This document shows, one piece after another, positions 1-64,000 of a DNA stretch of 64,000 bases. The stretch spans positions 558,001-622,000 of the forward strand of contig NZ_JAGSHX010000001.1 in assembly GCF_018138715.1 (NCBI RefSeq), given 5' to 3'. The first letter of the stretch is position 1; the number at the start of each line of letters is the position of its first letter. The notes under the pieces were generated by a model. That model did no database searches, was not told the DNA's origin, and saw only the letters and a program-made list of their open reading frames with translations. The position numbers were made by a program, and so were the translations under genes. This stretch comes from Streptomyces asiaticus (lineage in GTDB: Bacteria > Actinomycetota > Actinomycetes > Streptomycetales > Streptomycetaceae).

Positions 1-1347
1 GGCCGCGGTGATTCGCTGCGCGGTCGCGCCGTCGACGCCGGCGGCCTGAAGATGGCCGGGGAGGGTGTCGGCGGTCCTGGTGGTCAGCAGCACGCCCAGA
101 ACGGCCGGGCCGAGGGCGCCGCCGACCTGCCGGAAGGCGTTGTTGCCCGCTGCCGCCATACCGGCCAGGCGGTGCGGCACGGAGGCGACGGCGGTGGCGG
201 TCATGGGTGTGACGACCAGGCCCAGACTGAGGCCCAGAAGAGCCAGTCGCCAGGCCAGCGCACCGAACGGCGTGTGCGCGTCGAGGGCGGTCAGGGACAC
301 CAGGGCCCCCGCGGTGAGCAACAGTCCGGTGGTGATCAGGACGCGCGCCGAGACCCGGCGCATCAACGGCCCGACCACCACCCCGACGAGCAGGCACACC
401 GCCGATACCGCCAGCATCCGGTAGCCCGCGTCGAGGGTGTCGAGCCGCTGCACCATGCCGAAGTAGAGGCTGAGGGCGAAGAAGAAACCGATCAGCCCCA
501 GGAAGCTGATCATCGCGATCAGCGTCGTGGCGCTGAACGCCGGGCTGCGGAAGAGCGCCAGGTCCAGCATCGGGCTGGCACTGCGCCGTTCGGCCAGGAT
601 GAAGGCGAGGGCGCTGACGGCCGCGAGCGAAAGCGCGACGATCACCCGGGGCTCGGAGAAGGAGTCGGCGCCGCCCTCGATCACGCCGTAGACGAGCGAA
701 GTGACCGCCAGCGCGGCGGTGATCTGGCCGGGCCAGTCCAGCCGGCGGGAGCCGGGCGCCCGGGAGTCGGCCACCAGCGGCGCCGCGATCACCATGGTGA
801 GGACGGCCACGGGTATGGTCGGCAGGTAGATCCAGCGCCAGGCGGCGTGGTCGAGGATGACTCCCGCCATCAGGGGGCCGACGGCCAGTGCCGTCATGAG
901 GGCCGCCGCCCACAGCCCGACGAACTTCGCGCGCTGGTGCGGATCGGGCACCGCGTGGCTGATCAGCGCCAGCGTGGTGGGCAGCAGCGCGGCCGCGCCC
1001 AGCCCGGCCAGGGCCTGCCCGGCCCACAGCACCTGGACCGACTGCGCGCTCAGGGCGACGGCGGCTCCGATGACGGCGAACGACAAGCCCGCCTGGAAGA
1101 CCTTCTTGCGGCCGTGTACGTCTCCAAAGACACCGGCGCTCAGGATGAGGGCCGCCATGGGCAGGACGAACGCATCGGTGATCCACGACAGCTGAGATGT
1201 CGACGCGTGCAGGGCCCGTTGGATGGCGGGAAGACTCACCGAGACACTGGTGACCGGCAGATAGGCGACGAACACCCCGACGCAGGCCATGACGAGCGTG
1301 GCTTTCGGCCTCTGCCGTGCCCCGTTCGCAGTTGTTCCGACGTTCAC
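1..1347 (-). CDS. MFS drug/proton antiporter, DHA2 (14-TM) type, C-terminus cut by window edge
   Basis: Inner-membrane exporter of the major facilitator superfamily, probably a multidrug efflux pump. Reading from GTG at 1347 the protein starts MNVGTTANGARQRPKATLVM and carries a run of hydrophobic segments to the window edge. The loop after the second helix reads GDVHGRKK, matching MFS motif A, and motif-C-like glycine-rich helix sequence (ALAVGPLMAG) follows. The 449 residues seen are close to full length for a DHA2 pump; no stop is reached. An ATG at 1360 lies in another frame, so GTG 1347 is the best start. Long open frames on the opposite strand are compositional shadows. Family assignment is firm; the substrate is unknown. 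Confidence 0.88.
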   Translation of the reverse strand, partial: MNVGTTANGARQRPKATLVMACVGVFVAYLPVTSVSVSLPAIQRALHASTSQLSWITDAFVLPMAALILSAGVFGDVHGRKKVFQAGLSFAVIGAAVALSAQSVQVLWAGQALAGLGAAALLPTTLALISHAVPDPHQRAKFVGLWAAALMTALAVGPLMAGVILDHAAWRWIYLPTIPVAVLTMVIAAPLVADSRAPGSRRLDWPGQITAALAVTSLVYGVIEGGADSFSEPRVIVALSLAAVSALAFILAERRSASPMLDLALFRSPAFSATTLIAMISFLGLIGFFFALSLYFGMVQRLDTLDAGYRMLAVSAVCLLVGVVVGPLMRRVSARVLITTGLLLTAGALVSLTALDAHTPFGALAWRLALLGLSLGLVVTPMTATAVASVPHRLAGMAAAGNNAFRQVGGALGPAVLGVLLTTRTADTLPGHLQAAGVDGATAQRITAA

Positions 1348-1685
1348 AGATACTCCCCATTCAGTGCGGCGGGTCGCCGACACGGCGATCACTTTCCAGC
1401 CAGTCCCGTCCAGGAGCCAGCCACAGCCCGCAGAGCTCGGAGAACCGACATCGAGGCGACCGCTTCGAAGGTTTTCCGACACCTGTACGGTGCACCTGGC
1501 CCGCCGTGGCGCCGTCGCCGCGCCGTCGTCGCGCGGGAAGGCGAAGGCCGCGGCGCCGAGCGCTGGGCCCGTCTGCCCGCCCCGCCGCTCGGCGCGGGTT
1601 CTGATCCTGGTGGCGTTATCTGACCAGGCTTGTCCGCCAGCCCCCTTTGCTGAGTAGCCCGATCGGCAGATCGCTCCTTGCCTCT
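1348..1685. other. Intergenic stretch without a convincing gene
   Basis: This 338-nt stretch holds the promoter of the MFS gene. A short plus-strand run near 1441-1490 reads RRTDIEATASKVFRHLYGA, faintly like the first helix of a TetR protein, but it lacks a start and breaks down at once. I see no other gene, RNA or repeat here. Confidence 0.4.
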
Positions 1686-2438
1686 TCAGAGGAAAACGCG
1701 AGCAATATCAAGCCACTTCTGCGCATCCTCGCCGATCGCCGTGAGGTCAGTTTTGGCTCGGGACCTGCGTTGGGTGACTCGAAGGCAGAAGTCGAGGGCA
1801 CTTCCCTGAACCCGCTGCATGGCATCTTCCGGGCCCCATACCCAGGTTTGGCCGTCGGGACGGGTCAGCTCGACGCGGAACGGCTCTGCCGGAACGGACA
1901 ACTGGGCAGCATGGAACGACAACTCTCGCCCTATTACTCCCAACGAGGCCACATGCCGGAGCCGACCCGTGGGACGGCGGGGGACACCCAGTGCATCGAA
2001 AATGTCCTGCCCATGAGCCCACGTTTCCATGAGTCGGAGCGGCACCATGAGCGCCGCGGTCAGCTGCGAGCCATACCACGGAAACCCATGGTCGAGTGGA
2101 ATGTCACGTAGCGCCGCTGCTACCTCGGTTCGGCCGACACGCCACTGTTCCAGCAGCGCTGATCGCGGTTTGGCTGCTCCCGCGGCGGCGTCGAGATCAG
2201 CGTATTGGCTGCCTGTGGTCTCTGCCTGCTTCAGCACGGCGTCGAACGCGTCCGGGGTCCGTATGGCGATGAGGACGTTCGCATCAGCTGAGGCAAGATG
2301 AGCGATCTGGTGGGCGATCGTCCACCCCGCCGCCGGCGTAGGCGTGGACCAGTCGGTCTGCGCTGATACCAGGGCGTCCAGCTCGTCGCCTTCAGCCACC
2401 AAGTCGGGCAGAGCGAGGTCGTGCTCTACATTGGACAT
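1686..2438 (-). CDS. DinB-fold, mycothiol-dependent maleylpyruvate-isomerase-like protein (TIGR03084-type)
   Basis: About 250 residues. The N-terminal part has the four-helix DinB/maleylpyruvate isomerase pattern: W-T-I-A-H-Q-I-A-H-L after about 45 residues and, later, LMETWAHGQDIFDAL. The His of the first motif and the H-x-x-D of the second are the expected metal ligands. The C-terminal part (RVELTRPDGQTWVWGPEDA to the end) is the small SCP2-like domain usual in this actinobacterial group. The start at 2438 (MSNVEHDLAL) is preferred over an upstream ATG at 2474, because family members begin with this short leader and an acidic helix. Family members use mycothiol, but the substrate here cannot be read from sequence. 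Confidence 0.82.
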   Translation of the reverse strand: MSNVEHDLALPDLVAEGDELDALVSAQTDWSTPTPAAGWTIAHQIAHLASADANVLIAIRTPDAFDAVLKQAETTGSQYADLDAAAGAAKPRSALLEQWRVGRTEVAAALRDIPLDHGFPWYGSQLTAALMVPLRLMETWAHGQDIFDALGVPRRPTGRLRHVASLGVIGRELSFHAAQLSVPAEPFRVELTRPDGQTWVWGPEDAMQRVQGSALDFCLRVTQRRSRAKTDLTAIGEDAQKWLDIARVFL

Positions 2439-2634
2439 GTCAAGGCCGTAGTCCAACATCAGTGTCACCTTCACGATGACGGCAACGGGCTTGCCCCGCT
2501 GGGACAGGTAAAGTTGATCTGGTGTGCTCAGGCTACACTTCCGGGTTCCTGCCGGACGAATCGAGCCTCACGGGACGGCCGTTGGCGGGATCGTGTCGGC
2601 CTGAAGGTGGGATTACACGTCCGTAGCGCTGGCG

Positions 2635-3366
2635 TCACGCGTTCAGTTGTGCGCGGATGAGCATGTCGATTCGCCGCCATGCCGGGGACGCGGCGTTGAC
2701 CGTGCTCTGGATGAGTGCGGGGACCTCGGAGGCCGCATCCCGCTCGGGCCGTTCGCCGGGGCCGTACCGTTCCCGGGTCGCGTCGATGATCCGGCGGGCG
2801 AGGTCGTCGACGCGAGGGTCGTCGGCGTCGAGGTCGTGAGCTTGGTCGTAGTCGAGGAACAGCAGCCGCAGCGCGGGCGCGGTCAGGATCTCGGCCTGCT
2901 CCTGGAACAGTGTGGTCGCTTGGTCCGGGTGAGCGGCGAAGACGAGGATCCACAGGTCGCGCTGTAGATCCACCCAACGGGGGGTGAATCCCCAGCAGGC
3001 CAGACGCTCCAGATAGGTACTGACCTCTGCGGGCAGGGGTGTCAGACGCCCGGCGGCCAGTCGACGCAAGCGCCCTTGCGTCGCCCGCAGGTCACGAATG
3101 CGGGCGGTGAGCTCGTCGTCGATCTCCCGCAGCGCCTGCAGGAGTTGCGCGTCAGTCGCCGATCGTAGGTCCCTGATCCGCGCCAGGGGCACACCGGCCT
3201 CGGCGAGTGTCCGGATTTTGATCAGATCGATGACGTCGGTCGCGCCGTACCGCCTGTAGCCGGACGCATCACGGTCGGGCTCGGGAAGCAGCCCCTTGTC
3301 GTGATAGACGCGAACGGTCTTGGTCGACACCCCGACGTACCCGGCCAGCTGCCCGATGGTGATCAC
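2635..3366 (-). CDS. MerR-family transcriptional regulator
   Basis: A 243-residue regulator. Residues 1-70 form a classical winged-helix MerR domain (ITIGQLAGYVGVSTKTVRVY, then GLLPEPDRDASGYRRY), followed by a coiled-coil stretch (about 80-115) and a 130-residue C-terminal ligand domain rich in Trp, Phe and Asp, with no Cys cluster, so a small organic effector is likelier than a metal. GTG at 3366 is chosen because the DNA-binding domain starts at its second residue; the same frame runs further upstream but through sequence that looks like a kdpE scrap. It is divergent from the small gene at 3421 across a dyad that fits MerR-type promoters. Confidence 0.88.
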   Translation of the reverse strand: MITIGQLAGYVGVSTKTVRVYHDKGLLPEPDRDASGYRRYGATDVIDLIKIRTLAEAGVPLARIRDLRSATDAQLLQALREIDDELTARIRDLRATQGRLRRLAAGRLTPLPAEVSTYLERLACWGFTPRWVDLQRDLWILVFAAHPDQATTLFQEQAEILTAPALRLLFLDYDQAHDLDADDPRVDDLARRIIDATRERYGPGERPERDAASEVPALIQSTVNAASPAWRRIDMLIRAQLNA

Positions 3367-3382
3367 GGAGCCATCGTCCCAC

Positions 3383-3407
3383 TTGACCTTTCCCCAAGGG
3401 CAGGGTC
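3383..3407. promoter_or_regulatory. MerR-type dyad operator between the MerR gene and the small ORF
   Basis: Plus strand TTGACC at 3383-3388 opens an imperfect inverted repeat, GACCTTTCCC-CAA-GGGCAGGGTC (3385-3407), with 8 of 10 arm positions paired. MerR proteins usually bind a dyad placed between an over-spaced -35 and -10, and this one sits next to a -35-like hexamer. Assignment to the adjacent MerR gene is inference. Confidence 0.5.
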
Positions 3408-3420
3408 GCACCATGACGCC

Positions 3421-3681
3421 ATGGCGAACACGAACATCGATCGGGAGACCCTGCGTGAGCTGGCCGATGCCGGCAACGAGGCCGCCTTGGACCGGCTGGC
3501 CGACCTCGCCGACGGGGTCGGCGACCTCGAGGAGCTGAGTGAACTGTTGGACGAGGGATCCATGCGAGCCGGGTTCCTGCTCACGCGGCGGGCGGCCGCG
3601 ACCGGCGACCTGCGCGAGCTGCAACGGATCTCCGACGCCGGGTACGAGGACGCCGGGAATGAACTGAACCGAATGCTGTGA
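3421..3681 (+). CDS. Small conserved-looking acidic protein, 86 aa, function unknown
   Basis: The protein starts MANTNIDRETLRELADAGNE and has a regular helical, Leu/Ala/Asp/Glu-rich pattern with two similar blocks (ELADAGNEAALDRLADLADG and, later, ELQRISDAGYEDAGNELNRM), suggestive of a short helical-repeat (Sel1/TPR-like) fold. No membrane segment or signal peptide. ATG 3421 follows directly on the MerR-type dyad, so it is the likely target gene of the MerR regulator. Its 3' end overlaps in antisense the altered tail of kdpC. I cannot name a function. Confidence 0.65.
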   Translation: MANTNIDRETLRELADAGNEAALDRLADLADGVGDLEELSELLDEGSMRAGFLLTRRAAATGDLRELQRISDAGYEDAGNELNRML

Positions 3682-4396
3682 TCCCATCGGGGCCGCCAGT
3701 TTGCGGCGCAGGGCGGCGAGACAGATGCGCGGGTAGTGGGTCCGCCGCTCGTGTGCCCCGGTGGGTGCGGCGGCCTTCGTCCAGTGCGGCGTTGAGTTCG
3801 ACGACATTCACGCGTTCCGCGCCCAGAAAGACGATGACGCGGCCCTGGACATGGTCGGCGACCAGCTCGCGCACGCTCGCCGCCGTCAGGCCGCGAGCCT
3901 TGGCGACGCGGTTGACCTGCTCGTAGGCGTACCGCTTCGAGATGTGCGGGTCGAGCCCGGAGCCGGAAGCGGTGACGGCGTCCGCCGGTACGTCCTTCGG
4001 ATCGACGCCGTCGAACTCCGCGATCGCGGCCCGCCGCTCCTTGACCGTCTTGACCAGGCTCTTGTCATTCGGGCCGAGGTTGGACGCGCCGGAGACCAGC
4101 GGGTCGTATCCGCCGGCGGAGGGGCGGGGCTGGAACCACTTCGGGTGGGGCCTGGGCACCTCGTCCGGGTCCTCGGGGTTCCTCTCGGGCAGGTTGAAGT
4201 TCTGCCCGAGCAGGCTGGAGCCGACGGTCTCGCCGTGCCGCTCGACCCGCGAGCCGTTCGCCTGGTCCGAGAACGCCGCCTGGGCCACGCCGGTGACGGC
4301 GAGCGGATAGATGATCCCGGCGAGGACGGTGAACACGAGCAGCATCCGCAGGGCCGACAGATGGTTCCGGACCACGGGGGAAAGCCGGCTGGGCAT
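3581..4396 (-). CDS. kdpC: KdpC, potassium-transporting ATPase C chain, with an aberrant C-terminal tail
   Basis: KdpC is the single-span periplasmic-side subunit that stabilises K+/ATP use in the KdpFABC pump. Residues 1-45 give the membrane anchor (NHLSALRMLLVFTVLAGIIY); SDQANGS, SLLGQNF, FQPRPSAGGYDPLVSGASNL and SGSGLDPHIS are hallmark family blocks. Similarity continues to VNVVELNAALDEG (about residue 208), where native proteins end. This frame instead runs 63 residues further through Arg/Pro-rich nonsense-like sequence into the antisense of the neighbouring small gene. The start region and core look intact, but with kdpA absent and kdpB broken the subunit cannot form a working pump. Confidence 0.85.
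   Translation of the reverse strand: MPSRLSPVVRNHLSALRMLLVFTVLAGIIYPLAVTGVAQAAFSDQANGSRVERHGETVGSSLLGQNFNLPERNPEDPDEVPRPHPKWFQPRPSAGGYDPLVSGASNLGPNDKSLVKTVKERRAAIAEFDGVDPKDVPADAVTASGSGLDPHISKRYAYEQVNRVAKARGLTAASVRELVADHVQGRVIVFLGAERVNVVELNAALDEGRRTHRGTRAADPLPAHLSRRPAPQTGGPDGITAFGSVHSRRPRTRRRRSVAARAGRRSRPPAA
3688..3756 (-). pseudogene. Possible kdpE C-terminal scrap fused behind kdpC
   Basis: In a frame different from kdpC, the minus strand reads ERRTHYPRICLAALRRKLAA. This closely resembles the conserved recognition-helix end of KdpE/OmpR-type response regulators (pattern T-x-Y-L-R-x-Y-x-A-x-L-R-R-K-L-E). KdpE is normally encoded downstream of kdpC and kdpD. The scrap has no start and lies where kdpC loses similarity to its family (about 3776), so it fits a deletion that removed the end of kdpC, kdpD and most of kdpE. 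Short match, so moderate confidence. Confidence 0.45.
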
Positions 4397-4423
4397 GATG
4401 ATGGCCTTCTTCTGTGTCGTGGG

Positions 4424-5342
<919 letters not shown>

Positions 5343-5348
5343 CCGTGC

Positions 5349-5432
5349 TCACAGCCGCTCCACCCCCTTGGTCACCAGGACGATGAGGGCGAACGTGGCG
5401 ACCGTCACCACGATGAAGACCACATCTGGCAT
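5349..5432 (-). CDS. Tiny single-span membrane protein upstream of the kdp remnant
   Basis: A 27-residue frame, MPDVVFIVVTVATFALIVLV followed by TKGVERL. It is one transmembrane helix with a short charged tail. A GGGGG stretch lies about 6 nt before the ATG at 5432. Very short hydrophobic frames of this kind are commonly found at the head of kdpFABC operons, either as KdpF or as a companion peptide; this one lacks the usual KdpF tail (Y-x-x-x-x-P-E-x-F), so I leave it unnamed. Its stop is only a few nt from the first preserved codon of kdpB, so it marks the left border of the deletion. Confidence 0.6.
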   Translation of the reverse strand: MPDVVFIVVTVATFALIVLVTKGVERL

Positions 5433-5772
5433 ACGGGACCCCCAGTTGAGTCGTGGTGCGCCGGTCGATCCAGTCGAAGACCGTCGCCGGGGCCGGGGCG
5501 GCATGTCCTGGGCGGGCGCGGTGCGGATCGTCCCGGCTCGCGGAAGGCGCGGTGGCATCCGGCGCGGAGATGGACCGATCGCCCGAGGCCGGGGCGGGTG
5601 TGGTCGGCTGGACGGGGTGCTGGGCCATGACCGGTACTCTGGCACGCGCCCGGTGGCCGGTCGGCGGGTGGGGGAGGGGCCGGTGCGGACGACCGGGGTG
5701 GCCGCCGTGCGTCCGAGTGATGCCGCGCACAAGGGCGGCGGTGCCGGGGCGGCCACGTGTTAGCGTCCGTCC
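5433..5772. other. Intergenic stretch between the kdp remnant and the P450 gene
   Basis: 340 nt with no confident gene. On the minus strand an open run from ATG 5628 keeps high third-position GC for about 60 codons, but then enters the tiny membrane gene in the wrong frame with no stop of its own. It may be the relic of a short kdp-operon leader gene. Promoters for the kdp remnant and for the P450 gene presumably lie here. Confidence 0.35.
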
Positions 5773-7104
5773 GTGCGCATACCGGCTCTGGACACCTCCG
5801 CACCTGGTACGGAGGTCCGCGACGGCGGACCCGGCAGCGGAGCGGCGGGGCCCCTCCCGCCCGGCGCGGGCGGTCCGCTGGGCGGTCTGGACCTGTTCGG
5901 CGACGGCTTCGTCCGCGACCCCCACCCCTGGTTGGACCTGCTGCGGTCCCAGGCGCCCGTGCACCACGACGCGGGCACCGGTCTGTGGCTGGTCAGCCGC
6001 CACCAGGACATCCGCCGGGTGCTGCTCGACCCCGCCACCTTCCGACCGGACAACGCCCAGCACGCGGTCACCCCGCTGCCCGTGGCCGTGCTGCGGGTGC
6101 TCGCCCGGGCCGGCTTCCAGCTCCCGCCGGCGCTCGCCAACAACGGCACCGACAGCCATCCCGGGCTGCGCCGGGTGGTCACCCGGTTCTTCAACGCACG
6201 GCGCGTCGCGGAAGCCGTACCGGTGATCGAGCGCCTGGCCGGGGAACTGCTCGAGGCGGCGCGGGCGCGGATCGACGCCGACGGCGAAGACGACCTGTTC
6301 ACCTCCTTCGCGCAAGTCCTTCCCTGCCGGGTACTGATGGAGTTGCTGGACATCCACGACGTCGACCCGGCCACGCTGATCCGCTGGAGCGACGCCTCGC
6401 TGGAGCTGTTCTGGGGCAGGCCCACACCGGACCGGCAGCTGGAACTGGCGCAACGGGCCGGTGAGTTCCACCGATGGCTGACCACGACCGTGCGCACCGG
6501 CAAGGCCACCGCCGACTCCTTCATCGGAGCACTCGCCCGGCACCGGCTGCCCGACGGAGCACCGCTGGACCCCCAGACCGCGGTCGCCGCCTGCTTCTTC
6601 GTCTTCATCGCCGGCCAGTCGACCACCGGACAGCTCATCGCCACCGTGCTGCGCCGTGCGCTTGTCGAGCCCGGACTGTGGCCGCGCGTGGCACAGGAGG
6701 AGGAAGCGGCCGGCGCCTGGGTGGAGGAGGTGCTGCGGCGCGAGCCACCGGTGACCACCTGGCGCAGGGTGGTAGCGCGACCTGTGGAACTGGGTGGAGT
6801 GGAACTGCCCGCGGGAGCACAGCTGCTGTTGATGCTCATGGGCAGCGGCTCGGACCCGGAGGTCTTCACCGACCCGGAACGGATGTGTCCACACCGGGCC
6901 AACATCCGCCACCACCTGGCCTTCGGCACCGGTCGCCACCGCTGCCCAGGCGCGTCGTTGGCGCGAACGGAAGCCGCGGTGGCCCTGCGGGCAGCGGCTC
7001 GTGGCCTGCCGAAGGCGCGCCTCGTGGCAGGCGCGGAGGGCACACCGATGCTCGGACTGCTGTCATTCCGGGCGCCTCTGCGCGTGGCCGTAGCCGACGG
7101 ATGA
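5773..7104 (+). CDS. Cytochrome P450
   Basis: A soluble bacterial class I P450 of 443 residues that would take electrons from a ferredoxin. The I-helix oxygen-activation motif is FIAGQSTTG, the K-helix ExxR is EEVLRREP, and the haem loop is FGTGRHRCPG with the axial ligand Cys391. The N-terminus is a 40-residue Gly/Pro-rich leader before the first conserved block (DPHPWLDLLRSQAPVHHD). GTG 5773 is the only sensible start; no good ribosome-binding site is visible. No ferredoxin, ferredoxin reductase or co-transcribed enzyme adjoins it, so the substrate cannot be inferred. Confidence 0.93.
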   Translation: MRIPALDTSAPGTEVRDGGPGSGAAGPLPPGAGGPLGGLDLFGDGFVRDPHPWLDLLRSQAPVHHDAGTGLWLVSRHQDIRRVLLDPATFRPDNAQHAVTPLPVAVLRVLARAGFQLPPALANNGTDSHPGLRRVVTRFFNARRVAEAVPVIERLAGELLEAARARIDADGEDDLFTSFAQVLPCRVLMELLDIHDVDPATLIRWSDASLELFWGRPTPDRQLELAQRAGEFHRWLTTTVRTGKATADSFIGALARHRLPDGAPLDPQTAVAACFFVFIAGQSTTGQLIATVLRRALVEPGLWPRVAQEEEAAGAWVEEVLRREPPVTTWRRVVARPVELGGVELPAGAQLLLMLMGSGSDPEVFTDPERMCPHRANIRHHLAFGTGRHRCPGASLARTEAAVALRAAARGLPKARLVAGAEGTPMLGLLSFRAPLRVAVADG

Positions 7105-7154
7105 GGAGGGGCACCCGCCTGGAGCACTCCGCTCGGCCTCGACGCGACTGGGAC

Positions 7155-8087
7155 TCAACGGGCGAGCTTCTCGTCACGCAGCCGGTGCCGGTAGCGCAGC
7201 GGTGACTCTCCCACCTCCCGTTTGAACGCGGAGCTGAAGGCGCTCACGGATGTGTACCCCAGGGCGGATGCCAGCGAACCAATGGAGTCGTCGCCGTCGC
7301 GCAGGGCGCGCTGCGCCAGCAGCATCCGCCAGCGGTTGAGATAGGTGAGCGGCGGCATGCCCGCCACGGTCCGGAAGTGGGTGGCGAAGGACGTCCGTGA
7401 CATCGCCGAGGCGCTCGCCAGCGTCTCCAGCCGCCAGGGCTTCGCCGGTTCGGCGTGCATGAGGCTGAGCGCCGCATGCAGACGGTCGTCGGTCAGTGCC
7501 CGCAGCCACCCCGAGGGGAGCTCGGCCTGGTCGACGTAGGCGCGCAACATGTCGAGCAGCAGAAGCTGGCCGTGCTGCCGGATGGCGAACGCGGAGCCGA
7601 TGCGGTCGCCGGTCAGCTCGTCGAGGAGCTGGTCCAGTCTGTCTCGCAGGTGGGTCGCGGCGGGGGACGCCCGGACATGCCCCACCGGCGGAAGGGCCTG
7701 GAGCAGCAGGGTCCGGCCCACCGGGTTGAGGGCGACGTGGCCGCCGAGGACCACATCGGCCCCGGTGTGGTCCGCGTCGTCCTCGCGGAGGGAGGTGTAG
7801 CTCGCCACGGTCACATCGATGTCGCGGGGCGGCCCGTCACCGGCGCCTCCCCGGAGCTCCAGCCACGCCTGATTGTTCAGGATGGCGACGTCGCCCGTGT
7901 CGAGGGCGATGGGGCTCCCGGTGCTGTCGGTGGTCAGCCAGGCACGGCCGCGCGCCACGGCGATGAACTTCAGGGGATGGCCGAGGCTGCCGCGCGCCAC
8001 CCAGTGGTCCCGGGCCGCGAAGCCGCTCGACATCAGTCCCCGGATCTCGATGTGATCGAACACTTCGGACAGCTGGTCGTCGGCCAT
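7155..8087 (-). CDS. AraC-family transcriptional regulator with N-terminal cupin domain
   Basis: 310 residues. The N-terminal 190 form a cupin-type ligand domain (GHPLKFIAVARGRAWLTTD; DVAILNNQAWLEL), and the C-terminal 100 carry two helix-turn-helix motifs (LETLASASAMSRTSFATHFR and GSLASALGYTSVSAFSSAFK) ending in the AraC signature ESPLRYRHRLR. A TTG in frame at 8105 could extend it by six residues; ATG 8087 is preferred. It is divergent from the SDR gene at 8161 with a shared promoter gap of about 70 nt, the usual arrangement for an AraC regulator and its target dehydrogenase. Confidence 0.9.
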   Translation of the reverse strand: MADDQLSEVFDHIEIRGLMSSGFAARDHWVARGSLGHPLKFIAVARGRAWLTTDSTGSPIALDTGDVAILNNQAWLELRGGAGDGPPRDIDVTVASYTSLREDDADHTGADVVLGGHVALNPVGRTLLLQALPPVGHVRASPAATHLRDRLDQLLDELTGDRIGSAFAIRQHGQLLLLDMLRAYVDQAELPSGWLRALTDDRLHAALSLMHAEPAKPWRLETLASASAMSRTSFATHFRTVAGMPPLTYLNRWRMLLAQRALRDGDDSIGSLASALGYTSVSAFSSAFKREVGESPLRYRHRLRDEKLAR

Positions 8088-8160
8088 ATCCGTACGATCG
8101 AGCAAAAACCCCGAACGGGCAAGTATTCAACGTACGAGGGACACACCCGAGAGTGGATCC

Positions 8161-9150
8161 ATGCATCACATACAACACCCCCTCGGGTCCGGCTTCACCG
8201 CGGCCTCGACGGCCGCCGAGGTGCTCGCGGGCATCGACCTGTCCGGCACCCACGCCGTCGTCACCGCCGGCCACGCCGGACTCGGCCTGGAGACCACCCG
8301 GGCACTCAGCGCGGCCGGCGCGGCCGTCACCGTCGGCTCGCGCCGCCCGGACCGCGCCGCGGCCGCGCTGGCCGGGATCGAGGGCGTCGAGGTCGGTCGG
8401 CTCGACCTGCTCGACCCGGCCTCGATCGACGCCTTCGCGGCCCGGTACCTCGACTCCGGCCGCCCGCTCCACATCCTGGTCAACAACGCCGGTCTGCCGC
8501 TCCCCGACGGCCTGGTGCGCGACGCGCGCGGCTACGAGCCGCAGTTCGCCACCAACCATCTGGGTCACTTCCAGCTGACCCTGGGCCTGCTGCCCGCGCT
8601 GCGCGCCGCTCACGGCGCCCGGGTCGTCAACGTGTCATCCGGTGGCCACCGGCTCTCCGACATCCGCTGGGACGATCCGCACTTCATCACGGGCTACGAC
8701 GGCTACCTCGCCTACGGCCAGTCCAAGACGGCCAATGTGCTGTTCGCCGTCGAGCTGGACCGCCGCTGGTCCCAGGACCGGATCCGCGGCTACGCCGTGC
8801 ACCCGGGCATCGTCGTCGGCACCAGCCTGAACGACTCGGTCGGCGAGGAGCAGCAGCGGGCCATGGGACTGCTCGACGATTCCGGCCGGCCGGTCGTCGA
8901 CCCCGACCGCGGGATCAAGAACCCGCAACAGGGGGCGAGCACCATCGTGTTCGCGGCGGCCAGTCCACTGCTCGACGGGATCGGCGGTGTCTACCTCAAG
9001 GACAACGACATCTCACCGCTGGACGAGGAACCGGCCCCCATCGCCTTCGGTATCGACCAGGACCCTCCCGCCGATGTCGTGCCACACGCCATCGACCCGC
9101 GGTCCGCCCGGCGGCTCTGGGAGATGAGCGAGAACCTGATCAAGGTGTGA
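8161..9150 (+). CDS. Short-chain dehydrogenase/reductase (retinol-dehydrogenase-like)
   Basis: NAD(P)-dependent oxidoreductase of 329 residues. The nucleotide motif is TAGHAGLG (Gly-rich TGxxxGxG with the first Gly replaced by Ala), then NNAG, the active Ser in VNVSSGG, and YGQSK with the catalytic Tyr/Lys. ATNHLGHF is typical of the larger retinol-dehydrogenase-like SDRs. The leader TAAEVLAGIDLSG is shared with the SDR at 23208, so the two are paralogues. It is divergent from the AraC gene, its likely regulator. Substrate unknown. Confidence 0.9.
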   Translation: MHHIQHPLGSGFTAASTAAEVLAGIDLSGTHAVVTAGHAGLGLETTRALSAAGAAVTVGSRRPDRAAAALAGIEGVEVGRLDLLDPASIDAFAARYLDSGRPLHILVNNAGLPLPDGLVRDARGYEPQFATNHLGHFQLTLGLLPALRAAHGARVVNVSSGGHRLSDIRWDDPHFITGYDGYLAYGQSKTANVLFAVELDRRWSQDRIRGYAVHPGIVVGTSLNDSVGEEQQRAMGLLDDSGRPVVDPDRGIKNPQQGASTIVFAAASPLLDGIGGVYLKDNDISPLDEEPAPIAFGIDQDPPADVVPHAIDPRSARRLWEMSENLIKV

Positions 9151-9176
9151 GTGGCGGTGGTCAGCCGTGTGGCGCG

Positions 9177-9836
9177 TCAGGTCACCAGGCCCTGGCGGTA
9201 GGCGTAGACGACCGCCTGCACACGGTCGCGAAGCCCGAGTTTGGTGAGGATGCGTGACACGAAGGTCTTGACGGTCTCCTGGCTGATCACCAGCGTCGCG
9301 GCGATCTCGCTGTTGGACAGGCCGTTCGCGATGAGGCGGAGCACCTCCAGTTCGCGAGGGGTCAGCGGGATGTCGTCCGGGGCGCCGTCGGGAGGCCGGA
9401 TCCGGGCAGCGTACCTGCCCACGAGCTGGCGTGTCACCTCGGGGTCCAGCAGGGCCGCGCCCGTGGACACGGTCCGGATTCCGTGCAGCAGTTGGGACGG
9501 CGGTGCGTCCTTGAGCAGGAACCCGCTCGCTCCCGCGCGCAGCGCCTCGTAGACGTAGATGTCCAGGTTGAACGTGGTCACCACGAGCACCTTGACGGGG
9601 CGCCGCACCCCCGCACCGGCCAGCAGGCGGGTGGCCTCGATGCCGTCGAGCACCGGCATGCGGACGTCCATCACCACGACGTCCGGGTGCAGCCGGCCGG
9701 CGAGGTCGACCGCGGTCTGCCCGTCTTCGCACTCACCCACCACCTCGAGGTCGGGCTGGGCGTCGATGATCGTCACCAGTCCGGTGCGGACCAGCACCTG
9801 GTCGTCGCAGACCAGGACCCGGATCGGCTCGGTCAT
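9177..9836 (-). CDS. NarL/FixJ-type response regulator
   Basis: 219 residues. The receiver domain (1-120) has the acidic pair in VCDDQ, the phospho-acceptor Asp in VVVMDVRMP and the conserved Lys in LLKDA. The C-terminal LuxR-type helix-turn-helix reads LTPRELEVLRLIANGLSNSE followed by VISQETVKTFVSRILTKLGL. The gene overlaps the upstream histidine kinase gene by 4 nt (ATGA), so the two are translationally coupled and form one two-component system. Target genes are not evident from the sequence. Confidence 0.93.
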   Translation of the reverse strand: MTEPIRVLVCDDQVLVRTGLVTIIDAQPDLEVVGECEDGQTAVDLAGRLHPDVVVMDVRMPVLDGIEATRLLAGAGVRRPVKVLVVTTFNLDIYVYEALRAGASGFLLKDAPPSQLLHGIRTVSTGAALLDPEVTRQLVGRYAARIRPPDGAPDDIPLTPRELEVLRLIANGLSNSEIAATLVISQETVKTFVSRILTKLGLRDRVQAVVYAYRQGLVT

Positions 9837-10993
9837 GACGGGCTCCCCGCGGGTATCCGCGCCCGGACGACGAAGCCGCCGTTCGTCCGGGCGCCCGCAT
9901 GGAAGTCGCCGCCGAGCACGTCGACCCGTTCGCGCAGACCGGCCAGCCCCCGCCCGCTCCCACCGGGCGAGGCGGGGGCCCGCGAGCCGGAGCCGTCCGT
10001 GCTGACTTCCACGGTGACGTCCCTCTCCCCGTGGTGGACCTGGACCGAAGTGCGGCTGCCGTGGGCGTACTTGAGGGCGTTCGTCAGGGCCTCCTGTACG
10101 ACCCGGTAGGCCACCAGGTCGGCGCTGCCGGTCGACTCCGCCGGTGTGCCCTCCTCGGTGAACTCCACCGGCTGCCCGGACCTGCGGGTCTGCTCCACGA
10201 GCGTGAGGAGTCTGCCGACAGCCGGTGTCGTGGCCTCGGTGCCGTGGTCGGGGTTGATCAGGTCGAGCAGGTGCCGCAGATCGGTGGTGGCACGTCTGCC
10301 GGTCTCGGTGACCGCGGTCAGGGCCTGGTCGAGTCGCTCGGGCGCGGCGGTCAGATAGCGTGCCGCCTCGGCCTGTACGACCATCGCCGTCACATGGTGG
10401 GACACCACGTCGTGGAGCTCACGGGCGATGCGGGCGCGTTCCGCGGCGCGGGTGTCCTCGGCGACGCGGCGGCGGCGCTCGGCTTCCGCGACCCGGGTGG
10501 AGCGCAGCCACGACCCCATGCCCCAGGGGAGGGCCAGCGCCAGGTAGTACATCACGAACTCGCTCGGCGCCTCGGCGCCCGACCCGAGCCGGTACAGCGC
10601 GACCGCCAGCGGCACATACGCCACGGAGAACACGAGCGCGGTGGCGCGCCGGTGCCGCTCCAGATGGGACCCCACGCTCAGCAGCGCGACGGGCATCGCG
10701 GTGCCCGCGAACGAGTGGTAGCCGCGGAGCTGGTCGACGGCGAGGCCGAGCGACACCAGGGCGAGACAGACCACCGGCCACCGCCGGCGCACGGCGAGCG
10801 GCAGGCACTGGAGGGCGACCGCCACGATGGCCAGCGCGTCGAAGGGGCGGGCCGGCAGGCCGCCCAGCTGCGTCCCGTGGTTGTGGAACTCCGGGATGAG
10901 CGACCCGGCGAGGATCAGCAGCCCGAGCGGGAGATCCCGGACCGTGACATCGAACCGGTGCCACATCTCCGGGACACGTCGAACACTGATCAC
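9833..10993 (-). CDS. Sensor histidine kinase (HisKA_3 type), partner of the NarL-type regulator
   Basis: 386 residues. Residues 15-160 hold four to five hydrophobic segments and no large external domain, as in DesK/LiaS-like membrane sensors. The dimerisation/phospho-acceptor motif is ARELHDVVSHHV (HisKA_3), the N-box is QEALTNALKYA and the G-box GRGLAGLRERV. GTG 10993 gives the longest plausible start; ATG 10966 is an alternative inside the same frame. Overlaps the response regulator by 4 nt. The ligand is unknown, but cell-envelope stress is common for this architecture. Confidence 0.9.
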   Translation of the reverse strand: MISVRRVPEMWHRFDVTVRDLPLGLLILAGSLIPEFHNHGTQLGGLPARPFDALAIVAVALQCLPLAVRRRWPVVCLALVSLGLAVDQLRGYHSFAGTAMPVALLSVGSHLERHRRATALVFSVAYVPLAVALYRLGSGAEAPSEFVMYYLALALPWGMGSWLRSTRVAEAERRRRVAEDTRAAERARIARELHDVVSHHVTAMVVQAEAARYLTAAPERLDQALTAVTETGRRATTDLRHLLDLINPDHGTEATTPAVGRLLTLVEQTRRSGQPVEFTEEGTPAESTGSADLVAYRVVQEALTNALKYAHGSRTSVQVHHGERDVTVEVSTDGSGSRAPASPGGSGRGLAGLRERVDVLGGDFHAGARTNGGFVVRARIPAGSPS

Positions 10994-11449
10994 CGGGCGA
11001 GTCTAGCGGTGGTGGCGGGCCCGAACAGGACACCGCGGAACGGCGGTTCCCCCGCCACCGCGGCGGCGGCCACGACCTTCCGGAATGCGTGCACGACCCC
11101 GTGGCGCACAACGGCCGGACACTCGCCGTCGCCGAGCGCGATCCGCGAACAGCTCACCGGCAGCGGTCCCGGCGCGTAGGCCCGGCCCGGTCCGGCCGCG
11201 TTCACACCTCGGGATCGATCTTCGAGGAGAGGAGGAACAGACCGAAGGCGACCACCAGGAGGGGTGGCTACGGGCGTGGTGCAGCGGGCGGGGCGCGAGC
11301 CGGCGCCACGGCAGCCACGCCTGGCGGATGGCGGATGGCGATCCACACCAGTGCGGGAAGGCACTCACCGAGGCGTTCGGCTGAGCCAACCGCGTTTTCC
11401 CTGATGGCGCACGGCGTGTCACAGATGCGGGCGGTGCCTTTTCTTCCGT
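10994..11449. other. Intergenic stretch with no confident gene
   Basis: About 455 nt upstream of the kinase gene. The minus strand near 11205-11270 reads PLLVVAFGLFLLSSKIDPEV followed by a stop, which looks like the tail of a lost membrane protein, but no start or further similarity is visible. Otherwise I see only compositional open frames. The kinase promoter should lie in the first 100 nt. Confidence 0.3.
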
Positions 11450-11652
11450 GTGCCGGAGCGCGTGATCAAGGCCGGTGAGACGCTCTTCGAGCCCGGCGGT
11501 GACGTGATCCACTACCAGAACGGCAACGCCCTGTCGGACGCCCCGAGCAAGTTCGTGGTGTTCATGCTGTGCGCGCCGGGCCAGCCGATGCTCACGCTGG
11601 TCGACGAGGAGGAGTTGGCGAAGCGGGCTCATCTGCGCCATCCGCGGCCCAC
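11450..11652 (+). pseudogene. C-terminal relic of a cupin-domain protein
   Basis: The frame reads RVIKAGETLFEPGGDVIHYQ, then NALSDAPSKFVVFMLCAPGQ and LTLVDEEEL. Blocks of this kind form the C-terminal half of small cupin proteins (the E-P-G-G-D-V-I-H-Y strand pair and a closing P-G-x-P-M-L-T-L-V tail). The N-terminal metal-binding strand is missing and the frame then runs through repeats and Arg-rich sequence without a natural stop. It is therefore a gene fragment, not a working cupin. Confidence 0.6.
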
Positions 11653-11732
11653 GGATCGACCTGCGGCGGCGGCCGCGGCTGACGCGGCCATCCGCGCGCG
11701 GCGGATGGCTCGGTGGAGCCGATCGTCTCCCG

Positions 11733-11772
11733 CACAGGCACAGGCACAGGCACAGGCTCACGCACAGGCACA
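11733..11772. repeat. Hexanucleotide tandem repeat (CAGGCA)n
   Basis: About six consecutive, slightly imperfect copies of CAGGCA (variants CAGGCT and CACGCA) between the cupin relic and the dioxygenase gene. Such slippage-prone tracts often mark decayed DNA; it codes for nothing convincing. Confidence 0.8.
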
Positions 11773-11913
11773 CCGCCATGGTTCCGGCCACGGCGGTGCC
11801 GCCGTGTACGGTCCCCGGCATGAACGTGGCGGCGCCGCACACCCCTTGACCCGCGCCCGGGTCGGCGAGACACCGTGAACGTCATCGACACCCAACCACC
11901 ACGGGAGCGCGCC

Positions 11914-12792
11914 ATGCGTGATCTGACCAGCGACACCATCACCGATGCCGTGATCTCCACCATGCGGGACACCGAGGACGCCCGCGTCGCGGAGATCCTG
12001 GAATCGCTGGTGCGGCACCTCCACGCCTTCGTCCGCGATGTCGGGCTGACGGAGGAGGAGTGGGCCCGGGGAGTGGACTTCCTGACGCGCACCGGCCAGA
12101 TGTGCACATCGACGCGCCAGGAGTTCATCCTGCTGTCCGATGTGCTGGGCATCACCATGCTGGTCGACTCCCTGAGCAACCGACGACCCACGGAAACCAC
12201 CCAGAACAGCGTCCTGGGCCCCTTCTTCAGGGAGGACAGGCCGCACCACGCCGACGCCGCCGACATCTCCGGGGGTCTGCCCGGCACGCCGCTGTTCTTC
12301 GAGGGACGGGTCGTGAACCGTGCGGGAGCGCCGGTGGCCGACGCGGCGGTGGACGTCTGGCACAGTGACGGGGACGGCCACTACGACGTGGAGGTGTCCG
12401 GCCAGGCCGACCCGGCCATGCGCGCGCTGTTCCGCACCGACGAGACGGGACACTTCGGTTTCCGTTCCATCCGCCCGTCCAGCTACCCGATCCCCGGCGA
12501 CGGCCCGGTCGGCGAACTCCTGGGCGCCACCGGCAGGTCGCTGATGCGGCCCGCCCATGTGCACCTGCTGATCGAGGCTGAGGGCTTCCAGCGCGTGACC
12601 ACCATGCTGTTCCCGTCGGACGACTCGTACCTCGACACGGATCCGGTGTTCGGGGTCAAGGAGTCGCTGATCACGTCCTATGACACCTACGAGGCCGGTG
12701 CCGGGCCCTGCCGCGAGCTGACCGACGAGCCGTACACCGTGCTACGGCACACCTTCGTCCTCGAACCCCGCCCCGCGGACTCGCCTGGGTGA
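11914..12792 (+). CDS. Intradiol ring-cleavage dioxygenase (hydroxyquinol/catechol 1,2-dioxygenase family)
   Basis: Fe(III) enzyme that would cleave a catechol or hydroxyquinol between its two hydroxyls to a (maleylacetate-type) muconate. The N-terminal all-helical dimerisation domain (about 1-95) precedes the beta-sandwich core. The four iron ligands are visible as Tyr157 (GHYDV), Tyr191 (SSYPIP), His215 and His217 (AHVHLL). TTQNSVLGPFF and VDVWHSDGDG are typical of the hydroxyquinol branch. ATG 11914 has a GGGAG 8 nt upstream, so it is favoured over GTG 11875. A muconolactone-isomerase-like protein at 20710 is the only other aromatic-degradation gene nearby. Confidence 0.9.
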   Translation: MRDLTSDTITDAVISTMRDTEDARVAEILESLVRHLHAFVRDVGLTEEEWARGVDFLTRTGQMCTSTRQEFILLSDVLGITMLVDSLSNRRPTETTQNSVLGPFFREDRPHHADAADISGGLPGTPLFFEGRVVNRAGAPVADAAVDVWHSDGDGHYDVEVSGQADPAMRALFRTDETGHFGFRSIRPSSYPIPGDGPVGELLGATGRSLMRPAHVHLLIEAEGFQRVTTMLFPSDDSYLDTDPVFGVKESLITSYDTYEAGAGPCRELTDEPYTVLRHTFVLEPRPADSPG

Positions 12793-12796
12793 CCCC

Positions 12797-13285
12797 TCAC
12801 TCCGCCGCGGCACGGCGCAGCAGCGGGGTGAGGCGGTGCGGCACCAGCTCGCGCATGGCCAGGGCCGTCGCCGTGCGTTCGATGCCCGGAACGGCGAGGA
12901 TCCGCCCCGCGATCCGGTACAGGTCCTCCGCGTCCGCGGCGACCACCCGTACCAGCAGATCCGTCTCGCCGCTGAGGCCGAAGACCTCCACGACTTCGGC
13001 GATGCCCGCCAGCGCCTCGGACACCTCGGCCAGCCGGCGCTGATCGACCCGCGCGGTGACGAACGCGGTGAGCGGGTGACCCAGTGCCTTCGGGGTGATC
13101 CGCCGCTCGAAGGAGCCCAGCGCGCCGCCCTGCTCCATTCTGGCCACCCGCGCCTGGACGGTGTTGCGGGACAGCCCCAGCTGCTCGGCCAGGGCGACGA
13201 CGGTGGCCCGTGGCTGGGCGGCGAGGGCGAGCAGGATCCGCGCGTCGGTGGCGTCCACGCCTCGCTCACTGTTCATAGTGCTCAA
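12797..13285 (-). CDS. Lrp/AsnC-family regulator
   Basis: 162 residues (or 159 from the ATG at 13276). The N-terminal helix-turn-helix is ALAEQLGLSRNTVQARVARM, and the C-terminal RAM effector domain contains the typical VVEVFGLSGETDLLVRVVAAD segment. Lrp/AsnC proteins sense amino acids or 2-oxo acids as octamers. It is divergent from the thiamine-dependent AceE-like gene, with about 140 nt of shared, unusually AT-rich promoter DNA (13286-13427), so that gene is the likely target. Confidence 0.9.
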   Translation of the reverse strand: MSTMNSERGVDATDARILLALAAQPRATVVALAEQLGLSRNTVQARVARMEQGGALGSFERRITPKALGHPLTAFVTARVDQRRLAEVSEALAGIAEVVEVFGLSGETDLLVRVVAADAEDLYRIAGRILAVPGIERTATALAMRELVPHRLTPLLRRAAAE

Positions 13286-13427
13286 TCGACGTCCCTCATT
13301 CGACCCGGAGCATGAGCAGAATGCTCAACGAAAGAGCAGCATCTTGTGCAGCTGAAGAGCTATCTGTCTACTGGCGGAGCACAAATTCAGTTTTTCCACG
13401 GCGTGGTGCGGACAGCGGAGGCGGTCG

Positions 13428-15782
13428 GTGATGGTCCTGGACCCGGAGCTGAGAGCGATCGGCGGCAACGGCTCGGGCGGTGCCCGGGCGGAGGAGCTCG
13501 CCGTGCTGGAGGCGGTCGGGCAGCGGGTGCTGTGGCTGTCCACCGCGATCATCGACCACGCCAACCGGGTGCGGCCGAACCCCTCGGGGCTGAAGGTCGG
13601 CGGTCACCAGGCGTCCAGCGCCTCGATGTCCTCGATCATGACGGCGCTGTGGTTCCACGCGCTGACCGCCGAGGACCGGGTGTCGGTCAAACCCCATGCC
13701 TCACCCGTGCTGCACGCCATCAACTACCTGCTGGGCGAGCTGGACGAGTCCTACCTGACCACCCTGCGCGCCTTCGGCGGCCTCCAGAGCTACCCCAGCC
13801 GGGCCAAGGACCCCGACCCGGTCGACTACTCCACCGGCTCGGTCGGCATCGGTGCCACCGCCCCCCTGTGGGGCGCCCTCGCACGGCGTTATGTGGAGGG
13901 CCACTTCAGCGGGGCCGGAAGGGGACGGCAGTACTCCCTGCTGGGCGACGCGGAGCTGGACGAGGGCGCGATCTGGGAGGCGATCCAGGACCCGATGGTG
14001 CCCAGCCTGGGCGAGGCGGTGTGGGTCGTCGACCTCAACCGGCAGTCCCTGGACCGGGTCGTCCCCGGCATCGCCGCGGACCGGCTCCAGGGCATGTTCG
14101 CCGCGGCCGGCTGGCAGGTCATCACCCTCAAGTACGGGCACGCGCTGCGGGAGTTGTTCGCGCGGCCGGGCGGCGAGGCCCTGCACGCCCGCATCGACGC
14201 CATGGACAACCCCGAGTACCAGCGCCTGCTGCGCTGCTCCGCCGACGAACTGCGCGAGCGTCTGCCCGGCACCGGCTCCACCGCCGGACCGATCGCCGAC
14301 CTCATCGCCCCCCTGGACGACGCCTCGCTGCTGGCGGCGCTGCGCAACCTGGGCGGGCACGACATCGGCGCGCTGATGGACGCGTTCGACAGCGTCGACG
14401 ACACCCGGCCGACCGTCATCTTCGCGTACACGGTGAAGGGCTACGGACTGCCCACCGAGGGCCACCCGCAGAACCACTCCTCGCTGCTGACCGCCGACCA
14501 GATGAGGACCCTGGCCGACCGGCTGGGAACGGACCCCGACCGGCCGTGGGCCGCCTTCGCCGCCGGATCGCCGGAAGCGGCCCGGGTCGCGGCGGCCGCC
14601 AGGCGGCTGCGCCGCCCCCGACACGCGGCGCGGCGGCCCCCCGAGGTCCCCGCCGACCTCGCCCGCCCGGCACCGACCGGCTCCGGCAACACCCAGCAGG
14701 CCCTCGGACGTGTCCTGTTGGACCTCACCCGGCGGGCGCCGGAGGCGGCCGCCCGGATCGTCACCGTCAGCCCGGACGTCAGCTCCACCACCAACCTCGG
14801 CGGCTGGCTCAACAAGGTCGGTGTGTGGTCCCCGGCCGAGCGCCCCAACTGGTTCGCCGATGACGCCGAGACGATCCTGCACTGGCGGGAGCGGCCCACG
14901 GGTCAGCATGTGGAGCTGGGCATCGCGGAGACCAACCTGGTCGGCCTGCTCGGCGAGCTGGGCGCCACCTGGAGCCGCTGGGGCCAGCCGCTGCTGCCGA
15001 TCGGCGTCGTCTACGACCCCTTCGTCAACCGGGCCCTGGAGCCGTGGTCGTTCGGCATCTACGCGGGCGGCCAGTCGATCCTGGTCGGCACGCCGTCCGG
15101 CGTCACGCTCGCCCCGGAGGGCGGCGCCCACCAGTCGATCACCACGCCCTCGCTGGGCATCGAACAGCCCGGCTGCGTCACCTACGAGCCCGCGTTCGCG
15201 ATCGACACCGAATGGTGTCTGCTGACCGCACTCGGCAACCTCGGTCGGCCGGACGGGAGTTCGGCCTATCTGCGGCTGTCCACCCGGCCCGTCGACCAGT
15301 CCGCGGCCGACGTGCCCGGCGACCCGGCCGCCCGCGAGCGCCGCCGCCGGCAGGTGACCGAGGGAGCGTACCGGCTGCGCCGTCACGAGAAGCCCGTGGT
15401 GACCCTCGCCGCGATGGGCGCCCTGATCCCCGAGGCCCTGGCCGCCGCCGACCGGCTGGCCGCCCTCGGCCACGGCGCCGACGTGGTCTGTGTGACCAGC
15501 CCGGACCTGCTCTTCCGCGCGCTTCAGGCCCGCCGCGGCCTGTCGCGGGACCCGAGCTGGATCCTCGACCAGGTCTTCCCCGCCGACCGGGCCACACCGC
15601 TGGTCACCGTGTTGGACGGCCATCCGCACACACTGGCCTTCCTGAGCACGATCCAGAACACGCCCGTCACCACCCTCGGTGTGTCGCGGTTCGGCCAGAG
15701 CGGTTCGATCGAGGACGTCTACCGCTACCACGGCATCGACACCGACAGCATCGTCACCGCCGCGCTGGACCTCGTCGACTGA
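13428..15782 (+). CDS. Thiamine-diphosphate enzyme resembling homodimeric pyruvate dehydrogenase E1 (AceE)/transketolase
   Basis: 784 residues. The N-terminal pyrophosphate domain carries HQASSASMSSIMTALW, then the ThDP/Mg motif GDAELDEGAIWEAI...VDLNRQSLD (GDxELDEG then N). The pyrimidine domain has the conserved Glu in HVELGIAETNL, and the C-terminal transketolase-like domain follows. This matches single-chain AceE-type E1 enzymes that decarboxylate a 2-oxo acid. It is shorter than AceE (about 890) and has no E2 or E3 neighbour, so the acceptor may be the housekeeping complex or something else. GGAGG at 13417 serves GTG 13428 or ATG 13431. Likely controlled by the divergent AsnC protein. Confidence 0.83.
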   Translation: MMVLDPELRAIGGNGSGGARAEELAVLEAVGQRVLWLSTAIIDHANRVRPNPSGLKVGGHQASSASMSSIMTALWFHALTAEDRVSVKPHASPVLHAINYLLGELDESYLTTLRAFGGLQSYPSRAKDPDPVDYSTGSVGIGATAPLWGALARRYVEGHFSGAGRGRQYSLLGDAELDEGAIWEAIQDPMVPSLGEAVWVVDLNRQSLDRVVPGIAADRLQGMFAAAGWQVITLKYGHALRELFARPGGEALHARIDAMDNPEYQRLLRCSADELRERLPGTGSTAGPIADLIAPLDDASLLAALRNLGGHDIGALMDAFDSVDDTRPTVIFAYTVKGYGLPTEGHPQNHSSLLTADQMRTLADRLGTDPDRPWAAFAAGSPEAARVAAAARRLRRPRHAARRPPEVPADLARPAPTGSGNTQQALGRVLLDLTRRAPEAAARIVTVSPDVSSTTNLGGWLNKVGVWSPAERPNWFADDAETILHWRERPTGQHVELGIAETNLVGLLGELGATWSRWGQPLLPIGVVYDPFVNRALEPWSFGIYAGGQSILVGTPSGVTLAPEGGAHQSITTPSLGIEQPGCVTYEPAFAIDTEWCLLTALGNLGRPDGSSAYLRLSTRPVDQSAADVPGDPAARERRRRQVTEGAYRLRRHEKPVVTLAAMGALIPEALAAADRLAALGHGADVVCVTSPDLLFRALQARRGLSRDPSWILDQVFPADRATPLVTVLDGHPHTLAFLSTIQNTPVTTLGVSRFGQSGSIEDVYRYHGIDTDSIVTAALDLVD

Positions 15783-15790
15783 GGCGGAGG

Positions 15791-17080
15791 TCAGTCCGCC
15801 CGGGCCTCGGCGGTGCCGAGGCCCGTGGACCGCCGGTCGGCCGCGGGCTCCCCGCGGACGACCGGGCGGCCGGGCGCGGGCATGTGGTGGGGGAACCCGA
15901 TCCGGAGGAGGGCCGCCGCGACGGCGGACGCCAGCACGACGAGGGCCGCGAGGATCAGGGCCTGGTGGTACCCGTGGCGCAGCAGCGGGGTGGCGACCAG
16001 TGGCCCGAGGATCTGGCCCACCGAGTATCCGGCCGTCAGCAGCGCGACCGCGCGGGGGAAGCGCAGATGCGCGCCGGTCGCCAGCGCGAGAGTGCTGACG
16101 CCGATGAACGTGGCGCCGAAGAGCACCGCGGAGATCAGCGCCGCGGCGACGCCACCGATCAGCGCGGGCAGGGCGATGCCGACGGCCTGGACGCCCAGCG
16201 CGGCCAGCAGGAGGCTGGGGCGGGACCAGCGCCGGCCCAGCCCCGCCCACAGCGCGGAGGACGGAATGGCCGCGAGGCCCACCAGCACCCAGGCGCCGCT
16301 GCCGATCCAGCCGGGAGAACTCTGCTCGATCGCGGCCACCAGGAAGGTACCGGCGATGATGTAGCCGACGCCCTCCAGCGTGTACGAGGCGAGGAGCGCG
16401 GTGAACCAGCGATGGGTGCGCGGGCCGCCCGCCTGCCGCTCCGCTCCGGGCGCGGGGGTGGCGGACACCGACGCGGGCGCGGGTTCGGGGCGCAGGAACC
16501 ACGCGGGGAGGGCGAGCAGCGCGCTCAGCCCGGCGGCGGCCCACCACGCCGCCTGCCAGTCGGCGATCGTGCGCAGCGCCAGGACGAGCGACCCGGACAG
16601 GGCGATACCGGCCCCGACTCCGCCGAAGGCCCACCCGGGCAGATGGGCGGGATGGTCACGCAGATGGCTGAGCAGGGAGCTGACGGCGATGACGAAGATC
16701 ACCGCACTGACCACGCCCGCGCACAGCCGGAGCAGCAGCCATGCAGCGGTGGCGCGGGTCAGTGGCATCCCGGCCAGCGACACCGCCAGCACCACCAGAC
16801 AACTCCGCAGCACGGCGGGGGAGCGCATCAGACGTGGCAGGAAGGTCCCGGCGAGCGCGCCGAGCAGATAGCCGACGTAGTTGGCGGTGGCGAGATTGGC
16901 ACCCGTCGCGGCGGACAGCCCGGCCTGAGCGTGCATCAGGGGAAGAATCGGCGTGTAGACGAAACGGCCGACACCCATGCCCGCCCCCAGCGCGGCGGCG
17001 GCCTGCGCGACATGAGTCCAGGGCGAGTGGCGGACGCCCCGGGAGCCGGTGGCGTGGGGACGCGGAGCTGCTGCGGTCAC
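15791..17080 (-). CDS. MFS transporter, YbfB/YjiJ family
   Basis: 429 residues with about 12 hydrophobic helices. ALGAGMGVGRFVYTPILPLM in the first helix and GLSAATGANLATANYVGYLL in the second are diagnostic of the YbfB/YjiJ group of MFS proteins. A Pro/Ala-rich central loop (SVSATPAPGAERQAGGPRTH) separates the two halves, and the C-terminus is a hydrophilic Arg-rich tail. The substrates of this family are poorly known. Its start at 17080 faces the region containing the TetR-type site at 17390, but it is transcribed away from it. Confidence 0.88.
   Translation of the reverse strand: MTAAAPRPHATGSRGVRHSPWTHVAQAAAALGAGMGVGRFVYTPILPLMHAQAGLSAATGANLATANYVGYLLGALAGTFLPRLMRSPAVLRSCLVVLAVSLAGMPLTRATAAWLLLRLCAGVVSAVIFVIAVSSLLSHLRDHPAHLPGWAFGGVGAGIALSGSLVLALRTIADWQAAWWAAAGLSALLALPAWFLRPEPAPASVSATPAPGAERQAGGPRTHRWFTALLASYTLEGVGYIIAGTFLVAAIEQSSPGWIGSGAWVLVGLAAIPSSALWAGLGRRWSRPSLLLAALGVQAVGIALPALIGGVAAALISAVLFGATFIGVSTLALATGAHLRFPRAVALLTAGYSVGQILGPLVATPLLRHGYHQALILAALVVLASAVAAALLRIGFPHHMPAPGRPVVRGEPAADRRSTGLGTAEARAD
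15801..15825. terminator. Perfect 11-bp hairpin between convergent genes
   Basis: CGGGCCTCGGC, loop GGT, GCCGAGGCCCG: an 11-bp perfect stem placed 20 nt after the stop of the AceE-like gene and inside the last codons of the convergent MFS gene. No U tract follows, as is usual in high-GC actinomycetes. Likely a terminator. Confidence 0.6.
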
Positions 17081-17471
17081 TATGTGGTCCTTGACGGTTT
17101 CGCGGTACGGAAGCCTGGGTGGCGTTGCGCTCCCATGGCCTCAGACTGCGCCCGCCACCAGGGCGAATGCCACGATCGCCGTCCTCCCTCGTGGTAGGCC
17201 CAGCCTCTTACGGGCAGCACGCGCGCGGAGGTGCGGACCCCTCCTCTCCTCGGCCTTGATGCCTCGGATGAGCCGGTCTGACCAGGACATCCGTGTGACC
17301 GGCTGCCTCCCATCCGGTAGGCGCTGCCTCCCACCACAGGTCACAGCCGTGCGGGGGAGGTGGGGCGCTCCCGCCGTTCCTGGATGTTTGTCGACCGGTC
17401 GTCTATGTTCATGAAAGGCCGGTGATCAGCGCCGGTCCGGACAACACCCCACCCCACTGGAGACAGTCACC
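17081..17471. other. Divergent intergenic region; no gene seen
   Basis: About 390 nt between the MFS gene and the SDR operon. The left two thirds hold only weak open frames with rare codons. The right end contains the TetR-type operator described separately and a GGAG ribosome-binding site at about 17459-17462 for the SDR gene. Confidence 0.5.
17390..17405. promoter_or_regulatory. TetR-type operator copy 1, upstream of the SDR operon
   Basis: GTCGACCGGTCGTCTA. It matches 14 of 16 positions with GTCGATCGGTCGTATA at 21558-21573, directly before the TetR gene. Its core CGACCGGTCG is a perfect palindrome. Two near-identical sites 4 kb apart, each just upstream of a gene set with related function, suggest one regulon. 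Confidence 0.6.
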
Positions 17472-18185
17472 ATGAGCATTTCCGGTCAGAAGGTCGCCGT
17501 CATCACCGGCGCGTCCCAGGGCATCGGCGCGGGCCTGGTCGAGGCGTACCGCAAGCTCGGCTATGCCGTCGTCGCCACCTCACGCGGGATCACCCCCTCT
17601 TCCGATCCCGAGATCCTCACCGTCCAGGGCGACATCGCCGACCCGGCCACCGCCGAGCGCGTGGCCGGTGCCGCCATCGAGCGCTTCGGCCGCATCGACA
17701 CCCTGGTCAACAACGCCGGCGTCTTCGTCGCCAAGCCCTTCACCGAGTACACGCAGGCGGACTACGACGCGGTCACCGGCGTCAACCTCAGCGGTTTCTT
17801 CCGCATCACCCAGCTCGCCACCGAGCAGATGCTCCGCCAGGGCGGCGGACACATTGTCCAGATCACCACCAGCCTGGTCGACCACGCCCACTCCGCGGTC
17901 ACCTCCGTACTGGCCTCCCTCACCAAGGGCGGACTCCAGTCGGCCACCAAGGCCCTGGCCATCGAATACGCCACCCGCGGCATACGCAGCAACGCTGTAT
18001 CCCTCGGCATCATCAGGACGCCGATGCACCCGGCGGAGTACCACGACGCCCTCGCCGCCCTTCACCCGGTCGGCCGGATGGGCGAGATCGTCGACATCGT
18101 CGACGCCGTCGTCTACCTGGAGAACGCCCCGTTCGTCACCGGCGAGATCCTCCACGTCGACGGTGGCCAGAGCGCCGGCCACTGA
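17472..18185 (+). CDS. SDR-family protein with the catalytic Tyr replaced by Ala
   Basis: 237 residues of classical SDR length and fold: TGASQGIG nucleotide loop, NNAG, catalytic-position Ser134 (TTSLVDH), and C-terminal ENAPFVTGEILHVDGGQSAGH. At the YxxxK site, however, the sequence is A148-S-L-T-K152, so the acid/base Tyr is missing while Ser and Lys remain. The paralogue at 19995 has the same change. ATG 17472 has GGAG 10 nt upstream. First gene of a plus-strand group running to 19755. It may be an SDR subfamily with another acid, or a non-redox protein. Confidence 0.88.
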   Translation: MSISGQKVAVITGASQGIGAGLVEAYRKLGYAVVATSRGITPSSDPEILTVQGDIADPATAERVAGAAIERFGRIDTLVNNAGVFVAKPFTEYTQADYDAVTGVNLSGFFRITQLATEQMLRQGGGHIVQITTSLVDHAHSAVTSVLASLTKGGLQSATKALAIEYATRGIRSNAVSLGIIRTPMHPAEYHDALAALHPVGRMGEIVDIVDAVVYLENAPFVTGEILHVDGGQSAGH

Positions 18186-18198
18186 CCCCGGACCGCTC

Positions 18199-18227
18199 GC
18201 CCGGGCGCCGGTACGGGGCGCCCGGGC
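18199..18227. terminator. 11-bp intergenic hairpin between two SDR genes
   Basis: GCCCGGGCGCC, 7-nt loop, GGCGCCCGGGC. A perfect stem 14 nt after the stop of the first SDR gene. It may attenuate or stabilise the message between the two genes, not end it fully. Confidence 0.45.
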
Positions 18228-18255
18228 ACGCCCTTGCCCTCACACGGAAGGCTCC

Positions 18256-19095
18256 ATGAGCAAGATTTTCCTCATCACCGGTGTCGGTGGCGGTCTCGGA
18301 CGCGCCTTCGCCCAGGAGGCGCTGGCCGCGGGGCACCGGGTCGTCGGCACCGTCCGCAAGCCGGACCAGATCCGAGAATTCGAGGCGCTGGCGCCGGGCC
18401 GAGCGACCGGGATGGAGCTGGACGTCACGGACGAGCACGCGGTGCAGACCGTGGTCGACCGGATCGAGCGCGGGATCGGCCCGATCGACGTGCTGATCAG
18501 CAATGCGGGGTACGGCGTGGAGGGGACGGTCGAGGAGTCCTCGATGGATGATCTGCGCCGCCAGTTCGACGTCAACGTCTACGGGACCGTGGCGGCCATC
18601 CGGGCCGTCCTGCCTTATTTGAGACGCCGCCGCGGTGGACACATCGTCACCCTGTCGTCCATGGCCGGTCTCACCGCGCTGCCCGGAATCGCCTTCTACG
18701 GCGCCAGCAAGTTCGCCATCGAGGGCATCTCTGCCTCGCTCGCCCAGGAGGTCGCCCAGTTCGGCATCCACGTCACCTCCCTGGCGCTCGGTTCCTTTCG
18801 CACCGACTGGGCCGGGCGCTCGATGGTCCGCGTCCCGCGCACCATCCCCGACTACGACGCCGTCTTCGAGCCCATCCGCGCCGCCCGCAAGGCCAAGGAC
18901 GGCAACCAGACCGGCGACCCGGCCCGCGCCGCCAAGGCCCTCCTGACCGTGCTGGACGCCGAAGACCCGCCCGTGCACCTGGTGCTCGGCAGCGATGCGC
19001 TGCGCTTGATCGAGCAGGGCCGGCAACGGCTCCAGGACGACATCGACGCCTGGGCCCATCTGACGGCTTCCACCGACTTCCCGACCGACCACTGA
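18256..19095 (+). CDS. Classical short-chain dehydrogenase/reductase
   Basis: 279 residues, NAD(P)-dependent. TGVGGGLG nucleotide loop, SNAGYG in place of NNAG, Ser in TLSSMAG, and the full YGASK catalytic pair, followed by the FAIEGISASLAQEV helix typical of the 'SDR family oxidoreductase' group acting on alcohols or ketones. GGAAGG lies about 7 nt before ATG 18256. It lies downstream of the Tyr-less SDR and upstream of the DsbA-like reductase, probably in one transcription unit under the TetR-type operator at 17390. Confidence 0.9.
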   Translation: MSKIFLITGVGGGLGRAFAQEALAAGHRVVGTVRKPDQIREFEALAPGRATGMELDVTDEHAVQTVVDRIERGIGPIDVLISNAGYGVEGTVEESSMDDLRRQFDVNVYGTVAAIRAVLPYLRRRRGGHIVTLSSMAGLTALPGIAFYGASKFAIEGISASLAQEVAQFGIHVTSLALGSFRTDWAGRSMVRVPRTIPDYDAVFEPIRAARKAKDGNQTGDPARAAKALLTVLDAEDPPVHLVLGSDALRLIEQGRQRLQDDIDAWAHLTASTDFPTDH

Positions 19096-19110
19096 ACCAC
19101 TGGACACCAC

Positions 19111-19755
19111 ATGCCCCCTGTACCGTCGCCCCTGCCGGTCGACTTCTGGTTCGACCCCGTCTGCCCGTGGACGTGGCTGACCTCCCGCTGGATGCTGGAG
19201 GTCCGCAAGACCCGGCCCGTCGACATCACCTGGCACGTCATGAGTCTGGCGGTCCTCAACGAGACACGCCTGGACGAGTTGCCGGAACACATCCGCGACC
19301 TCATGGACCGGGCCTGGGCGCCGGTCCGCACCCTGATCGCGGCGCAGATCGCCTTCGGTGCCGACGCGCTGGAGCCCCTTTACACCGCTCTCGGCACCCG
19401 ATACCACCTCGACCAGGAACCCAGGACACGCGCCACCATCGAAGCGGCGCTCGGCGATGCCGGGTTGCCCGCCGACCTCGCCGACGCCGGTGACGCCGAC
19501 GGCTACGACGAAGCACTGCGCTTGTCGCATCGCGAGGGCATCACCTTGGTCGGTTCGGAAGTGGGGAGTCCCATCATCGCCGTGCCGGGTTCGCACACGC
19601 CGTCGGGCAAGGTCGCCTTCTTCGGTCCCGTCGTCACACCGGCGCCCAAGGGTGAGGAGGCGGCCCGCCTGTGGGACGGGACCCTCGCCGTCGCCTCCAC
19701 ACCCGGCTTCTACGAGATCAAGCGCAGCCGCGCCGTCGGCCCGCTCTTCGACTGA
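19111..19755 (+). CDS. DsbA-fold reductase, mycothiol-dependent nitroreductase (Rv2466c-like)
   Basis: 214 residues. VDFWFDPVCPWTW near the start, followed by SRWMLEV and WHVMSLAVLNE, is the pattern of the actinobacterial DsbA-fold proteins related to the mycothiol-dependent nitroreductase Rv2466c. The active-site Cys18 is present, but the position of the second Cys of CPWC (residue 21) is Thr, so this copy is a monothiol variant that would need mycothiol to resolve it. The gene starts 15 nt after the SDR stop and is followed by a strong hairpin, so it closes the transcription unit. Confidence 0.82.
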   Translation: MPPVPSPLPVDFWFDPVCPWTWLTSRWMLEVRKTRPVDITWHVMSLAVLNETRLDELPEHIRDLMDRAWAPVRTLIAAQIAFGADALEPLYTALGTRYHLDQEPRTRATIEAALGDAGLPADLADAGDADGYDEALRLSHREGITLVGSEVGSPIIAVPGSHTPSGKVAFFGPVVTPAPKGEEAARLWDGTLAVASTPGFYEIKRSRAVGPLFD

Positions 19756-19774
19756 GCCCCGCCACCTGACGTGA

Positions 19775-19824
19775 CACGCCGGGGCGCCGGCACCGGGGAA
19801 ATCCGGTGCCGGCGCCCCGGCGTG
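19775..19824. terminator. Perfect 22-bp hairpin terminator
   Basis: Left arm 19775-19796 begins CACGCCGGGG, loop GGAAAT, right arm 19803-19824 is its exact complement. It lies 20 nt after the reductase stop codon. A long GC stem without U tract is a common actinomycete terminator. Confidence 0.85.
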
Positions 19825-19994
19825 CGGGTGCGCCGTCGTCGGGCGCATGATGGAGACAGCGGGAGCAACCGCGCCTGGGACCTGATTCCATCGAGCGGCC
19901 CCTCGGCGGAGCGGGCGCACTTCCACGGCGCAACCTGCCCGGCGCCGCGGCCCGGATCGCACCTACCGCCTGAACCGGAGAGAGCGGTGGTCGA

Positions 19995-20708
19995 ATGAAC
20001 ACCGTGCAGAAGGTCGCCATCGTCACCGGGGCTTCCCGGGGAATCGGCGCCGCCCTGGTCCCCGCTTACCGCGAGCTCGGCTACGCGGTTACCGCGACCG
20101 CCCGCTCCCTGGACGAGTCGAGCGATCCCAGCGTCCTGACCGTCAGTGGTGACGTGTCCGAGCCGGGCGTGGGCGCCCGTATCGTCGACGCGACCCTGGC
20201 CCGGTTCGGGCGGATCGACACACTCGTCAACAACGCCGGGGTCTTCGTCTCCAAGCCGTTCACCGACTTCACCGACGAGGACTATGACCTCGTGACCGGG
20301 GTCAATCTGCGTGGCTTCTTCGAAACTTCCCGCAGCGCCGTCGCCGCGATGCTCTCCCGGGACGGTGGCGGCCACGTGGTGAACCTTTCCACGAGCCTGG
20401 TCGACCACGCCAACTCACAGACGCCCTCAGCGCTCGCCTCGCTGACCAAAGGCGGACTGAACGCGGTCACCAGGGCGCTGGCGATCGAGTACGCGGCCCG
20501 TGGCATCCGGGTCAACACCGTCGCGCTGGGCACAATCCGCACTCCCATGCATCCGCCCGAGACGCAAGAGGCCCTCGCCGCGATGCACCCGCTCGGCCGG
20601 ATGGGGGAGATCGACGATGTGGTCAACGCGATCGTCTACCTCGAGAACGCCCCGTTCGTCACCGGCGAGATCGTGCACGTGGACGGCGGCCAGAACGCCG
20701 GACACTGA
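19995..20708 (+). CDS. SDR-family protein, second copy with catalytic Tyr replaced by Ala
   Basis: 237 residues, clearly a paralogue of the protein at 17472: TGASRGIG, NNAGVFVSKPFTDF, Ser in LSTSLVDHAN, then A148-S-L-T-K152 where YxxxK is expected, and the same C-terminus ENAPFVTGEIVHVDGGQNAGH. ATG 19995 has GGAGAGAG about 13 nt upstream. It follows the strong hairpin, so it has its own promoter in 19825-19994; I found no copy of the TetR-type site there. It converges on the muconolactone-isomerase-like gene with a 1-nt gap. Confidence 0.88.
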   Translation: MNTVQKVAIVTGASRGIGAALVPAYRELGYAVTATARSLDESSDPSVLTVSGDVSEPGVGARIVDATLARFGRIDTLVNNAGVFVSKPFTDFTDEDYDLVTGVNLRGFFETSRSAVAAMLSRDGGGHVVNLSTSLVDHANSQTPSALASLTKGGLNAVTRALAIEYAARGIRVNTVALGTIRTPMHPPETQEALAAMHPLGRMGEIDDVVNAIVYLENAPFVTGEIVHVDGGQNAGH

Positions 20709-20709
20709 G

Positions 20710-21012
20710 TCAGCCGGTGACGCCGGCCCCACCCGGGTCATTGGGGTGCGGCTGAACGGCGGTGACCACCGCGGTCATCCAGGGCCACAGGGGCAGCGTA
20801 CCGAGCACCTTCTCATGCAACTCGGCCTCGTCGGCGGCCCGCCACAGACCGATGCTGCGCAGTTCACCCACCGGACGCCACAGCCTGGCCAGGTGGCCGG
20901 CGGCGGTCAGTTCCCGGGCCCGTACCGCCTCGGCCGCACGGCGCCGGTCGACCTCGGCCGGGTCGGTGTCCTCGGGGACGGTGGTGGTGAGCTCGACCAG
21001 GAACTCTTTCAT
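20710..21012 (-). CDS. Muconolactone delta-isomerase-like protein
   Basis: 100 residues of the ferredoxin-like alpha/beta barrel family of CatC: MKEFLVELTTTVPEDTDPAE, later RELTAAGHLARLWRPVG and LHEKVLGTLPLWPWMT. CatC moves the double bond of muconolactone in the beta-ketoadipate pathway, but many family members are stand-alone proteins of unknown role. Co-oriented with and 84 nt downstream of the NTF2-fold gene. The gap between them contains a run of 10 G (21038-21047). Confidence 0.8.
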   Translation of the reverse strand: MKEFLVELTTTVPEDTDPAEVDRRRAAEAVRARELTAAGHLARLWRPVGELRSIGLWRAADEAELHEKVLGTLPLWPWMTAVVTAVQPHPNDPGGAGVTG

Positions 21013-21096
21013 GGCGTTTCCTCTCTTGGGCCCCTGCGGGGGGGGGGCGAGGCCGTGCGGCGCGCCCGGCCTGGCATCGCGTGGATCGTCGCGGGC

Positions 21097-21477
21097 TCAG
21101 TGATCAGCGACGATCCGGGAGGCGTGGTACTGGCGGATCCGCCAACTGCCGTCCTCGTACTGGAGGACCAGCGACAGGTGCACCGGGGCCTCCCAGCCCG
21201 TCGGATCCCGGAAGGTGACGTCGGCGAAGCCACCGGCCACCTGCTCGCCGATCCGGTAGCCGTGGACGTCCCCGAGATGGGCCCTGCGGTAGTCCGGAAC
21301 GGCCTCGTAGTAACCGCGCACCGCGTCCCGGCCGGAGATCGTCTCGGGACCGAATCCCTGGAACAGGGCGTCGGGTGTGAACAGGTCGGCCATGAGGTCC
21401 GCCCGGTGGCTGTCGAAAGCGGTCTGCCAGCGCCTCAGCACCTCGTGCATCGGGTCGTTCGCTGCGTCAGTACTCAT
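21097..21477 (-). CDS. NTF2-fold (SnoaL/SgcJ-like) protein
   Basis: 126 residues with the cone-shaped NTF2 fold pattern: WQTAFDSHRADLMADLFTPD, FQGFGPETISGRDAVRGYY, then VHLSLVLQYEDGSWRIRQYH. These small proteins are cyclases, isomerases or binding proteins in oxidoreductase and antibiotic clusters. It heads a minus-strand pair with the CatC-like gene and is divergent from the TetR gene; the TetR-type operators lie between them, so it is probably repressed by that regulator. Confidence 0.85.
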   Translation of the reverse strand: MSTDAANDPMHEVLRRWQTAFDSHRADLMADLFTPDALFQGFGPETISGRDAVRGYYEAVPDYRRAHLGDVHGYRIGEQVAGGFADVTFRDPTGWEAPVHLSLVLQYEDGSWRIRQYHASRIVADH

Positions 21478-21533
21478 GGCGTCTGCTCCTCCAGCGGAGA
21501 GTGCGGGGGCGTTCGTTGTCGGATGGGTCAGTA

Positions 21534-21573
21534 GATGACCGGTCTAGTAAAAAGGTAGTCGATCGGTCGTATA
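21534..21573. promoter_or_regulatory. Two TetR-type operator half-sets before the TetR gene
   Basis: GATGACCGGTCTAGTA (21534-21549) and GTCGATCGGTCGTATA (21558-21573). The second matches the site at 17390-17405 in 14 of 16 positions; the first shares the GACCGGTC core. They lie 9 nt before the TetR start codon and between divergent genes, fitting autoregulation. Confidence 0.65.
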
Positions 21574-21581
21574 CTGGCAAC

Positions 21582-22199
21582 ATGGGACGGACGAGTGATG
21601 CCAGGGAAAAGATCCTCAGCGCTGCGCGGTCGCTCATCGAGCTGCGCGGCTACTCGGCTCTGGGGGTGGCCGAGATCTGTAAGGCGGCCGGAGTGCCCAA
21701 GGGCAGTTTCTACTACTTCTTCGAGTCCAAGGAGGCCCTCGCGCTGGCCGTGATCGACGAGCACTGGACCGCCCAGCGGCACGACTGGACCCGCATCCTG
21801 AACAGCGACGCGCGGCCGCTGCAACGGCTACGGCAGCTGTTCGAGGAGACGGAGGCCGCCCAGCGCGCCGGCCAGCGGAGCTGCGGGACCGTTTCGGGCT
21901 GCATGTTCGGGAACCTCACCCTGGAGATGAGCAATCAGACCGAAGCCGTCCGCAAGCGGCTGCAAGAGATCTTCGAGACCCAGGTCGAGATGGTCGACTC
22001 GGTCATCGCCGAAGCCGTCGAGCGTGACGAGGTCACCGTCGCCGACACCCGCGAAGCCGCTCGGTCCGTGGTCGCGCAACTCGAGGGCCAGGTCCTGTTC
22101 GCCAAGCTCTACAACAACGCTTCCCGGCTCAGCGCGGTGTGGCCGAACTGCCTGGCGTTGCTGGGAGCCCGCACACCGCAGGCATCGGTCGGCGCATGA
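21582..22199 (+). CDS. TetR/AcrR-family regulator of the SDR/NTF2 gene group
   Basis: 205 residues. The N-terminal helix-turn-helix is GVAEICKAAGVPKGSFYYFF, followed by ESKEALALAVI, and a C-terminal ligand domain ending near NCLALLGA. An upstream in-frame GTG (21501) would put the operators inside the gene, so ATG 21582 is chosen. The operator pair immediately upstream and the matching site at 17390 suggest it controls itself, the divergent NTF2/CatC pair and the SDR-SDR-DsbA operon. The C-terminus has one Cys pair region (RSCGTVSGC), a possible electrophile sensor. Confidence 0.9.
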   Translation: MGRTSDAREKILSAARSLIELRGYSALGVAEICKAAGVPKGSFYYFFESKEALALAVIDEHWTAQRHDWTRILNSDARPLQRLRQLFEETEAAQRAGQRSCGTVSGCMFGNLTLEMSNQTEAVRKRLQEIFETQVEMVDSVIAEAVERDEVTVADTREAARSVVAQLEGQVLFAKLYNNASRLSAVWPNCLALLGARTPQASVGA

Positions 22200-22247
22200 G
22201 CCCTGCCACTCATCGGCTCATGGGTGCCGCCTCCCACCGCGGGTAGC

Positions 22248-23171
22248 ATGGCGATCGTGGAGCTGCGTCAGTTGCGGTATTTCGTCGCTGTGGCCGAGGA
22301 GCTGAACTTCGGCCGCGCCGCGGAGCGGCTCCTTATCGCCGGTCCCTCCCTGTCCCAGCAGATCAAGGCGCTGGAACGGGACCTCGGTGTCCGGCTCTTC
22401 GACCGCGACCGACGTTCGGTCGCCCTCACCCCGGCCGGAGCGGCCCTGCTCCCGCACACCCGGGACCTGCTCGACCGTGCCGACGATCTCCGTAACCGCG
22501 CCGCGAGGATCGCGGGCTCGGAACCGGTCCGGCTCGGATATGTGAATTGGCTGCCCCCGGACCTGACCGACCGCGCCTCGTCCGTGGCGCGCCTGCACAT
22601 CGACGCATGGGTGGCGCCCTCCCACGCCCAGGCCGCCCGCGTCGCGGACGGCGGCCTCGACCTCGCGGTGTGCTGGATCCGTACGGAGGATCTGGAGAAG
22701 CGCGGACTCAGCGCCCGGCTGATCGGCGCGGACCGGCTCTACGCCGTCTCCGCCGGGCCGGACACCGGCGAGGTCCGCGCCCGGGACACCGTCGTGCTGC
22801 TGGACGACGACGCCACCACATGGGTGTCCTGGAACGACTACGCGGAGCGGCTGGCCGCCGCCACCGGCGCCACCGCGGTGCGTATCACGGACGGCGGTGT
22901 CACCGGTCCCGTGTTCTTCGACCAGGTACGCCGGCGCGGGCGGCCCATCCTCAACTCGCCCAAGGGGCAGACCACTCCACTGCCGCCCGATCTGGTCGCC
23001 CGTCCCGTGGTCGAGCCGAAGGTCTATTGGACCTGGTCCCTCGTCTGGCGCCGGGAAGAAATCCGCCCGGCCGTACTGAGCGCCGTGGACGCCCTGACGG
23101 AAGGCGTCGGCGACTTCGGCATCCACGCGCCGGACGCATGGCTTCCCGACGGGGATCCGTACCAGCGGTAG
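22248..23171 (+). CDS. LysR-family regulator
   Basis: 307 residues. The N-terminal winged helix reads LRQLRYFVAVAEELNFGRAA followed by GPSLSQQIKALERDLGVRLF, and the effector domain follows from about residue 90. ATG 22248 (MAIVELRQ) is preferred to an ATG 8 codons earlier, because LysR proteins start 3-5 residues before LRQLRYF. It is co-oriented with the TetR gene and convergent with the SDR at 23208; no obvious divergent target is present. Confidence 0.9.
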   Translation: MAIVELRQLRYFVAVAEELNFGRAAERLLIAGPSLSQQIKALERDLGVRLFDRDRRSVALTPAGAALLPHTRDLLDRADDLRNRAARIAGSEPVRLGYVNWLPPDLTDRASSVARLHIDAWVAPSHAQAARVADGGLDLAVCWIRTEDLEKRGLSARLIGADRLYAVSAGPDTGEVRARDTVVLLDDDATTWVSWNDYAERLAAATGATAVRITDGGVTGPVFFDQVRRRGRPILNSPKGQTTPLPPDLVARPVVEPKVYWTWSLVWRREEIRPAVLSAVDALTEGVGDFGIHAPDAWLPDGDPYQR

Positions 23172-23207
23172 TTCTCGTCCCGTCGGACCTCATGGGGGAT
23201 GGCGTGG

Positions 23208-24167
23208 TCAGGCGGTGGTCACGGCGGCCGCGAGCATGTCGAGCGAGATCTGCCACAGGCGGGCCGCGTGCTGAGCGTCCAGTGCGTGGGCGGCCACTCC
23301 GCGCCGTACGCCGGGCCGATGGGGTCCGGCCTCGTCGCAGTCCTCGAAGTACCGGCCGGTCACGCCCTCGGTCAGCGGGGAGGCGGCGAGCAGCACCGAG
23401 GTCGCGGCACCCTGCTCGATGTTCTTCCAGGACACGTCGGTGCTGGTGGGGTCGAACGAGGCGGGGCTGTGGGAGATGTCCCCGATGTGGCGGCCGAGCC
23501 GAGTGCTTGTGATGCGGCCGGGGTTGAGGGCGTTGACGGCGATCAGGTCCGACGCCCAGCGGCGGCTCGCCTCGACGGCGAACAGGACGTTGGCGGTCTT
23601 GGACTGGCTGTAGGCCGCCCACGGGTCGTAGGGGTGGCGCTCGAAGTTGATGTCGTCGAAGAGCACCTCGCCGTTGACGTGGCCGACCGAGCTGACCGCG
23701 ACCACACGTGCGCCACGGGCTGCCGCCAGGGCGCCGTGCAGACCGGTGGCGAGGGCGAAGTGGCCGAGGTGATTGGTGGCGAACTGCGTCTCCCAGCCCT
23801 CCTTCGTCCGCTGAAGTGGCGAGGCCATCACACCGGCGTTGAGGACCAGGATGTGCAGGGGCCCGCGCCAAGCATCGACGAAGGCGCGCACCGAGCTCTG
23901 GTCGGCGAGGTCGAGCATGGTGGCGCGCACCGTTCCCGGGCCGCTCGCCGGGGAGATCTCCTCGGCGGCCCGCCCACCCGCCGCCAGATCGCGGACGCCG
24001 ATGGTGACCTCGGCACCGGCGGCCGCCAGAACGCGTGCGGTTTCGCGTCCGATGCCGGAGGCCGCGCCGGTGACGAGGGCGCGCTTGCCGGTGAGGTCGA
24101 CGCCGTCCAGGACCTCGGCGGCGGTCGTCCGGGCCCCGAAGGGGGTGGTGATGAGGTGGTCGGTCAT
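23208..24167 (-). CDS. Short-chain dehydrogenase/reductase (retinol-dehydrogenase-like), TetR-controlled
   Basis: 319 residues. TGAASGIG nucleotide loop, LNAGVM, VSSVGH with the Ser, and YSQSK. The leader TTAAEVLDGVDLTGKRALVT matches the paralogue at 8161. ATG 24167 has CTGGAG 7 nt upstream; longer frames would cross the operators. It is divergent from the TetR gene at 24329, and two palindromes lie in the promoter between them, so it is almost certainly the target of that repressor. Substrate unknown. Confidence 0.9.
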   Translation of the reverse strand: MTDHLITTPFGARTTAAEVLDGVDLTGKRALVTGAASGIGRETARVLAAAGAEVTIGVRDLAAGGRAAEEISPASGPGTVRATMLDLADQSSVRAFVDAWRGPLHILVLNAGVMASPLQRTKEGWETQFATNHLGHFALATGLHGALAAARGARVVAVSSVGHVNGEVLFDDINFERHPYDPWAAYSQSKTANVLFAVEASRRWASDLIAVNALNPGRITSTRLGRHIGDISHSPASFDPTSTDVSWKNIEQGAATSVLLAASPLTEGVTGRYFEDCDEAGPHRPGVRRGVAAHALDAQHAARLWQISLDMLAAAVTTA

Positions 24168-24249
24168 GGCGAACTCCAGGGAGATGGGGGCGTGGGGACC
24201 GAGCGCGCGGCCGGTGGCGCGGCGGGCGCGGGCCGTCGTACGCTCATAT

Positions 24250-24298
24250 CCGGAACGGGTTCCGGTTCGCTTCCCGACGGTAAGCGGAACTGGTTCCG
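24250..24298. promoter_or_regulatory. Two palindromic TetR operators in the SDR/TetR divergent promoter
   Basis: CCGGAACGGGTTCCGG (24250-24265) is a perfect 7-2-7 palindrome, and CGGAACTGGTTCCG (24285-24298) is a 6-2-6 palindrome with the same half-site CGGAAC. They lie centre-to-centre 34 nt apart between the divergent SDR and TetR genes, a textbook repressor arrangement. Confidence 0.8.
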
Positions 24299-24328
24299 GT
24301 TGCAAGTGGTGGCGAGAGGAGACCCGGA

Positions 24329-24913
24329 TTGACCGGCATCGAGGGGAACGCGGCGCGGCACCGCAGGCCGCTGCGCGCCGACGCGCAACGCAACGAGGAC
24401 CGGCTGCTGGAGACGGCGGCGGCCGTCTTCGCCCGTGAGGGTGCGGGGGCCTCGGTCAAGGACATCGCCCGCGAGGCCGGTGTCGGCGTCGGCACGCTCT
24501 ACCGCCGGTTCCCGTCCAAGGAACTCCTGGTCGAGGCGGTCTACCGGCAGGAAGTGCGGCGCCTGTGCGAGGCGGCGCCGCACCTCGCCGCCACACTGCC
24601 ACCGGTGGACGCGCTGCGGACCTGGATGGAGCGCTTCATCGACTTCATGGCCGCCAAGAGCGGGATGGCCGACGCGCTGAGGGTGGTGCTGACCGACGAC
24701 GGCGAGCGGCTCCAGACCCGGGCCCTGCTCGCCGAGGCGATCGACCACCTGCTGTCGTCCGGGGAGGGCCGGTCGGCGGCGCGGCCGGAAGCCGACGCCC
24801 AGGACGTGCTGATGGCCCTCGGCGGGATCAGCCTCATGGCCGCCGGCGAGAACCGGCGCGACCTGGCCACCCGCCTCATCGACCTGCTGCTGCGCGGCGT
24901 CGTGAGGAGCTGA
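24329..24913 (+). CDS. TetR-family repressor
   Basis: 194 residues. NEDRLLETAAAVFAREGAGA then VKDIAREAGVGVGTLYRRFP is the DNA-binding domain; the C-terminal half is the TetR_C-type 'SbtR-like' ligand domain (WMERFIDFMAAKSGMADALR). It starts at TTG 24329, supported by GAGAGGAG 7-8 nt upstream and by the lack of any later Met before the HTH. The paired CGGAAC palindromes upstream should mediate autorepression and control of the divergent SDR gene. Confidence 0.9.
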   Translation: MTGIEGNAARHRRPLRADAQRNEDRLLETAAAVFAREGAGASVKDIAREAGVGVGTLYRRFPSKELLVEAVYRQEVRRLCEAAPHLAATLPPVDALRTWMERFIDFMAAKSGMADALRVVLTDDGERLQTRALLAEAIDHLLSSGEGRSAARPEADAQDVLMALGGISLMAAGENRRDLATRLIDLLLRGVVRS

Positions 24914-25040
24914 CACGGTCCGCGCCATGGGGACGGCAGAGGTTCTCTGAACACTTGGCGGACCCACACCGGATGGCCAGTCACGGCCCTGTTGCGCACC
25001 CCTGGCGTCGTACCGACGCGGATTGGGCCAAGATGAGCGG

Positions 25041-25736
25041 ATGATCTACCCAGCCGATATAGACCGGTCGACTGCGGATCAGACACGGCTGTTATTGGTC
25101 GAGGACGACCGGGAAACCGCAGACATGCTGGCCGAATTATTCAATTCAGAGGGGTACGACGTCGATGTGGCATTCGATGGCCATCGGGGGCTTCATCTCG
25201 CTCTGGGACGACGACATCAGGTGATGGTCATCGACCGGATACTTCCGGGCATCGAGGGCCTGGACCTGGTGAAACGATTACGAAGGGTCGGTGTCACCAC
25301 CCGGGTGCTGGTGCTGACCGCGCTGGGCGCACTCGACGAGCGTGTCACCGGCCTCGACTCCGGCGCGGACGACTATCTGGTCAAGCCCTTCGAAGTGGAC
25401 GAACTGCTGGCGAGGGTACGGGCGCTGCACCGCCGTGACCTCGTCGACGCGGAAGTCCTTCCGCTCGGCGACGGAGAGCTCGACCTCCGGCGCCGCGAGG
25501 TGCGCCTGGCCGACGGCACGGGCGTCGAACTCTCCCTGCGGGAATTCGGACTGCTCCACGCGCTCGCCGAAGGCCCCAGAATGGTGCACGAGCGTGCGCA
25601 CCTCCGCGAGCGTGTCTTCCCCGACACCTCGGCCGAGTCCATCGTCGACACCTATGTCTACTACCTGCGGCGGAAACTCGGCCGCGATGTCGTCCGCACC
25701 GTGCGCGGACGCGGCTACCAGCTGGGGGCGCTGTGA
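25041..25736 (+). CDS. OmpR/PhoB-type response regulator
   Basis: 231 residues. Receiver domain with LLLVEDDRET, phospho-acceptor Asp in MVIDRILPG and KPFEVDELLARV; winged-helix DNA-binding domain with ELSLREFGLLHALAEG and SIVDTYVYYLRRKL. The stop overlaps the start of the kinase gene by 4 nt. The first 120 nt of the gene are noticeably AT-richer (ATTATTGG, AATTATTCAATTC) than the surroundings, which may reflect older transfer or low-secondary-structure selection at the 5' end. Confidence 0.93.
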   Translation: MIYPADIDRSTADQTRLLLVEDDRETADMLAELFNSEGYDVDVAFDGHRGLHLALGRRHQVMVIDRILPGIEGLDLVKRLRRVGVTTRVLVLTALGALDERVTGLDSGADDYLVKPFEVDELLARVRALHRRDLVDAEVLPLGDGELDLRRREVRLADGTGVELSLREFGLLHALAEGPRMVHERAHLRERVFPDTSAESIVDTYVYYLRRKLGRDVVRTVRGRGYQLGAL

Positions 25737-27052
25737 ACGCGATGCCGATCCGTTTTCCGCGCCGCACGGCGCGGAGCCCCGAGCAGCGCAGGCTCGCCGC
25801 CGCCCAGTGGACGATCACCTGGCGGATCTCGCTGGTGATGTCGGTGATCATGCTGATCGTCGGGGGCATCGTCTACACCGTCGTGCTGTTCGCCCAGCGC
25901 GCCGACGCGGAGCGCGAGACCCAGTGGGGCATCGACCACAACACCGTCGAGAGCCCGCCGGTCTGTGTGTGGATGACCGTGGAGCGGGACGGAGTGGTCA
26001 GCAGTACCCCCGGCACCCCCGCCGGACTGCCCGTGAGATCCAGTCTGGCCGCGGTCCGCGCGGGCGCTCGCGTGGTGCTGGAACGGGTGGAGCGAGGCGG
26101 TGAACAGTACACGGTGCGCACCGCCCGGCGTGGCCCGGAGCTCGTCCAGGCCGCGTACGGGGAGCGGTTCCAGCGCGCGGACCGCAACCATCTGCTGCTC
26201 GCCTTCGCGGCGGCCGAGGCGGTCGGTCTGCTGCTCGTCGCGGTCGCCAGCGGCATGCTGGCGCGGCGGTCGATGGAGCCGCTCTCCGAGGCGCTGGACC
26301 GGCAGCGGCGGTTCGTCGCGGACGCCAGCCACGAGCTGCGCACCCCGCTGACCCAGTTGCACACCCGCGCCCAGCTGCTGGCCCGGCGCTCCGGCTCCGA
26401 GACCCCCCAGCAGCTGGCCACCGACCTCCAGCGCCTGGTGACCGGCACCCGCCAGCTCGGCGACGTCATCGACGACCTGCTGCTGTCCGCGCGGCTGCCC
26501 CAGTCGCCGGGCTCCCGCGATCCGGTCGACCTGACCGCGCTCGCCGAGGAGGCGGTGTCCGCCGAGGACGCCCGGGCCCAGGAGATGGGGCTGACCGTGC
26601 GTCTGCGGCCCGGGCCGGGGCGGCATGTGGTGGTGGGCACCGCGCCGGCCCTGCGCCGGGTGATCGCCGCGCTGGTCGACAACGCGATGGGGCACACCCC
26701 GCCCGGCGGGGAGGTGACGGTGTCCGTGGACGCCCCGCTTCCCGGCCTCGTGTCGCTGTCCGTACGCGACACCGGCGTGGGCTTCGCACCGGAGGAGGCC
26801 GCGGGCCTCTTCGAGCGGTTCGCCAGGGGTTCCGCCGGCCGCGGCAGACGGTTCGGACTCGGACTGGCGCTCGCCCGCGAGGTGGTCGAAAGCCACGGGG
26901 GGCGGATCACCGCGGACGGGCGACCGGGGCACGGTGCGCTGTTCACCGTGGAGCTGCCGGCGGCGCGGACCGGGGAGGCGGTTCCCCGGGAGCGGACGAT
27001 CGCGTCGTGTCTCTCCGTCGGAGGCAGACGGCCCGACGTCCCCGGGGGCTGA
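25733..27052 (+). CDS. Sensor histidine kinase (HisKA type), partner of the OmpR-type regulator
   Basis: 439 residues. One membrane segment at about 30-55 (ISLVMSVIMLIVGGIVYTVV), an extracytoplasmic domain to about 155, a second segment (LLLAFAAAEAVGLLLVAVAS), then HisKA (RRFVADASHELRTPLTQLH, phospho-acceptor His in SHELRTP), N-box VDNAMGHTPPGG, G1 DTGVGFAPEE and G2 FGLGLALAREVV. GTGA overlap with the regulator gene shows coupling. The C-terminal 30 residues are a nonconserved tail. Stimulus unknown. Confidence 0.92.
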   Translation: MNAMPIRFPRRTARSPEQRRLAAAQWTITWRISLVMSVIMLIVGGIVYTVVLFAQRADAERETQWGIDHNTVESPPVCVWMTVERDGVVSSTPGTPAGLPVRSSLAAVRAGARVVLERVERGGEQYTVRTARRGPELVQAAYGERFQRADRNHLLLAFAAAEAVGLLLVAVASGMLARRSMEPLSEALDRQRRFVADASHELRTPLTQLHTRAQLLARRSGSETPQQLATDLQRLVTGTRQLGDVIDDLLLSARLPQSPGSRDPVDLTALAEEAVSAEDARAQEMGLTVRLRPGPGRHVVVGTAPALRRVIAALVDNAMGHTPPGGEVTVSVDAPLPGLVSLSVRDTGVGFAPEEAAGLFERFARGSAGRGRRFGLGLALAREVVESHGGRITADGRPGHGALFTVELPAARTGEAVPRERTIASCLSVGGRRPDVPGG

Positions 27053-27075
27053 ACCGGCCGGGTCCGCGGCCGGGC

Positions 27076-27978
27076 TCACGAGGCGTACGGCCGGCGCCAG
27101 TCGAGCGCGCCGCCGTCGAGGTCCTCGGCGAGCCCGGCCAGCGGCGACTCGGCGTCCCACACCAGCCGCGTCCGGCGCCACAGCCGGCCGTTCGCCAGCC
27201 GTTTCAACGAGACCCCCGGGCAGTGGTCGCCCGGTGCGAAGAAGGCCCCGATCGCGCTCCCGGCGCTCACGATGGCCGCCGCGGTCGTCTGGTCGGCGCC
27301 GAAGTACCGGAACCGAGGGGTGAACCCCGCACGCTCGCAGGCGATCCTCAGGCTCAGGCCGAGCCCGTCGGAGCGGTCGCCCGGCGCGACCCAGGTGTCC
27401 TCGGCCAGCTCCTCGAGGGTGATCAGCTGCCGGTGGGCCAGCCGGTGGCCGGGGGACAGGCCGATCAGCACCGGTTCGGTGTCGAGGTCGCGGACGGCGA
27501 ACTCGCGGACCGCGGGCGGCACGACGTCCGGGAACTCGCTGATGACCGCGAGCGCGATCTTCTCGGTGCGCAGCAGCTCCAGCACGGCCTGGGACGAGGG
27601 CTCCAGATAGGTCAGCTGTTCGTGATGTGGCAGCCGCTCCCGGACGAGCTCGGCGATCAGCGGCACCCAGGGGTTGTCCACTCCGCCCAGTCCGACGGCC
27701 CGCGGTGGTTCGGCCGGCTGGGCCAGTGCCCGCGCCGTGGAGAGCAGATCGCCGAACTCGTCGAGCAACTGTCTGGCCCTCCCCAGCACATGGACGCCGA
27801 GCTCGGTCGGCACCACGCCGTTCGGGCGGCGGCGGAACAGCGGCCCGCCGAATTCCTGCTCAATGCGTCTGAGCTGTGTGGACAGGCCGGATTGGGCGAT
27901 CTTCAAGGTGGCGGCCGCATGGCTGATACTGCCCGATTCAGCCACGGTGAGCACGATTCGAAGATGGCGCAGCCCCAT
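27076..27978 (-). CDS. LysR-family regulator at the edge of the biosynthetic cluster
   Basis: 300 residues. The DNA-binding domain is LRHLRIVLTVAESGSISHAA then LKIAQSGLSTQLRRIEQEFG; the effector-binding domain follows. ATG 27978 (MGLRHLR) has AGGAAG 7 nt upstream, so an ATG at 28041 is rejected. The start region overlaps the end of the upstream MFS gene by about 40 nt, so the two are co-transcribed with the flavodoxin gene as a minus-strand unit divergent from the biosynthetic operon. The T-N11-A-type dyads at 30236-30284 are candidate binding sites. Confidence 0.9.
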   Translation of the reverse strand: MGLRHLRIVLTVAESGSISHAAATLKIAQSGLSTQLRRIEQEFGGPLFRRRPNGVVPTELGVHVLGRARQLLDEFGDLLSTARALAQPAEPPRAVGLGGVDNPWVPLIAELVRERLPHHEQLTYLEPSSQAVLELLRTEKIALAVISEFPDVVPPAVREFAVRDLDTEPVLIGLSPGHRLAHRQLITLEELAEDTWVAPGDRSDGLGLSLRIACERAGFTPRFRYFGADQTTAAAIVSAGSAIGAFFAPGDHCPGVSLKRLANGRLWRRTRLVWDAESPLAGLAEDLDGGALDWRRPYAS

Positions 27979-29545
27979 ATCCACTTCCTGCTCCCGTCGT
28001 TGAAGGTCGCGGCCGGAAATATCCGATGACGAGGACGGCACCGGCCAGGGACAGCAGCGCCGTCCAGGCGGCGGTGACGTACATGGCGTGCAGATAGGCC
28101 CGGTCCGCGGCGGCGAGCAGCTCGGGCCGGTTCAGCGACCGCGCCACCGCCCGGGCGGCCTCCGCGGAGTCCAGGGCCTTCTCCCGTGGCCCGGGAGGCA
28201 GATCGCTGAGCTCGGGCCGGACGGCCCCGCGATAGGCGGTGGCGAGGACCGAGCCGAGCACCGCGACCCCGAGCGTGCTGCCCACCGGCCGGGCCGCGGC
28301 GTTGATCGCCGCGCCGGCCCCGGTGTACCGCGGTGGCAGGGCGGCCATCATCTCCGTCGTCATCGGCGCGACCACCAGCCCGATACCGACGCCCTGCGCG
28401 AACAGGGTCCCGGCGATCCAGGCCACCGGGGTGTCCGCGTCGAAGAGCAGGTAGTCGCCGAAGGTGGCGCTCGACAGGAGTATCCCGGCGACCGCGCACC
28501 AGCGGACGGTCAGCAGCCGGGACAGCGCGGGGGAGACCTGGTTGCCGAGGACGATGCCGCCCGCGGCGGCCGACATCACGGCCCCGGCGGCCAGCGTCGA
28601 CAGCCCGTGCACCCCCTGGAGATAGAAGGCGCAGTAGAAGAGCTGCCCCGCCAGGCCGAAGAAGAGCAGCAGCAGGGTCACGCTGCCGCCCGCGAAGCGC
28701 GCCTCGGTGAACAGGCGCACATCGAAACCCGGCACGGCCCGGCGGCTCTGCGACACCACGAACGCCGCCAGCAGGACGAGGCCGAGCGCCATGGGCAGCA
28801 GCGCGGCCGGGCTCGTCCATCCGGAAGGACGGCCGCCCTGGATGACGCCGTACACCACAAGGCCCAGCCCCAGTACGGAGAGCGCCAGGCCCCGTGGGTC
28901 GAGCACCCTGCGCTCGGCGTAGCGCAGCTCGGGTACGAGCAGACCCGCGCCGATCAGGCACACCGCCACCACCGGAAGGTTGACCAGGAACACCGAGCCC
29001 CACCAGAACCGGGTCAGCAGCGCACCGCCGACCACCGGTCCGAGCGCGACGGCGGCGCCGCCCGCGGAGGCCCAGACCGCGATCGCCCGGGTCCGGTCGG
29101 CCGGCGCGGTACCGCGGGTGACGATCGCCAGCGTCGCCGGTGTGATCAGCGCCCCGCCCGCGCCCATGAAACCGCGGGTGACGATCAGCTCCGTGGCCCC
29201 GTCCGAGAACGCGGCCAGCGCGGAGGCGCAGGCCAGGAGCGTCAGCCCGGCGACCAGCGTGCGACGCGGCCCGTAGCGGTCGGCGAGCGCGCCACCGGCG
29301 AAGCTGCCCGCGGCGAAGACCAGCGAGTACGAGGCGTTGGCCCACGCCAGGTCCGCCGCGCTCGCCCCGAGCCCGTGGACCGGATCGGCGAGGGTTTCCA
29401 TCGCCACGTTGAGGACCGTGTTGTCCAGCAGGACCAGCGTCTGGGCCAGGACCGCGACGGCCACGGTCCACCACTGCCGGGCGGGGGTCGCCACGGTATG
29501 GCCCTCGTCCCCGGCCGCGGTCGGCGCGGCGGGCCGGTGGCTCAC
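27938..29545 (-). CDS. MFS exporter, DHA2 (14-TM) type
   Basis: 535 residues. LAQTLVLLDNTVLNVAMETL is the D1-type motif of DHA2 drug exporters, ADRYGPRRTLV is motif A, and about 14 hydrophobic segments follow. The start is GTG 29545, whose GTGA overlaps the stop of the flavodoxin gene, so longer frames are excluded. It lies between the flavodoxin and LysR genes facing away from the aminohydroxybenzoate operon, and probably exports that product or gives self-protection. Confidence 0.9.
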   Translation of the reverse strand: MSHRPAAPTAAGDEGHTVATPARQWWTVAVAVLAQTLVLLDNTVLNVAMETLADPVHGLGASAADLAWANASYSLVFAAGSFAGGALADRYGPRRTLVAGLTLLACASALAAFSDGATELIVTRGFMGAGGALITPATLAIVTRGTAPADRTRAIAVWASAGGAAVALGPVVGGALLTRFWWGSVFLVNLPVVAVCLIGAGLLVPELRYAERRVLDPRGLALSVLGLGLVVYGVIQGGRPSGWTSPAALLPMALGLVLLAAFVVSQSRRAVPGFDVRLFTEARFAGGSVTLLLLFFGLAGQLFYCAFYLQGVHGLSTLAAGAVMSAAAGGIVLGNQVSPALSRLLTVRWCAVAGILLSSATFGDYLLFDADTPVAWIAGTLFAQGVGIGLVVAPMTTEMMAALPPRYTGAGAAINAAARPVGSTLGVAVLGSVLATAYRGAVRPELSDLPPGPREKALDSAEAARAVARSLNRPELLAAADRAYLHAMYVTAAWTALLSLAGAVLVIGYFRPRPSTTGAGSGYGAAPSSNRAHRG

Positions 29546-30147
29546 GACTCCAGCGCTCGTCTGCCCGCGACGACGGTCCGGGTGAGTTCCGCGACCCGGT
29601 GCCCGAGATGTTCCGCGGTGGCGAGGTCGGACTTGTGCACCGTCCCGGTTCTGTCGTCCACGGGGGACTGCGCGGCGGCGCCCTGGTAGAAACCGAGCCG
29701 GTTCGGGTCGAACTCGCTGCCGGCGGAGGAGTTCCAGCCGGGGGCCAGCCCGAGGCTGACCCAGAGCATGCCGTGCTGTGCGGCGAAGGTGGCGAAATAG
29801 CCCAGGGTGCCGGCCTTGTCCCCGGCCATCGAACCGGAGTTGGTGAATCCCGCGGCCAGTTTGTCCTGCCAGCGGCGGGTGAGCCAGCGTCTGGCGCTCG
29901 CCTCCGCGAAGGTGTGGAAGGCCGATGAGGCCGTGCCCATATAGGTCGGCGCACCGAAGACGATCGCGTCGGCGTCGTCGAGCCGATGCCATTCCTGATC
30001 GGTGATCCGGTCGACCTGGATGGATGTCACCTCGGTGTGCGGAACCCGGCTCGCCCCGGCTTCTACGGCCTCACTCAGCCGGGCGGTGTGACCACGTCCG
30101 CCGTGACAGGCGATCGAGATGCGTACCGGGTCGGTCAAGGCGGACAA
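29542..30147 (-). CDS. Flavodoxin-fold (WrbA-like) NAD(P)H:quinone oxidoreductase
   Basis: 201 residues. The N-terminal FMN phosphate loop (ISIACHGGRGHTARLSEAVE), FGAPTYMGTAS at the second FMN-binding loop and GFTNSGSMAGDKAGTLGYF are characteristic of WrbA-type flavoproteins. It would reduce quinones or quinone-imines by two electrons. As the first gene of the unit divergent from the aminophenol biosynthetic operon it may protect against oxidised aminophenol products; that is inference. Confidence 0.85.
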   Translation of the reverse strand: MSALTDPVRISIACHGGRGHTARLSEAVEAGASRVPHTEVTSIQVDRITDQEWHRLDDADAIVFGAPTYMGTASSAFHTFAEASARRWLTRRWQDKLAAGFTNSGSMAGDKAGTLGYFATFAAQHGMLWVSLGLAPGWNSSAGSEFDPNRLGFYQGAAAQSPVDDRTGTVHKSDLATAEHLGHRVAELTRTVVAGRRALES

Positions 30148-30235
30148 ACCAGCCTCCTGGAAAACGCGGTTTCGGCTCCGGCGGAATAGCCGTCGGACAG
30201 CCTGTCAGAGCAATCTCAGAAATTCCTCAGAGTCG

Positions 30236-30284
30236 CATAACCGCAGAGTTATGGAGATTCGATATCTGCCCGCTATTGCATAGC
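30236..30284. promoter_or_regulatory. Two dyads in the divergent promoter of the biosynthetic cluster
   Basis: CATAAC-N6-GTTATG (30236-30253) is a perfect inverted repeat with the T-N11-A spacing of LysR boxes. GCTAT-TGC-ATAGC (30272-30284) is a second perfect dyad. The 200-nt region 30148-30347 is AT-rich compared with its flanks and holds the promoters of both the flavodoxin/MFS/LysR unit and the operon starting at 30348. Confidence 0.6.
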
Positions 30285-30347
30285 CGTGCCATTCTGTCTC
30301 CGCAATCCTCTGCGTGGTTCGCCCCTTGGGAGAGGTGTGCCTGGCAC

Positions 30348-31154
30348 ATGACCGATATTGGTAAATCATTCCGGATGCGGAGGCTCTCGGTCGCGGGGGA
30401 CGGAAGATATCTTTTCGTCCCGCTCGACCACAGTGTGTCCGATGGGCCGGTGGTGTCCCAGGCCCGCTGGAACGGGCTGCTGAGGGCACTGGTGGACGGC
30501 GGCGCGGACGCGGTCGTCGTCCACAAGGGCCGGGCGCGGGCGATCGCACCGGACATCCTGCGTCACTGCGCCCTGGTGGTTCACTTGAGCGCCGGCACCG
30601 TGCACGCGGCCGACACCGGCGCCAAGGTGCTCGTCGGCGACGTCGAAGAGGCCGTACGGCTGGGCGCGGACGCGGTGAGCGTGCATGTGAATCTCGGATC
30701 GGACACCGAGCACCAGCAGCTCAAGGATCTCGGGACCGTCGCGGCCTCGTGCGACCTGTGGAACATGCCGCTGCTCGCGATGATCTACCCGAGGGGGCCG
30801 CGGATCGCCGATCCGCACGACCCGGCGCTGCTCGCCCATGCCGTCAACATCGCCGCGGATCTCGGCGCCGACCTCGTGAAGACCTCGATCGCCCTGCCGA
30901 TGGAGCGGATGGCCGAGGTGGTGAACAGCTGTCCGCTGCCGATCCTCGCCGCGGGCGGCCCGCCCGACGGCTCGGACCTGGTCAGCCATGGGACCTCGTT
31001 GATGCTCGCGGGCTGCCGGGGCCTCGCGGTGGGCCGCCGGATCTTCTCCTCGCCCTCACCCTCCTCACTGGTGGCACGACTCGCCGCCGTGGTGCACGCC
31101 GCCGAAGCCGGAACGCCCCCCCAGCCCTCGCCGATCGCGACAGGAGCCGCATGA
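30348..31154 (+). CDS. griI: GriI-type aldolase: 2-amino-4,5-dihydroxy-6-oxo-7-phosphooxyheptanoate synthase
   Basis: 268 residues of the DhnA-type class I aldolase family. [39 protein letters not shown] with the Schiff-base Lys, and ILAAGGPP at the phosphate-binding end are all present. GriI-type enzymes condense L-aspartate 4-semialdehyde with dihydroxyacetone phosphate in the first step to 3-amino-4-hydroxybenzoate. The alternative (archaeal-type ADH synthase in the shikimate pathway) is excluded in practice by the GriH-type partner and biosynthetic neighbours. ATG 30348 follows GGGAGAGG at slightly long spacing; ATG 30375 is possible. First gene of the operon; overlaps griH by 4 nt. Confidence 0.88.
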
Positions 31155-32188
31155 AGTTCGCATGGATCGACCTCCGCACCGTTCCGCAGGCCCGGCTCGA
31201 GTCCGTCGTGGACGCCGCCATCCACACCCGGATGCAGGGTGTGCTCTGCGATGACGAATCCGTCCTCAAGGCGCTGCCCCCCACCGTCACCGCCGTCACC
31301 ACCGCGGCGGTGACCGAGGAGAAGCAGCTGTACGGCCTCGACGCCGACGCGGCGTGGGTCGATGTGCACGACGAACCGTCGCTGCGGCTGGCGTGCGCCG
31401 CCGCGGTCGCGCTGCCCCACACCGTGGTCCGCTTCGCCGACCCGACCAAGATCCCCTTGGAGATCGTGCTCGCCGCGGCGGACCGCTCCGCCGGAAAGCT
31501 GATCACCGTCTGCGCGGATCTGGAAGAGGCCGCCACCGTGCTGGACGTGCTCGAACGCGGTTCGGACGGAGTCCTGCTGGCGCCCTCCGACGCCGGCGAG
31601 GTGTTCGCGCTGGCCCGGCTGCTGGAGGCCGGGACCTCTCCGCTGGAGCTGACCACGCTGACCGTCGACCGCATCGAGCACCACGGGCTCGGCGACCGGG
31701 TGTGCGTGGACACCTGCACCCACTTCGCCGAGGACGAGGGCATCCTGGTCGGCTCGTACTCGACCGGTTTCATCCTGTGCTGTAGCGAGACCCATCCGCT
31801 GCCGTACATGCCGACCCGTCCGTTCCGGGTCAACGCCGGAGCCCTGCACTCCTATGTGCTCGGCCCGGAGAACCGGACCAACTACCTGAGCGAGCTGGGC
31901 TCGGGCAGCACGACCCTGGCCGTCAACTCCGAGGGCCGGACCCGGCCGGTCACGGTCGGCCGGGCCAAGCTGGAGTCACGTCCGCTGCTGACCATCACCG
32001 CGCGGTCGGCCGACGACACCGTGGTGAGCCTCACCGTCCAGGACGACTGGCATGTGCGGGTGCTCGGGCCCGGCGGCAAGGTCCACAACGTCACCGAGCT
32101 GCGGCAGGGCGACGAACTGCTCGGCTACCTGGCCACGGACCAGCGCCATGTGGGCTTCCCCATCGGCGAGTTCTGCAAGGAACACTGA
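31151..32188 (+). CDS. griH: GriH-type 3-amino-4-hydroxybenzoate synthase (3-dehydroquinate-synthase-II family)
   Basis: 345 residues of the archaeal-type DHQ synthase II family. Diagnostic blocks are [67 protein letters not shown] and YLSELGSGSTTLAVN. Paired with the GriI-type aldolase it closes and aromatises the C7N chain to 3-amino-4-hydroxybenzoic acid. ATGA overlap with griI and TGATG overlap with the next ligase gene show strict coupling. The pair in one operon is known from grixazone, bagremycin, manumycin/asukamycin, platensimycin and cremeomycin-type clusters. Confidence 0.9.
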   Translation: MKFAWIDLRTVPQARLESVVDAAIHTRMQGVLCDDESVLKALPPTVTAVTTAAVTEEKQLYGLDADAAWVDVHDEPSLRLACAAAVALPHTVVRFADPTKIPLEIVLAAADRSAGKLITVCADLEEAATVLDVLERGSDGVLLAPSDAGEVFALARLLEAGTSPLELTTLTVDRIEHHGLGDRVCVDTCTHFAEDEGILVGSYSTGFILCCSETHPLPYMPTRPFRVNAGALHSYVLGPENRTNYLSELGSGSTTLAVNSEGRTRPVTVGRAKLESRPLLTITARSADDTVVSLTVQDDWHVRVLGPGGKVHNVTELRQGDELLGYLATDQRHVGFPIGEFCKEH

Positions 32189-33573
32189 TGAGCGCACCGA
32201 TGCGGGAGCTCATCGACACGCTGTTCGACGCCCATCCCGACGATCTGCCCTATCTCGTCCACGGCGACCACCCGGTGAGCCGTGGCGAGGTCCGGGCCGC
32301 CGTGGACATGGAGGCGGCGGTCTTCGCCGGGCACGGCATCGGCGAGGGGCATACGGTGATGCTCCAGATCCCGCCGAGCTGCACCCAGATAGAGGTCCTG
32401 CTCGCGCTGTGGCGGCTGGGCGCCCAGGTGATGCTGGTCGACCACCGGCTCAAACCGTCCGAAGTGGACGCCCTGCGCTCGCTGTGCCATCCGCAGTTCC
32501 TGGTCGACGCGGGCACGGCGGGCCGCTCACCGCTCACCTTCGAGCCCAGGTACGAGGTGGTCACCTCCCGGTACCCGGACGGCCGCCCGGCGACGACCGA
32601 GCACAAACTGGTGCAGTTCAGCTCGGGTTCCACCGGGCTGCCCAAGGTGATCGGACGGACCGCCGCCTCCCTGTCGGCCGAGATCGAGCGGTTCACCCGG
32701 ATCGAGGGGATGCCGGTCCTGGGCGAGCGGATGCTGCTGCTGAGCTCGACCGCGCACAGTTTCGGCCTGATCGCCGGGGTGCTGCACTCCCTCGCCGCCG
32801 GCGTCTCGGCGGTCTTCGCGCGACGGGTGTCGGCCAAGGACATCCTCGCCGCCGCCGGGGGCCACGACGTCCACGTGATCTTCGGTACCCCGTTCCACTA
32901 CGAACTGCTCAGCACCGCCCGGAGCCTGCCCGCCCTGCCCTCGCTGCGCGCGGCGGTCTCCGGTGGGGAGATCATGCCGCCGCAGACCGCCGCGCGGTTC
33001 GCCGAGCGGTTCGGCACCGGGGTCGGCGAGTCGTACGGGACCACCGAGACGGGCGTCATCGCGATGGAGGTCAGCGGCGCCTCGCGGCCCTCGGTCGGCC
33101 GGGCGGCGCCCGGTGTGCGCTTGAGGATCCGCGAGGGCGAGCTGGACGTCTGGCTGCCGGACGGCTCACCGTATCTGCACGACTCCGGCGGCGACCGGTT
33201 CGCCGACGGCTGGCTGCGCACCCACGACCGGGCCGAACTGGATCCCTCCGGCGCCGTGCGGCTGCTGGGCCGTGGCGACTCCCTGGTGGTCATCGGCGGC
33301 CTCAAGGTCGATCTGACCGAGGTGGAGGCCGTACTGTGCCGGCACCCCGGGGTCAGCGGGGCCGTGGTCGTGCACGCCGGAGCCACCGAAGCCTATGTCT
33401 CGGTCGCTGCGGACGGCCCCTCGGCGGGGGAGTTGCTGCGCTGGTGCCGGGACCGGCTGGCCGACTACAAGGTGCCCCGCGTCGTCCACGTCCTGGCGGA
33501 TCTGCCCCGCACCTCCAACGGCAAGCTGGTCAGGCGCCGCGATGCGCTGCTCGCCCGCGCTCCTGACCGCTGA
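32188..33573 (+). CDS. ANL-superfamily adenylating enzyme, candidate loader of aminohydroxybenzoate
   Basis: 461 residues, short for the family. The A3 phosphate loop is QFSSGSTGLPKVI, A5 is YGTTETG and the C-terminal Lys motif is TSNGKLVRR; the usual TGD of A7 reads THD. It would activate an aromatic acid as the acyl-AMP and pass it to CoA or an ACP. Directly after griI/griH and before the two ACP genes, it most likely charges an ACP with 3-amino-4-hydroxybenzoate as starter. Substrate is inference. Confidence 0.85.
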   Translation: MSAPMRELIDTLFDAHPDDLPYLVHGDHPVSRGEVRAAVDMEAAVFAGHGIGEGHTVMLQIPPSCTQIEVLLALWRLGAQVMLVDHRLKPSEVDALRSLCHPQFLVDAGTAGRSPLTFEPRYEVVTSRYPDGRPATTEHKLVQFSSGSTGLPKVIGRTAASLSAEIERFTRIEGMPVLGERMLLLSSTAHSFGLIAGVLHSLAAGVSAVFARRVSAKDILAAAGGHDVHVIFGTPFHYELLSTARSLPALPSLRAAVSGGEIMPPQTAARFAERFGTGVGESYGTTETGVIAMEVSGASRPSVGRAAPGVRLRIREGELDVWLPDGSPYLHDSGGDRFADGWLRTHDRAELDPSGAVRLLGRGDSLVVIGGLKVDLTEVEAVLCRHPGVSGAVVVHAGATEAYVSVAADGPSAGELLRWCRDRLADYKVPRVVHVLADLPRTSNGKLVRRRDALLARAPDR

Positions 33574-33637
33574 CCCGGCTGACCGCCCCTTGGCGACCAC
33601 CCCCATCGACCCCTGTGGCACAGAAAGGTTGCGCACC

Positions 33638-33916
33638 ATGGAGACGCAGACGGCCTTGCAGAAGGAGATCCGCGAGTTCGTGCTCAGCACGATCAGCGAG
33701 GAGATGAACCATCCGCTCGCCGCGGACGAGATCAGCGATGACAGCCCCATGGGCACCGGTGGGATCGACATCGACTCACTGGGCCTGATCGAACTGCTCC
33801 TCCGCCTGGAGCGCCGGTTCGACGTGAAGTTCCCCGACAGCGACATCGAACAGGCCGGCGCGATGAACCTGGGCGACCTGATCAACGATGTCGTGAAGCG
33901 GGGCGCCACGGCATGA
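33638..33916 (+). CDS. Acyl carrier protein 1
   Basis: 92 residues. The phosphopantetheine site is GIDIDSLGLIELLLRLE with Ser47, followed by the acidic helix RRFDVKFPDSD. GAAAGG about 5 nt before ATG 33638. Overlaps the second ACP gene by 4 nt. Likely carries the aminobenzoyl starter or the growing chain. Confidence 0.9.
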   Translation: METQTALQKEIREFVLSTISEEMNHPLAADEISDDSPMGTGGIDIDSLGLIELLLRLERRFDVKFPDSDIEQAGAMNLGDLINDVVKRGATA

Positions 33917-34176
33917 CCGCGGAATCCGAAGCCCGGCCGAGGATCACCACCGACGCCGTCCGGGAACTGCTGTCCGACCCCAAGATCTTCGCCGATCTGC
34001 CGCCCGGCCTGGACGACGACGCCGAACTCGCCCTGGACTCGCTGGGACTGGTGTGGTTCCTGCACCAACTGGAGCTGCGCTACGGCCTGGAGATCGAGCC
34101 GGCCGACGCGTTCCTCGCCGAATTCACCTCGATACGCCGGATCACCGACTACCTGGTGGACGTCCATGAGCCGTGA
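33913..34176 (+). CDS. Acyl carrier protein 2
   Basis: 87 residues. The attachment site is ALDSLGLVWFLHQLELRYGL with Ser43; the surrounding helix, with Trp-Phe-Leu-His in place of the usual Val-Glu-Leu, makes it unlike ACP 1, so the two carriers probably have separate partners. It overlaps both neighbours (ATGA at the 5' end, about 11 nt with the ketosynthase). Confidence 0.88.
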   Translation: MTAESEARPRITTDAVRELLSDPKIFADLPPGLDDDAELALDSLGLVWFLHQLELRYGLEIEPADAFLAEFTSIRRITDYLVDVHEP

Positions 34177-35377
34177 GGTACTGCTGACCGGATTCGGGGT
34201 GCGCACGGCCTTCGGCACCGGGGCGGACGCCGTGCGGGAGGGCGTGTTCGACGGGCGACCCGCGTTCGCGCCGATCACCCGCTTCGACACCGGCCCGTAC
34301 CGAACGGGCCTCGCCGCCACCGGCGGCCCGGCCGCCCCGCTGCGGGAGGTGCTGGCCGAAGTCGCCGGGGCGGCGGTCGCCATGGCCGGGTTGCCGGCGG
34401 GGGCCGGGGCCGCCGTCCTGGTGGGGACCGCGGGCGACTTCACCGGCCTGACCCGCTTCTGGCGCGCCGCGGACGCGCCCGGCGCTCCTGACGCTCCCGG
34501 GTCTTCCGGCTCTCCCGGCTCTCCCGGGTCTTCCGGCTCTCCCGGCTCGGTGGACTCCGGCGGCGCCGTGGAGACCGTGCCCGCGTGGCAGGCCGAGGCC
34601 CTCGCGGACACCCTCGGCCTGCGCGGCCCCCGACTGGCGTTCACCAGCGCGTGCGTCGCCTCGGCCACCGCGATCACGCACGCCTGCCGGCTCATCGCCT
34701 CGGGCCGGGCCGACACCGCGGTCTGTGCCGGGGCATATCTGGTGGAGGAGGAGAACCTGGCCAAGTTCGACTCGGGATTCGCCCTTTCCCGGGACGGGAT
34801 GGTGCGCCCGTTCTGCGCCGACCGCAGCGGTCTGCTGCTCGGGGACGGAGCCGCCGCCGTCGTGCTCGAATCCGCCGAGAGCGCCCGGCGCCGGGGAGCG
34901 CGCGCGCTCGGCGCGCTGACCGGCTGGGGCGCCGCCGGTGACGCCCACCACGTCGCCCGGCCCCATCCGGAGGGTGCCGGGCTGGTCATGGCCGCCGGCC
35001 GGGCCCTGCGACGTGCGGGCGGCCCACGGATCGACTACGTGAACGCGCATGGCACCGCCACCCGGTACAACGACCCCGCCGAGACACGCGGGCTGCACAC
35101 GCTCTTCGGTGCGGCGGCCGCCCGGACGCCGGTGAGCTCGACGAAGAGCACCACGGGACATCTGCTGGAGGCGTCCGGAGTCGTGGAACTCGTGATCACC
35201 CTGCTCGCGCTGCGGGACGGGGTGCTGCCGCCCACCGCCGGGTTCACCGAACCCGATCCGCACTGCGACCTCGACTACGTGCCCAACCGCCCGCACAAGG
35301 CCGAGCTCCGGTGCGCGCTCACCGTCAACGCCGCGTTCGGCGGCGCCAACACCGCGCTGGTACTGGAGCGAGCATGA
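34166..35377 (+). CDS. Beta-ketoacyl-ACP synthase (FabF/type II PKS KS-alpha-like)
   Basis: 403 residues with an intact Cys-His-His triad: Cys163 (TSACVASATA), His295 (NAHGTATRYND) and His332 (STKSTTGHLLEASG). It would extend an ACP-bound acyl chain with malonyl-ACP. Between about residues 108 and 130 it carries a Ser/Gly/Pro-rich insertion encoded by tandem DNA repeats. Overlaps ACP 2 upstream and the truncated KS-like gene downstream (ATGA), so KS and partner are likely made in equal amounts like KS-alpha/KS-beta. No AT, KR or DH is encoded nearby. Confidence 0.9.
   Translation: MSREVLLTGFGVRTAFGTGADAVREGVFDGRPAFAPITRFDTGPYRTGLAATGGPAAPLREVLAEVAGAAVAMAGLPAGAGAAVLVGTAGDFTGLTRFWRAADAPGAPDAPGSSGSPGSPGSSGSPGSVDSGGAVETVPAWQAEALADTLGLRGPRLAFTSACVASATAITHACRLIASGRADTAVCAGAYLVEEENLAKFDSGFALSRDGMVRPFCADRSGLLLGDGAAAVVLESAESARRRGARALGALTGWGAAGDAHHVARPHPEGAGLVMAAGRALRRAGGPRIDYVNAHGTATRYNDPAETRGLHTLFGAAAARTPVSSTKSTTGHLLEASGVVELVITLLALRDGVLPPTAGFTEPDPHCDLDYVPNRPHKAELRCALTVNAAFGGANTALVLERA
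34500..34547 (+). repeat. 27-bp tandem repeat inside the ketosynthase gene
   Basis: Two copies of a 27-bp unit beginning GGTCTTCCGGCTCTCCCGG, itself built from 9-bp elements, encode the SSGSPGSPG-type insertion of the KS. The repeat keeps frame (multiples of 9), so length changes would be tolerated. Confidence 0.8.
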
Positions 35378-35976
35378 TCGCCGCGATGTCCGGTCCCTCC
35401 GCGCCGCCGGTCTCCGGTTTCGTGGAGTCCGCCTTCAACCCGATGGTGTACGAGGCCGTCGAGCGCTGCCTGACCGCCCGGCCGGGCGACGGCGATCGGA
35501 CCGCCATGGTCCTGGCCAGCACGATGGGGGACGCCGCCACCCTCGACCTCGGCAGCCGTCTGCTGGTGGCCGGGCAGGTGCACAATCCGCTGCTGTTCAT
35601 GCAGTCCACCGCCAACGCGGTCCTGGGGCAGCTCGGCCGGGAGTTCGCCATCACCGGGCCGCTGGTCTGCCTGTCCACCGTGGCGGACCCGGCCGGTGAG
35701 CTGCTGGCCGCCGCGGAACTGCTGCTGGAGGACGAGGAGCTGGACCGCGTCGTGCTCATCGGGGTCGAGCTGACCGGCACCGAGCGCACCACGGCGGCGT
35801 ACCGCGAGCTTCGTACCGGCCCGCCCGCCGCGGACCTGGCCGTGGCCATCGTGCTGGACCGGGACGATCCGCTCCCGCGCCCGCCGTCCGACATCCCGCC
35901 CGCCCCCTCGGGGGAGTACGGCACCCTTCGCGGCCTGGTCGAGCTGGCCGCCCGAATCCAAGGAACCACACCATGA
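35374..35976 (+). CDS. Truncated ketosynthase-like protein (KS N-terminal-domain-only, possible chain-length partner)
   Basis: 200 residues. HNPLLFMQSTANAVLGQLGR then EFAITGPLVCLSTVADPAGE, ELDRVVLIGVELTG and PAADLAVAIVLDRDD follow the N-terminal half of a ketosynthase/thiolase fold, but the C-terminal half with both catalytic His is absent. At the position of the nucleophilic Cys the aligned residue is Ala (STVAD). It resembles in spirit the inactive KS-beta/chain-length factor subunits and the short KS-like proteins of aryl-polyene clusters. Overlap with the KS gene (ATGA) and the next ligase gene (ATGA) suggests a structural partner of the KS. Confidence 0.7.
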   Translation: MIAAMSGPSAPPVSGFVESAFNPMVYEAVERCLTARPGDGDRTAMVLASTMGDAATLDLGSRLLVAGQVHNPLLFMQSTANAVLGQLGREFAITGPLVCLSTVADPAGELLAAAELLLEDEELDRVVLIGVELTGTERTTAAYRELRTGPPAADLAVAIVLDRDDPLPRPPSDIPPAPSGEYGTLRGLVELAARIQGTTP

Positions 35977-37688
35977 TCACCAAACAGGAACGCGCGCGGA
36001 TCAGCGAGGACGCCGCCCTGGGGGCCGGGAACGTGATCCACCGGCTGAAGGCGTACGGCAGATCGCTCGACGAGCAGGTTCTGTGGACCGACGCCACCTG
36101 GCAGGCGCCGGACGGCGGCCACCCCGAGGTGCTGACCCTGGGAGAGCTGCACGAGGCCGTGGAGATCTACGCGAGCTGGTACCACGCCCAGGGTGTCGGG
36201 CCCCGCGACCCGGTGGCGATCCAGACCTGGTCCAGCACCGAGTTCGCCATCAACTTCCTCGCCCTCACCTCCCTGGGCGCGATCCCCTCGTTCGTCAACG
36301 GCAACCTCCGCCCGGAGATCGCCCGCGAGTACGTACGGCGCCAGGGCGCGGTCGGCGCCATCACCGACCAGGCCCACCACACGGTCCTGGCCCGCGACCG
36401 GGAAGAACTGGGCCTCGGCTTCTGCGTCACGGCGGCCGACATCCGCGCGGAGAACCGCGCACCCCTCCCCGCCGCCTACCCGTATGCCCACCACGCCACC
36501 GACCCGATCATCATCTCCCACTCCTCGGGCACCACCGGTATGCCCAAGGCCGTACCGCACACCCACGAAACCCTGCTGTACGCGCAGTTGCACCGGCTGA
36601 AGCTGTCCGTCGGCTCCGCGATGGGCCGGCTGCTGGTCGCGCTGCCCGGCTCGCACAACGCCGCCATCTCGGTCATGCTGTTCGGCTTCCTGCTGCGCTC
36701 GCCCGTCCGCATGCTGTCCAGCCAGCGAGGGGTCGACGTCCTGGACGCCATGGAGTCGTTCCGCCCCACCACGGTGTTCGCGTTCGCCGGAACCTACGGG
36801 GAGATGGCGGCCCAGGATCTCTCCGTGCGCGATCTGTCCAGCGTGGAGGCCTGGTACAACACCGGGGACGCGGCGCACGAGACCCATATCAAGGCGCTGA
36901 TCGAGCAGGGCAGCCATGAGACGGTCGGCCGGGACCTGAAGCGCCGCCGCGTCTCCGGGTCCGTCTTCACCGACGGACTCGGCTCCTCCGAGACCGGCTA
37001 CTCGCTCTTCCACAACGGACACCGGCCCGGCAAGTCGTCGTTCTCCCGCTGCGTCGGCAAACCGATGAGCTTCGCCGAGGCCGCGGTGCTCTCCGAGGAC
37101 GGCACACCGCTGCCGCCCGGCGAGATCGGCCGCCTCGGTGTGCGCTCACCCACGCTCACCCCCGGATACTGGAACGACTCGCTGACCTTCCACCGGCTGC
37201 GGCTCGGTGGCTACTGGCTCACCGGCGATCTGGCCTATCGGGACGAGGAAGGCAACTTCTACCACCTGGACCGCGCGCCGGACGCGATCCGCACCCCCGC
37301 GGGCATCGTGTTCAGCACCCGCACCGAGGAGTTGCTGCTGCGCGAGCTGCCCGAGCTCGAGGACTGCACGGTGGTGGCGGTCGCGCCCGAGGGCGTACGC
37401 GCGGACTGGGACGGCGACGGGACCGCCGACGCCTACGCCCTGCTTCAGGTGCGCGCGGACACGTCGGAGACGGCGGACACCGGGGACGCGGACGGGGACG
37501 ACGCCCGATGGACGGCCGACGTCAACCGGGTGCTGGCCGCCGAAGGCTTCCCGCAGCTGACCGGAGCGCTCCGGATGGACGCGAGCGAAGTGGTGAAGGG
37601 AGCCACCGGCAAGGTGCTCAAGCGGGAGATGCGCGAGCGGTTCCGGGCCCGGGTGGCCGACGGTCAGCTGAACGGGAAGGCGCGATGA
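35973..37688 (+). CDS. Second ANL-superfamily adenylating enzyme; acyl-CoA ligase or candidate diazotase
   Basis: 571 residues, full-length. A3 loop IISHSSGTTGMPKAV, A5 GLGSSETGYS, A7 YWLTGDLAYRDEEG and C-terminal Lys in GATGKVLKREM are all present, so it should adenylate a substrate. In 3-amino-4-hydroxybenzoate clusters (cremeomycin, avenalumic acid, p-coumarate via cma) an ANL homologue is an ATP-dependent diazotase acting on the aromatic amine with nitrite. This operon already has another ANL enzyme for loading, so that role is possible. Against it, no nitrite-forming CreD/CreE-like genes are in the window. Acid-CoA ligase is the plain alternative. Confidence 0.82.
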   Translation: MITKQERARISEDAALGAGNVIHRLKAYGRSLDEQVLWTDATWQAPDGGHPEVLTLGELHEAVEIYASWYHAQGVGPRDPVAIQTWSSTEFAINFLALTSLGAIPSFVNGNLRPEIAREYVRRQGAVGAITDQAHHTVLARDREELGLGFCVTAADIRAENRAPLPAAYPYAHHATDPIIISHSSGTTGMPKAVPHTHETLLYAQLHRLKLSVGSAMGRLLVALPGSHNAAISVMLFGFLLRSPVRMLSSQRGVDVLDAMESFRPTTVFAFAGTYGEMAAQDLSVRDLSSVEAWYNTGDAAHETHIKALIEQGSHETVGRDLKRRRVSGSVFTDGLGSSETGYSLFHNGHRPGKSSFSRCVGKPMSFAEAAVLSEDGTPLPPGEIGRLGVRSPTLTPGYWNDSLTFHRLRLGGYWLTGDLAYRDEEGNFYHLDRAPDAIRTPAGIVFSTRTEELLLRELPELEDCTVVAVAPEGVRADWDGDGTADAYALLQVRADTSETADTGDADGDDARWTADVNRVLAAEGFPQLTGALRMDASEVVKGATGKVLKREMRERFRARVADGQLNGKAR

Positions 37689-38212
37689 CGGCACTCGACC
37701 ACACGAGCCACGGCACGGGCCCCCGTCCGAGGACCATGGACGTGTACCGGCAGTGGTGGCTGCACGACGCGCGCTGGTACCAGGGCGTGGCGAAGCGGTT
37801 CGGGCACGAGGTGGCGAACGAGATCAACGCCGAGGCGCTGCGGTATGTGGCCGTCCAGGTGGGCAAGCGGATCCGTCGCCAGTTCGGCGGAAAACCGGCC
37901 GCCGACCTCGAGGAACTCCGCCGCCGGTACGACGCCTGCTCCGAGTGGATGTTCCCGAACGAACTGCGCGACGGCGGGACCGCGGTGCTCCCGGACGGCG
38001 ATATCGAGCTCACCATGCGGCAGAACTTCGCCGTGACCATGGTCCGGATGGCCGGTTCGCTCGACGGCTACGAATGCCCGTGCACCGACATCCACGCCGG
38101 CTGGTCGGAGGGGCTCGGGGTCGAACTCACCCGCAACTGCGCCACCGCGTGTCTGCGGGACGGCGATCCCGCCTGCCGCCTGCTGATGCGGGCCCGGGGA
38201 GGCGCGGCATGA
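37685..38212 (+). CDS. Uncharacterised small protein (DUF6125/ATC-hydrolase-like pattern)
   Basis: 175 residues, no signal peptide or membrane segment. It begins with a Trp-rich helix (VYRQWWLHDARWYQGVAKRF, then EVANEINAEALRYVAVQVGK), and ends with a Cys-containing part (YECPCTDIHAGW, NCATACLRDGDPAC). This layout, W-W-x-x-D-x-R-W then paired Cys, resembles families annotated DUF6125 or L-2-amino-thiazoline-4-carboxylate hydrolase-like; I do not recognise a proven function. It overlaps both neighbours by 4 nt, so it belongs to the pathway. ATG 37736 is a possible later start. Confidence 0.6.
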   Translation: MTALDHTSHGTGPRPRTMDVYRQWWLHDARWYQGVAKRFGHEVANEINAEALRYVAVQVGKRIRRQFGGKPAADLEELRRRYDACSEWMFPNELRDGGTAVLPDGDIELTMRQNFAVTMVRMAGSLDGYECPCTDIHAGWSEGLGVELTRNCATACLRDGDPACRLLMRARGGAA

Positions 38213-39129
38213 CGGCGCGAGTGCTTGTCGCCGGGGCCACCGGGGTGATCGGCCGCGCCCTGGTCCCGCTGCTCAGCGCCCGCGGCCACCATGTGACCGC
38301 GCTGGTACGGGAGCCGTCCGGGGCGGCCGGGCTGAGCCCGGACGGTGTCGTGGTGGCCGACGCGCTGGACGCCGAGGCGGTGCGCGCGGCGGTGCTCTCG
38401 GCCCGGCCCGAGGTGGTGGTGCATCAGCTGACCGCGCTGCGCGGGCCCACCGCGGAGGGCCTGGAGCGCACCGCCCGGCTGCGCACCGAAGGCACCGCGC
38501 ATCTGATCGCCGCGGCCGAGGCGGCCGGGGCGCGACGGATGGTGGCGCAGAGCATCGCGTTCGCCACGGCCCCCGGCGGCGGGCCGGTGCTCACCGAGGA
38601 CGCACCGCTCCATGTCGACGCACCGGATCCGGGCTGGGCCCGCACCGCCCGCGCGGTCAGCGAACTGGAGCGCCGGGTGCTGGGCGCCGCGCACCTCTCC
38701 GGCACCGTCCTGCGCTACGGAACCCTGTACGGTCCGGGCACCCTCTACCACCGCGGCGGCGCGATCCACGGCGCGGTGGCGCGCGGCAGGCTGCCGCTGC
38801 CCGACCCCGCCACCGGCGTCACCTCGTTCCTCCATGTCGAGGACGCCGCACGGGCCGCGGTCCGTGCCGTCGAGGCGGATACCGACGGCGTGTTCAACGT
38901 GGCCGATGACGACCCGGCGGAGGCCGCGGTCTGGCTGCCCGAATTCGCCCGACTGCTCGGAGCGCCCCCGCCCCGTACGGTGCCGGCGCCACTGGCCGAG
39001 CGGCTGCTGGGCTGGCTCACCGCGCATCAGCTGACCGCCATGCGCGGCGCGTCCAACGACCGCATCCGGCAGGCGCTCGACTGGAAGCCCTCGATTCCGA
39101 GCTGGCGGACCCGGCTGGCCACCGACTGA
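38209..39129 (+). CDS. Extended-SDR (NAD-dependent epimerase/dehydratase fold) lacking the YxxxK pair
   Basis: 306 residues. The Rossmann loop GATGVIG, the acidic turn and the extended-SDR C-terminus (TSFLHVEDAARAAVRAVE, VFNVADDDP) are clear. At the catalytic site, where YxxxK is expected after the Ser region (VAQSIAF), the sequence is G-W-A-R-T-A-R-A, so neither Tyr nor Lys is present. Cofactor binding with lost proton relay would suit hydride transfer to a non-carbonyl group, for example a diazonium, or an atypical reductase. Last gene of the operon, 4-nt overlap upstream and a strong hairpin downstream. Confidence 0.85.
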   Translation: MTARVLVAGATGVIGRALVPLLSARGHHVTALVREPSGAAGLSPDGVVVADALDAEAVRAAVLSARPEVVVHQLTALRGPTAEGLERTARLRTEGTAHLIAAAEAAGARRMVAQSIAFATAPGGGPVLTEDAPLHVDAPDPGWARTARAVSELERRVLGAAHLSGTVLRYGTLYGPGTLYHRGGAIHGAVARGRLPLPDPATGVTSFLHVEDAARAAVRAVEADTDGVFNVADDDPAEAAVWLPEFARLLGAPPPRTVPAPLAERLLGWLTAHQLTAMRGASNDRIRQALDWKPSIPSWRTRLATD

Positions 39130-39133
39130 CCGG

Positions 39134-39178
39134 CGCGGCCGGGCCCCGTGGTGGACCCCACCACGGGGCCCGGCCGCG
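39134..39178. terminator. Perfect 21-bp hairpin ending the biosynthetic operon
   Basis: Left arm 39134-39154 starts CGCGGCCGGGCCCC; 3-nt loop ACC; right arm 39158-39178 is its exact complement. It lies between convergent genes and serves both as terminator and as a sharp boundary between the biosynthetic cluster and the sulfur island. Confidence 0.9.
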
Positions 39179-39205
39179 CGACGGTGGAGCAACCCCGGCT
39201 CGCCG

Positions 39206-39763
39206 TCACGCGGCGGCCACGCCCGCGGAGTACGGGCCGCTCAGCGCCGCCGAGAACTGGTCGACGAGCCGTTCGAGCGCTTCCCGCGTGGTGGGGTCCA
39301 CCACCACGCCCCCGTCCTTCCCCACCTCGATGTGCTTGTCCAGCACGAACCAGCCCGGTGTGATGTGCGCGGGGCCCATGGAAGCGAGCACGGGGCGCAG
39401 CCCGTAGTCGATGGCCAGCACATGCGCGGTGCTGCCACCGGTGGCCAGCGGCAGCACGGTCTTGCCCTCCAACGCGAACTGGGGCAGGAGATCGAGCAAC
39501 GACTTCAGCAGTCCCGAATACGCGGCCTTGTAGACCGGGGTGCCGAAGACCACACCATCGGCTCGGGCGACGAGCTCCGTGGCGCGCACGATCTCCGGAT
39601 GCCCGAAGTCCGCGTGCAGCAGGGCCTCGGCCGGGAGTGTGCGGACGTCCAGTGGGATCACCTGGTGGCCCTGGGCGGTGAGCCGGGAGTCCAGGCCGCG
39701 CAGGAGCCGGGCGGTGCGGGAGGTGGGGGAGGGGCTGCCGGAGATGGAGAGGATGGTGGGCAT
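39206..39763 (-). CDS. ssuE: NAD(P)H-dependent FMN reductase, SsuE type
   Basis: 185 residues. Flavodoxin-like fold with ISGSPSPTSRTARLLRGLD at the FMN phosphate loop, FGTPVYKAAYSGLLKSLLDL and LATGGSTAHVLAIDYGLRPV, all hallmarks of SsuE. It supplies reduced FMN to alkanesulfonate monooxygenases such as the SsuD at 43522. ATG 39763 is used (MPTILSISGS); longer frames have no support. Last gene of the minus-strand sulfur operon, 59 nt after the FAD oxidase. Confidence 0.92.
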   Translation of the reverse strand: MPTILSISGSPSPTSRTARLLRGLDSRLTAQGHQVIPLDVRTLPAEALLHADFGHPEIVRATELVARADGVVFGTPVYKAAYSGLLKSLLDLLPQFALEGKTVLPLATGGSTAHVLAIDYGLRPVLASMGPAHITPGWFVLDKHIEVGKDGGVVVDPTTREALERLVDQFSAALSGPYSAGVAAA

Positions 39764-39822
39764 GGCGGGGTTCACCTCGAAATCGTCGGTGCGGAAGGAG
39801 CGGAAACGAACCACGGTTGATC

Positions 39823-41262
39823 TCATAGCGCCTTGCCCGGGTTGAGGATGCCGTGCGGATCGAAGGCCGCCTTGAGGCGACGCTGGAGCGCGTGCTGGTC
39901 CGGGCCGAGTTCGTCGCCGAGCCAGCGCCGCTTGAGGGTGCCCACACCGTGTTCGCCGGTGAGCGTGCCACCGAGCCGGAGCGCGGCCGTGAAGATGTCG
40001 CCCGCCGCCCGCCAGGCGGCGTCCGGGACGGCGGAGAGGGCCGGGTCGAGGACGAGAATGGGGTGGAGGTTGCCGTCGGCGGCATGGGCGAAGGTGAAGA
40101 TCCGTACCCCGTGCCGGTCCGCCGCGGCGTCGATCTCCCGTACGGCGGCTGCCAGTTGGTTCCTGGGGACGGCGATGTCCTCGATCAGCGGACGGCCCAG
40201 CCGCTCCAGCGAGGGCAGGGCGAGCCGACGCGCCGCGAGCAGCCGTTCCGCCTCGGCCGGATCCTTGGTGACCTCGACCGAGTCGGCCCGTCCGCGCAAG
40301 CGCCGTACGGCCGCGTCGGCCTCGGCGGCCGCGCCGCGCCCGTCGCACTGCAAGAGCAGCAGGGCGCCGCCGCGCGACCGCAGATCCGTGCCCCGGGCGT
40401 CGTCCACCGCGCCCAGCACGGGGCCGTCGAGCAGTTCGGCCATGGCGGGCTCGATCCGGGCGGCGGTGAGCGCGGAGACGGCCTCGGCTCCTTCGGCGAA
40501 GGTGGCGAAGTACGCGGCGACCGTGACGGTCTCCTCCGGTACCGGGCGCAGCCGCACGGTCGCGGCGGTGATGACGCCCAGGGTGCCCTCGGAGCCGGTG
40601 AGCAGTCCCGTCAGGTCATAGCCGGTGACGCCCTTGACGGTGCGCCTGCCGGTCCGTATCGGCGTCCCGTCCGCCAGCAGCGCGTCAAGGCCCAGGACGG
40701 CGTCCCTGGTCACCCCGTACTTGGCGCAGCGCAGACCGCCGGCGTTGGTCGCGATGTTCCCGCCGACGGTCGAGATCGCCGCGCTCGCCGGGTCGGGAGC
40801 GTAGCGCAGCCCGAACTCGCCCGCCGCGCGGTCCAGGTCGGCGGTGATCACCCCCGGCTCGACGACGGCGATCTGCTCCTCGGGGCTCAGCTCCAGGATC
40901 CGGTTCATCCCGGAGAGGTCGAGGACGACACTGCCCGCGCCCGCGCTCGCGCCGCCGGAAAGACCCGTCCCGGCCCCGCGCGGCACGACCGGCACCCGCA
41001 GGGCGTGCGCGTGCCGCAGCGCGGTCCGGAGGTGCTCGGTGCGGGTGGCGTGCACCACCGCGAGCGGGAGGCCCGCCGGGCGGCTTCCGGAGCGGTCGGT
41101 GGCGTATGGGCCGGTGGCCTCGGGGCCGGTGCCCAGTGTCCCGTCGGGCAACTCGCGGCGCAGCGCCGCCAGCAGCGCGGCGGCGGCATCCGTATCGGTG
41201 GCGTGCGCGGGTGTGGAGCCGGTGCGGTCGGCCGTGTCCGGATCGGACAGCGGGACGGTCAT
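39823..41262 (-). CDS. FAD-linked oxidase, GlcD/lactate-dehydrogenase (VAO) family
   Basis: 479 residues. PCMH-type FAD domain with VPRGAGTGLSGGASAGAGSV, ISTVGGNIATNAGGLRCAKY and GSEGTLGVITAATVRL; C-terminal cap with HAADGNLHP and TGEHGVGTLKRRW and the ending ILNPGKAL. It would oxidise a 2-hydroxy acid, for instance one released from a desulfonated compound. The start at 41262 overlaps the flavoprotein gene upstream by 4 nt. A wrecked paralogue lies at 62809. Confidence 0.9.
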   Translation of the reverse strand: MTVPLSDPDTADRTGSTPAHATDTDAAAALLAALRRELPDGTLGTGPEATGPYATDRSGSRPAGLPLAVVHATRTEHLRTALRHAHALRVPVVPRGAGTGLSGGASAGAGSVVLDLSGMNRILELSPEEQIAVVEPGVITADLDRAAGEFGLRYAPDPASAAISTVGGNIATNAGGLRCAKYGVTRDAVLGLDALLADGTPIRTGRRTVKGVTGYDLTGLLTGSEGTLGVITAATVRLRPVPEETVTVAAYFATFAEGAEAVSALTAARIEPAMAELLDGPVLGAVDDARGTDLRSRGGALLLLQCDGRGAAAEADAAVRRLRGRADSVEVTKDPAEAERLLAARRLALPSLERLGRPLIEDIAVPRNQLAAAVREIDAAADRHGVRIFTFAHAADGNLHPILVLDPALSAVPDAAWRAAGDIFTAALRLGGTLTGEHGVGTLKRRWLGDELGPDQHALQRRLKAAFDPHGILNPGKAL

Positions 41263-42434
41263 GTCGGCCTCTCACTTCGTGTGCCGAGCGCGGCCGTGCC
41301 GATGGCGAGCAGCGCCGTGTCTTCCTGCGGGGCGTGTACCGGGGCGCACTGGACGTCCCGGAAGTGGCGCTCCAGGGGGTTGTCGCGGGACAGCCCCGGA
41401 TTCCCCAGCAGCCGCAGCCCCAGGGCGACCGCCTCGGTGGCGTGCCGGTCCGCCAGGACACGGGCGCCCAGCGCGTGTTCGGGGGAGTACGAGCCGTCGG
41501 CCGCATCGACCCGCTCCGCACCCGTGAACACCAGGTGTTCGGCGGAGTCCAGCCGCAGCGCGATCTCACCGGCCACCCGCCGGAAGCGCTCGGTACGGGC
41601 CACCGGATGGCCGAGGTTGGCGGGGACCCGTTCATGGGCGAAGCGGTGGACGTAACCCTGGGCGGCCCGCGCCACGCCCAGGTAGAGGGCGGCGAGCGGC
41701 AGGTGGAGGGCCGCGCCCGCGCGGTTGTCCTGCTCCGCCGCGGCGCCGTGCTCGGCCAGGTCGATGACGTTGCCCTTGGGAATCTCGACGTCGTGCAGCG
41801 CGATGTCATGGCTTCCGCTGGCGCGCAGCCCCAGATGGTCCCAGCGGTGGGTGATCTCGATTCCGGGTGCGGTGCCGGGCACCAGGAAGGTGCCGACCCG
41901 CGGCGTGGGCTCGTCCGTGGTGGCCCACACCAGCAGCCAGTCCAGCCCTTCCACCCCGGTCGCGAAGCGCTTGTGGCCGCTGAGCGACCAGCCGTCCGAA
42001 GTGCGCCGGGCCACCGTGGAGGGCAGCCCTCCCCGAGCGGGCGAGCCGAGCTCGGGCTCGACACGGATGTGGTTGAGCAGCACCGGCCGCGAAGCGGCCT
42101 CGGCCAGCACCTGCCCGTAGAGCTCTTCCGGCCAGTGCGGCCGCACGGCCTGGCGGCGGTGGACGGAGAGGCTCATGGCGGCGATCAGCGCCACCGACGG
42201 ATCGCCTTCGCCGAGCGCGTGCAGGATGCGCGCGGTGGCCGCCACCCCGAGGGCGGGACCCCCGTACCGCTCGCCGACGGTGGCGGTGAGCAGCCCGGCC
42301 TCGTGCGCGGCGCGGATCCCCTCGGCCGGAAACGTGCCGTCGCGGTCGTACGCGGCCGCGGTGGTGGCGAGCCGTCGCGTCACGGAGGACAACGAGGAGA
42401 GATCCGGGACGGGCAGCGATAGGTCAGTGGTCAT
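41259..42434 (-). CDS. Acyl-CoA-dehydrogenase-fold flavin enzyme (SfnB/DszC-like)
   Basis: 391 residues with acyl-CoA dehydrogenase architecture: N-terminal helices, FATGVEGLDWLLVWATTDEP and WDHLGLRASGSHDIALHDVE in the middle sheet, C-terminal four-helix bundle. It lacks the usual catalytic Glu context of fatty-acid dehydrogenases and sits among sulfonate genes, as do SfnB and DszC-type FMNH2-dependent monooxygenases. It probably oxygenates an organosulfur compound using FMNH2 from SsuE. ATG 42434 overlaps the upstream binding-protein gene by 4 nt. Confidence 0.85.
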   Translation of the reverse strand: MTTDLSLPVPDLSSLSSVTRRLATTAAAYDRDGTFPAEGIRAAHEAGLLTATVGERYGGPALGVAATARILHALGEGDPSVALIAAMSLSVHRRQAVRPHWPEELYGQVLAEAASRPVLLNHIRVEPELGSPARGGLPSTVARRTSDGWSLSGHKRFATGVEGLDWLLVWATTDEPTPRVGTFLVPGTAPGIEITHRWDHLGLRASGSHDIALHDVEIPKGNVIDLAEHGAAAEQDNRAGAALHLPLAALYLGVARAAQGYVHRFAHERVPANLGHPVARTERFRRVAGEIALRLDSAEHLVFTGAERVDAADGSYSPEHALGARVLADRHATEAVALGLRLLGNPGLSRDNPLERHFRDVQCAPVHAPQEDTALLAIGTAALGTRSERPT

Positions 42435-43471
42435 GAGGCGAGCGCCTTCCGAAGCCGCGCGCTCAGCCGGTCGCTCCAGAAACCGCTCACTGTCAGCTCC
42501 CGCTTCACCGCGCCGAGGTCGCCGAAGGCGTCGGCCACCCTCTGCTCGGAGGCGGTGGCCCCAGCGCTCACCGGCCGTATCCCGGTCCTGCGCTGGGCCT
42601 CTCCCGCGGTGAACTCCTCCAGCGCCTGATCCACCGGCTGGTGGGTGGCGGCGGCCACGACCTTCGCGTACTCCTTCTGGCGCCCGTCGCGCACATAGTC
42701 GTACGCCTTGTCGATACGGGCCAGCAGATCCGCCAGCGCTCTGCGCTCGGCCGCGCTGCCGAGGGTGTCGTCGGAGGCGGTCCATAGGAAGTTGCCGGAG
42801 AGGATGTCCTTGCCGGAACCGATGGTGCGGGCACCCCGCTGATGGGCGGTGATGACCGCGTTGCCGTATCCGGCGAACGCGTCGATGGAACCGCCGTTGA
42901 GCGCAGCGATCCCCTTGTCGGGGTCCAGCGGGGCGGCTTCGATGTCGTCCCAGCCGAGCCCGGCCCGCTTCAGCAGCTCGTAGAGGAAGTAGTGGGCGGT
43001 GGTGTTCTTGACGTAGCCGACCTTCTTGCCCCGCAGCTGCGCCATCGAGCTGACGGCGGACCCCTTGGGGGCCACGACCTCCTGGTTGAGGGTGTTGCCG
43101 CGCTCCACGGCGACGACCTTGAAGTTCGGCTTTCCGTCGGCCGCCGCGAAGACCGGCGGGATCTCGCTGGAGCTCGCCACGTCCAGCGCACCGGCGCGCA
43201 CCGCCTCCAGCTGCCTGTCGCCGCCCTGGAACAGGCTCCACTGCACCTGATACGGAGTGTCGTCCAGGTGTGCGAACTTCAGCAGTGCCTCCTCCTTCTT
43301 CCAGCCGGTCGCACCGACCCCCAGGGTGACCGAGGAGCCTTTCCCGCCTCCGTCCGCTCCCGCGGAGCCCCCACAGGCGCTCAGCGCACCGGCGGCCAGC
43401 GCCACGACGGCGGCGAGAGCGGTACGGGCGCGGGTGCGCCGGAAACGGGAGCGGGCCGGTGGCCTGGACAT
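42431..43471 (-). CDS. Sulfonate-type ABC substrate-binding lipoprotein
   Basis: 346 residues. Arg-rich signal peptide and lipobox AAGALSACGG with the lipidated Cys, then the SsuA/NrtA-like type II binding fold (VGYVKNTTAHYFLYELLKRA; FAGYGNAVITAHQRG). It captures an alkanesulfonate or sulfate-ester for import. This operon encodes a second binding protein (44631) but only one permease and one ATPase, so the two receptors likely share them. Starts at ATG 43471, 50 nt after ssuD. Confidence 0.9.
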   Translation of the reverse strand: MSRPPARSRFRRTRARTALAAVVALAAGALSACGGSAGADGGGKGSSVTLGVGATGWKKEEALLKFAHLDDTPYQVQWSLFQGGDRQLEAVRAGALDVASSSEIPPVFAAADGKPNFKVVAVERGNTLNQEVVAPKGSAVSSMAQLRGKKVGYVKNTTAHYFLYELLKRAGLGWDDIEAAPLDPDKGIAALNGGSIDAFAGYGNAVITAHQRGARTIGSGKDILSGNFLWTASDDTLGSAAERRALADLLARIDKAYDYVRDGRQKEYAKVVAAATHQPVDQALEEFTAGEAQRRTGIRPVSAGATASEQRVADAFGDLGAVKRELTVSGFWSDRLSARLRKALAS

Positions 43472-43521
43472 GCGGGGAATGCCTTTCACGAGGGGAACGA
43501 GGAGGAGACGGCGGCCGGGCG

Positions 43522-44634
43522 TCAGGCGGCCGAGGTGGCGGCGCGGTGCGCCAGTTCCTGACGGACCAGCGGCAGTACGTGACGCCCGTAGTCGATGGCG
43601 TCGTTGAGCGGGTCGTAGCCGCGGATGGACAGCAGCTCGCAGCCGATGTCCACGTAGTCGAGCAGCGCCTTGGCGACCGTCTCCGGGGAGCCGACCAGCG
43701 CCGTGGAGGCACCGGCGGCGTTCGTGGCCGCTGCGGGCGCGGTCCACAGGCAGCGGTCGTGCACCTCGCCGCGCTCGGCGACGGCCAGCAGCCGCTGCGA
43801 TCCGACGTTGGCCGGGGTGCCCCGGCCGACCGCCGGGTAGTGGCGGCGCTTGGCCCGCTCGGCGTGGTTGGTCTTGACCGCGCCCAGCGTGCGGTGGGCC
43901 TTCTCCCAGGCCAGCTCGTCGGTGGGGGCGATGATCGGCCGGAAGGACACCCAGATGCGAGGCCGGGGACGGCCCGCGGCGTCCGCGTACGCGTTCACCG
44001 AGGCGATCTGTTCGGCGGTCTCCTTCAGAGGTTCGCCCCACAGCCCGAAGATGTCACCCTGCTGCCCGCCCACCCGGTAGGCGTCCTCCGAGGAACCGCC
44101 CACCGAGATGGGGATGGTGCCGTGGTGCGGGGTGACATCGGAGCGGAAGCCCTCGAAGCGGTAGTACGGGCCCTCGTGGGAGAGCGGACCGTCGGCCTCC
44201 CACACTCCGCGCAGGATCCGGATGTACTCGTCCGAGCGGGCGTACCGCTCGCTCTTGGTCAGATAGTCGCCCTCGCGGCGCTGCTCCTCGTCGTTGCCGC
44301 CGGAGATGATGTGCACCACCAGCCGTCCGGCGCTGATCCGGTCCAGCGTGGCCAGTGCGCGGGCCGCGTGGGTGGGGAAGACCACCCCGGGGCGATGGGC
44401 GAGGACCGGCTTGATGCGCTCGGTGTGATGCGCGACGAACTGGGCCAGCTGGAGCGCGTCCGGGGCGGCCGAGTGGTAGGTGACGAGGGTGTAGTCGAAG
44501 CCGCCGTCGTCCAGGGCTCGGGCGTAGCGGCGGGCGTAGTCCACATCGATTCCGGAACCCGCGGTGGGGTCGCCCTCGGTGGCGGGATTGGGGTGGACGG
44601 CGCTGATGAACTCCACGGGCATGGCTGCGGTCAC
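43522..44634 (-). CDS. ssuD: FMNH2-dependent alkanesulfonate monooxygenase, SsuD type (LLM class)
   Basis: 370 residues of the bacterial luciferase-like TIM barrel. VEFISAVHPNPATEG at the start, VTYHSAAPDALQLAQFVAHH, VHIISGGNDEEQRREGDYL, and GHR-like SFRPIIAPTDELAWEKA agree with SsuD. It converts an alkanesulfonate to aldehyde and sulfite using FMNH2 and O2. Directly preceded by a binding-protein gene (4-nt overlap) and served by ssuE at the end of the operon. Confidence 0.92.
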   Translation of the reverse strand: MTAAMPVEFISAVHPNPATEGDPTAGSGIDVDYARRYARALDDGGFDYTLVTYHSAAPDALQLAQFVAHHTERIKPVLAHRPGVVFPTHAARALATLDRISAGRLVVHIISGGNDEEQRREGDYLTKSERYARSDEYIRILRGVWEADGPLSHEGPYYRFEGFRSDVTPHHGTIPISVGGSSEDAYRVGGQQGDIFGLWGEPLKETAEQIASVNAYADAAGRPRPRIWVSFRPIIAPTDELAWEKAHRTLGAVKTNHAERAKRRHYPAVGRGTPANVGSQRLLAVAERGEVHDRCLWTAPAAATNAAGASTALVGSPETVAKALLDYVDIGCELLSIRGYDPLNDAIDYGRHVLPLVRQELAHRAATSAA

Positions 44635-45641
44635 TCCTTGACGAGGCTGGTGTCGACGTGGTCGGCGAGGGTCGGGTTGGGGGTGAGGACACCGATGTCA
44701 TGCATGGTGTCGCCGACCTTCTGGACGGACCGGATCACCGGCTCACGCACCGGCAGCAGTTCGCTGTTGGACTGGTCGACCAGGGCCTTGGCCACCGTGG
44801 CCGAGGCCCCGTTGTTGTGCTGGATGGCCTTGGCGTATTCCGCGGGGTGCCGGCGGGACCAGGCCAGCGCCTTGTCGAGGCGGCGCAGATAGTCGGTGAT
44901 GGCCTTCTTCTTCGCCGGGACCTGAAGGGCTTTCTCGGAGGCTCCGATGAAGCCGTAGCCGCTCACCCGCCCGTTCGCCCCGTTGATCAGGAGACGGCCG
45001 CCGTGCTGCTCCGCCACGGTCTTGTAGACGCCGAACGTGGCCCAGACCTCGACCTTGCCGGAGGTGAAGGCGGCCTGGGCGTCGGTGGGCAGCAGATACC
45101 GCACATGGACGTCCGAGTAGCTCAGTCCCGCCTGCTTCAACGCGTGCGCCAGCAGATACTCGGCGATGGACCCCTTGGCCGAGGAGACCACGACCTGCTT
45201 CCCCTTGAGGTCCTTGACGCTCTTCACCGGTGAGTTCTTCCGGACCACGATCCCGGTGTGGGTGCCGTCGTTGTGCAGCGCCCCGACGGCCTTGACCCGC
45301 ACTCCGCCGGACAGCGCCTGGAGCGTGGGCAGATCGGCGGCGTACGAGGTGTCGGCGGCCCCGGCCTGCACGGCCTGGAACAGCGGTGCGGCGCCCTCGA
45401 ACTCGGCCCACTTCACCTTGTACGGCGTTCCCTCGAGGGCACCCGAGGCGTCGAACAGCGTCTTGAGGTTCTTGGCCTGGTCACCGAGGGTCAGCGTCAC
45501 CTTCGACGGATCGGTCTCGGACGCGGCCTGGCTGTCCCCCGCGCACGCGCTGGTGGCGAGGAGGGCGGTCAGCGACAGCGCGGCGCCGAGCGCGCGCGCC
45601 ACGGCAGTGGCCCTGCGGTTCCGGGTGTTCGAGCGGTTCAT
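44631..45641 (-). CDS. ssuA: Sulfonate-type ABC substrate-binding lipoprotein (first copy)
   Basis: 336 residues. Signal peptide with lipobox ALLATSACAGD, then SsuA-like domains: LTLGDQAKNLKTLFDASGAL, YKVKWAEFEGAAPLFQAVQA, LKGKQVVVSSAKGSIAEYLL. Overlaps the ATPase gene upstream and ssuD downstream by 4 nt each, so it is the cognate receptor of this importer. Confidence 0.92.
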   Translation of the reverse strand: MNRSNTRNRRATAVARALGAALSLTALLATSACAGDSQAASETDPSKVTLTLGDQAKNLKTLFDASGALEGTPYKVKWAEFEGAAPLFQAVQAGAADTSYAADLPTLQALSGGVRVKAVGALHNDGTHTGIVVRKNSPVKSVKDLKGKQVVVSSAKGSIAEYLLAHALKQAGLSYSDVHVRYLLPTDAQAAFTSGKVEVWATFGVYKTVAEQHGGRLLINGANGRVSGYGFIGASEKALQVPAKKKAITDYLRRLDKALAWSRRHPAEYAKAIQHNNGASATVAKALVDQSNSELLPVREPVIRSVQKVGDTMHDIGVLTPNPTLADHVDTSLVKE

Positions 45642-46384
45642 GTGGTTACCTCTTCACGATGGTGCGAAGGGGCCGAGGCGTCGTCGACGCCCAGCCGTCG
45701 CAGGAGTTCGCCGCGCAGCGCCACGAAGTCGGGCGAGCCGAGGTCACGCGGGCGTGCGAGGCCCACCTCCGCCTCGTAGGCGATCCGCCCGCCGTCCATC
45801 ACCAGCACCCGGTCGGCCAGCAGCAGCGCTTCCTCGACGTCGTGCGTGACCAGGAGGATCGAGCAGCCGTGCCGCTGCCACAGATCGGCCACCAGCCGCT
45901 GCGCCCTGCCGCGGGTGAGCGCGTCGAGCGCGCCGAACGGCTCGTCCAGCAGCAGCAGTTCGGGCTCGCGCACCAGCGCACGGGCCAGGGAGACGCGTTG
46001 GGCCTGGCCGCCGGAGAGCGTCCGGGGCCAGGCACCCGCGTACTCCTCGATGCCGACCTCGGCCAGATAGCGCCCGGCCAGTGCCCGGTCCCCGCCCGGC
46101 AGACCGAGCACGACGTTGTGCCACACCCGCAGCCACGGCATCAGCCGTGGCGACTGGAAGGCCACCGAGCGCCGCTCGGGGACGTCCACCTCGCCCTCGG
46201 TCTCGCTGTCCAGCCCGGCGAGGATCCTCAGCAGCGTCGACTTTCCGCAGCCGCTCTGGCCGAGCAGGGCCACGAACTCGCCCTCCCGGATGGTGATGTC
46301 GAGCCCGTCGAGCACCGTCTTGTCGCCGAAGGCGCGGCTCAGCCCGCGTACCTCCACACCGCTCGTGGCGTTCACCGATGTCAT
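45638..46384 (-). CDS. ssuB: ABC transporter ATPase, SsuB/TauB type
   Basis: 248 residues. Walker A GQSGCGKSTLL, Q-loop FQSPRLMPWLRV, signature LSGGQAQRVSLARAL, Walker B LLLLDEPFGALD and the switch His in VTHDVEEAL are all intact. The PRLMPW block is typical of nitrate/sulfonate/taurine ATPases. Energises import with the permease at 46381. ATG 46384 gives a 4-nt overlap with the permease gene. Confidence 0.93.
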   Translation of the reverse strand: MTSVNATSGVEVRGLSRAFGDKTVLDGLDITIREGEFVALLGQSGCGKSTLLRILAGLDSETEGEVDVPERRSVAFQSPRLMPWLRVWHNVVLGLPGGDRALAGRYLAEVGIEEYAGAWPRTLSGGQAQRVSLARALVREPELLLLDEPFGALDALTRGRAQRLVADLWQRHGCSILLVTHDVEEALLLADRVLVMDGGRIAYEAEVGLARPRDLGSPDFVALRGELLRRLGVDDASAPSHHREEVTT

Positions 46385-47304
46385 GCTCCCTCCCCGTCGA
46401 ACGACGCCCGCCAGTCCAGCAGCCGCCGGGACAGCAGCCGCACCGCGAAGTCGCACAGCAGCCCCAGCACCGCGTACACGGCCAGGCACAGGACGATGAC
46501 GTCCGTCTGGAAGTACTGCTGGGCGTTGCTCATCAGATAGCCGATACCGGCGTCCGCGTTGACCTGCTCGGCGAAGACCAGGGCCAGCCACGCGGTGGAC
46601 AGCGCGTACCGCAGCCCCACCAGCGCACCGGGCAGCGCGGACGGCAGGATCACGTACCGGATCAGGCCGATACGGCCCAGGCCCACCATCCGCCCGGCCT
46701 CGATCAGCTGCGCGTCGGCGGACCGGATGCCGCCGTAGATGTTGAAGTACAGCGGGTAGGTGACACCGAGCGCCACCAGCGCGATCTTCGGTGTCTCGTC
46801 GATGCCGAACCAGACGATGAACAGCGGGATCAGACCCACCCAGGGAATCGCCCGGAACATGCCCATGGACGCGTCGATGACGTCCTCGCCCAGCCGGAAC
46901 AGACCGGCGGTGAGCGACAGCGTGAGCGCCACGGCCGCGCCGATGAGGAAGCCGATCGCCGCGCGCCGGCCGGAGGCGGCGATGGCACGCGGCAGCTCAC
47001 CGGTGCCGATGAGGTCCGCACCGCGCCGCACGACGTCGACGGGGGACGCCAGCACGGTCTCCGGGAGCACGCCCGTGGCGGCGGCCAGGAACCAGAGCAG
47101 CAGCAGACCGGCCGGTCCGGAGGCCCGTCGCACCCCGCGCGGGACCCGGAGGCGGGGCCGGGTGCGCGGGGCGGTGGGGCGGGGTTTCCGCACCACGGTG
47201 GACCCGGCGGGCGGCGCGGGGTCCTTCGGCGCACCGGGGGAGGGTGGTGTGGAGGCGGCCGGGGGCGGTGAGGCCCCGGACACGGGGGAGTGCGAGGAGG
47301 GCAT
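46381..47304 (-). CDS. ssuC: ABC transporter permease, SsuC type
   Basis: 307 residues, about six membrane segments after a 60-residue Pro-rich cytoplasmic leader. The EAA loop that contacts the ATPase is GRMVGLGRIGLIRYVILPSA. WFGIDETPKIALVALGVTYP and AEQVNADAGIGYLMSNAQQY are typical of sulfonate/taurine permeases. Starts at 47304, 49 nt after the rhodanese gene. Confidence 0.92.
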   Translation of the reverse strand: MPSSHSPVSGASPPPAASTPPSPGAPKDPAPPAGSTVVRKPRPTAPRTRPRLRVPRGVRRASGPAGLLLLWFLAAATGVLPETVLASPVDVVRRGADLIGTGELPRAIAASGRRAAIGFLIGAAVALTLSLTAGLFRLGEDVIDASMGMFRAIPWVGLIPLFIVWFGIDETPKIALVALGVTYPLYFNIYGGIRSADAQLIEAGRMVGLGRIGLIRYVILPSALPGALVGLRYALSTAWLALVFAEQVNADAGIGYLMSNAQQYFQTDVIVLCLAVYAVLGLLCDFAVRLLSRRLLDWRASFDGEGA

Positions 47305-47353
47305 GGTGCGGCCTCTCGGTCGGGACGTGCTCGGGAGGGTGGATGGGGGCGGA

Positions 47354-48205
47354 TCAGCCCGGCTGCGCTCCCACCGCCGAGGGGCGGGCGGTGTCGGCGG
47401 ACCAGGCGGACCAGGAGCCGGGGTAGAGCGCGGCCGTGATGCCGACGCGGGCCAGGGCCGCGACCGTGTGGGCGGCCGTGACCCCGGAGCCGCAGTAGAC
47501 GCCGACCTCCGTCGTGCCGTCGGCGCCCAGCGCGGCGAAGCGCCGCGCGAGTTCCTCCACCCCGTGGAACGTGCCGTCCGGCGTCAGATGGCCGCCCGTC
47601 GGGGCGGACCGGGCGCCGGGAATGTGCCCGGCACGCGGATCGACCGGTTCGGTCTCGCCCCGGTATCGCTCGGCCGCCCGCGCGTCCAGCAGGACACCGG
47701 TACGCGCCACCTCGGCCGCCGCGTCGGCGTCCAGCACCGGCAGCTGCCCCGGGGCGAGGACGACATTCCCCTCGGCCGGTGGGGCGGGCTCGCCCGTTTC
47801 GACCGGCAGTCCGGCCGCACGCCACGCGGCCAGCGCCCCGTCCAGCAGCGAGACCCGTTCGACCCCGGCCCAGCGCAGCAGCCACCAGGCGCGAGCGGCG
47901 GCGGTGTTGCCGTTGTCGTCGTACACCACCACCGGCCGGTCGGCGGTGAGTCCCCAGCGGCGCGCGGACCGCTGCAAGGCAGCGGGGTCCGGCAGCGGAT
48001 GGCGGCCGTCGGCCGGAGTGGGCGGAGCGGCCAGTTCGGTGTCGAGGTCGACGTAGCGCGCGCCCGGGATGTGCCCGGCGCGGTAGTGCTCATGGCCGTG
48101 CGGATCGCCGAGCCGCCACCGTACGTCCAGGACGACGGGCGCCGGACCACCATGGAACAGCCGGGAGTACAGCTCGGCCGGAGTGGTGAGGACGGGGGCG
48201 GTCAT
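47354..48205 (-). CDS. Two-domain rhodanese-type sulfurtransferase
   Basis: 283 residues. The first domain (about 1-140) is catalytically silent, with Asp in the loop VVVYDDNGN; the second ends in the active loop YCGSGVTA with the persulfide Cys238. It moves sulfane sulfur, for instance from thiosulfate to sulfite or thiols. CGSGVTA is typical of actinobacterial thiosulfate/3-mercaptopyruvate sulfurtransferases. Located between the hydrolase (4-nt overlap) and the permease in a sulfur-scavenging operon. Confidence 0.92.
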   Translation of the reverse strand: MTAPVLTTPAELYSRLFHGGPAPVVLDVRWRLGDPHGHEHYRAGHIPGARYVDLDTELAAPPTPADGRHPLPDPAALQRSARRWGLTADRPVVVYDDNGNTAAARAWWLLRWAGVERVSLLDGALAAWRAAGLPVETGEPAPPAEGNVVLAPGQLPVLDADAAAEVARTGVLLDARAAERYRGETEPVDPRAGHIPGARSAPTGGHLTPDGTFHGVEELARRFAALGADGTTEVGVYCGSGVTAAHTVAALARVGITAALYPGSWSAWSADTARPSAVGAQPG

Positions 48206-48960
48206 CCGAGGTCCTCGGTGACGGCGACGGGCGCGAGACCGGGGTCCAGCCGCAGCCGCTCCAGGAAGAGGACCACCGTGGCGGCGGCGGTGCGGTGGGT
48301 CACGTCGTTGAGGACGTCGTGCCGGGTACCGGCCAGGCTCACCAGCTCCGCGCGGGACAGTCCGCGGAACACGCGGCGGACCTCACCGAGCGGGCTGACG
48401 GTGTCCTCGGCACCGTGCAGCCCGAGCACGGGAACGGAGATCCCCTCCAGCGTGTCCGGCGTGAGCGACTCCGGCGCGGAGGGGCCCGCCAGGGCGCCTC
48501 GCCGGAACGCCGTGTCGTCGGTCAGCCTGCCCCGGTGTGTGGGGCAGGCGGTGCGCAGCTCCAACTCCGCCTCCCAGTCCCCAGCGGCCGTTTCCGCGGG
48601 GCGCGGCCCGGCCGGCAGCCCGGCGAGGATCAGCGCGTCCAGTCCGGAGGCGTCGAGGGTGGCGAGCCGCGCCGCGTGGGAGGCCCCGGTGTCGGACCCC
48701 ACCAGTACGCGGGGGCCCGGGAGCGCTTCGTCGCGCAACAGCTTGGTGGCCGCCTCGGCGACGGCCTCCGGGTCGGCGGAGGCGTCTCCCAGGGCGCGGA
48801 CGCGATAGCCGTCGGCGGAGATCCGGCGGCCGAACCGCTCGTACACACCGCCGTGTTCACCCCGTCCGGGGAGAAGCACGAGCGTGCCGCGCGGGGCGAT
48901 CCCCGCCGGTTCGTCCCAGGAGTGGACATGCTGAGCAGAGGACATGAGAACTCGATTCAT
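48202..48960 (-). CDS. Alpha/beta hydrolase with an Asp at the nucleophile elbow
   Basis: 252 residues. VLLPGRGEHGG is the oxyanion-hole strand; the elbow reads L-V-G-S-D90-T-G-A, so the usual Ser of GxSxG is Asp; the acid is Asp186 in LHGAEDTVSP and the base His214 in GTRHDVLND. Asp nucleophiles are found in haloalkane dehalogenases and epoxide hydrolases, which form an alkyl-enzyme ester. First structural gene of the sulfur operon, about 170 nt after the leader peptide. ATG 48945 is an alternative start. The substrate is unknown. Confidence 0.85.
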   Translation of the reverse strand: MNRVLMSSAQHVHSWDEPAGIAPRGTLVLLPGRGEHGGVYERFGRRISADGYRVRALGDASADPEAVAEAATKLLRDEALPGPRVLVGSDTGASHAARLATLDASGLDALILAGLPAGPRPAETAAGDWEAELELRTACPTHRGRLTDDTAFRRGALAGPSAPESLTPDTLEGISVPVLGLHGAEDTVSPLGEVRRVFRGLSRAELVSLAGTRHDVLNDVTHRTAAATVVLFLERLRLDPGLAPVAVTEDLG

Positions 48961-49134
48961 CGACAGCGGCGCCCGCCCGCACGCACAGCGGGATGAAGCG
49001 GCCGTGCGGGTGCGAGGTGCGGCGGGGAAAGGACGGGGCGCAGGCGGGAAGCGCCTGCCGACGCGGAAGCGCGGAGGGGCGAACGGGCGGCGGCGAGCGG
49101 GCGACGACGGCGCCCGCGCCGGGAAAGCCGTAGG

Positions 49135-49296
49135 TCAGCGACAGCGCATGGCGCCGGTGCGGCCGAAGTCGACCACGCGCCGCCGGGTCAGCCGGGCGCC
49201 CGTGGCACGGCACACCGCCGGTCCGGCGGCCGACGGCCCGGATCCGTTGCGGTGGGTGCGCGGCCCGTGGGCCGCCACGAACGCTGTACGCGGCAT
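49135..49296 (-). CDS. Leader peptide of the ssu-type operon (RRRxVD...C family)
   Basis: The peptide ends TRRRVVDFGRTGAMRCR and a TGA. The R-R-R-x-V-D-[LF]-x-R...C pattern is that of the short actinobacterial leader peptides found before cysteine/sulfonate genes. ATG 49296 gives 53 residues and lies exactly 37 nt after the first T of a TTGGAC hexamer, as in the three other leaders here; a GTG at 49215 would give a 26-residue form. The 174 nt to the first structural gene could fold as an attenuator. Confidence 0.65.
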   Translation of the reverse strand: MPRTAFVAAHGPRTHRNGSGPSAAGPAVCRATGARLTRRRVVDFGRTGAMRCR

Positions 49297-49303
49297 GACC
49301 TCA

Positions 49304-49333
49304 GGATGCACGAGGCCGGAGTCGGCCGTCCAA
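49304..49333 (-). promoter_or_regulatory. Promoter for leader and ssu-type operon
   Basis: Minus strand TTGGAC (49333-49328), 18-bp spacer, GCATCC (49309-49304), then 7 nt to the ATG. The weak -10 is offset by the same spacing as in the other three leader promoters. Predicted transcription start is at or next to the start codon. Confidence 0.5.
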
Positions 49334-49393
49334 CGATGTTTTGCCATCAAAACCGATCGTGATTTCCGATCGATCGGTTGCTAGCCTGCGCAC

Positions 49394-50278
49394 ATGCGAA
49401 CGGTATTGGACATCGTGGCGTTGCGGAGCCTCATCGCCGTCGCCGACTACGGGGGCTTCCACCGCGCCGCCGGCGCACTCGCGCTCAGTCAGTCCACCGT
49501 CAGTCAGCACATCCGGCGGCTGGAGAAGTCCCTCGGACGCCCCGTCGTCGAACGTGACGGCAGGAAGACCCGGTTCACCCCCCATGGCACCCGACTGCTC
49601 GAAGAGGCCCAGCAGATCGTCGGCGCACACGACGCGGCCCTCCGCCGGCTCATGGGGGAGGACCCGGCCGACGCGGCGCCCGTCGTCATCGGCGCCACCG
49701 AGCACGGCGCCGACCAGCTCCTGCCCGTTCTGACCGCGGCCGTACGCGACACCCGGCCCGGCGCCGAGGTTCGGGTGCGCATCGACCGCTCGGCGCGGCT
49801 GACGGATGCCGTCGCGCGTGGTGAGCTCGACCTCGCCGTCTACGTCACCGAGGCGGCGTCCGCCCCGGGTACCCCGGTGGGTGAACTCCCCCTGCGCTGG
49901 TACGCCGCTCCCGGCTGGGAACCACCCGCCGCACCCGCGCCCCTGCCCCTGGTGGCCATCAGCGATCCCTGCGTGATCCGCCGCCGCGCCCTGACCGCAC
50001 TCGCCTCCCATCACACGGCAGCCACCGTGGTCGCCGAGGCCGGATACCTCGCGGGGGTGCTGGACGCGGCCCGCGCCGGGCTCGGCGCCGCCCTGCTCGC
50101 CGTCCCCGGCGGTCCGTACCCCGATGGCCTCGCGCCACTCCACGGCCTCCCGGCCGTTCCCCCGGTCCGCCTCAGCGCCCGGGCCCGCAGCGGCTGCGAC
50201 CCCTCCCTGACCGGAGCCACCATCGATGCGGTACGCGCCCTGCTGGGCTTCCGCGAAATGTCCCCGAGGGCTGTGTAA
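49394..50278 (+). CDS. LysR-family regulator of the sulfur island
   Basis: 294 residues. The helix-turn-helix is FHRAAGALALSQSTVSQHIR then RLEKSLGRPVVER, followed by a LysR effector domain (APVVIGATEHGADQLLPVL). ATG 49394; the promoter DNA before it is AT-rich with GATCGATCGG repeats at 49363-49378. It lies between two divergent/tandem organosulfur import operons, so it is a candidate regulator of both. Confidence 0.88.
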   Translation: MRTVLDIVALRSLIAVADYGGFHRAAGALALSQSTVSQHIRRLEKSLGRPVVERDGRKTRFTPHGTRLLEEAQQIVGAHDAALRRLMGEDPADAAPVVIGATEHGADQLLPVLTAAVRDTRPGAEVRVRIDRSARLTDAVARGELDLAVYVTEAASAPGTPVGELPLRWYAAPGWEPPAAPAPLPLVAISDPCVIRRRALTALASHHTAATVVAEAGYLAGVLDAARAGLGAALLAVPGGPYPDGLAPLHGLPAVPPVRLSARARSGCDPSLTGATIDAVRALLGFREMSPRAV

Positions 50279-50338
50279 CGCGAACATGGCAGCCGTACGA
50301 AGTCGTCATTGCCGCTTCCCGGAAATACGAACCCGTGC

Positions 50339-50368
50339 TTGACCCTTTCTTGACGTCGTGGGTAGCTT
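50339..50368 (+). promoter_or_regulatory. Promoter for leader and second sulfonate-type importer
   Basis: TTGACC (50339-50344), 18-bp spacer, TAGCTT (50363-50368), then 7 nt to ATG 50376. This is the clearest -10 of the four leader promoters and predicts a leaderless transcript. Confidence 0.65.
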
Positions 50369-50375
50369 CAGCGGC

Positions 50376-50450
50376 ATGCCGACCTCTCCGCGGTTCACGC
50401 AGCGGCGCCCTGTCGATCTGATGCGCCTCACCGTCGCACTGTGTAGCTGA
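50376..50450 (+). CDS. Leader peptide of the second importer (24 aa, RRxVD...C family)
   Basis: Peptide ends QRRPVDLMRLTVALCS and a TGA. It matches the R-R-x-V-D-L-x-R...C leader pattern. No ribosome-binding site precedes ATG 50376; the predicted transcription start coincides with the ATG. The downstream 104 nt contain two CCGTACGC repeats (around 50510-50535) able to pair, near the ribosome-binding site of the binding-protein gene. Confidence 0.75.
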   Translation: MPTSPRFTQRRPVDLMRLTVALCS

Positions 50451-50554
50451 AATCCAGTAGCGAACGCCCCTCACTCGCGACGAATTCCACCCCCGCGACA
50501 TCAGTTCACTTCCGTACGCTCCGATGCCGTACGCCTTGCACCCGGGGAATGTGT

Positions 50555-51616
50555 ATGCCCAGGCTTGCGCCGCCCATCCTGACCGCTCTGACCTGCGCCT
50601 CGTTGCTCGTCGGCTGCGCGGACAACACCACCTCGTCGACTACCGCCGACAGCAAGAACCTCGCCCACGTCAAGATTCCGGAGAAGGTGAAGGCGAAGAC
50701 GTCGATTACGGTCGGTGCGCCGGATACTCAGGTGGCGCTGAAGCTCTCGGGGCAGCTCGACAAGCTGCCCTTCAAGGTCAAGTGGGCCAATATCAGTGGC
50801 GGTCCGCAGTGCTCCGAGGCCTTCCGCGCGCATTCCCTCGATCTGTGCTCGGCGGCGGAGATCCCGTCGATACACGCCCACTGGACCGGTCTCGATACGA
50901 AGCTCGTGGCGACGGAATTCCGCAAGGACCCGTTGAAGCACCCCGTCTACGAACTCGGCATCGCTCCCGGGGCGGACGTCGACACCCTGGCGGACCTGCG
51001 CGGCAAGAAGATCGCCTACAGCCCGGGGCAGGCCCAGGGGGCGCTCGTGCTGCGGATCCTGGCCAAGGCGGGACTCTCGAAGGGCGATGTGCAACTGGTC
51101 GAGCTGCCCAGCACGGGGGATGTGTACCCGACCGCGCTCGGCAGCCGCCAAGTGGACGTCGCGCCCCTCGGAGGCGTCAACATCAAGCGCTATCCCGCGA
51201 AGTACGGCAAGGACGGCGGGAAGACCGTCCAGCACGGGCTGCGTGACGATCCCGCACATCTGTGGGCGGTGACCGACGCCGTGAGCGATCCGCAGAAGGC
51301 CGCCGCGATCAGGGAGTTCATCAGGTTCTGGGCGCGGTCGGAGGTCTGGGTCGACCGGCACCCGAAGCAGTGGATCGACGGCTACTACGTCAAGGACCAG
51401 GGCCTCACCCACGCGGACGGTGAGTACCTGGTGAAGCAGAACGGCCATCCGGACATCCCGGCCGACTGGACAGCGGCCATCGCGCGGCAGCAGAAGACCG
51501 TCGACCTGCTGGCGAAGGAGACGGGCCAGAAGAAGTTCGACGCGGGAATCCTCTTCGACCGCCGGTACGAGTCGGTCGCCGCCGATGCGGTCGCGGCAGC
51601 GGGGCGGCCGCGATGA
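50555..51616 (+). CDS. ABC substrate-binding lipoprotein, sulfonate/nitrate type
   Basis: 353 residues. Signal peptide with lipobox ASLLVGCADN, then an SsuA-like fold (ITVGAPDTQVALKLSGQLDK; LADLRGKKIAYSPGQAQGAL; GGVNIKRYPAKY). ATG 50555 is chosen because GGGGA ends 6 nt upstream; ATG 50549 would be too close. Overlaps the permease gene by 4 nt. Confidence 0.9.
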   Translation: MPRLAPPILTALTCASLLVGCADNTTSSTTADSKNLAHVKIPEKVKAKTSITVGAPDTQVALKLSGQLDKLPFKVKWANISGGPQCSEAFRAHSLDLCSAAEIPSIHAHWTGLDTKLVATEFRKDPLKHPVYELGIAPGADVDTLADLRGKKIAYSPGQAQGALVLRILAKAGLSKGDVQLVELPSTGDVYPTALGSRQVDVAPLGGVNIKRYPAKYGKDGGKTVQHGLRDDPAHLWAVTDAVSDPQKAAAIREFIRFWARSEVWVDRHPKQWIDGYYVKDQGLTHADGEYLVKQNGHPDIPADWTAAIARQQKTVDLLAKETGQKKFDAGILFDRRYESVAADAVAAAGRPR

Positions 51617-52479
51617 GCACGGACCTCGGGCGCGAGCGGCTGTCGCTCGCCAGGACCACGAAGGCGGCCCCGGCCGCGGGGAACGCCGGGCGCCGCGTCG
51701 CGCGCCGGCGCCTCGGTCCCGGTCGGCCCATCCCGTACGGCCGGGCCCTCGGCCCCCTCCTGCTGCTCGCGGTCTGGTCGGCCGGCTCGGCCACCGGCCT
51801 CATCGACGCGCGCGATCTGTCCGCCCCCTGGACGGTGGTGACCACGGCGGGTGACCTCATCGCGGACGGCAGGCTCCAGTCCAATGTGCGGACCTCCACC
51901 GAGCGAGCCCTGTCCGGTCTGGTGTACGGGACGGCCGCCGGGCTCGTGCTGGCGCTCATCGCGGGGCTCAGCAGACTCGGCGAGGGGGTGATCGACGGCC
52001 CGGTGCAGATCAAGCGGGGCATTCCCTCGCTCGCGCTCATCCCGCTGCTGATCCTGTGGTTCGGCATCGGGGAGTCCATGAAGGTCATCACGATCGCCCT
52101 CGGCGCCTTCGTGCCGGTCTACATCCACACCCACAACGGACTGCGCACCATCGACAGCCGGTACGTCGAGCTCGCCGAGACGCTGGGGCTGAGCCGCCCG
52201 CGCTTCCTGCTGCACATCGTGCTGCCGGGCGCACTGCCCGGCTTCCTCCTCGGGATGCGTTTCGCCGTGACCGCCTCATGGCTGGCGCTGGCCGTCGTCG
52301 AACAGGTCAACGCCACCAGCGGGATCGGCTACATGATGGGGCTCGCGCGGACGTACGGGCAGACCGACATCATCATCGTCGGTCTCGTCGTCTACGGACT
52401 CCTCGGGCTGCTCTCCGACGGACTGGTACGGCTCGTGGAGAGGAAGGTCCTGTCATGGCGACGCACACTGGCGGGCTGA
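51613..52479 (+). CDS. ABC transporter permease, SsuC/TauC type
   Basis: 288 residues, about six membrane segments. The EAA loop reads ELAETLGLSRPRFLLHIVLP; WFGIGESMKVITIALGAFVP and VEQVNATSGIGYMMGLARTY are family hallmarks. It is a clear paralogue of the permease at 46381. Overlaps the ATPase gene by 25 nt. Confidence 0.92.
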   Translation: MSTDLGRERLSLARTTKAAPAAGNAGRRVARRRLGPGRPIPYGRALGPLLLLAVWSAGSATGLIDARDLSAPWTVVTTAGDLIADGRLQSNVRTSTERALSGLVYGTAAGLVLALIAGLSRLGEGVIDGPVQIKRGIPSLALIPLLILWFGIGESMKVITIALGAFVPVYIHTHNGLRTIDSRYVELAETLGLSRPRFLLHIVLPGALPGFLLGMRFAVTASWLALAVVEQVNATSGIGYMMGLARTYGQTDIIIVGLVVYGLLGLLSDGLVRLVERKVLSWRRTLAG

Positions 52480-53234
52480 CGGCCACCGCCCCGGAGGCCG
52501 CAACGGCCGTCCGCATCGAGGGGCTCGTACGGGCCTTCGGCGAGCGCAAGGTGCTGGACGGGCTCGATCTGAGCCTGCGCGCCGGGGAGTTCGTGGCCAT
52601 GCTCGGCCGCAGTGGCTCCGGCAAGAGCACCGTCCTGCGGGCGCTCGCCGGAGTCGACCACGACGCCGGTGGCGAAGGCGTACTGAGCGCGCCCGCCCAT
52701 GTGTCGGTCGTCTTCCAGGACGCCAGGCTGCTGCCCTGGAAACGGGTGCTGGCCAATGTGGCGCTGGGACTCACGGGCGGGGACGCCGAGGAGCGGGCGC
52801 GCACCGCGCTCGCCGAGGTGGGACTGGCCGGGCGGGAGGACGCCTGGCCGGTGGAGCTGTCGGGCGGTGAACAGCAGCGGGTCTCACTCGCCCGCTCCCT
52901 GGTGCGCGAGCCCGAACTGCTGCTCGCGGACGAGCCGTTCGGCGCGCTCGACGCGCTCACCAGGACCCGTATGCACGCTCTTCTGGCCCGCCTGTACGAG
53001 CGGCACCGTCCCGCCGTGCTGCTGGTCACGCATGATGTCGACGAGGCCATCGCGCTCGCCGACCGGATCGTGGTCCTGGACGGGGGCCGGATCGCCGCCG
53101 ACCTCGCCGTGGAGGTTCCGGCGCCGCGCCGGCCCGCCGGTGCCGAGTACGCCGCGCTGCGCGAGCGACTGCTCGCCCGGCTGGGCGTGGACGCGGCCAC
53201 CGGGCGGGCGGACGACCTTCCCGAGAGCCGCTAA
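52455..53234 (+). CDS. ABC transporter ATPase, SsuB/TauB type
   Basis: 259 residues. Walker A GRSGSGKSTVL, Q-loop FQDARLLPWKRV, signature LSGGEQQRVSLARSL, Walker B LLLADEPFGALD and VTHDVDEAI. ATG 52455 lies inside the end of the permease gene, and no other start gives the N-terminal strand VRIEGLVRAFG. Completes the second sulfonate-type importer. Confidence 0.93.
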   Translation: MATHTGGLTATAPEAATAVRIEGLVRAFGERKVLDGLDLSLRAGEFVAMLGRSGSGKSTVLRALAGVDHDAGGEGVLSAPAHVSVVFQDARLLPWKRVLANVALGLTGGDAEERARTALAEVGLAGREDAWPVELSGGEQQRVSLARSLVREPELLLADEPFGALDALTRTRMHALLARLYERHRPAVLLVTHDVDEAIALADRIVVLDGGRIAADLAVEVPAPRRPAGAEYAALRERLLARLGVDAATGRADDLPESR

Positions 53235-53285
53235 GCGCCCCGCGACTGACCTTGTCGACATCCCGATACCTTTCAGGAGTTGCCG

Positions 53286-54530
53286 GTGAGCCCGACAGCC
53301 ACCCGACCGTTCTTGTTCGCACTCGGCGCCGCGTCGCTGCTGGCCGCCTCGGCCATGGGCCCGACAGCCGTCGCCGCGCCCGCCGAGCCCCGTCCATCGG
53401 TGGCGCTCGACTGGTACGACACCACGGCACAGACGATCGCGGCCGCCGGGGCGCCGACCCAGGTGACCAACAGCCGCACATGGGCGGTGAGCTGGCTGGC
53501 CGCGGCACGGGCCACCCGCCAGGTGCCCACGGGCGTCGACCGGGGCGACTACCAGGACGCGGCGCTGGCCTCGGCCGTGCACAGCTCCCTGGTCGCCCTC
53601 GCGCCGACGCGCACCGAGCAGCTGGACGCCGCGTTCCACCGCACCCTCGACGGGATCCCGGACGGCCCGGCCGAGGACCGGGGCGTGGCGGCGGGCGAAC
53701 GCGAGGCCCGGTCCGTCCTCGCGTCCCGGGAGGGCGACGGCCTGGACCCGGCGTCGGTCGACACCCCGTTCACCGTGCCCCCGGCCGCCCCCGGCGTCTG
53801 GCAGCCGACGCCGTCCGCGTACGCCCCCGCCACGCAGTACGGCAACCGCGTCGCGCGGCCGTTCGTGCTGTCGGCCCCCGACCAGTTCCGGCTCGGGCCG
53901 CCGCCCGCGCTGGACTCCCGACGGTACCGGGCGGACCTGGCCGAAGTGCGTGCCTACGGCGCGGCGGACAGCACCCGGCGCACCGCCCACCAGACGCAGA
54001 CGGCGAATTTCTGGTACGGCTCCTCGCTGACCCTCTACACCGGGCCGCTGCGGGTCGCGCTGTCCCGCTCCGCCGGGTCGGTGGCGGAGCGGGCGAAGCT
54101 GGTGGCGATGTTCCACATCGCGTCGGTGGACACGCAGATCGCGACCTCCGACTCCAAGTACGCGTATCTGCGCTGGCGTCCGGTCACCGCCATCCGCACC
54201 GGCGCCATCGACCCCGACCCCGACTGGACGCCGCTGCACAACACCCCGGCGCACCCGGACTATCCGAGCGGCCACACCACCTACGCGGGCGCGGCGGAGG
54301 GGATACTGTCCGCGCTCACCGGGCCGCGCACCGCGCCGTTCGAGCTGACCAGCCCCACCGCGCCGGGGGTCACCCGGACGTACACGGACTGGCACCGGCT
54401 GACGGCCGAGAACGTCGACGCGCGGGTCCTCTCGGGCATCCACACCCGCTCGGCGGACGAGGCCGGAGTCACCCTCGGCGAGAAGGTGGCCGCGTACGTG
54501 CTGCGCGCCTCCGGCCACCTCCTGCGCTAG
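53286..54530 (+). CDS. Secreted PAP2/vanadium-dependent haloperoxidase-like protein
   Basis: 414 residues. A Sec signal peptide (LFALGAASLLAASAMGPTAV, cleavage after AVAA) is followed by an all-helical domain with the vanadate/phosphate pocket motifs: KYAYLRWRPVTAIR, PDYPSGHTTYAG and, as third motif, LSGIHTRSADEAG. The third motif keeps the His and Asp/Glu of the vanadium branch. GTG 53286 is served by AGGAG 6 nt upstream; TTG 53280 would be too close. It follows the importer by 51 nt and may act outside the cell as phosphatase, sulfatase-like hydrolase or haloperoxidase. Confidence 0.85.
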   Translation: MSPTATRPFLFALGAASLLAASAMGPTAVAAPAEPRPSVALDWYDTTAQTIAAAGAPTQVTNSRTWAVSWLAAARATRQVPTGVDRGDYQDAALASAVHSSLVALAPTRTEQLDAAFHRTLDGIPDGPAEDRGVAAGEREARSVLASREGDGLDPASVDTPFTVPPAAPGVWQPTPSAYAPATQYGNRVARPFVLSAPDQFRLGPPPALDSRRYRADLAEVRAYGAADSTRRTAHQTQTANFWYGSSLTLYTGPLRVALSRSAGSVAERAKLVAMFHIASVDTQIATSDSKYAYLRWRPVTAIRTGAIDPDPDWTPLHNTPAHPDYPSGHTTYAGAAEGILSALTGPRTAPFELTSPTAPGVTRTYTDWHRLTAENVDARVLSGIHTRSADEAGVTLGEKVAAYVLRASGHLLR

Positions 54531-54538
54531 TCCGGGGC

Positions 54539-55585
54539 TCAGTCGCGCGAGGCCGGGCGGCGGCGGGTGGCCGGGTCGGTGAGCGACGGGGGCTGGTAGC
54601 CCTCGTCGGCCGGGCTGATCGTGGTGCCGGGCGGCACGATCTCGTCGATCCGGTCGAGCACGTCCCGCGAGAGACGGACGTCGACCGCGCCGAGCTGGCT
54701 CACCAGGTGCTCCTGGGTGCGCGGGCCGATGATCACCGTCGACACGGCCGGGTGCTCCAGCACGAACGCCAGCGACAGGTGGATCAGCGACAGCCCCGCC
54801 TCGTCGGCCAGCTCGGCGAGTTGCTCCGCCGCCTCGCGCTTGCGCTGGTTGGCCGCCAGCTCCGGATCGTGCCGGTGCGGCTGGCGCTCCAGACGGCTGG
54901 ACACGACGTGCGTGGTGTCCCCCTTGCGGTAGCGACCGGACAGCCAGCCACCGGCCAGCGGGCTCCACGGCAGAACACCAAGACCGTACCGCTCGGCGAC
55001 GGGCAGCACCGCCCGCTCCGCCGCCCGGGCCAGGATGGAGTACGGGGGCTGCTCGGTGACGGGGCGCTGACGGCGCAGGCGCTCGGCGATCCACTGGCCC
55101 TCGACGATCTGGTGCGGTTCGAAGGTCGTGGTGCCGAAGTAGCGGATCTTGCCCTGCCGTACGAGGTCGTCGAGTGCGCCGAGCGTCTCCTCGAAGTCGG
55201 TGGCGGGGTCGGGCCGGTGGACCTGGTAGAGGTCGATGTGGTCGGTGCCCAGGCGGCGCAGGCTGTCCTCGACGGCCCGGTGGATCCAGCGGCGTGAGTT
55301 GCCCTGGTGGTTGGGGTTGTCACCGATCTGGCCGTGGAACTTGGTCGCGAGGAACACGTCGTCCCGGCGGCTGTCCGCGAGGGCCTTGCCGACGATCTCC
55401 TCGTTCTCGCCCTGGGAGTACACATCGGCCGTGTCGATGACGTTGATGCCCGCGTCGAGGGCCTGGTGAATGATCTTGACGGCGTCGTCGTGGTCACGGT
55501 TGGCCCAGGCGCCGAAGTTCATCGCGCCGAGCGTCAGGGGGCTGACCTTCACGCCGGTACGGCCGAGGGTGCGGTACGTGGTCAT
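54539..55585 (-). CDS. Aldo-keto reductase
   Basis: 348 residues, NADPH-dependent (beta/alpha)8 barrel. NVIDTADVYSQGENEEIVGK holds Asp and Tyr of the tetrad, FLATKFHG the Lys and YQVHRPDP the His. The C-terminal cofactor part is TVIIGPRTQEHL. ATG 55585 is preferred; 18 more codons upstream are Lys/Met-rich and poorly conserved. Last gene of the Met-type sulfur operon, 56 nt after the flavoprotein gene, possibly reducing an aldehyde released by the monooxygenases. Confidence 0.92.
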   Translation of the reverse strand: MTTYRTLGRTGVKVSPLTLGAMNFGAWANRDHDDAVKIIHQALDAGINVIDTADVYSQGENEEIVGKALADSRRDDVFLATKFHGQIGDNPNHQGNSRRWIHRAVEDSLRRLGTDHIDLYQVHRPDPATDFEETLGALDDLVRQGKIRYFGTTTFEPHQIVEGQWIAERLRRQRPVTEQPPYSILARAAERAVLPVAERYGLGVLPWSPLAGGWLSGRYRKGDTTHVVSSRLERQPHRHDPELAANQRKREAAEQLAELADEAGLSLIHLSLAFVLEHPAVSTVIIGPRTQEHLVSQLGAVDVRLSRDVLDRIDEIVPPGTTISPADEGYQPPSLTDPATRRRPASRD

Positions 55586-55641
55586 GTCTTCGGTGTCTTC
55601 CTTCTCTTTGCGCATCGTTTTGGACATCGTCCTGGACACCG

Positions 55642-56856
55642 TCAGAAGAACCCTGTCAGCGGCGGCGGTTCGCCGTTGAGGAGGTAGTCACCCACCACAC
55701 GTGCCTTGTGGGCGATCGGATTGTGGCTGACCAGGGTGCGGGCGTTGCGCCAGTGGCGGTCGAGGTTGAACTCGCGCCGGGTGGCCGAGGCCCCGCCCAC
55801 GTCGTACAGCCGCTCCGCCGTCCGCAGGGCCGCCTGTGCGGCCACCACCTGCGCCTGCGCCACCTCGGTGGCCGCCTCGGCGAGCGCCGGTTCGCCGCCC
55901 GCGACGCCGTCCTCGCCGCGGGGGCCGGCTAGGGCACGGTCGATGGCGGCGGCCGCGCGCACCACGGTGGCCTCGGCCCCGTACCCGAGCGCCGCCATCT
56001 CGCCCACGGTGTGCTGCACGAACGGGTCCTGGACCGCGTGGTCGACGCCGCTGTGCCGTACCGCGCGGGCCCGGTCGCGGGCGTAGCCGATCGCGTCGCG
56101 CACCGCGTTCTTGGCGATGCCGGTCTCCACGGCGGCGAGGTAGAGCTGGTGGAACGCGCCGAGATGGGTCCGGCGCACCCCCACGGTCTCGTCCACGGCG
56201 ACCTCGTGCGGGTACACCGCCACGTCGTCCAGCTCCGTGGTGCCGCTCGCCGTCATGCGCTGACCCATGCCGTCCCAGTCGTCGATCAGCCGGAGCCCGG
56301 GGCGGCCGTGCGGGAGCACCACGCAAACCCGCTGGTCGAGGTGGTTCTTCGCGGTGATGACCACCCAGTCGGCGAACAGGCTGCCGGTGCTGTAGTACTT
56401 CGTGCCGCTCAGCCGGTAGCGGTCGCCGTCGGGTACCAGCGCGGTGTGGATGTCGCCGGGGTGCTCGGCGGCGGTCTCCCCGGTGGCGTTGCCGAAGAGC
56501 TCGCCCGCCGAGGCCGCGGCGAACCACCGTTCGCGGTCCTCCTGCCCACCGTCGCTGATGAGCTTCTCGAGGAAACCGAAGTGCGGCCGGAGCGCCTGTG
56601 CCACATTGGAGTCCGCCTCCGCGAGGTCGATGACGGTCCGGAAGAGGTCCACGAGGCTCGCCCCCGGGCCGCCGTACGCCACTGGGACCCGCAGCGATCC
56701 GACGGCACTCGCCCGCACCGCGTCCATCGACCCGTACGGCAGTTCCCGCTCGGCCTCGCGGCGCGCCGTGTCGACGGAGAGGGAGGCGGCCAACTCCGGT
56801 ACGCGGGCCAGTACCTCCCGTACCGTGACGGTCCGCCGGGCCGTGGTGGTGTTCAT
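55642..56856 (-). CDS. Acyl-CoA-dehydrogenase-fold flavin monooxygenase (SfnB/DszC-like)
   Basis: 404 residues. N-terminal helices, then ELFGNATGETAAEHPGDIHT, YRLSGTKYYSTGSLFADWVV, and C-terminal ERLYDVGGASATRREFNLDR with HWRNARTLVSHNP, which is diagnostic for the DszC/SfnB/XiaF-like monooxygenase branch, not for true acyl-CoA dehydrogenases. It would insert oxygen into an organosulfur compound with FMNH2. Overlaps the LLM gene upstream by 4 nt. Confidence 0.9.
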   Translation of the reverse strand: MNTTTARRTVTVREVLARVPELAASLSVDTARREAERELPYGSMDAVRASAVGSLRVPVAYGGPGASLVDLFRTVIDLAEADSNVAQALRPHFGFLEKLISDGGQEDRERWFAAASAGELFGNATGETAAEHPGDIHTALVPDGDRYRLSGTKYYSTGSLFADWVVITAKNHLDQRVCVVLPHGRPGLRLIDDWDGMGQRMTASGTTELDDVAVYPHEVAVDETVGVRRTHLGAFHQLYLAAVETGIAKNAVRDAIGYARDRARAVRHSGVDHAVQDPFVQHTVGEMAALGYGAEATVVRAAAAIDRALAGPRGEDGVAGGEPALAEAATEVAQAQVVAAQAALRTAERLYDVGGASATRREFNLDRHWRNARTLVSHNPIAHKARVVGDYLLNGEPPPLTGFF

Positions 56857-58199
56857 CGGGCCGTGGCCCCTTTCTCTCCGGAAGGCTCGTATGACGACGG
56901 CGGTACGGGGAGCCCCAGGTGGTCGCGGAGGGTGGTGCCCGTGTAGCCGTGGCGGAACACGCCGCGTTCCCGCAGGATCGGCACGACGTGGTCGACGAAG
57001 GTGTCCAGGCCGTCGGGCAGCGCGTCGGGCAGCAGGGTGAAACCGTCCACCAGACCGGCCGACCACCAGCCGGTGATGTCGTCCGCGATCCGTTCGGGGG
57101 TGCCGACGACCGACCGGTGGCCGCCGATGGTGCGCGCGGCGAGCCCGGCCAGGGACAGCCCCTCACGGCGGGCGATCTCGGCATGGGTGCGGAAGAACCC
57201 GGTGGGCAGCCGGTCCGGTGGCGGTCCCGACAACTGGGCCTCGGTCAAAGGGGCTTCGGGGTCGGTGGTGGCGGGGTCGAGGCCGAGCGTACGGGCCACC
57301 CGGGCGAGCTGCTGCGCGTCCTGGTGTACGCCCGCCTCCAGCGCGGCGAAGCGCGCGCGGGCCTCCGCCTCGGTGCTGCCGATCACCGGGGTGAGACCGG
57401 GCAGCAGCCGGATGCCGGACACCTCACGTCCGTACCGCCGCGCCTGTCCGGCGAGCCGGGCGCGGTAGTCGCGCGCCGCCTCGCGGTCGAGCAGCGGGGT
57501 GTAGACGGCCTCGGCGAAGCGTCCCGCGAGGGCCACGCCCGGTGGCGAGGCCCCGGCCTGCACCGTCACGGGGCGGCCCTGCGGGGAGCGCGGCACATTG
57601 AGCGGCCCCGCGACGTCGAAGAACTCGCCGGTGTGGTCGGCTGCGTGAATCCGGCCGGGGTCGGCGAAGCGCGCGCCGTCGGTGTCCGCGATGAGCGCGC
57701 CGTCCTCCCAGGAATCCCACAGCCGGTGCACCAGGCCGATGAACTCCTCCGCCCTGCGGTAGCGGGTGTCGGGGTCGAGCACGGTGCCGAGACCGAAGTT
57801 CCGCGCCGCCCCGGGGAAGAAGGTGGCGACCGCGTTCCATCCGGCGCGCCCCCGCGAGGCGTGGTCGATCGAGAGCACCCGGCGGGCGAGGTTGTAGGGC
57901 TCGTTGAAGGTGGTGGACCCGGTGAAGACGACCCCGATGCGCTCGGTGGCGGCGGCGAGGTAGGTCAGCAGCATCGAGGGTTCCAGGGCCTGCCCGGGGC
58001 CCCGGCCGATGTCGCCGTGGAGGGCGGGGATATCGGCGAGGAACACCCCGTCGAGGGCGCCGCGCTCGGCGGTACGGGCCACCCGCAGATGGTGGTCCGG
58101 ATCGACATAGGCGTCCGGGGCCCGACCGGGCAGGGCCCAGGCCCCGGGGTGGTTTCCGGCGCCGGTGATGTTCACCAGCAGACTGAGTCGGCGTGTCAT
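56853..58199 (-). CDS. LLM-class flavin-dependent monooxygenase (NtaA/SnaA/DszA family), copy 2
   Basis: 448 residues, luciferase-like barrel of the longer NtaA/DszA group: DGVFLADIPAL, NEPYNLARRVLSIDHASRGR, GWNAVATFFPGAARNFGLG, and FFDVAGPLNVPRSPQGRPV. DszA-type enzymes cleave C-S bonds of sulfones with FMNH2. Forms a pair with the next LLM gene; 4-nt overlaps on both sides. Confidence 0.92.
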   Translation of the reverse strand: MTRRLSLLVNITGAGNHPGAWALPGRAPDAYVDPDHHLRVARTAERGALDGVFLADIPALHGDIGRGPGQALEPSMLLTYLAAATERIGVVFTGSTTFNEPYNLARRVLSIDHASRGRAGWNAVATFFPGAARNFGLGTVLDPDTRYRRAEEFIGLVHRLWDSWEDGALIADTDGARFADPGRIHAADHTGEFFDVAGPLNVPRSPQGRPVTVQAGASPPGVALAGRFAEAVYTPLLDREAARDYRARLAGQARRYGREVSGIRLLPGLTPVIGSTEAEARARFAALEAGVHQDAQQLARVARTLGLDPATTDPEAPLTEAQLSGPPPDRLPTGFFRTHAEIARREGLSLAGLAARTIGGHRSVVGTPERIADDITGWWSAGLVDGFTLLPDALPDGLDTFVDHVVPILRERGVFRHGYTGTTLRDHLGLPVPPSSYEPSGEKGATAR

Positions 58200-59560
58200 C
58201 GGACCAGCACCTCCGCCGCGTCGGGTGCGTACCGGGCGACCGGGGGCCGGGCCAGGCCGAAGTGGTCGCGCAGCGTGGCGCCCGCGTAGTCGTCCCGGAA
58301 CAGCCCCCGGTGGCGCAGCTCCGGCACCACGTGCTCGGCGAAGGCCGCGAGGCCGCTGGGGAGCACGTCGGGCATCAGGTTGAAGCCGTCGGCCGCGCCC
58401 GCGGTGAACCACTCCTCGATGGTGTCGGCGATGTCGGCCGGCCGGCCGGCGACGACGCGGTGGCCGAGTCCGCCGCCGAGCCGCCGGATCAGCTGCCGGG
58501 CGGTGAGCCGCTCGCGGCGGGCGAGGTCGGTGGTGACGGTGAAGAAGGTCTGTAGCCCCTGGACGTCCTCGGCGGGGCCGATGAGGTCCCACGGCAGCTC
58601 CGCGTCCGGGGCGAGGGCGTCGGCGTCGATGCCGAGGAGGGCGGCCAGCCGGTCAAGACCGTAGCGGAGCGGAATGAGGTCCTGGAGGCCGTTCAGCCGC
58701 TCCAGCGCCTCGTCGCGGGTGGCGGCGACCACCGTCGACAGCCCGGGCAGCACCACGATCCCGTCGGGGTCGCGGCCGAGCGCGGCGGCGCGGGACTTGA
58801 TGGCCCGGTAGTACGCCTTGCCCTCGTCCAGGGTCTGGGCGGCGCTGAAGACGGCCTCGGCGTGCGCGGCGGCGAGTTCGATGCCGTCGGGCGAGCCGCC
58901 CGCCTGGACGAGGACGGGGCGCCCCTGCGGCGATCGCGGGGTGTTCAGCGGCCCTTGGACGCGGAAGAACTCGCCCTGGTGGTCGATGGCGTGGATACGG
59001 GCCGGATCGGCGAACACACCGCGCGCGGAGTCCCCGATGAGCGCGTCGTCGTCCCAGCTGTCCCACAACGCGCCCACGACGCCGACGAACTCGGCGGCGC
59101 GCCGGTAGCGGTCACGGTGGGCGGGCGCCTGGTCGAGACCGAAGTTGCGGGCGGCGGCGGGACCGGCCGTGGTCACCGCGTTGAACCCGGCGCGGCCCCG
59201 GCTGAGGTGGTCCAGCGCCGCGAACCGGCGGGCGATGTTGTAGGGCTCGTTGTAGCTGGTGGAGGCGGTGGCGATCAGGCCGATACGGCTGGTGTGGGCA
59301 GCGATCCCGGCCAGGATCACGGTGGGTTCCAGCGCGTATTCGGGGCGGTGGGCGATATCGGGGGTGAGGACGGAGGTGTCGGCGAGGAAGACCGCGTCGA
59401 GCTTCGCGGCCTCGGCGATCCGGGCGGTGGCGATGTAGTGGTCGAGGGAGAAGGCGGCGCGCGGGTCGCCGTCGGGGGCGCGCCACGCACCCGCGAAGAT
59501 CCCGGACTGGAAGATGTTGACGTTGAGGTGCAGGTGTCGCCTGCCGGGCGAGAGGGTCAT
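58196..59560 (-). CDS. LLM-class flavin-dependent monooxygenase (NtaA/SnaA/DszA family), copy 1
   Basis: 454 residues. DAVFLADTSVL, NEPYNIARRFAALDHLSRGR, GFNAVTTAGPAAARNFGLDQ and FFRVQGPLNTPRSPQGRPV align with its downstream neighbour and mark the same group. Together they suggest stepwise oxidation of one class of imported sulfur or amine compounds. ATG 59560 overlaps the MetQ-like gene by 4 nt. Confidence 0.92.
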   Translation of the reverse strand: MTLSPGRRHLHLNVNIFQSGIFAGAWRAPDGDPRAAFSLDHYIATARIAEAAKLDAVFLADTSVLTPDIAHRPEYALEPTVILAGIAAHTSRIGLIATASTSYNEPYNIARRFAALDHLSRGRAGFNAVTTAGPAAARNFGLDQAPAHRDRYRRAAEFVGVVGALWDSWDDDALIGDSARGVFADPARIHAIDHQGEFFRVQGPLNTPRSPQGRPVLVQAGGSPDGIELAAAHAEAVFSAAQTLDEGKAYYRAIKSRAAALGRDPDGIVVLPGLSTVVAATRDEALERLNGLQDLIPLRYGLDRLAALLGIDADALAPDAELPWDLIGPAEDVQGLQTFFTVTTDLARRERLTARQLIRRLGGGLGHRVVAGRPADIADTIEEWFTAGAADGFNLMPDVLPSGLAAFAEHVVPELRHRGLFRDDYAGATLRDHFGLARPPVARYAPDAAEVLVR

Positions 59561-60462
59561 GGGGCGGCTCGCTGACGCTGGTCGGCGGGGATCTTGGCGG
59601 GCTGGGTCTCCACATCGAGGCTGTTCTTGATGAACCGGGCCACCCGCGGGTCGGCGAACGCGGCCTTGAGCCGGGTGATGGCGGGGTCGTCGGCGTAGGC
59701 GTCGCCGACGACGAGCTGGATGGCGAAGCGTTCGTCGGCCGGGGGCAGCAGGATGCGCTGCTTGATCGGGATCTTGGCGACCCGGAACTTGTAGGCGTAG
59801 TTGATGGCGGCGTCGACGTCCGGGAGGGAGCGGGCGATGGCGTCCAGGGACACCTCGTGCCAGTGGAAGTCGTGTGGGTTCTCGGCGATGTCGCCCAGCT
59901 GTGCGGTGAGCGGGTCCACATCCTTCTTGAGCTTGATGAGCCCGACCTTCTGGAGGGTCAGCAGCGCCTGGGTCTGGTTCGCCGGGTCGTTGGGCAGGGT
60001 GATCCGCGCGCCGTACGGCAGTTCCCGCACACTGCCGTACTTCTGCGAGTAGAGGGCGAACGCCTGGGTGAAGACGGGCTGGACGGCCTTCGCCTCGTAG
60101 CCCTCGTTGGCCACGATGACCTTGAGCCACTCGGCGTGCTGGGTGATGTTCGCGGCGAGCTTGCCGTCCGCGGTCGAGCCGTTGACCTGGTTGGCGTCGT
60201 TGACGGGGTAGGGCTCGACCCTGATGCCGCGGTCCTGGTCGACCTTGTCGGCGATGTACTTCACGATGGCGCTCTGCGGAATGCTCCCCTGGTTGTAGCC
60301 GACCTTCAGGGTCTTCCCCAGGGGCGGGTGGTCCTCGCCGCCCACTCGCGCGGCGACCAGCGAGCCGACGGCGAGGGCGACGGCGCTGAGCGCGGCCGTG
60401 ATGGCGATGCGGCGGGGCAGTCTGGACTTCAGCTCGAAGCCGTGGTCATGGACGAAAGGCAT
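59557..60462 (-). CDS. metQ: MetQ/NlpA-type substrate-binding protein without a lipobox
   Basis: 301 residues. A single N-terminal hydrophobic segment (IAITAALSAVALAVGSLVAA) has no Cys, so the protein is membrane-anchored, not lipidated, unlike standard MetQ. The body is NlpA-like: TLKVGYNQGSIPQ, RITLPNDPANQTQALLTLQK, NPHDFHWHEVSLDAIARSLP, DVDAAINYAYKF. NlpA/MetQ proteins bind methionine or related thioethers; here the LLM neighbours suggest an organosulfur ligand. Confidence 0.88.
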   Translation of the reverse strand: MPFVHDHGFELKSRLPRRIAITAALSAVALAVGSLVAARVGGEDHPPLGKTLKVGYNQGSIPQSAIVKYIADKVDQDRGIRVEPYPVNDANQVNGSTADGKLAANITQHAEWLKVIVANEGYEAKAVQPVFTQAFALYSQKYGSVRELPYGARITLPNDPANQTQALLTLQKVGLIKLKKDVDPLTAQLGDIAENPHDFHWHEVSLDAIARSLPDVDAAINYAYKFRVAKIPIKQRILLPPADERFAIQLVVGDAYADDPAITRLKAAFADPRVARFIKNSLDVETQPAKIPADQRQRAAP

Positions 60463-60533
60463 GGGTGTTTCCCCGGTGGGATGGAGGGGTTCTGGGCGCG
60501 GCGGGCTCGGTGGCCTCGGCAACCTCGGCGACC

Positions 60534-61193
60534 TCAGTGGGCGAGGCGGCGCACGATGCGGTCGCCGGTGAACTGGATCACCTGCACCATGACGACGAGC
60601 GTGACGATCGTGGCGGTCATGACCGTCGTGTCGAAGCGCTCGTAGCCGTAGCTGATGGTCAGATAGCCGATGCCACCCGCGCCGATGGTCCCGGCGATGG
60701 CGGAGAATTCCAGCATGCCGATGATCGCGATGGTCAGGCTTCCCGCGAGCGCGGGCAGCGCCTCCGCCAGCTGCACGGACACGATCACCTGAAGGCGTGA
60801 GCCGGCGGCGGCGCGCCCCGCTTCGGTGGCCTCGCGGGGCACTTCCCGCAGGGCCGTTTCCACCAGCCGCGCGAAGTAGGGGATGCCCGCGAGCGACATC
60901 GGCACGATCGCGGCGGACACCCCGATGGTCGTGCCCGCTACGTACCGGGTGAACGGAATGATCGCGGCCATCAGGATCAGAAACGGCAGCGAACGGCCCA
61001 GGTTGACCACCCAGCTCAGCGTGGCCCGCAGCGCCCGGTGCGGAAACAGCGCGCCGGGCGAGGCGTTGTGGAGCACCACGCCCACCGGGGTGCCCACGGC
61101 GACGACGATGAGCATGACGGCGGCGACCATCTGGAGGGTCTGCCCGATCGCGGGGAAGAGCAGTGGCCAGAGCCGGTCGAGCTCGGTGCTCAT
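60534..61193 (-). CDS. metI: MetI-type ABC permease
   Basis: 219 residues, five membrane segments. The LGRSLPFLILMAAIIPFTRY block and the EAA loop EATEAGRAAAGSRLQVIVSV followed by GAGGIGYLTISYGYERFDT are typical MetI features. ATG 61193 overlaps the ATPase gene by 4 nt. Confidence 0.93.
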   Translation of the reverse strand: MSTELDRLWPLLFPAIGQTLQMVAAVMLIVVAVGTPVGVVLHNASPGALFPHRALRATLSWVVNLGRSLPFLILMAAIIPFTRYVAGTTIGVSAAIVPMSLAGIPYFARLVETALREVPREATEAGRAAAGSRLQVIVSVQLAEALPALAGSLTIAIIGMLEFSAIAGTIGAGGIGYLTISYGYERFDTTVMTATIVTLVVMVQVIQFTGDRIVRRLAH

Positions 61194-62257
61194 ACGACCG
61201 CCCCCTCGACCGTCTCCGCGGCCGCCTCGGGGGCTGGTTCGGAGGCCGCCGGTTCTTCGGCCGGTCCACTGTGGCCTGGGGGCAGCGGTTCGGCGTGGAT
61301 GCCCCAGCCGTCCAGGGCAGCGGTCAGCTCGTCCGCCCGGTCGTGGCCGACCGCGACGGTCGCACGGCCCGCGGCCCGCCCGGCGATCTCCTCCACCGTC
61401 GCGGACAGCAGATGGACATCGAGCCCGTGGTCCGCACCGAGCCGCGTCAGCCAGTCCGTGGGCACCGAGCGCCCCTGGTAGGTGAGCCGCCATGTGCCGA
61501 GCCCCTGCCGGTCCAAGGAGACCGGCCGGTCGGGAAGGAGCGCGTTGCCCAGCGCGGAGTGCGGGTCGGCCACCAGCTGGTGGACGGGCCCCGACTCGAT
61601 GACGCGCCCCTCGCGCAGCAGGGCGGCGGTGTCCGCCACCTCGCGGACCACTTCCATCTCGTGGGTGATCAGGAGGATGGCCAGATCCAGGTCGGTGCGC
61701 AGCTCGCGCAGCAGGGCGAGGACGGACCGGGTGGCGGCCGGGTCGAGACCGGAGGTGGCCTCGTCGGACAGCAGCACCTTGGGCCGCAGGGCCAACGCGC
61801 GTGCGATACCCACGCGTTGGCGCTGGCCACCGGAGAGCTGGGCCGGGTAGTCGTCGGCCCGGTCCGTGAGGCCGACCCGCTCCAGCAGTTCGGCGACGCG
61901 ACGCTTCTCCTCCCGCGCGGTCACGCCGAGATAGCGCAGTGGCATCGCGACGTTCTGCGCCGCCGTACGCCGGCGCAGCAGATTGGCCGACTGGAAGACC
62001 GTTCCGATGGCCCGCCGGGCATGGCGGAGGTCACGCTCCGGGAGGTCCGTCACATCGGTTCCAGCCACCCATACCCGCCCGGACGTGGGGCGTTCGAGCA
62101 AATTGACGCAGCGGGCCAGAGTGCTCTTCCCCGCGCCACTGGGGCCGACGACGGCGCCGACGGTGCCCTGCGCGATGTTCAGGTCGACGTCATGGAGCAC
62201 CGGCCGCGCACGGGTACCGGTGCCGAAGGTCTTGTGCAGTTTCTCTACACGGATCAC
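61190..62257 (-). CDS. metN: MetN-type ABC ATPase with NIL domain
   Basis: 355 residues. Walker A GPSGAGKSTLA, Q-loop FQSANLLRRRT, signature LSGGQRQRVGIARAL, Walker B VLLSDEATSGLD, His in ITHEMEVVRE; C-terminal NIL (ligand-sensing) domain from LGTWRLTYQGRSVPTDWLTR on, ending in an Ala/Glu-rich tail. In MetN the NIL domain gives feedback inhibition by methionine. Start GTG 62257 has AGGAG 8-9 nt upstream. First structural gene of the operon, 92 nt after its leader peptide. Confidence 0.92.
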   Translation of the reverse strand: MIRVEKLHKTFGTGTRARPVLHDVDLNIAQGTVGAVVGPSGAGKSTLARCVNLLERPTSGRVWVAGTDVTDLPERDLRHARRAIGTVFQSANLLRRRTAAQNVAMPLRYLGVTAREEKRRVAELLERVGLTDRADDYPAQLSGGQRQRVGIARALALRPKVLLSDEATSGLDPAATRSVLALLRELRTDLDLAILLITHEMEVVREVADTAALLREGRVIESGPVHQLVADPHSALGNALLPDRPVSLDRQGLGTWRLTYQGRSVPTDWLTRLGADHGLDVHLLSATVEEIAGRAAGRATVAVGHDRADELTAALDGWGIHAEPLPPGHSGPAEEPAASEPAPEAAAETVEGAVV

Positions 62258-62349
62258 CGTGTGTACTCCTCGACGCTCTGGGGAGGGAGCGGGCGGGCGC
62301 GCCAGAAGAAAGAGAGAAGACGACGGGCCGGCCCGGAGCGGGAATGAGG

Positions 62350-62430
62350 TCAGTGAGAGAAACAGGCGGCACTGGTGATCACCATGTGATCGACCGTGCG
62401 CCGGCGCGTGCAGAAGAGGGTCCGCGACAT
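62350..62430 (-). CDS. Leader peptide of the Met-type operon (26 aa)
   Basis: MSRTLF then CTRRRTVDHMVITSAACFSH and TGA. It fits the R-R-R-x-V-D...C leader pattern with two Cys. ATG 62430 has no ribosome-binding site and lies 37 nt after the first T of TTGACC (62467). The palindrome TGGTGATCACCA (62373-62384 area) overlaps its 3' half. The AT-rich run downstream could contribute to an attenuator before metN. Confidence 0.72.
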   Translation of the reverse strand: MSRTLFCTRRRTVDHMVITSAACFSH

Positions 62431-62437
62431 GGGATGG

Positions 62438-62467
62438 GATGCTCACATTCCCGTTGGCCCAGGTCAA
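62438..62467 (-). promoter_or_regulatory. Promoter for leader and Met-type operon
   Basis: Minus strand TTGACC (62467-62462), 18-bp spacer, AGCATC (62443-62438), 7 nt, then ATG. Same geometry as the other leader promoters. Confidence 0.55.
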
Positions 62468-62536
62468 CAGCGGACCGCATGGTGAGATGCGCGGTGTGCC
62501 CGGCGGCCGTCCACCGTTCCGCATGGTGGTCGCTGC

Positions 62537-62566
62537 TTGACCAGTACACGAGCGCCGGTGTTGGGT
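62537..62566 (+). promoter_or_regulatory. Promoter for the plus-strand leader at the right end
   Basis: TTGACC (62537-62542), 18-bp spacer, TTGGGT (62561-62566), 7 nt, then ATG 62574. Only 70 nt separate it from the minus-strand leader promoter, so the two are divergent and could share a regulator site. Confidence 0.55.
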
Positions 62567-62573
62567 GGCGCCC

Positions 62574-62645
62574 ATGGCCTCCGCGTTTCTGGTGCATCGC
62601 CACCACGTCGACCTCGGTCGAGTGGTGAGCGCGCAGTGTTGTTGA
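62574..62645 (+). CDS. Leader peptide with terminal Cys-Cys (23 aa)
   Basis: Peptide ends VHRHHVDLGRVVSAQCC and TGA, the closest of the four to the family consensus (R-H-H-V-D-L-G-R-V-x-S-A-x-C). The two Cys codons are the last sense codons, ideal for ribosome stalling when Cys-tRNA is short. It precedes the FAD-oxidase relic and the aminotransferase gene. Confidence 0.78.
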   Translation: MASAFLVHRHHVDLGRVVSAQCC

Positions 62646-62808
62646 GGCATTGACGGCTGCCCGCCGAGGCGCCTTCTCCCATCTGTTTCTCGTGTGTGAT
62701 CCGTCTGCCCGTACGGGGCCGTGACCCCCGTGCGCCGTGGTGCATGCCGGTCCGTCAACTTGCCCGCGTCGGCGCCGAAGAGCCCACGCGCCCCATGAGG
62801 AAACCACC

Positions 62809-63377
62809 GTGACCGACACGTTCCCGCGGGAGCTGCGCCAAGCCCTCGCCGAGACCTCCGCACCACCGCTCGACGGCGCGGACGTCCTTCCGTACCTCGA
62901 CGACCGCTCCGGAGCGGCCGGGGCCCGGGCGATCAACGCCGATCTCAACACGGCGCTTCGGCCGGTCACGGCCTGTACTACGCGCCCGACCCGGCCAGCC
63001 ACGCCATCTCCACCATCGGCGGGAACATCGCCACCAACGCGGGCGGACTGCGCTCCGCCAAGTACGGCGTCACCCGTGACTCCGTGCTGGCGCTCGATGT
63101 GGTGCTCGCCGACGGAACCGCCCTGCACACCGGCCACCGCAGCGTCAAAGGGGTCACCGGCCTGGACCTGACCGCCCTGTTCATCGGTTCCGAGGGCACC
63201 CTGGGAGTGATCGTCGGCGCCACCGTGCGGCTCCGTCCGCTCCCGGCGGCGACCGCCACCGTCCTGCTGCCGGTGCGGACCGACGGACACGCCGCCGCGG
63301 CCGGACTCGCACTCCAGCGCGGCATCAAGGCCGTCTTCGACCCACTCGGCATCCTCAACCCCGGCAAGGCCCTCTGA
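62809..63377 (+). pseudogene. Wrecked FAD-linked oxidase (GlcD/VAO family)
   Basis: From GTG 62809 (AGGAAA upstream) the N-terminus reads TFPRELRQALAETSAPPLDG; about 70 residues of the FAD-binding domain are then missing, and INADLNTALRP follows. A frameshift near 62970 moves to another frame that reads GLYYAPDPASHAISTIGGNI, SAKYGVTRDSVLALDVVLAD and GSEGTLGVIVGATVRLRPLP. Then roughly 180 residues of the cap domain are gone and only GIKAVFDPLGILNPGKAL closes the gene. The intact relative at 39823 shows what is missing. At least two in-frame-sized deletions and one frameshift. Confidence 0.88.
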
Positions 63378-63448
63378 AAGCCCGCCCCCCGCCGACCGGC
63401 GCTCCGGCCCCCACCGAAACACTCACCTGTCTTTTGGAGACACACCTC

Positions 63449-64000
63449 ATGGCCCTCTCCCGCCGCGGTGCCGATACCACCGCCCTGGGCGGCTTCGGCG
63501 ATCCGCCCCCGACCGGAGTCCCCGGCTTCCTCCCGCTCACCAGCGGCACCCCCGCCGACGGGGCGCTTCCCGTCAAGGAGCTGGCCGAGGCCGCGGCCGG
63601 GGTGTTCGGCGGTCCGTCCGCGGCCACCGCGTTCCAGTACTCCGGCGTGGAGGGGACACCGGAGCTGCGCGAGTGGATCGGCCGCCACGAAGGGGTCGCC
63701 GCGGAGCGGGTGCTCGTCACCAACGGGGCACTCCACTCGCTCTCGCTGGTCTTCGACGCGCTGCTCGACCCCGGCGACCTGGTCGCCGTCGAGGACCCGG
63801 TCTACCCGCTCGCGCTGCGCGTCCTCGGCCGGTCCCATGTCACGTATCTGCCGGTCCCCACCGGGCCGGACGGCCTGGACGTCGACGCCCTCGCGGCGGC
63901 GCTCGAAGGCGGCGCCCGCCCCAAGGTCCTCTACACCGTGCCCGACTTCCACAACCCCACCGGTGCCACGCTTCCCGCCCCCGCCCGCGTCCGGCTCGTC
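63449..64000 (+). CDS. PLP-dependent aminotransferase (class I/II, MocR/2-aminoadipate type), C-terminus cut by window edge
   Basis: 184 residues seen. LPLTSGTPADGALPVKELAE, AFQYSGVEGTPELREWIGRH, VTNGALHSLSLVFDALLDPG, DLVAVEDPVYPLALRVLG and LYTVPDFHNPTGATL give the N-terminal half of a fold-type I aminotransferase; the PLP Lys lies beyond the edge. GGAGA is 8-9 nt before ATG 63449. There is no N-terminal GntR domain. It is downstream of the Cys-Cys leader, so it is probably part of the sulfur-responsive set. Confidence 0.9.
   Translation, partial: MALSRRGADTTALGGFGDPPPTGVPGFLPLTSGTPADGALPVKELAEAAAGVFGGPSAATAFQYSGVEGTPELREWIGRHEGVAAERVLVTNGALHSLSLVFDALLDPGDLVAVEDPVYPLALRVLGRSHVTYLPVPTGPDGLDVDALAAALEGGARPKVLYTVPDFHNPTGATLPAPARVRLV

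Follow-up and report, generated by a model that had tools for sequence, protein, structure and literature searches.

A window of 64,000 nt from the genome of Streptomyces asiaticus (GCF_018138715.1, contig NZ_JAGSHX010000001.1, positions 558,001 to 622,000), the whole stretch of DNA analysed here, contains four short leader frames that share a 14-residue core, [RH]xx[VI]D-x8-C. The cysteine that ends the core is encoded by TGT in all four. These frames probably specify leaderless, cysteine-responsive attenuators in which the ribosome waits at this one wobble-read UGU, with likely help from the nascent peptide. If so, the choice between UGU and UGC at a single codon of a tiny reading frame would carry regulatory meaning throughout the class.

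Leader frames and their promoters

The leaders were named pep1 (49135-49296, minus strand; core RRVVDFGRTGAMRC, 49182-49141), pep2 (MPTSPRFTQRRPVDLMRLTVALCS; 50376-50450, plus strand; core 50403-50444), pep3 (MSRTLFCTRRRTVDHMVITSAACFSH; 62350-62430, minus strand; core 62403-62362) and pep4 (MASAFLVHRHHVDLGRVVSAQCC; 62574-62645, plus strand; core 62598-62639). Their presumed sensor codons lie at 49143-49141, 50442-50444, 62364-62362 and 62637-62639, respectively. Re-reading the sequence upheld the frames and C-terminal residues given in a preliminary description of this DNA, the start of pep1 being uncertain due to GTG starts in its frame. The spacing between VD and Cys is constant, with the cysteine nine residues past the aspartate and near the C-terminus; pep3 is without L6 and R8. 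The term "polycysteine", used earlier for the mycobacterial short ORFs, does not suit these peptides, which have no cysteine runs and carry two separate cysteines (pep1 and pep3), a single one (pep2) or a CC pair (pep4).

A six-frame scan of the window finds the core only in these four frames, each time with a stop codon no more than nine codons on and, upstream, a TTG[AG][AC] box spaced from a start as in leaderless genes. The motif alone occurred 1.8 times on average in 60 dinucleotide shuffles, and 0.15 times when a following stop was required; motif, stop and promoter never came together, so that motif and promoter exceed what chance would give. The four do not form a complete set, as had been supposed, and are part of a longer series running past the window: at least four further leaders with the Cys core, and one leader without the Cys, lie just outside it.

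The predicted promoters span 49303-49333 (pep1, minus strand), 50339-50368 (pep2, plus strand), 62439-62467 (pep3, minus strand) and 62537-62566 (pep4, plus strand). In all four, the proposed constant distance of 37 nt from the -35 box to the ATG is found, the box being TTGGAC in pep1 (49333-49328) and TTGACC in pep2 (50339-50344), pep3 (62467-62462) and pep4 (62537-62542). The arrangement TTGACC-N31-ATG occurs exactly three times in the window, at pep2, pep3 and pep4, where 30 shuffles gave 0.07 occurrences on average. The finer division into an 18-bp spacer and 7 nt applies to pep2, with a TAnnnT-like -10 box (TAGCTT, 50363-50368), and weakly to pep4 (TTGGGT, 62561-62566); it does not apply to pep1 and pep3, better described by splits of 19/6 (CATCCT, 49308-49303) and 17/8 (GAGCAT, 62444-62439). 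The reported lack of a Shine-Dalgarno sequence needs a qualification for pep4, where a weak GGGTGG lies upstream. Across the genus, leaders with a clear TTGAC box show distances of 35-38 nt, the cysO group being among those without a clear -35. Since leaderless genes of S. lividans have a similar promoter geometry in the relevant parts of a published account (PMC8079986), the TTGAC spacing marks leaderless promoters and not a sulfur code; put forward as a special signature, it is an ordinary feature of leaderless genes. The boxes, predicted from sequence alone, are mostly retained in orthologs at leaderless distance. TTGGAC is also found 37 nt ahead of the ATG in the pep1 relatives L415-L417, and the pep3 orthologs L386 and L387 keep both boxes though the intervening spacer has largely diverged.

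Target operons and distribution

Pfam searches identified the genes behind three of the leaders. The operon behind pep1 (44631-48945, minus strand) encodes an alpha/beta hydrolase, a rhodanese, an ABC permease, an ABC ATPase and an NMT1-type binding protein; that behind pep2 (50549-53234, plus strand) an NMT1-type binding protein, a permease and an ABC ATPase; and that behind pep3 (56853-62257, minus strand) a NIL-domain ABC ATPase, a permease, an NlpA lipoprotein and two luciferase-like monooxygenases. The region behind pep4 (62810-64000, plus strand) holds an oxidase-like frame, apparently broken as judged by eye, then an aminotransferase gene that extends beyond the window end (identified at L027:5434-6624). 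Positions 62737-63171 gave no match in the Pfam search. Taking all leaders together, the genes behind them include Pfam families of ThiS-type (cysO-like) proteins, PALP, sulfite/nitrite reductases, luciferase-like monooxygenases, sulfatases, rhodaneses, flavin reductases, TauD and ABC transporter parts. The names cysO, cysM, SsuD and sirA are labels that we take to fit their Pfam families, on one example each; the remaining loci of each target group were assigned via a sequence motif or BLAST.

Among close orthologs, leaders are mostly kept along with the flanking genes, and the loss of peptides that would have spoken against the preliminary description was not seen. All 11 loci with 65-100 percent identity to that of pep2 retain this leader; pep3 is present at three of three close loci (its own included), pep1 at three of four loci of relatives, and pep4 in the two relatives with a pep3 locus (L386, L387). 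No leader was found at 19 loci of distant binding-protein relatives (42-47 percent identity, L366-L384) or at 27 loci of distant ATPase relatives (roughly 50 percent, L388-L414), indicating that the leader is tied to the close ortholog group. It is also absent within the flanks of two aminotransferase loci (L419, L420), as expected if the intervening oxidase region is longer there.

The core is common to the window leaders and to the NCBIfam model NF042934 (cis_reg_atten, putative leader peptide). Within the genus, every one of the 61 genomes searched has a match to this model, as do 183 of 246 genomes of the class; outside the class, three genomes have matches, all below cut-off. In the present genome, eight leaders exceed the cut-off. 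Core peptides, mycobacterial-type cysteine leaders included, being already curated in NCBIfam, leaders of this kind are known. Against a cut-off of 27 bits, pep2 scores 18.6 and pep4 16.5, and pep1 and pep3 have no match, so the curated models miss two of the four peptides. By sequence, we class the four as core-sharing relatives of NF042934 and not as cut-off members. The motif [RH]xx[VI]D-x8-C, with the Cys encoded by UGU and a stop nearby, offers a search rule for sulfur-acquisition operons in actinomycetes.

Polycysteine leaderless short ORFs of mycobacteria are reportedly the subject of work by Canestrari in 2020. Loci matched by the mycobacterial Ms5788A and Ms4527A models have the core RRAVDL or RRHIDL with Cys at position 14, as here. 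One leader of the present genome (L008), heading a rhodanese gene, scores 46.7 with Ms5788A, above the 45-bit cut-off; the earlier view that the leaders of sulfur operons are of the cysteine type, akin to those of mycobacteria, is borne out by this match. As portrayed in sections of Shell 2015 (PMC4633059), the mycobacterial frames are leaderless, as is predicted for ours, and like ours stand ahead of cysteine/sulfur operons; related leaders are described as dependent on cysteine supply in parts of another report (PMC9031893). Unlike the mycobacterial frames, the window leaders contain one or two cysteines and no run, and Shine-Dalgarno sequestration is not general over the leader families compared.

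The codon rule and selection on the peptide

The cysteine at core position 14 is encoded by UGU in 257 of 259 cases, drawn from 262 distinct contexts with about 46 genus labels (tallied by hand; pep1 and pep3 were counted separately); most of these loci are best HMM matches, which favours core residues and Cys14 and is blind to codons. The exceptions are two UGC codons, besides three rows without Cys. In the 249-context subset, leader cysteines outside position 14 are encoded by 265 UGC and 65 UGU; the sequences being related, the p-value of this comparison overstates independence. Cysteines of nearby long ORFs are encoded by 421 UGC and 90 UGU. At Asp5, likewise a two-fold codon, GAC and GAT number 205 and 57. 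In 86 of 262 leaders, Cys14 is the sole cysteine between core and stop. Unparsed loci were excluded from three sets (11 of 155, 1 of 60 and 3 of 24), those from the first being displaced, close to contig ends, from where they were expected (L044, L067, L116), or else weak or without the core (L009, L015, L019, L021-L025). L009 is a leader-like frame that lacks Cys14. NF042934, as a protein model, holds no codon information.

R1, D5, L6 and R8 are retained as amino acids over paralogs and genera while their codons vary, CGN and AGG being exchanged at R1. Core pN/pS is 0.16-0.31 in seven groups, two of which have no synonymous change at Asp5. We found no description of the fixed Cys14, the UGU rule or the conservation of the peptide in the literature searched.

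These data bear on how the leaders may work. In the reading that we favour, transcription would begin at or near the ATG, allowing the ribosome to load at once. The deciding codon would be the UGU at position 14, usually no more than seven codons from the stop. The ribosome would wait there if charged tRNA-Cys ran short, and otherwise read on and leave; while waiting it would cover the RNA directly behind the leader, turning the operon on. Two tRNA-Cys genes were found, both with a GCA anticodon; thus, UGU is decoded by wobble and should be slower. Cysteines elsewhere, mostly UGC, would be expected to hold the ribosome more weakly. With UGU in the A site, R1, D5, L6 and R8 would trail the most recently joined residue by about 12 to 5 positions, so that the nascent chain probably contributes to pausing. 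The conserved peptide makes this directly testable with few point changes.

A wider proposal, for which we would claim only tentative standing, is that the 14 residues form a sensor cassette used across Actinomycetes, part arrest peptide and part hungry-codon attenuator, in which a conserved nascent chain makes the ribosome test a single UGU at fixed distance, and which was reused before unrelated sulfur operons with differing outputs. It would amount to a regulatory element with its message in one synonymous codon. In the leu leader, control likewise involves a less used synonymous codon, there as a run of rare Leu codons, here as one codon at one position.

An attenuator that merely counts codons in the mycobacterial style, sensing tRNA-Cys charging with no role for peptide sequence, appears unlikely, though it has a published precedent in the mycobacterial model, as relayed by citing papers, and suits the polycysteine relatives (L161-L163, L165, L166) that have the same core and Cys14 position. 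It leaves unexplained why the four core residues persist despite codon change, even across CGN and AGG at R1, and why Cys14 stands at one constant distance from VD. Selection on the peptide and fixed distances would agree with a strict arrest peptide, whose chain would respond, irrespective of tRNA charging, to a metabolite such as free cysteine that it binds within the exit tunnel. In TnaC, a stall near the leader stop masks a Rho site and the nascent chain matters; its ligand is free tryptophan and its targets are catabolic, which sets it apart. A CDO_I-family dioxygenase gene under the same leader, possibly cysteine-degrading and odd for a starvation switch, would suit induction by plenty. 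Most targets resemble acquisition genes and a preference for UGU over UGC is unexpected if only the amino acid counts, making such a mechanism improbable.

The near-invariant UGU and a bias at Ser11 (90 percent AGC, where the background has 21 percent) might instead reflect an RNA element, a hairpin or protein site, with translation incidental. In several families, visual inspection suggested a convincing local hairpin that places UGU in the loop; it was discarded because synonymous shuffles equal it: the probability of enclosing pairs around UGU is 0.350 against 0.336 in shuffles (p 0.82, 268 contexts). With codons varying at R1, L6 and R8, and at D5 in five of seven groups, we consider an RNA element highly improbable. 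A small protein acting in trans, compatible with purifying selection on the peptide, is hardly credible given the codon rule, N-termini unrelated from family to family, and several copies per genome that, where examined, mostly head sulfur-type operons and move with them.

The output step

In our preferred reading, pausing at UGU would have different consequences depending on the operon: the paused ribosome would mask an anti-Shine-Dalgarno in at least one family and probably a C-rich, Rho-type site in others. A classical terminator/antiterminator arrangement was set aside, as no intrinsic terminator was found between leader and gene; a simple pattern scan yielded no terminator-like site in 48800-50700 or 62000-63000, and Rfam no match in the window at gathering score. 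In the thiol-dioxygenase family, an anti-Shine-Dalgarno lies directly behind UGU, with a duplex value of -21.3 versus -13.1 for mismatched pairs, the best of 15. Masking at codon 14 raises predicted Shine-Dalgarno access from 0.23 to 0.39 in this family and from 0.54 to 0.68 in sirA, and does not raise it in cysO, LLM1 and SsuD. Mismatched families equal or exceed the family's own anti-Shine-Dalgarno strength in 13 (cysO), 10 (SsuD), 4 (LLM1) and 3 (sirA) of 14 cases and, for window leaders, in 12 (pep1), 8 (pep2), 10 (pep4) and 1 (pep3) of 14, certain gene starts in this comparison being uncertain. Sequestration as a general mechanism was therefore dropped; it is clear for the thiol-dioxygenase family only, possible for pep3, and not seen for pep1, pep2 and pep4.

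Sections of Seliverstov 2005 (PMC1262725) describe cysteine leader peptides ahead of cys operons without conserved terminators and propose Rho with poly-Y motifs, graded by the authors themselves as a weak prediction. Those leaders, from Mycobacterium, P. acnes and B. longum, have runs of Cys codons, and the same sections list no Streptomyces cysteine leader, with S. coelicolor and S. avermitilis among the genomes. In our set, the C-G skew of the post-leader spacer is 0.19-0.31 by family; 48 other 5′ regions average 0.11 (sd 0.19), a background containing a stretch with some leaders of the island. The spacer 3′ of pep2 is not conserved. Within the window, pep4, at 0.10, is not C-rich, and the skew is 0.23 behind pep1, 0.33 behind pep2 and 0.40 behind pep3.

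Leader frames and promoter geometry

The window (G000:C1:558001-622000, in a genome of 11.9 Mb) contains the four tiny frames reported in the preliminary description, and a sequence check found them as described: pep1 (49135-49296, minus strand), pep2 (50376-50450, plus), pep3 (62350-62430, minus) and pep4 (62574-62645, plus). A search of all six frames with the 14-residue core [RH]xx[VI]D-x8-C yielded exactly four matches, all with a stop codon no more than 9 codons away and a start lying at leaderless distance from a TTG[AG][AC] box. In 60 dinucleotide shuffles of the window, the bare motif occurred on average 1.8 times, the motif with its stop 0.15 times, and the motif with stop and promoter 0 times.

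The proposed 37-nt distance from box to start is exact for pep1, pep2, pep3 and pep4, and the arrangement TTGACC-N31-ATG occurs three times in the window (pep2, pep3, pep4) against 0.07 times in shuffles (n = 30); the -35 box of pep1 is TTGGAC instead. The finer division of this distance into an 18-bp spacer and 7 nt stood only in part: pep2 fits it well and pep4 weakly, and pep1 is better described by 19+6 and pep3 by 17+8. In relatives of pep3 both boxes are conserved and the intervening spacer is largely divergent. Most loci of the pep2 group retain the CTTG of the -35 region, not all of them the full box (TTGCCC in locus L359, TTGAAG in L360). In the genus, other leaders whose TTGAC box is clear have it 35-38 nt from the start; in certain groups, cysO among them, no -35 sequence stands out. 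Leaderless genes of S. lividans have a similar layout (TTGACn, mean spacer 16.5, -10 hexamer about 6.3 nt ahead of the start; PMC8079986). On these two grounds, the geometry marks leaderless promoters and not sulfur operons in particular.

A constrained peptide core with UGU at position 14

Codon usage was tabulated in 262 distinct leader contexts, pep1 and pep3 being counted apart; the loci were mostly picked by HMM, and related sequences each entered the count. In 259 of the 262 contexts position 14 is Cys, encoded by UGU in 257 and by UGC in two, and the UGC cases both belong to a polycysteine leader (L289, L291). Residues other than Cys stand there in the remaining three contexts, with AGT (L011), GGG (L198) and GTT (L292), the last an out-of-class and likely chance match. 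The codon is UGU in pep1 and pep3 too, and the conserved Cys codon that the preliminary description proposed to look for in relatives is UGU in their leaders matching the pep1-pep4 loci. Cysteines elsewhere in the same leaders are specified by 265 UGC and 65 UGU codons, those at position 7 by 90 UGC and 3 UGU (both from a 249-context set), and those in long ORFs of the leader loci by 421 UGC and 90 UGU. Asp5, likewise two-fold, is GAC in 205 cases and GAT in 57. GC content among the loci ranges from 0.55 to 0.78, and about 46 genus labels are represented; from core to stop, leaders have one cysteine in 86/262 contexts, two in 81/262 and three in 77/262. UGU is decoded by wobble where the tRNA-Cys anticodon is GCA. 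The genome has two tRNA-Cys genes, both GCA (among 67 tRNA loci less five long ones of 84-87 bases), and here UGU is therefore read by wobble.

The core has a pN/pS of 0.16 to 0.31 in seven ortholog or near-ortholog groups (0.54 with all paralogs pooled). In 109 unique cores from the genus, D5 is present in all 109, R8 in 108, R1 in 106, L6 in 105 and H3 in 101. R1 is written as CGG, CGC, AGG, CGA, CGT or AGA, with an AGG share of 18 percent versus 3 in the background; synonymous change at D5 is seen in five of the seven groups, CDO and SsuD being the two without it. The low pN/pS and varied codons together indicate that at most conserved core sites the amino acid is held and the bases are not. 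At Ser11, by exception, 90 percent of cores use AGC, against 21 percent in nearby ORFs; codon 14 shows zero synonymous change in all seven groups.

The existence of cysteine leader peptides in actinobacteria was put forward in 2005 (PMC1262725) and again in 2015 (PMC4633059), and Canestrari and colleagues reportedly found them to be cysteine-responsive in 2020. The literature searched, which was of limited coverage with hits mostly judged by listing, yielded no Streptomyces cysteine-leader study, fixed core or UGU rule. Three NCBIfam models are matched. The four window leaders all fall under the cut-offs; 8 others in the same genome pass the general model, and L008, which is followed by a rhodanese gene, passes Ms5788A (Msmeg_5788 is a cysA2 gene bearing a leaderless Cys sORF; PMC4633059). 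The general model is matched in 61/61 genomes of the genus and in 183/246 genomes class-wide, 151 above cut-off (76/103 genera). Outside the class it gives three matches only, each under cut-off.

Proposed mechanism and downstream output

We envisage that the leaders act as leaderless attenuators and that the ribosome would pause at UGU14 if charged tRNA-Cys is scarce. When UGU occupies the A site, residues R1 to R8 would be in the upper tunnel, the region contacted by arrest peptides; the nascent chain may thus set the pause. A hairpin around the UGU was tested and rejected.

Downstream genes, one example per group being checked by Pfam, include ThiS-type and PALP (cysO/cysM-like) proteins, CDO_I with rhodanese, two groups of luciferase-like monooxygenases, sulfatase, sulfite/nitrite reductase, flavin reductase, TauD and ABC parts; one group's example, L135, had no Pfam match. 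A CDO_I-family dioxygenase gene with a rhodanese partner lies behind the leader WRRVHMDLVRYAGCVCRPSC at L048:1653-2210 and, by motif assignment, at 29 other loci. The 3′ end of this leader, directly after the UGU, is complementary to the gene's Shine-Dalgarno (SD) sequence. The predicted duplex (-21.3 versus -13.1 kcal/mol in mismatched families) is the best of 15; pep3 ranks second, pep2 9th, pep4 11th and pep1 13th, some gene starts being uncertain. Masking at codon 14 raises predicted SD access from 0.23 to 0.39 in this thiol-dioxygenase family and from 0.54 to 0.68 in sirA, and leaves it unaltered in cysO, LLM1 and SsuD. The nearest solved relatives of the CDO_I-family protein carry the name cysteine dioxygenase. 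It would be odd if a shortage of cysteine induced an enzyme that burns it, and so either the substrate is another thiol or the switch runs the opposite way.

Leader spacers are C-rich on average, that of pep4 excepted, and a search near pep1-pep4 found no terminator-like sites. These two features make Rho-dependent control the most probable output for leaders in which an anti-SD was not seen; such control had been suggested earlier for mycobacterial cys operons (PMC1262725).

Conservation and neighbourhood

The preliminary description named absence of the peptides beside conserved flanking genes in related strains as a refuting result; close orthologs do keep them: a leader with core and UGU is present at 11/11 pep2 binding-protein loci (65-100 percent identity) and pep3 at 3/3 close loci, own locus included in both counts. 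Both relatives carrying the pep3 locus have pep4 as well. Of four loci in relatives around the first gene of the pep1 unit, three have the leader and the fourth (56 percent identity) is without it. The leader is absent from 19 loci of remoter binding-protein relatives (42-47 percent identity) and from 27 loci of distant pep3-ATPase relatives. The pep1 and pep3/pep4 units are separated by 1.4-2.3 Mb in the two closest relatives, indicating that the leader travels with its operon and not with an island. Among pep2 orthologs the core, the sequence UGU-[AC]GC-UGA and a large part of the promoter are conserved; the spacer behind the leader varies in sequence and length. In L360 and L361 this spacer contains repeats similar to the 3′ end of the leader (GGTGTG-AGCTGACC-like), possibly a local duplication of the control region.

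The pep1 and pep2 units diverge from either side of a LysR-type regulator gene (49394-50278, plus strand), which may add a layer of transcription control to these leaders. The series continues past the window, with leaders at C1:632564, 637997, 639058 and 640982 and one lacking Cys14 at 632194; genes in this stretch encode luciferase-like monooxygenases, TauD, a PALP-family enzyme and an oligopeptide-type ABC transporter. Two leader-like frames, LTRRLHIDLLRI..., have no Cys at position 14 (L009, G000:C1:632194, and L011, C6:343765). They start alike (MFRTD, MPRTD), with GGTGGAG immediately upstream of the ATG, and may be decayed leaders or sensors for something else. The first frame behind pep4 (62810-63430, plus) had no match in a Pfam search and looks by eye like a broken FAD-oxidase-type gene. 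The flanking genes at this locus are about 2.0 kb apart in two relatives versus 1.2 kb here, which makes a deletion behind pep4 likely.
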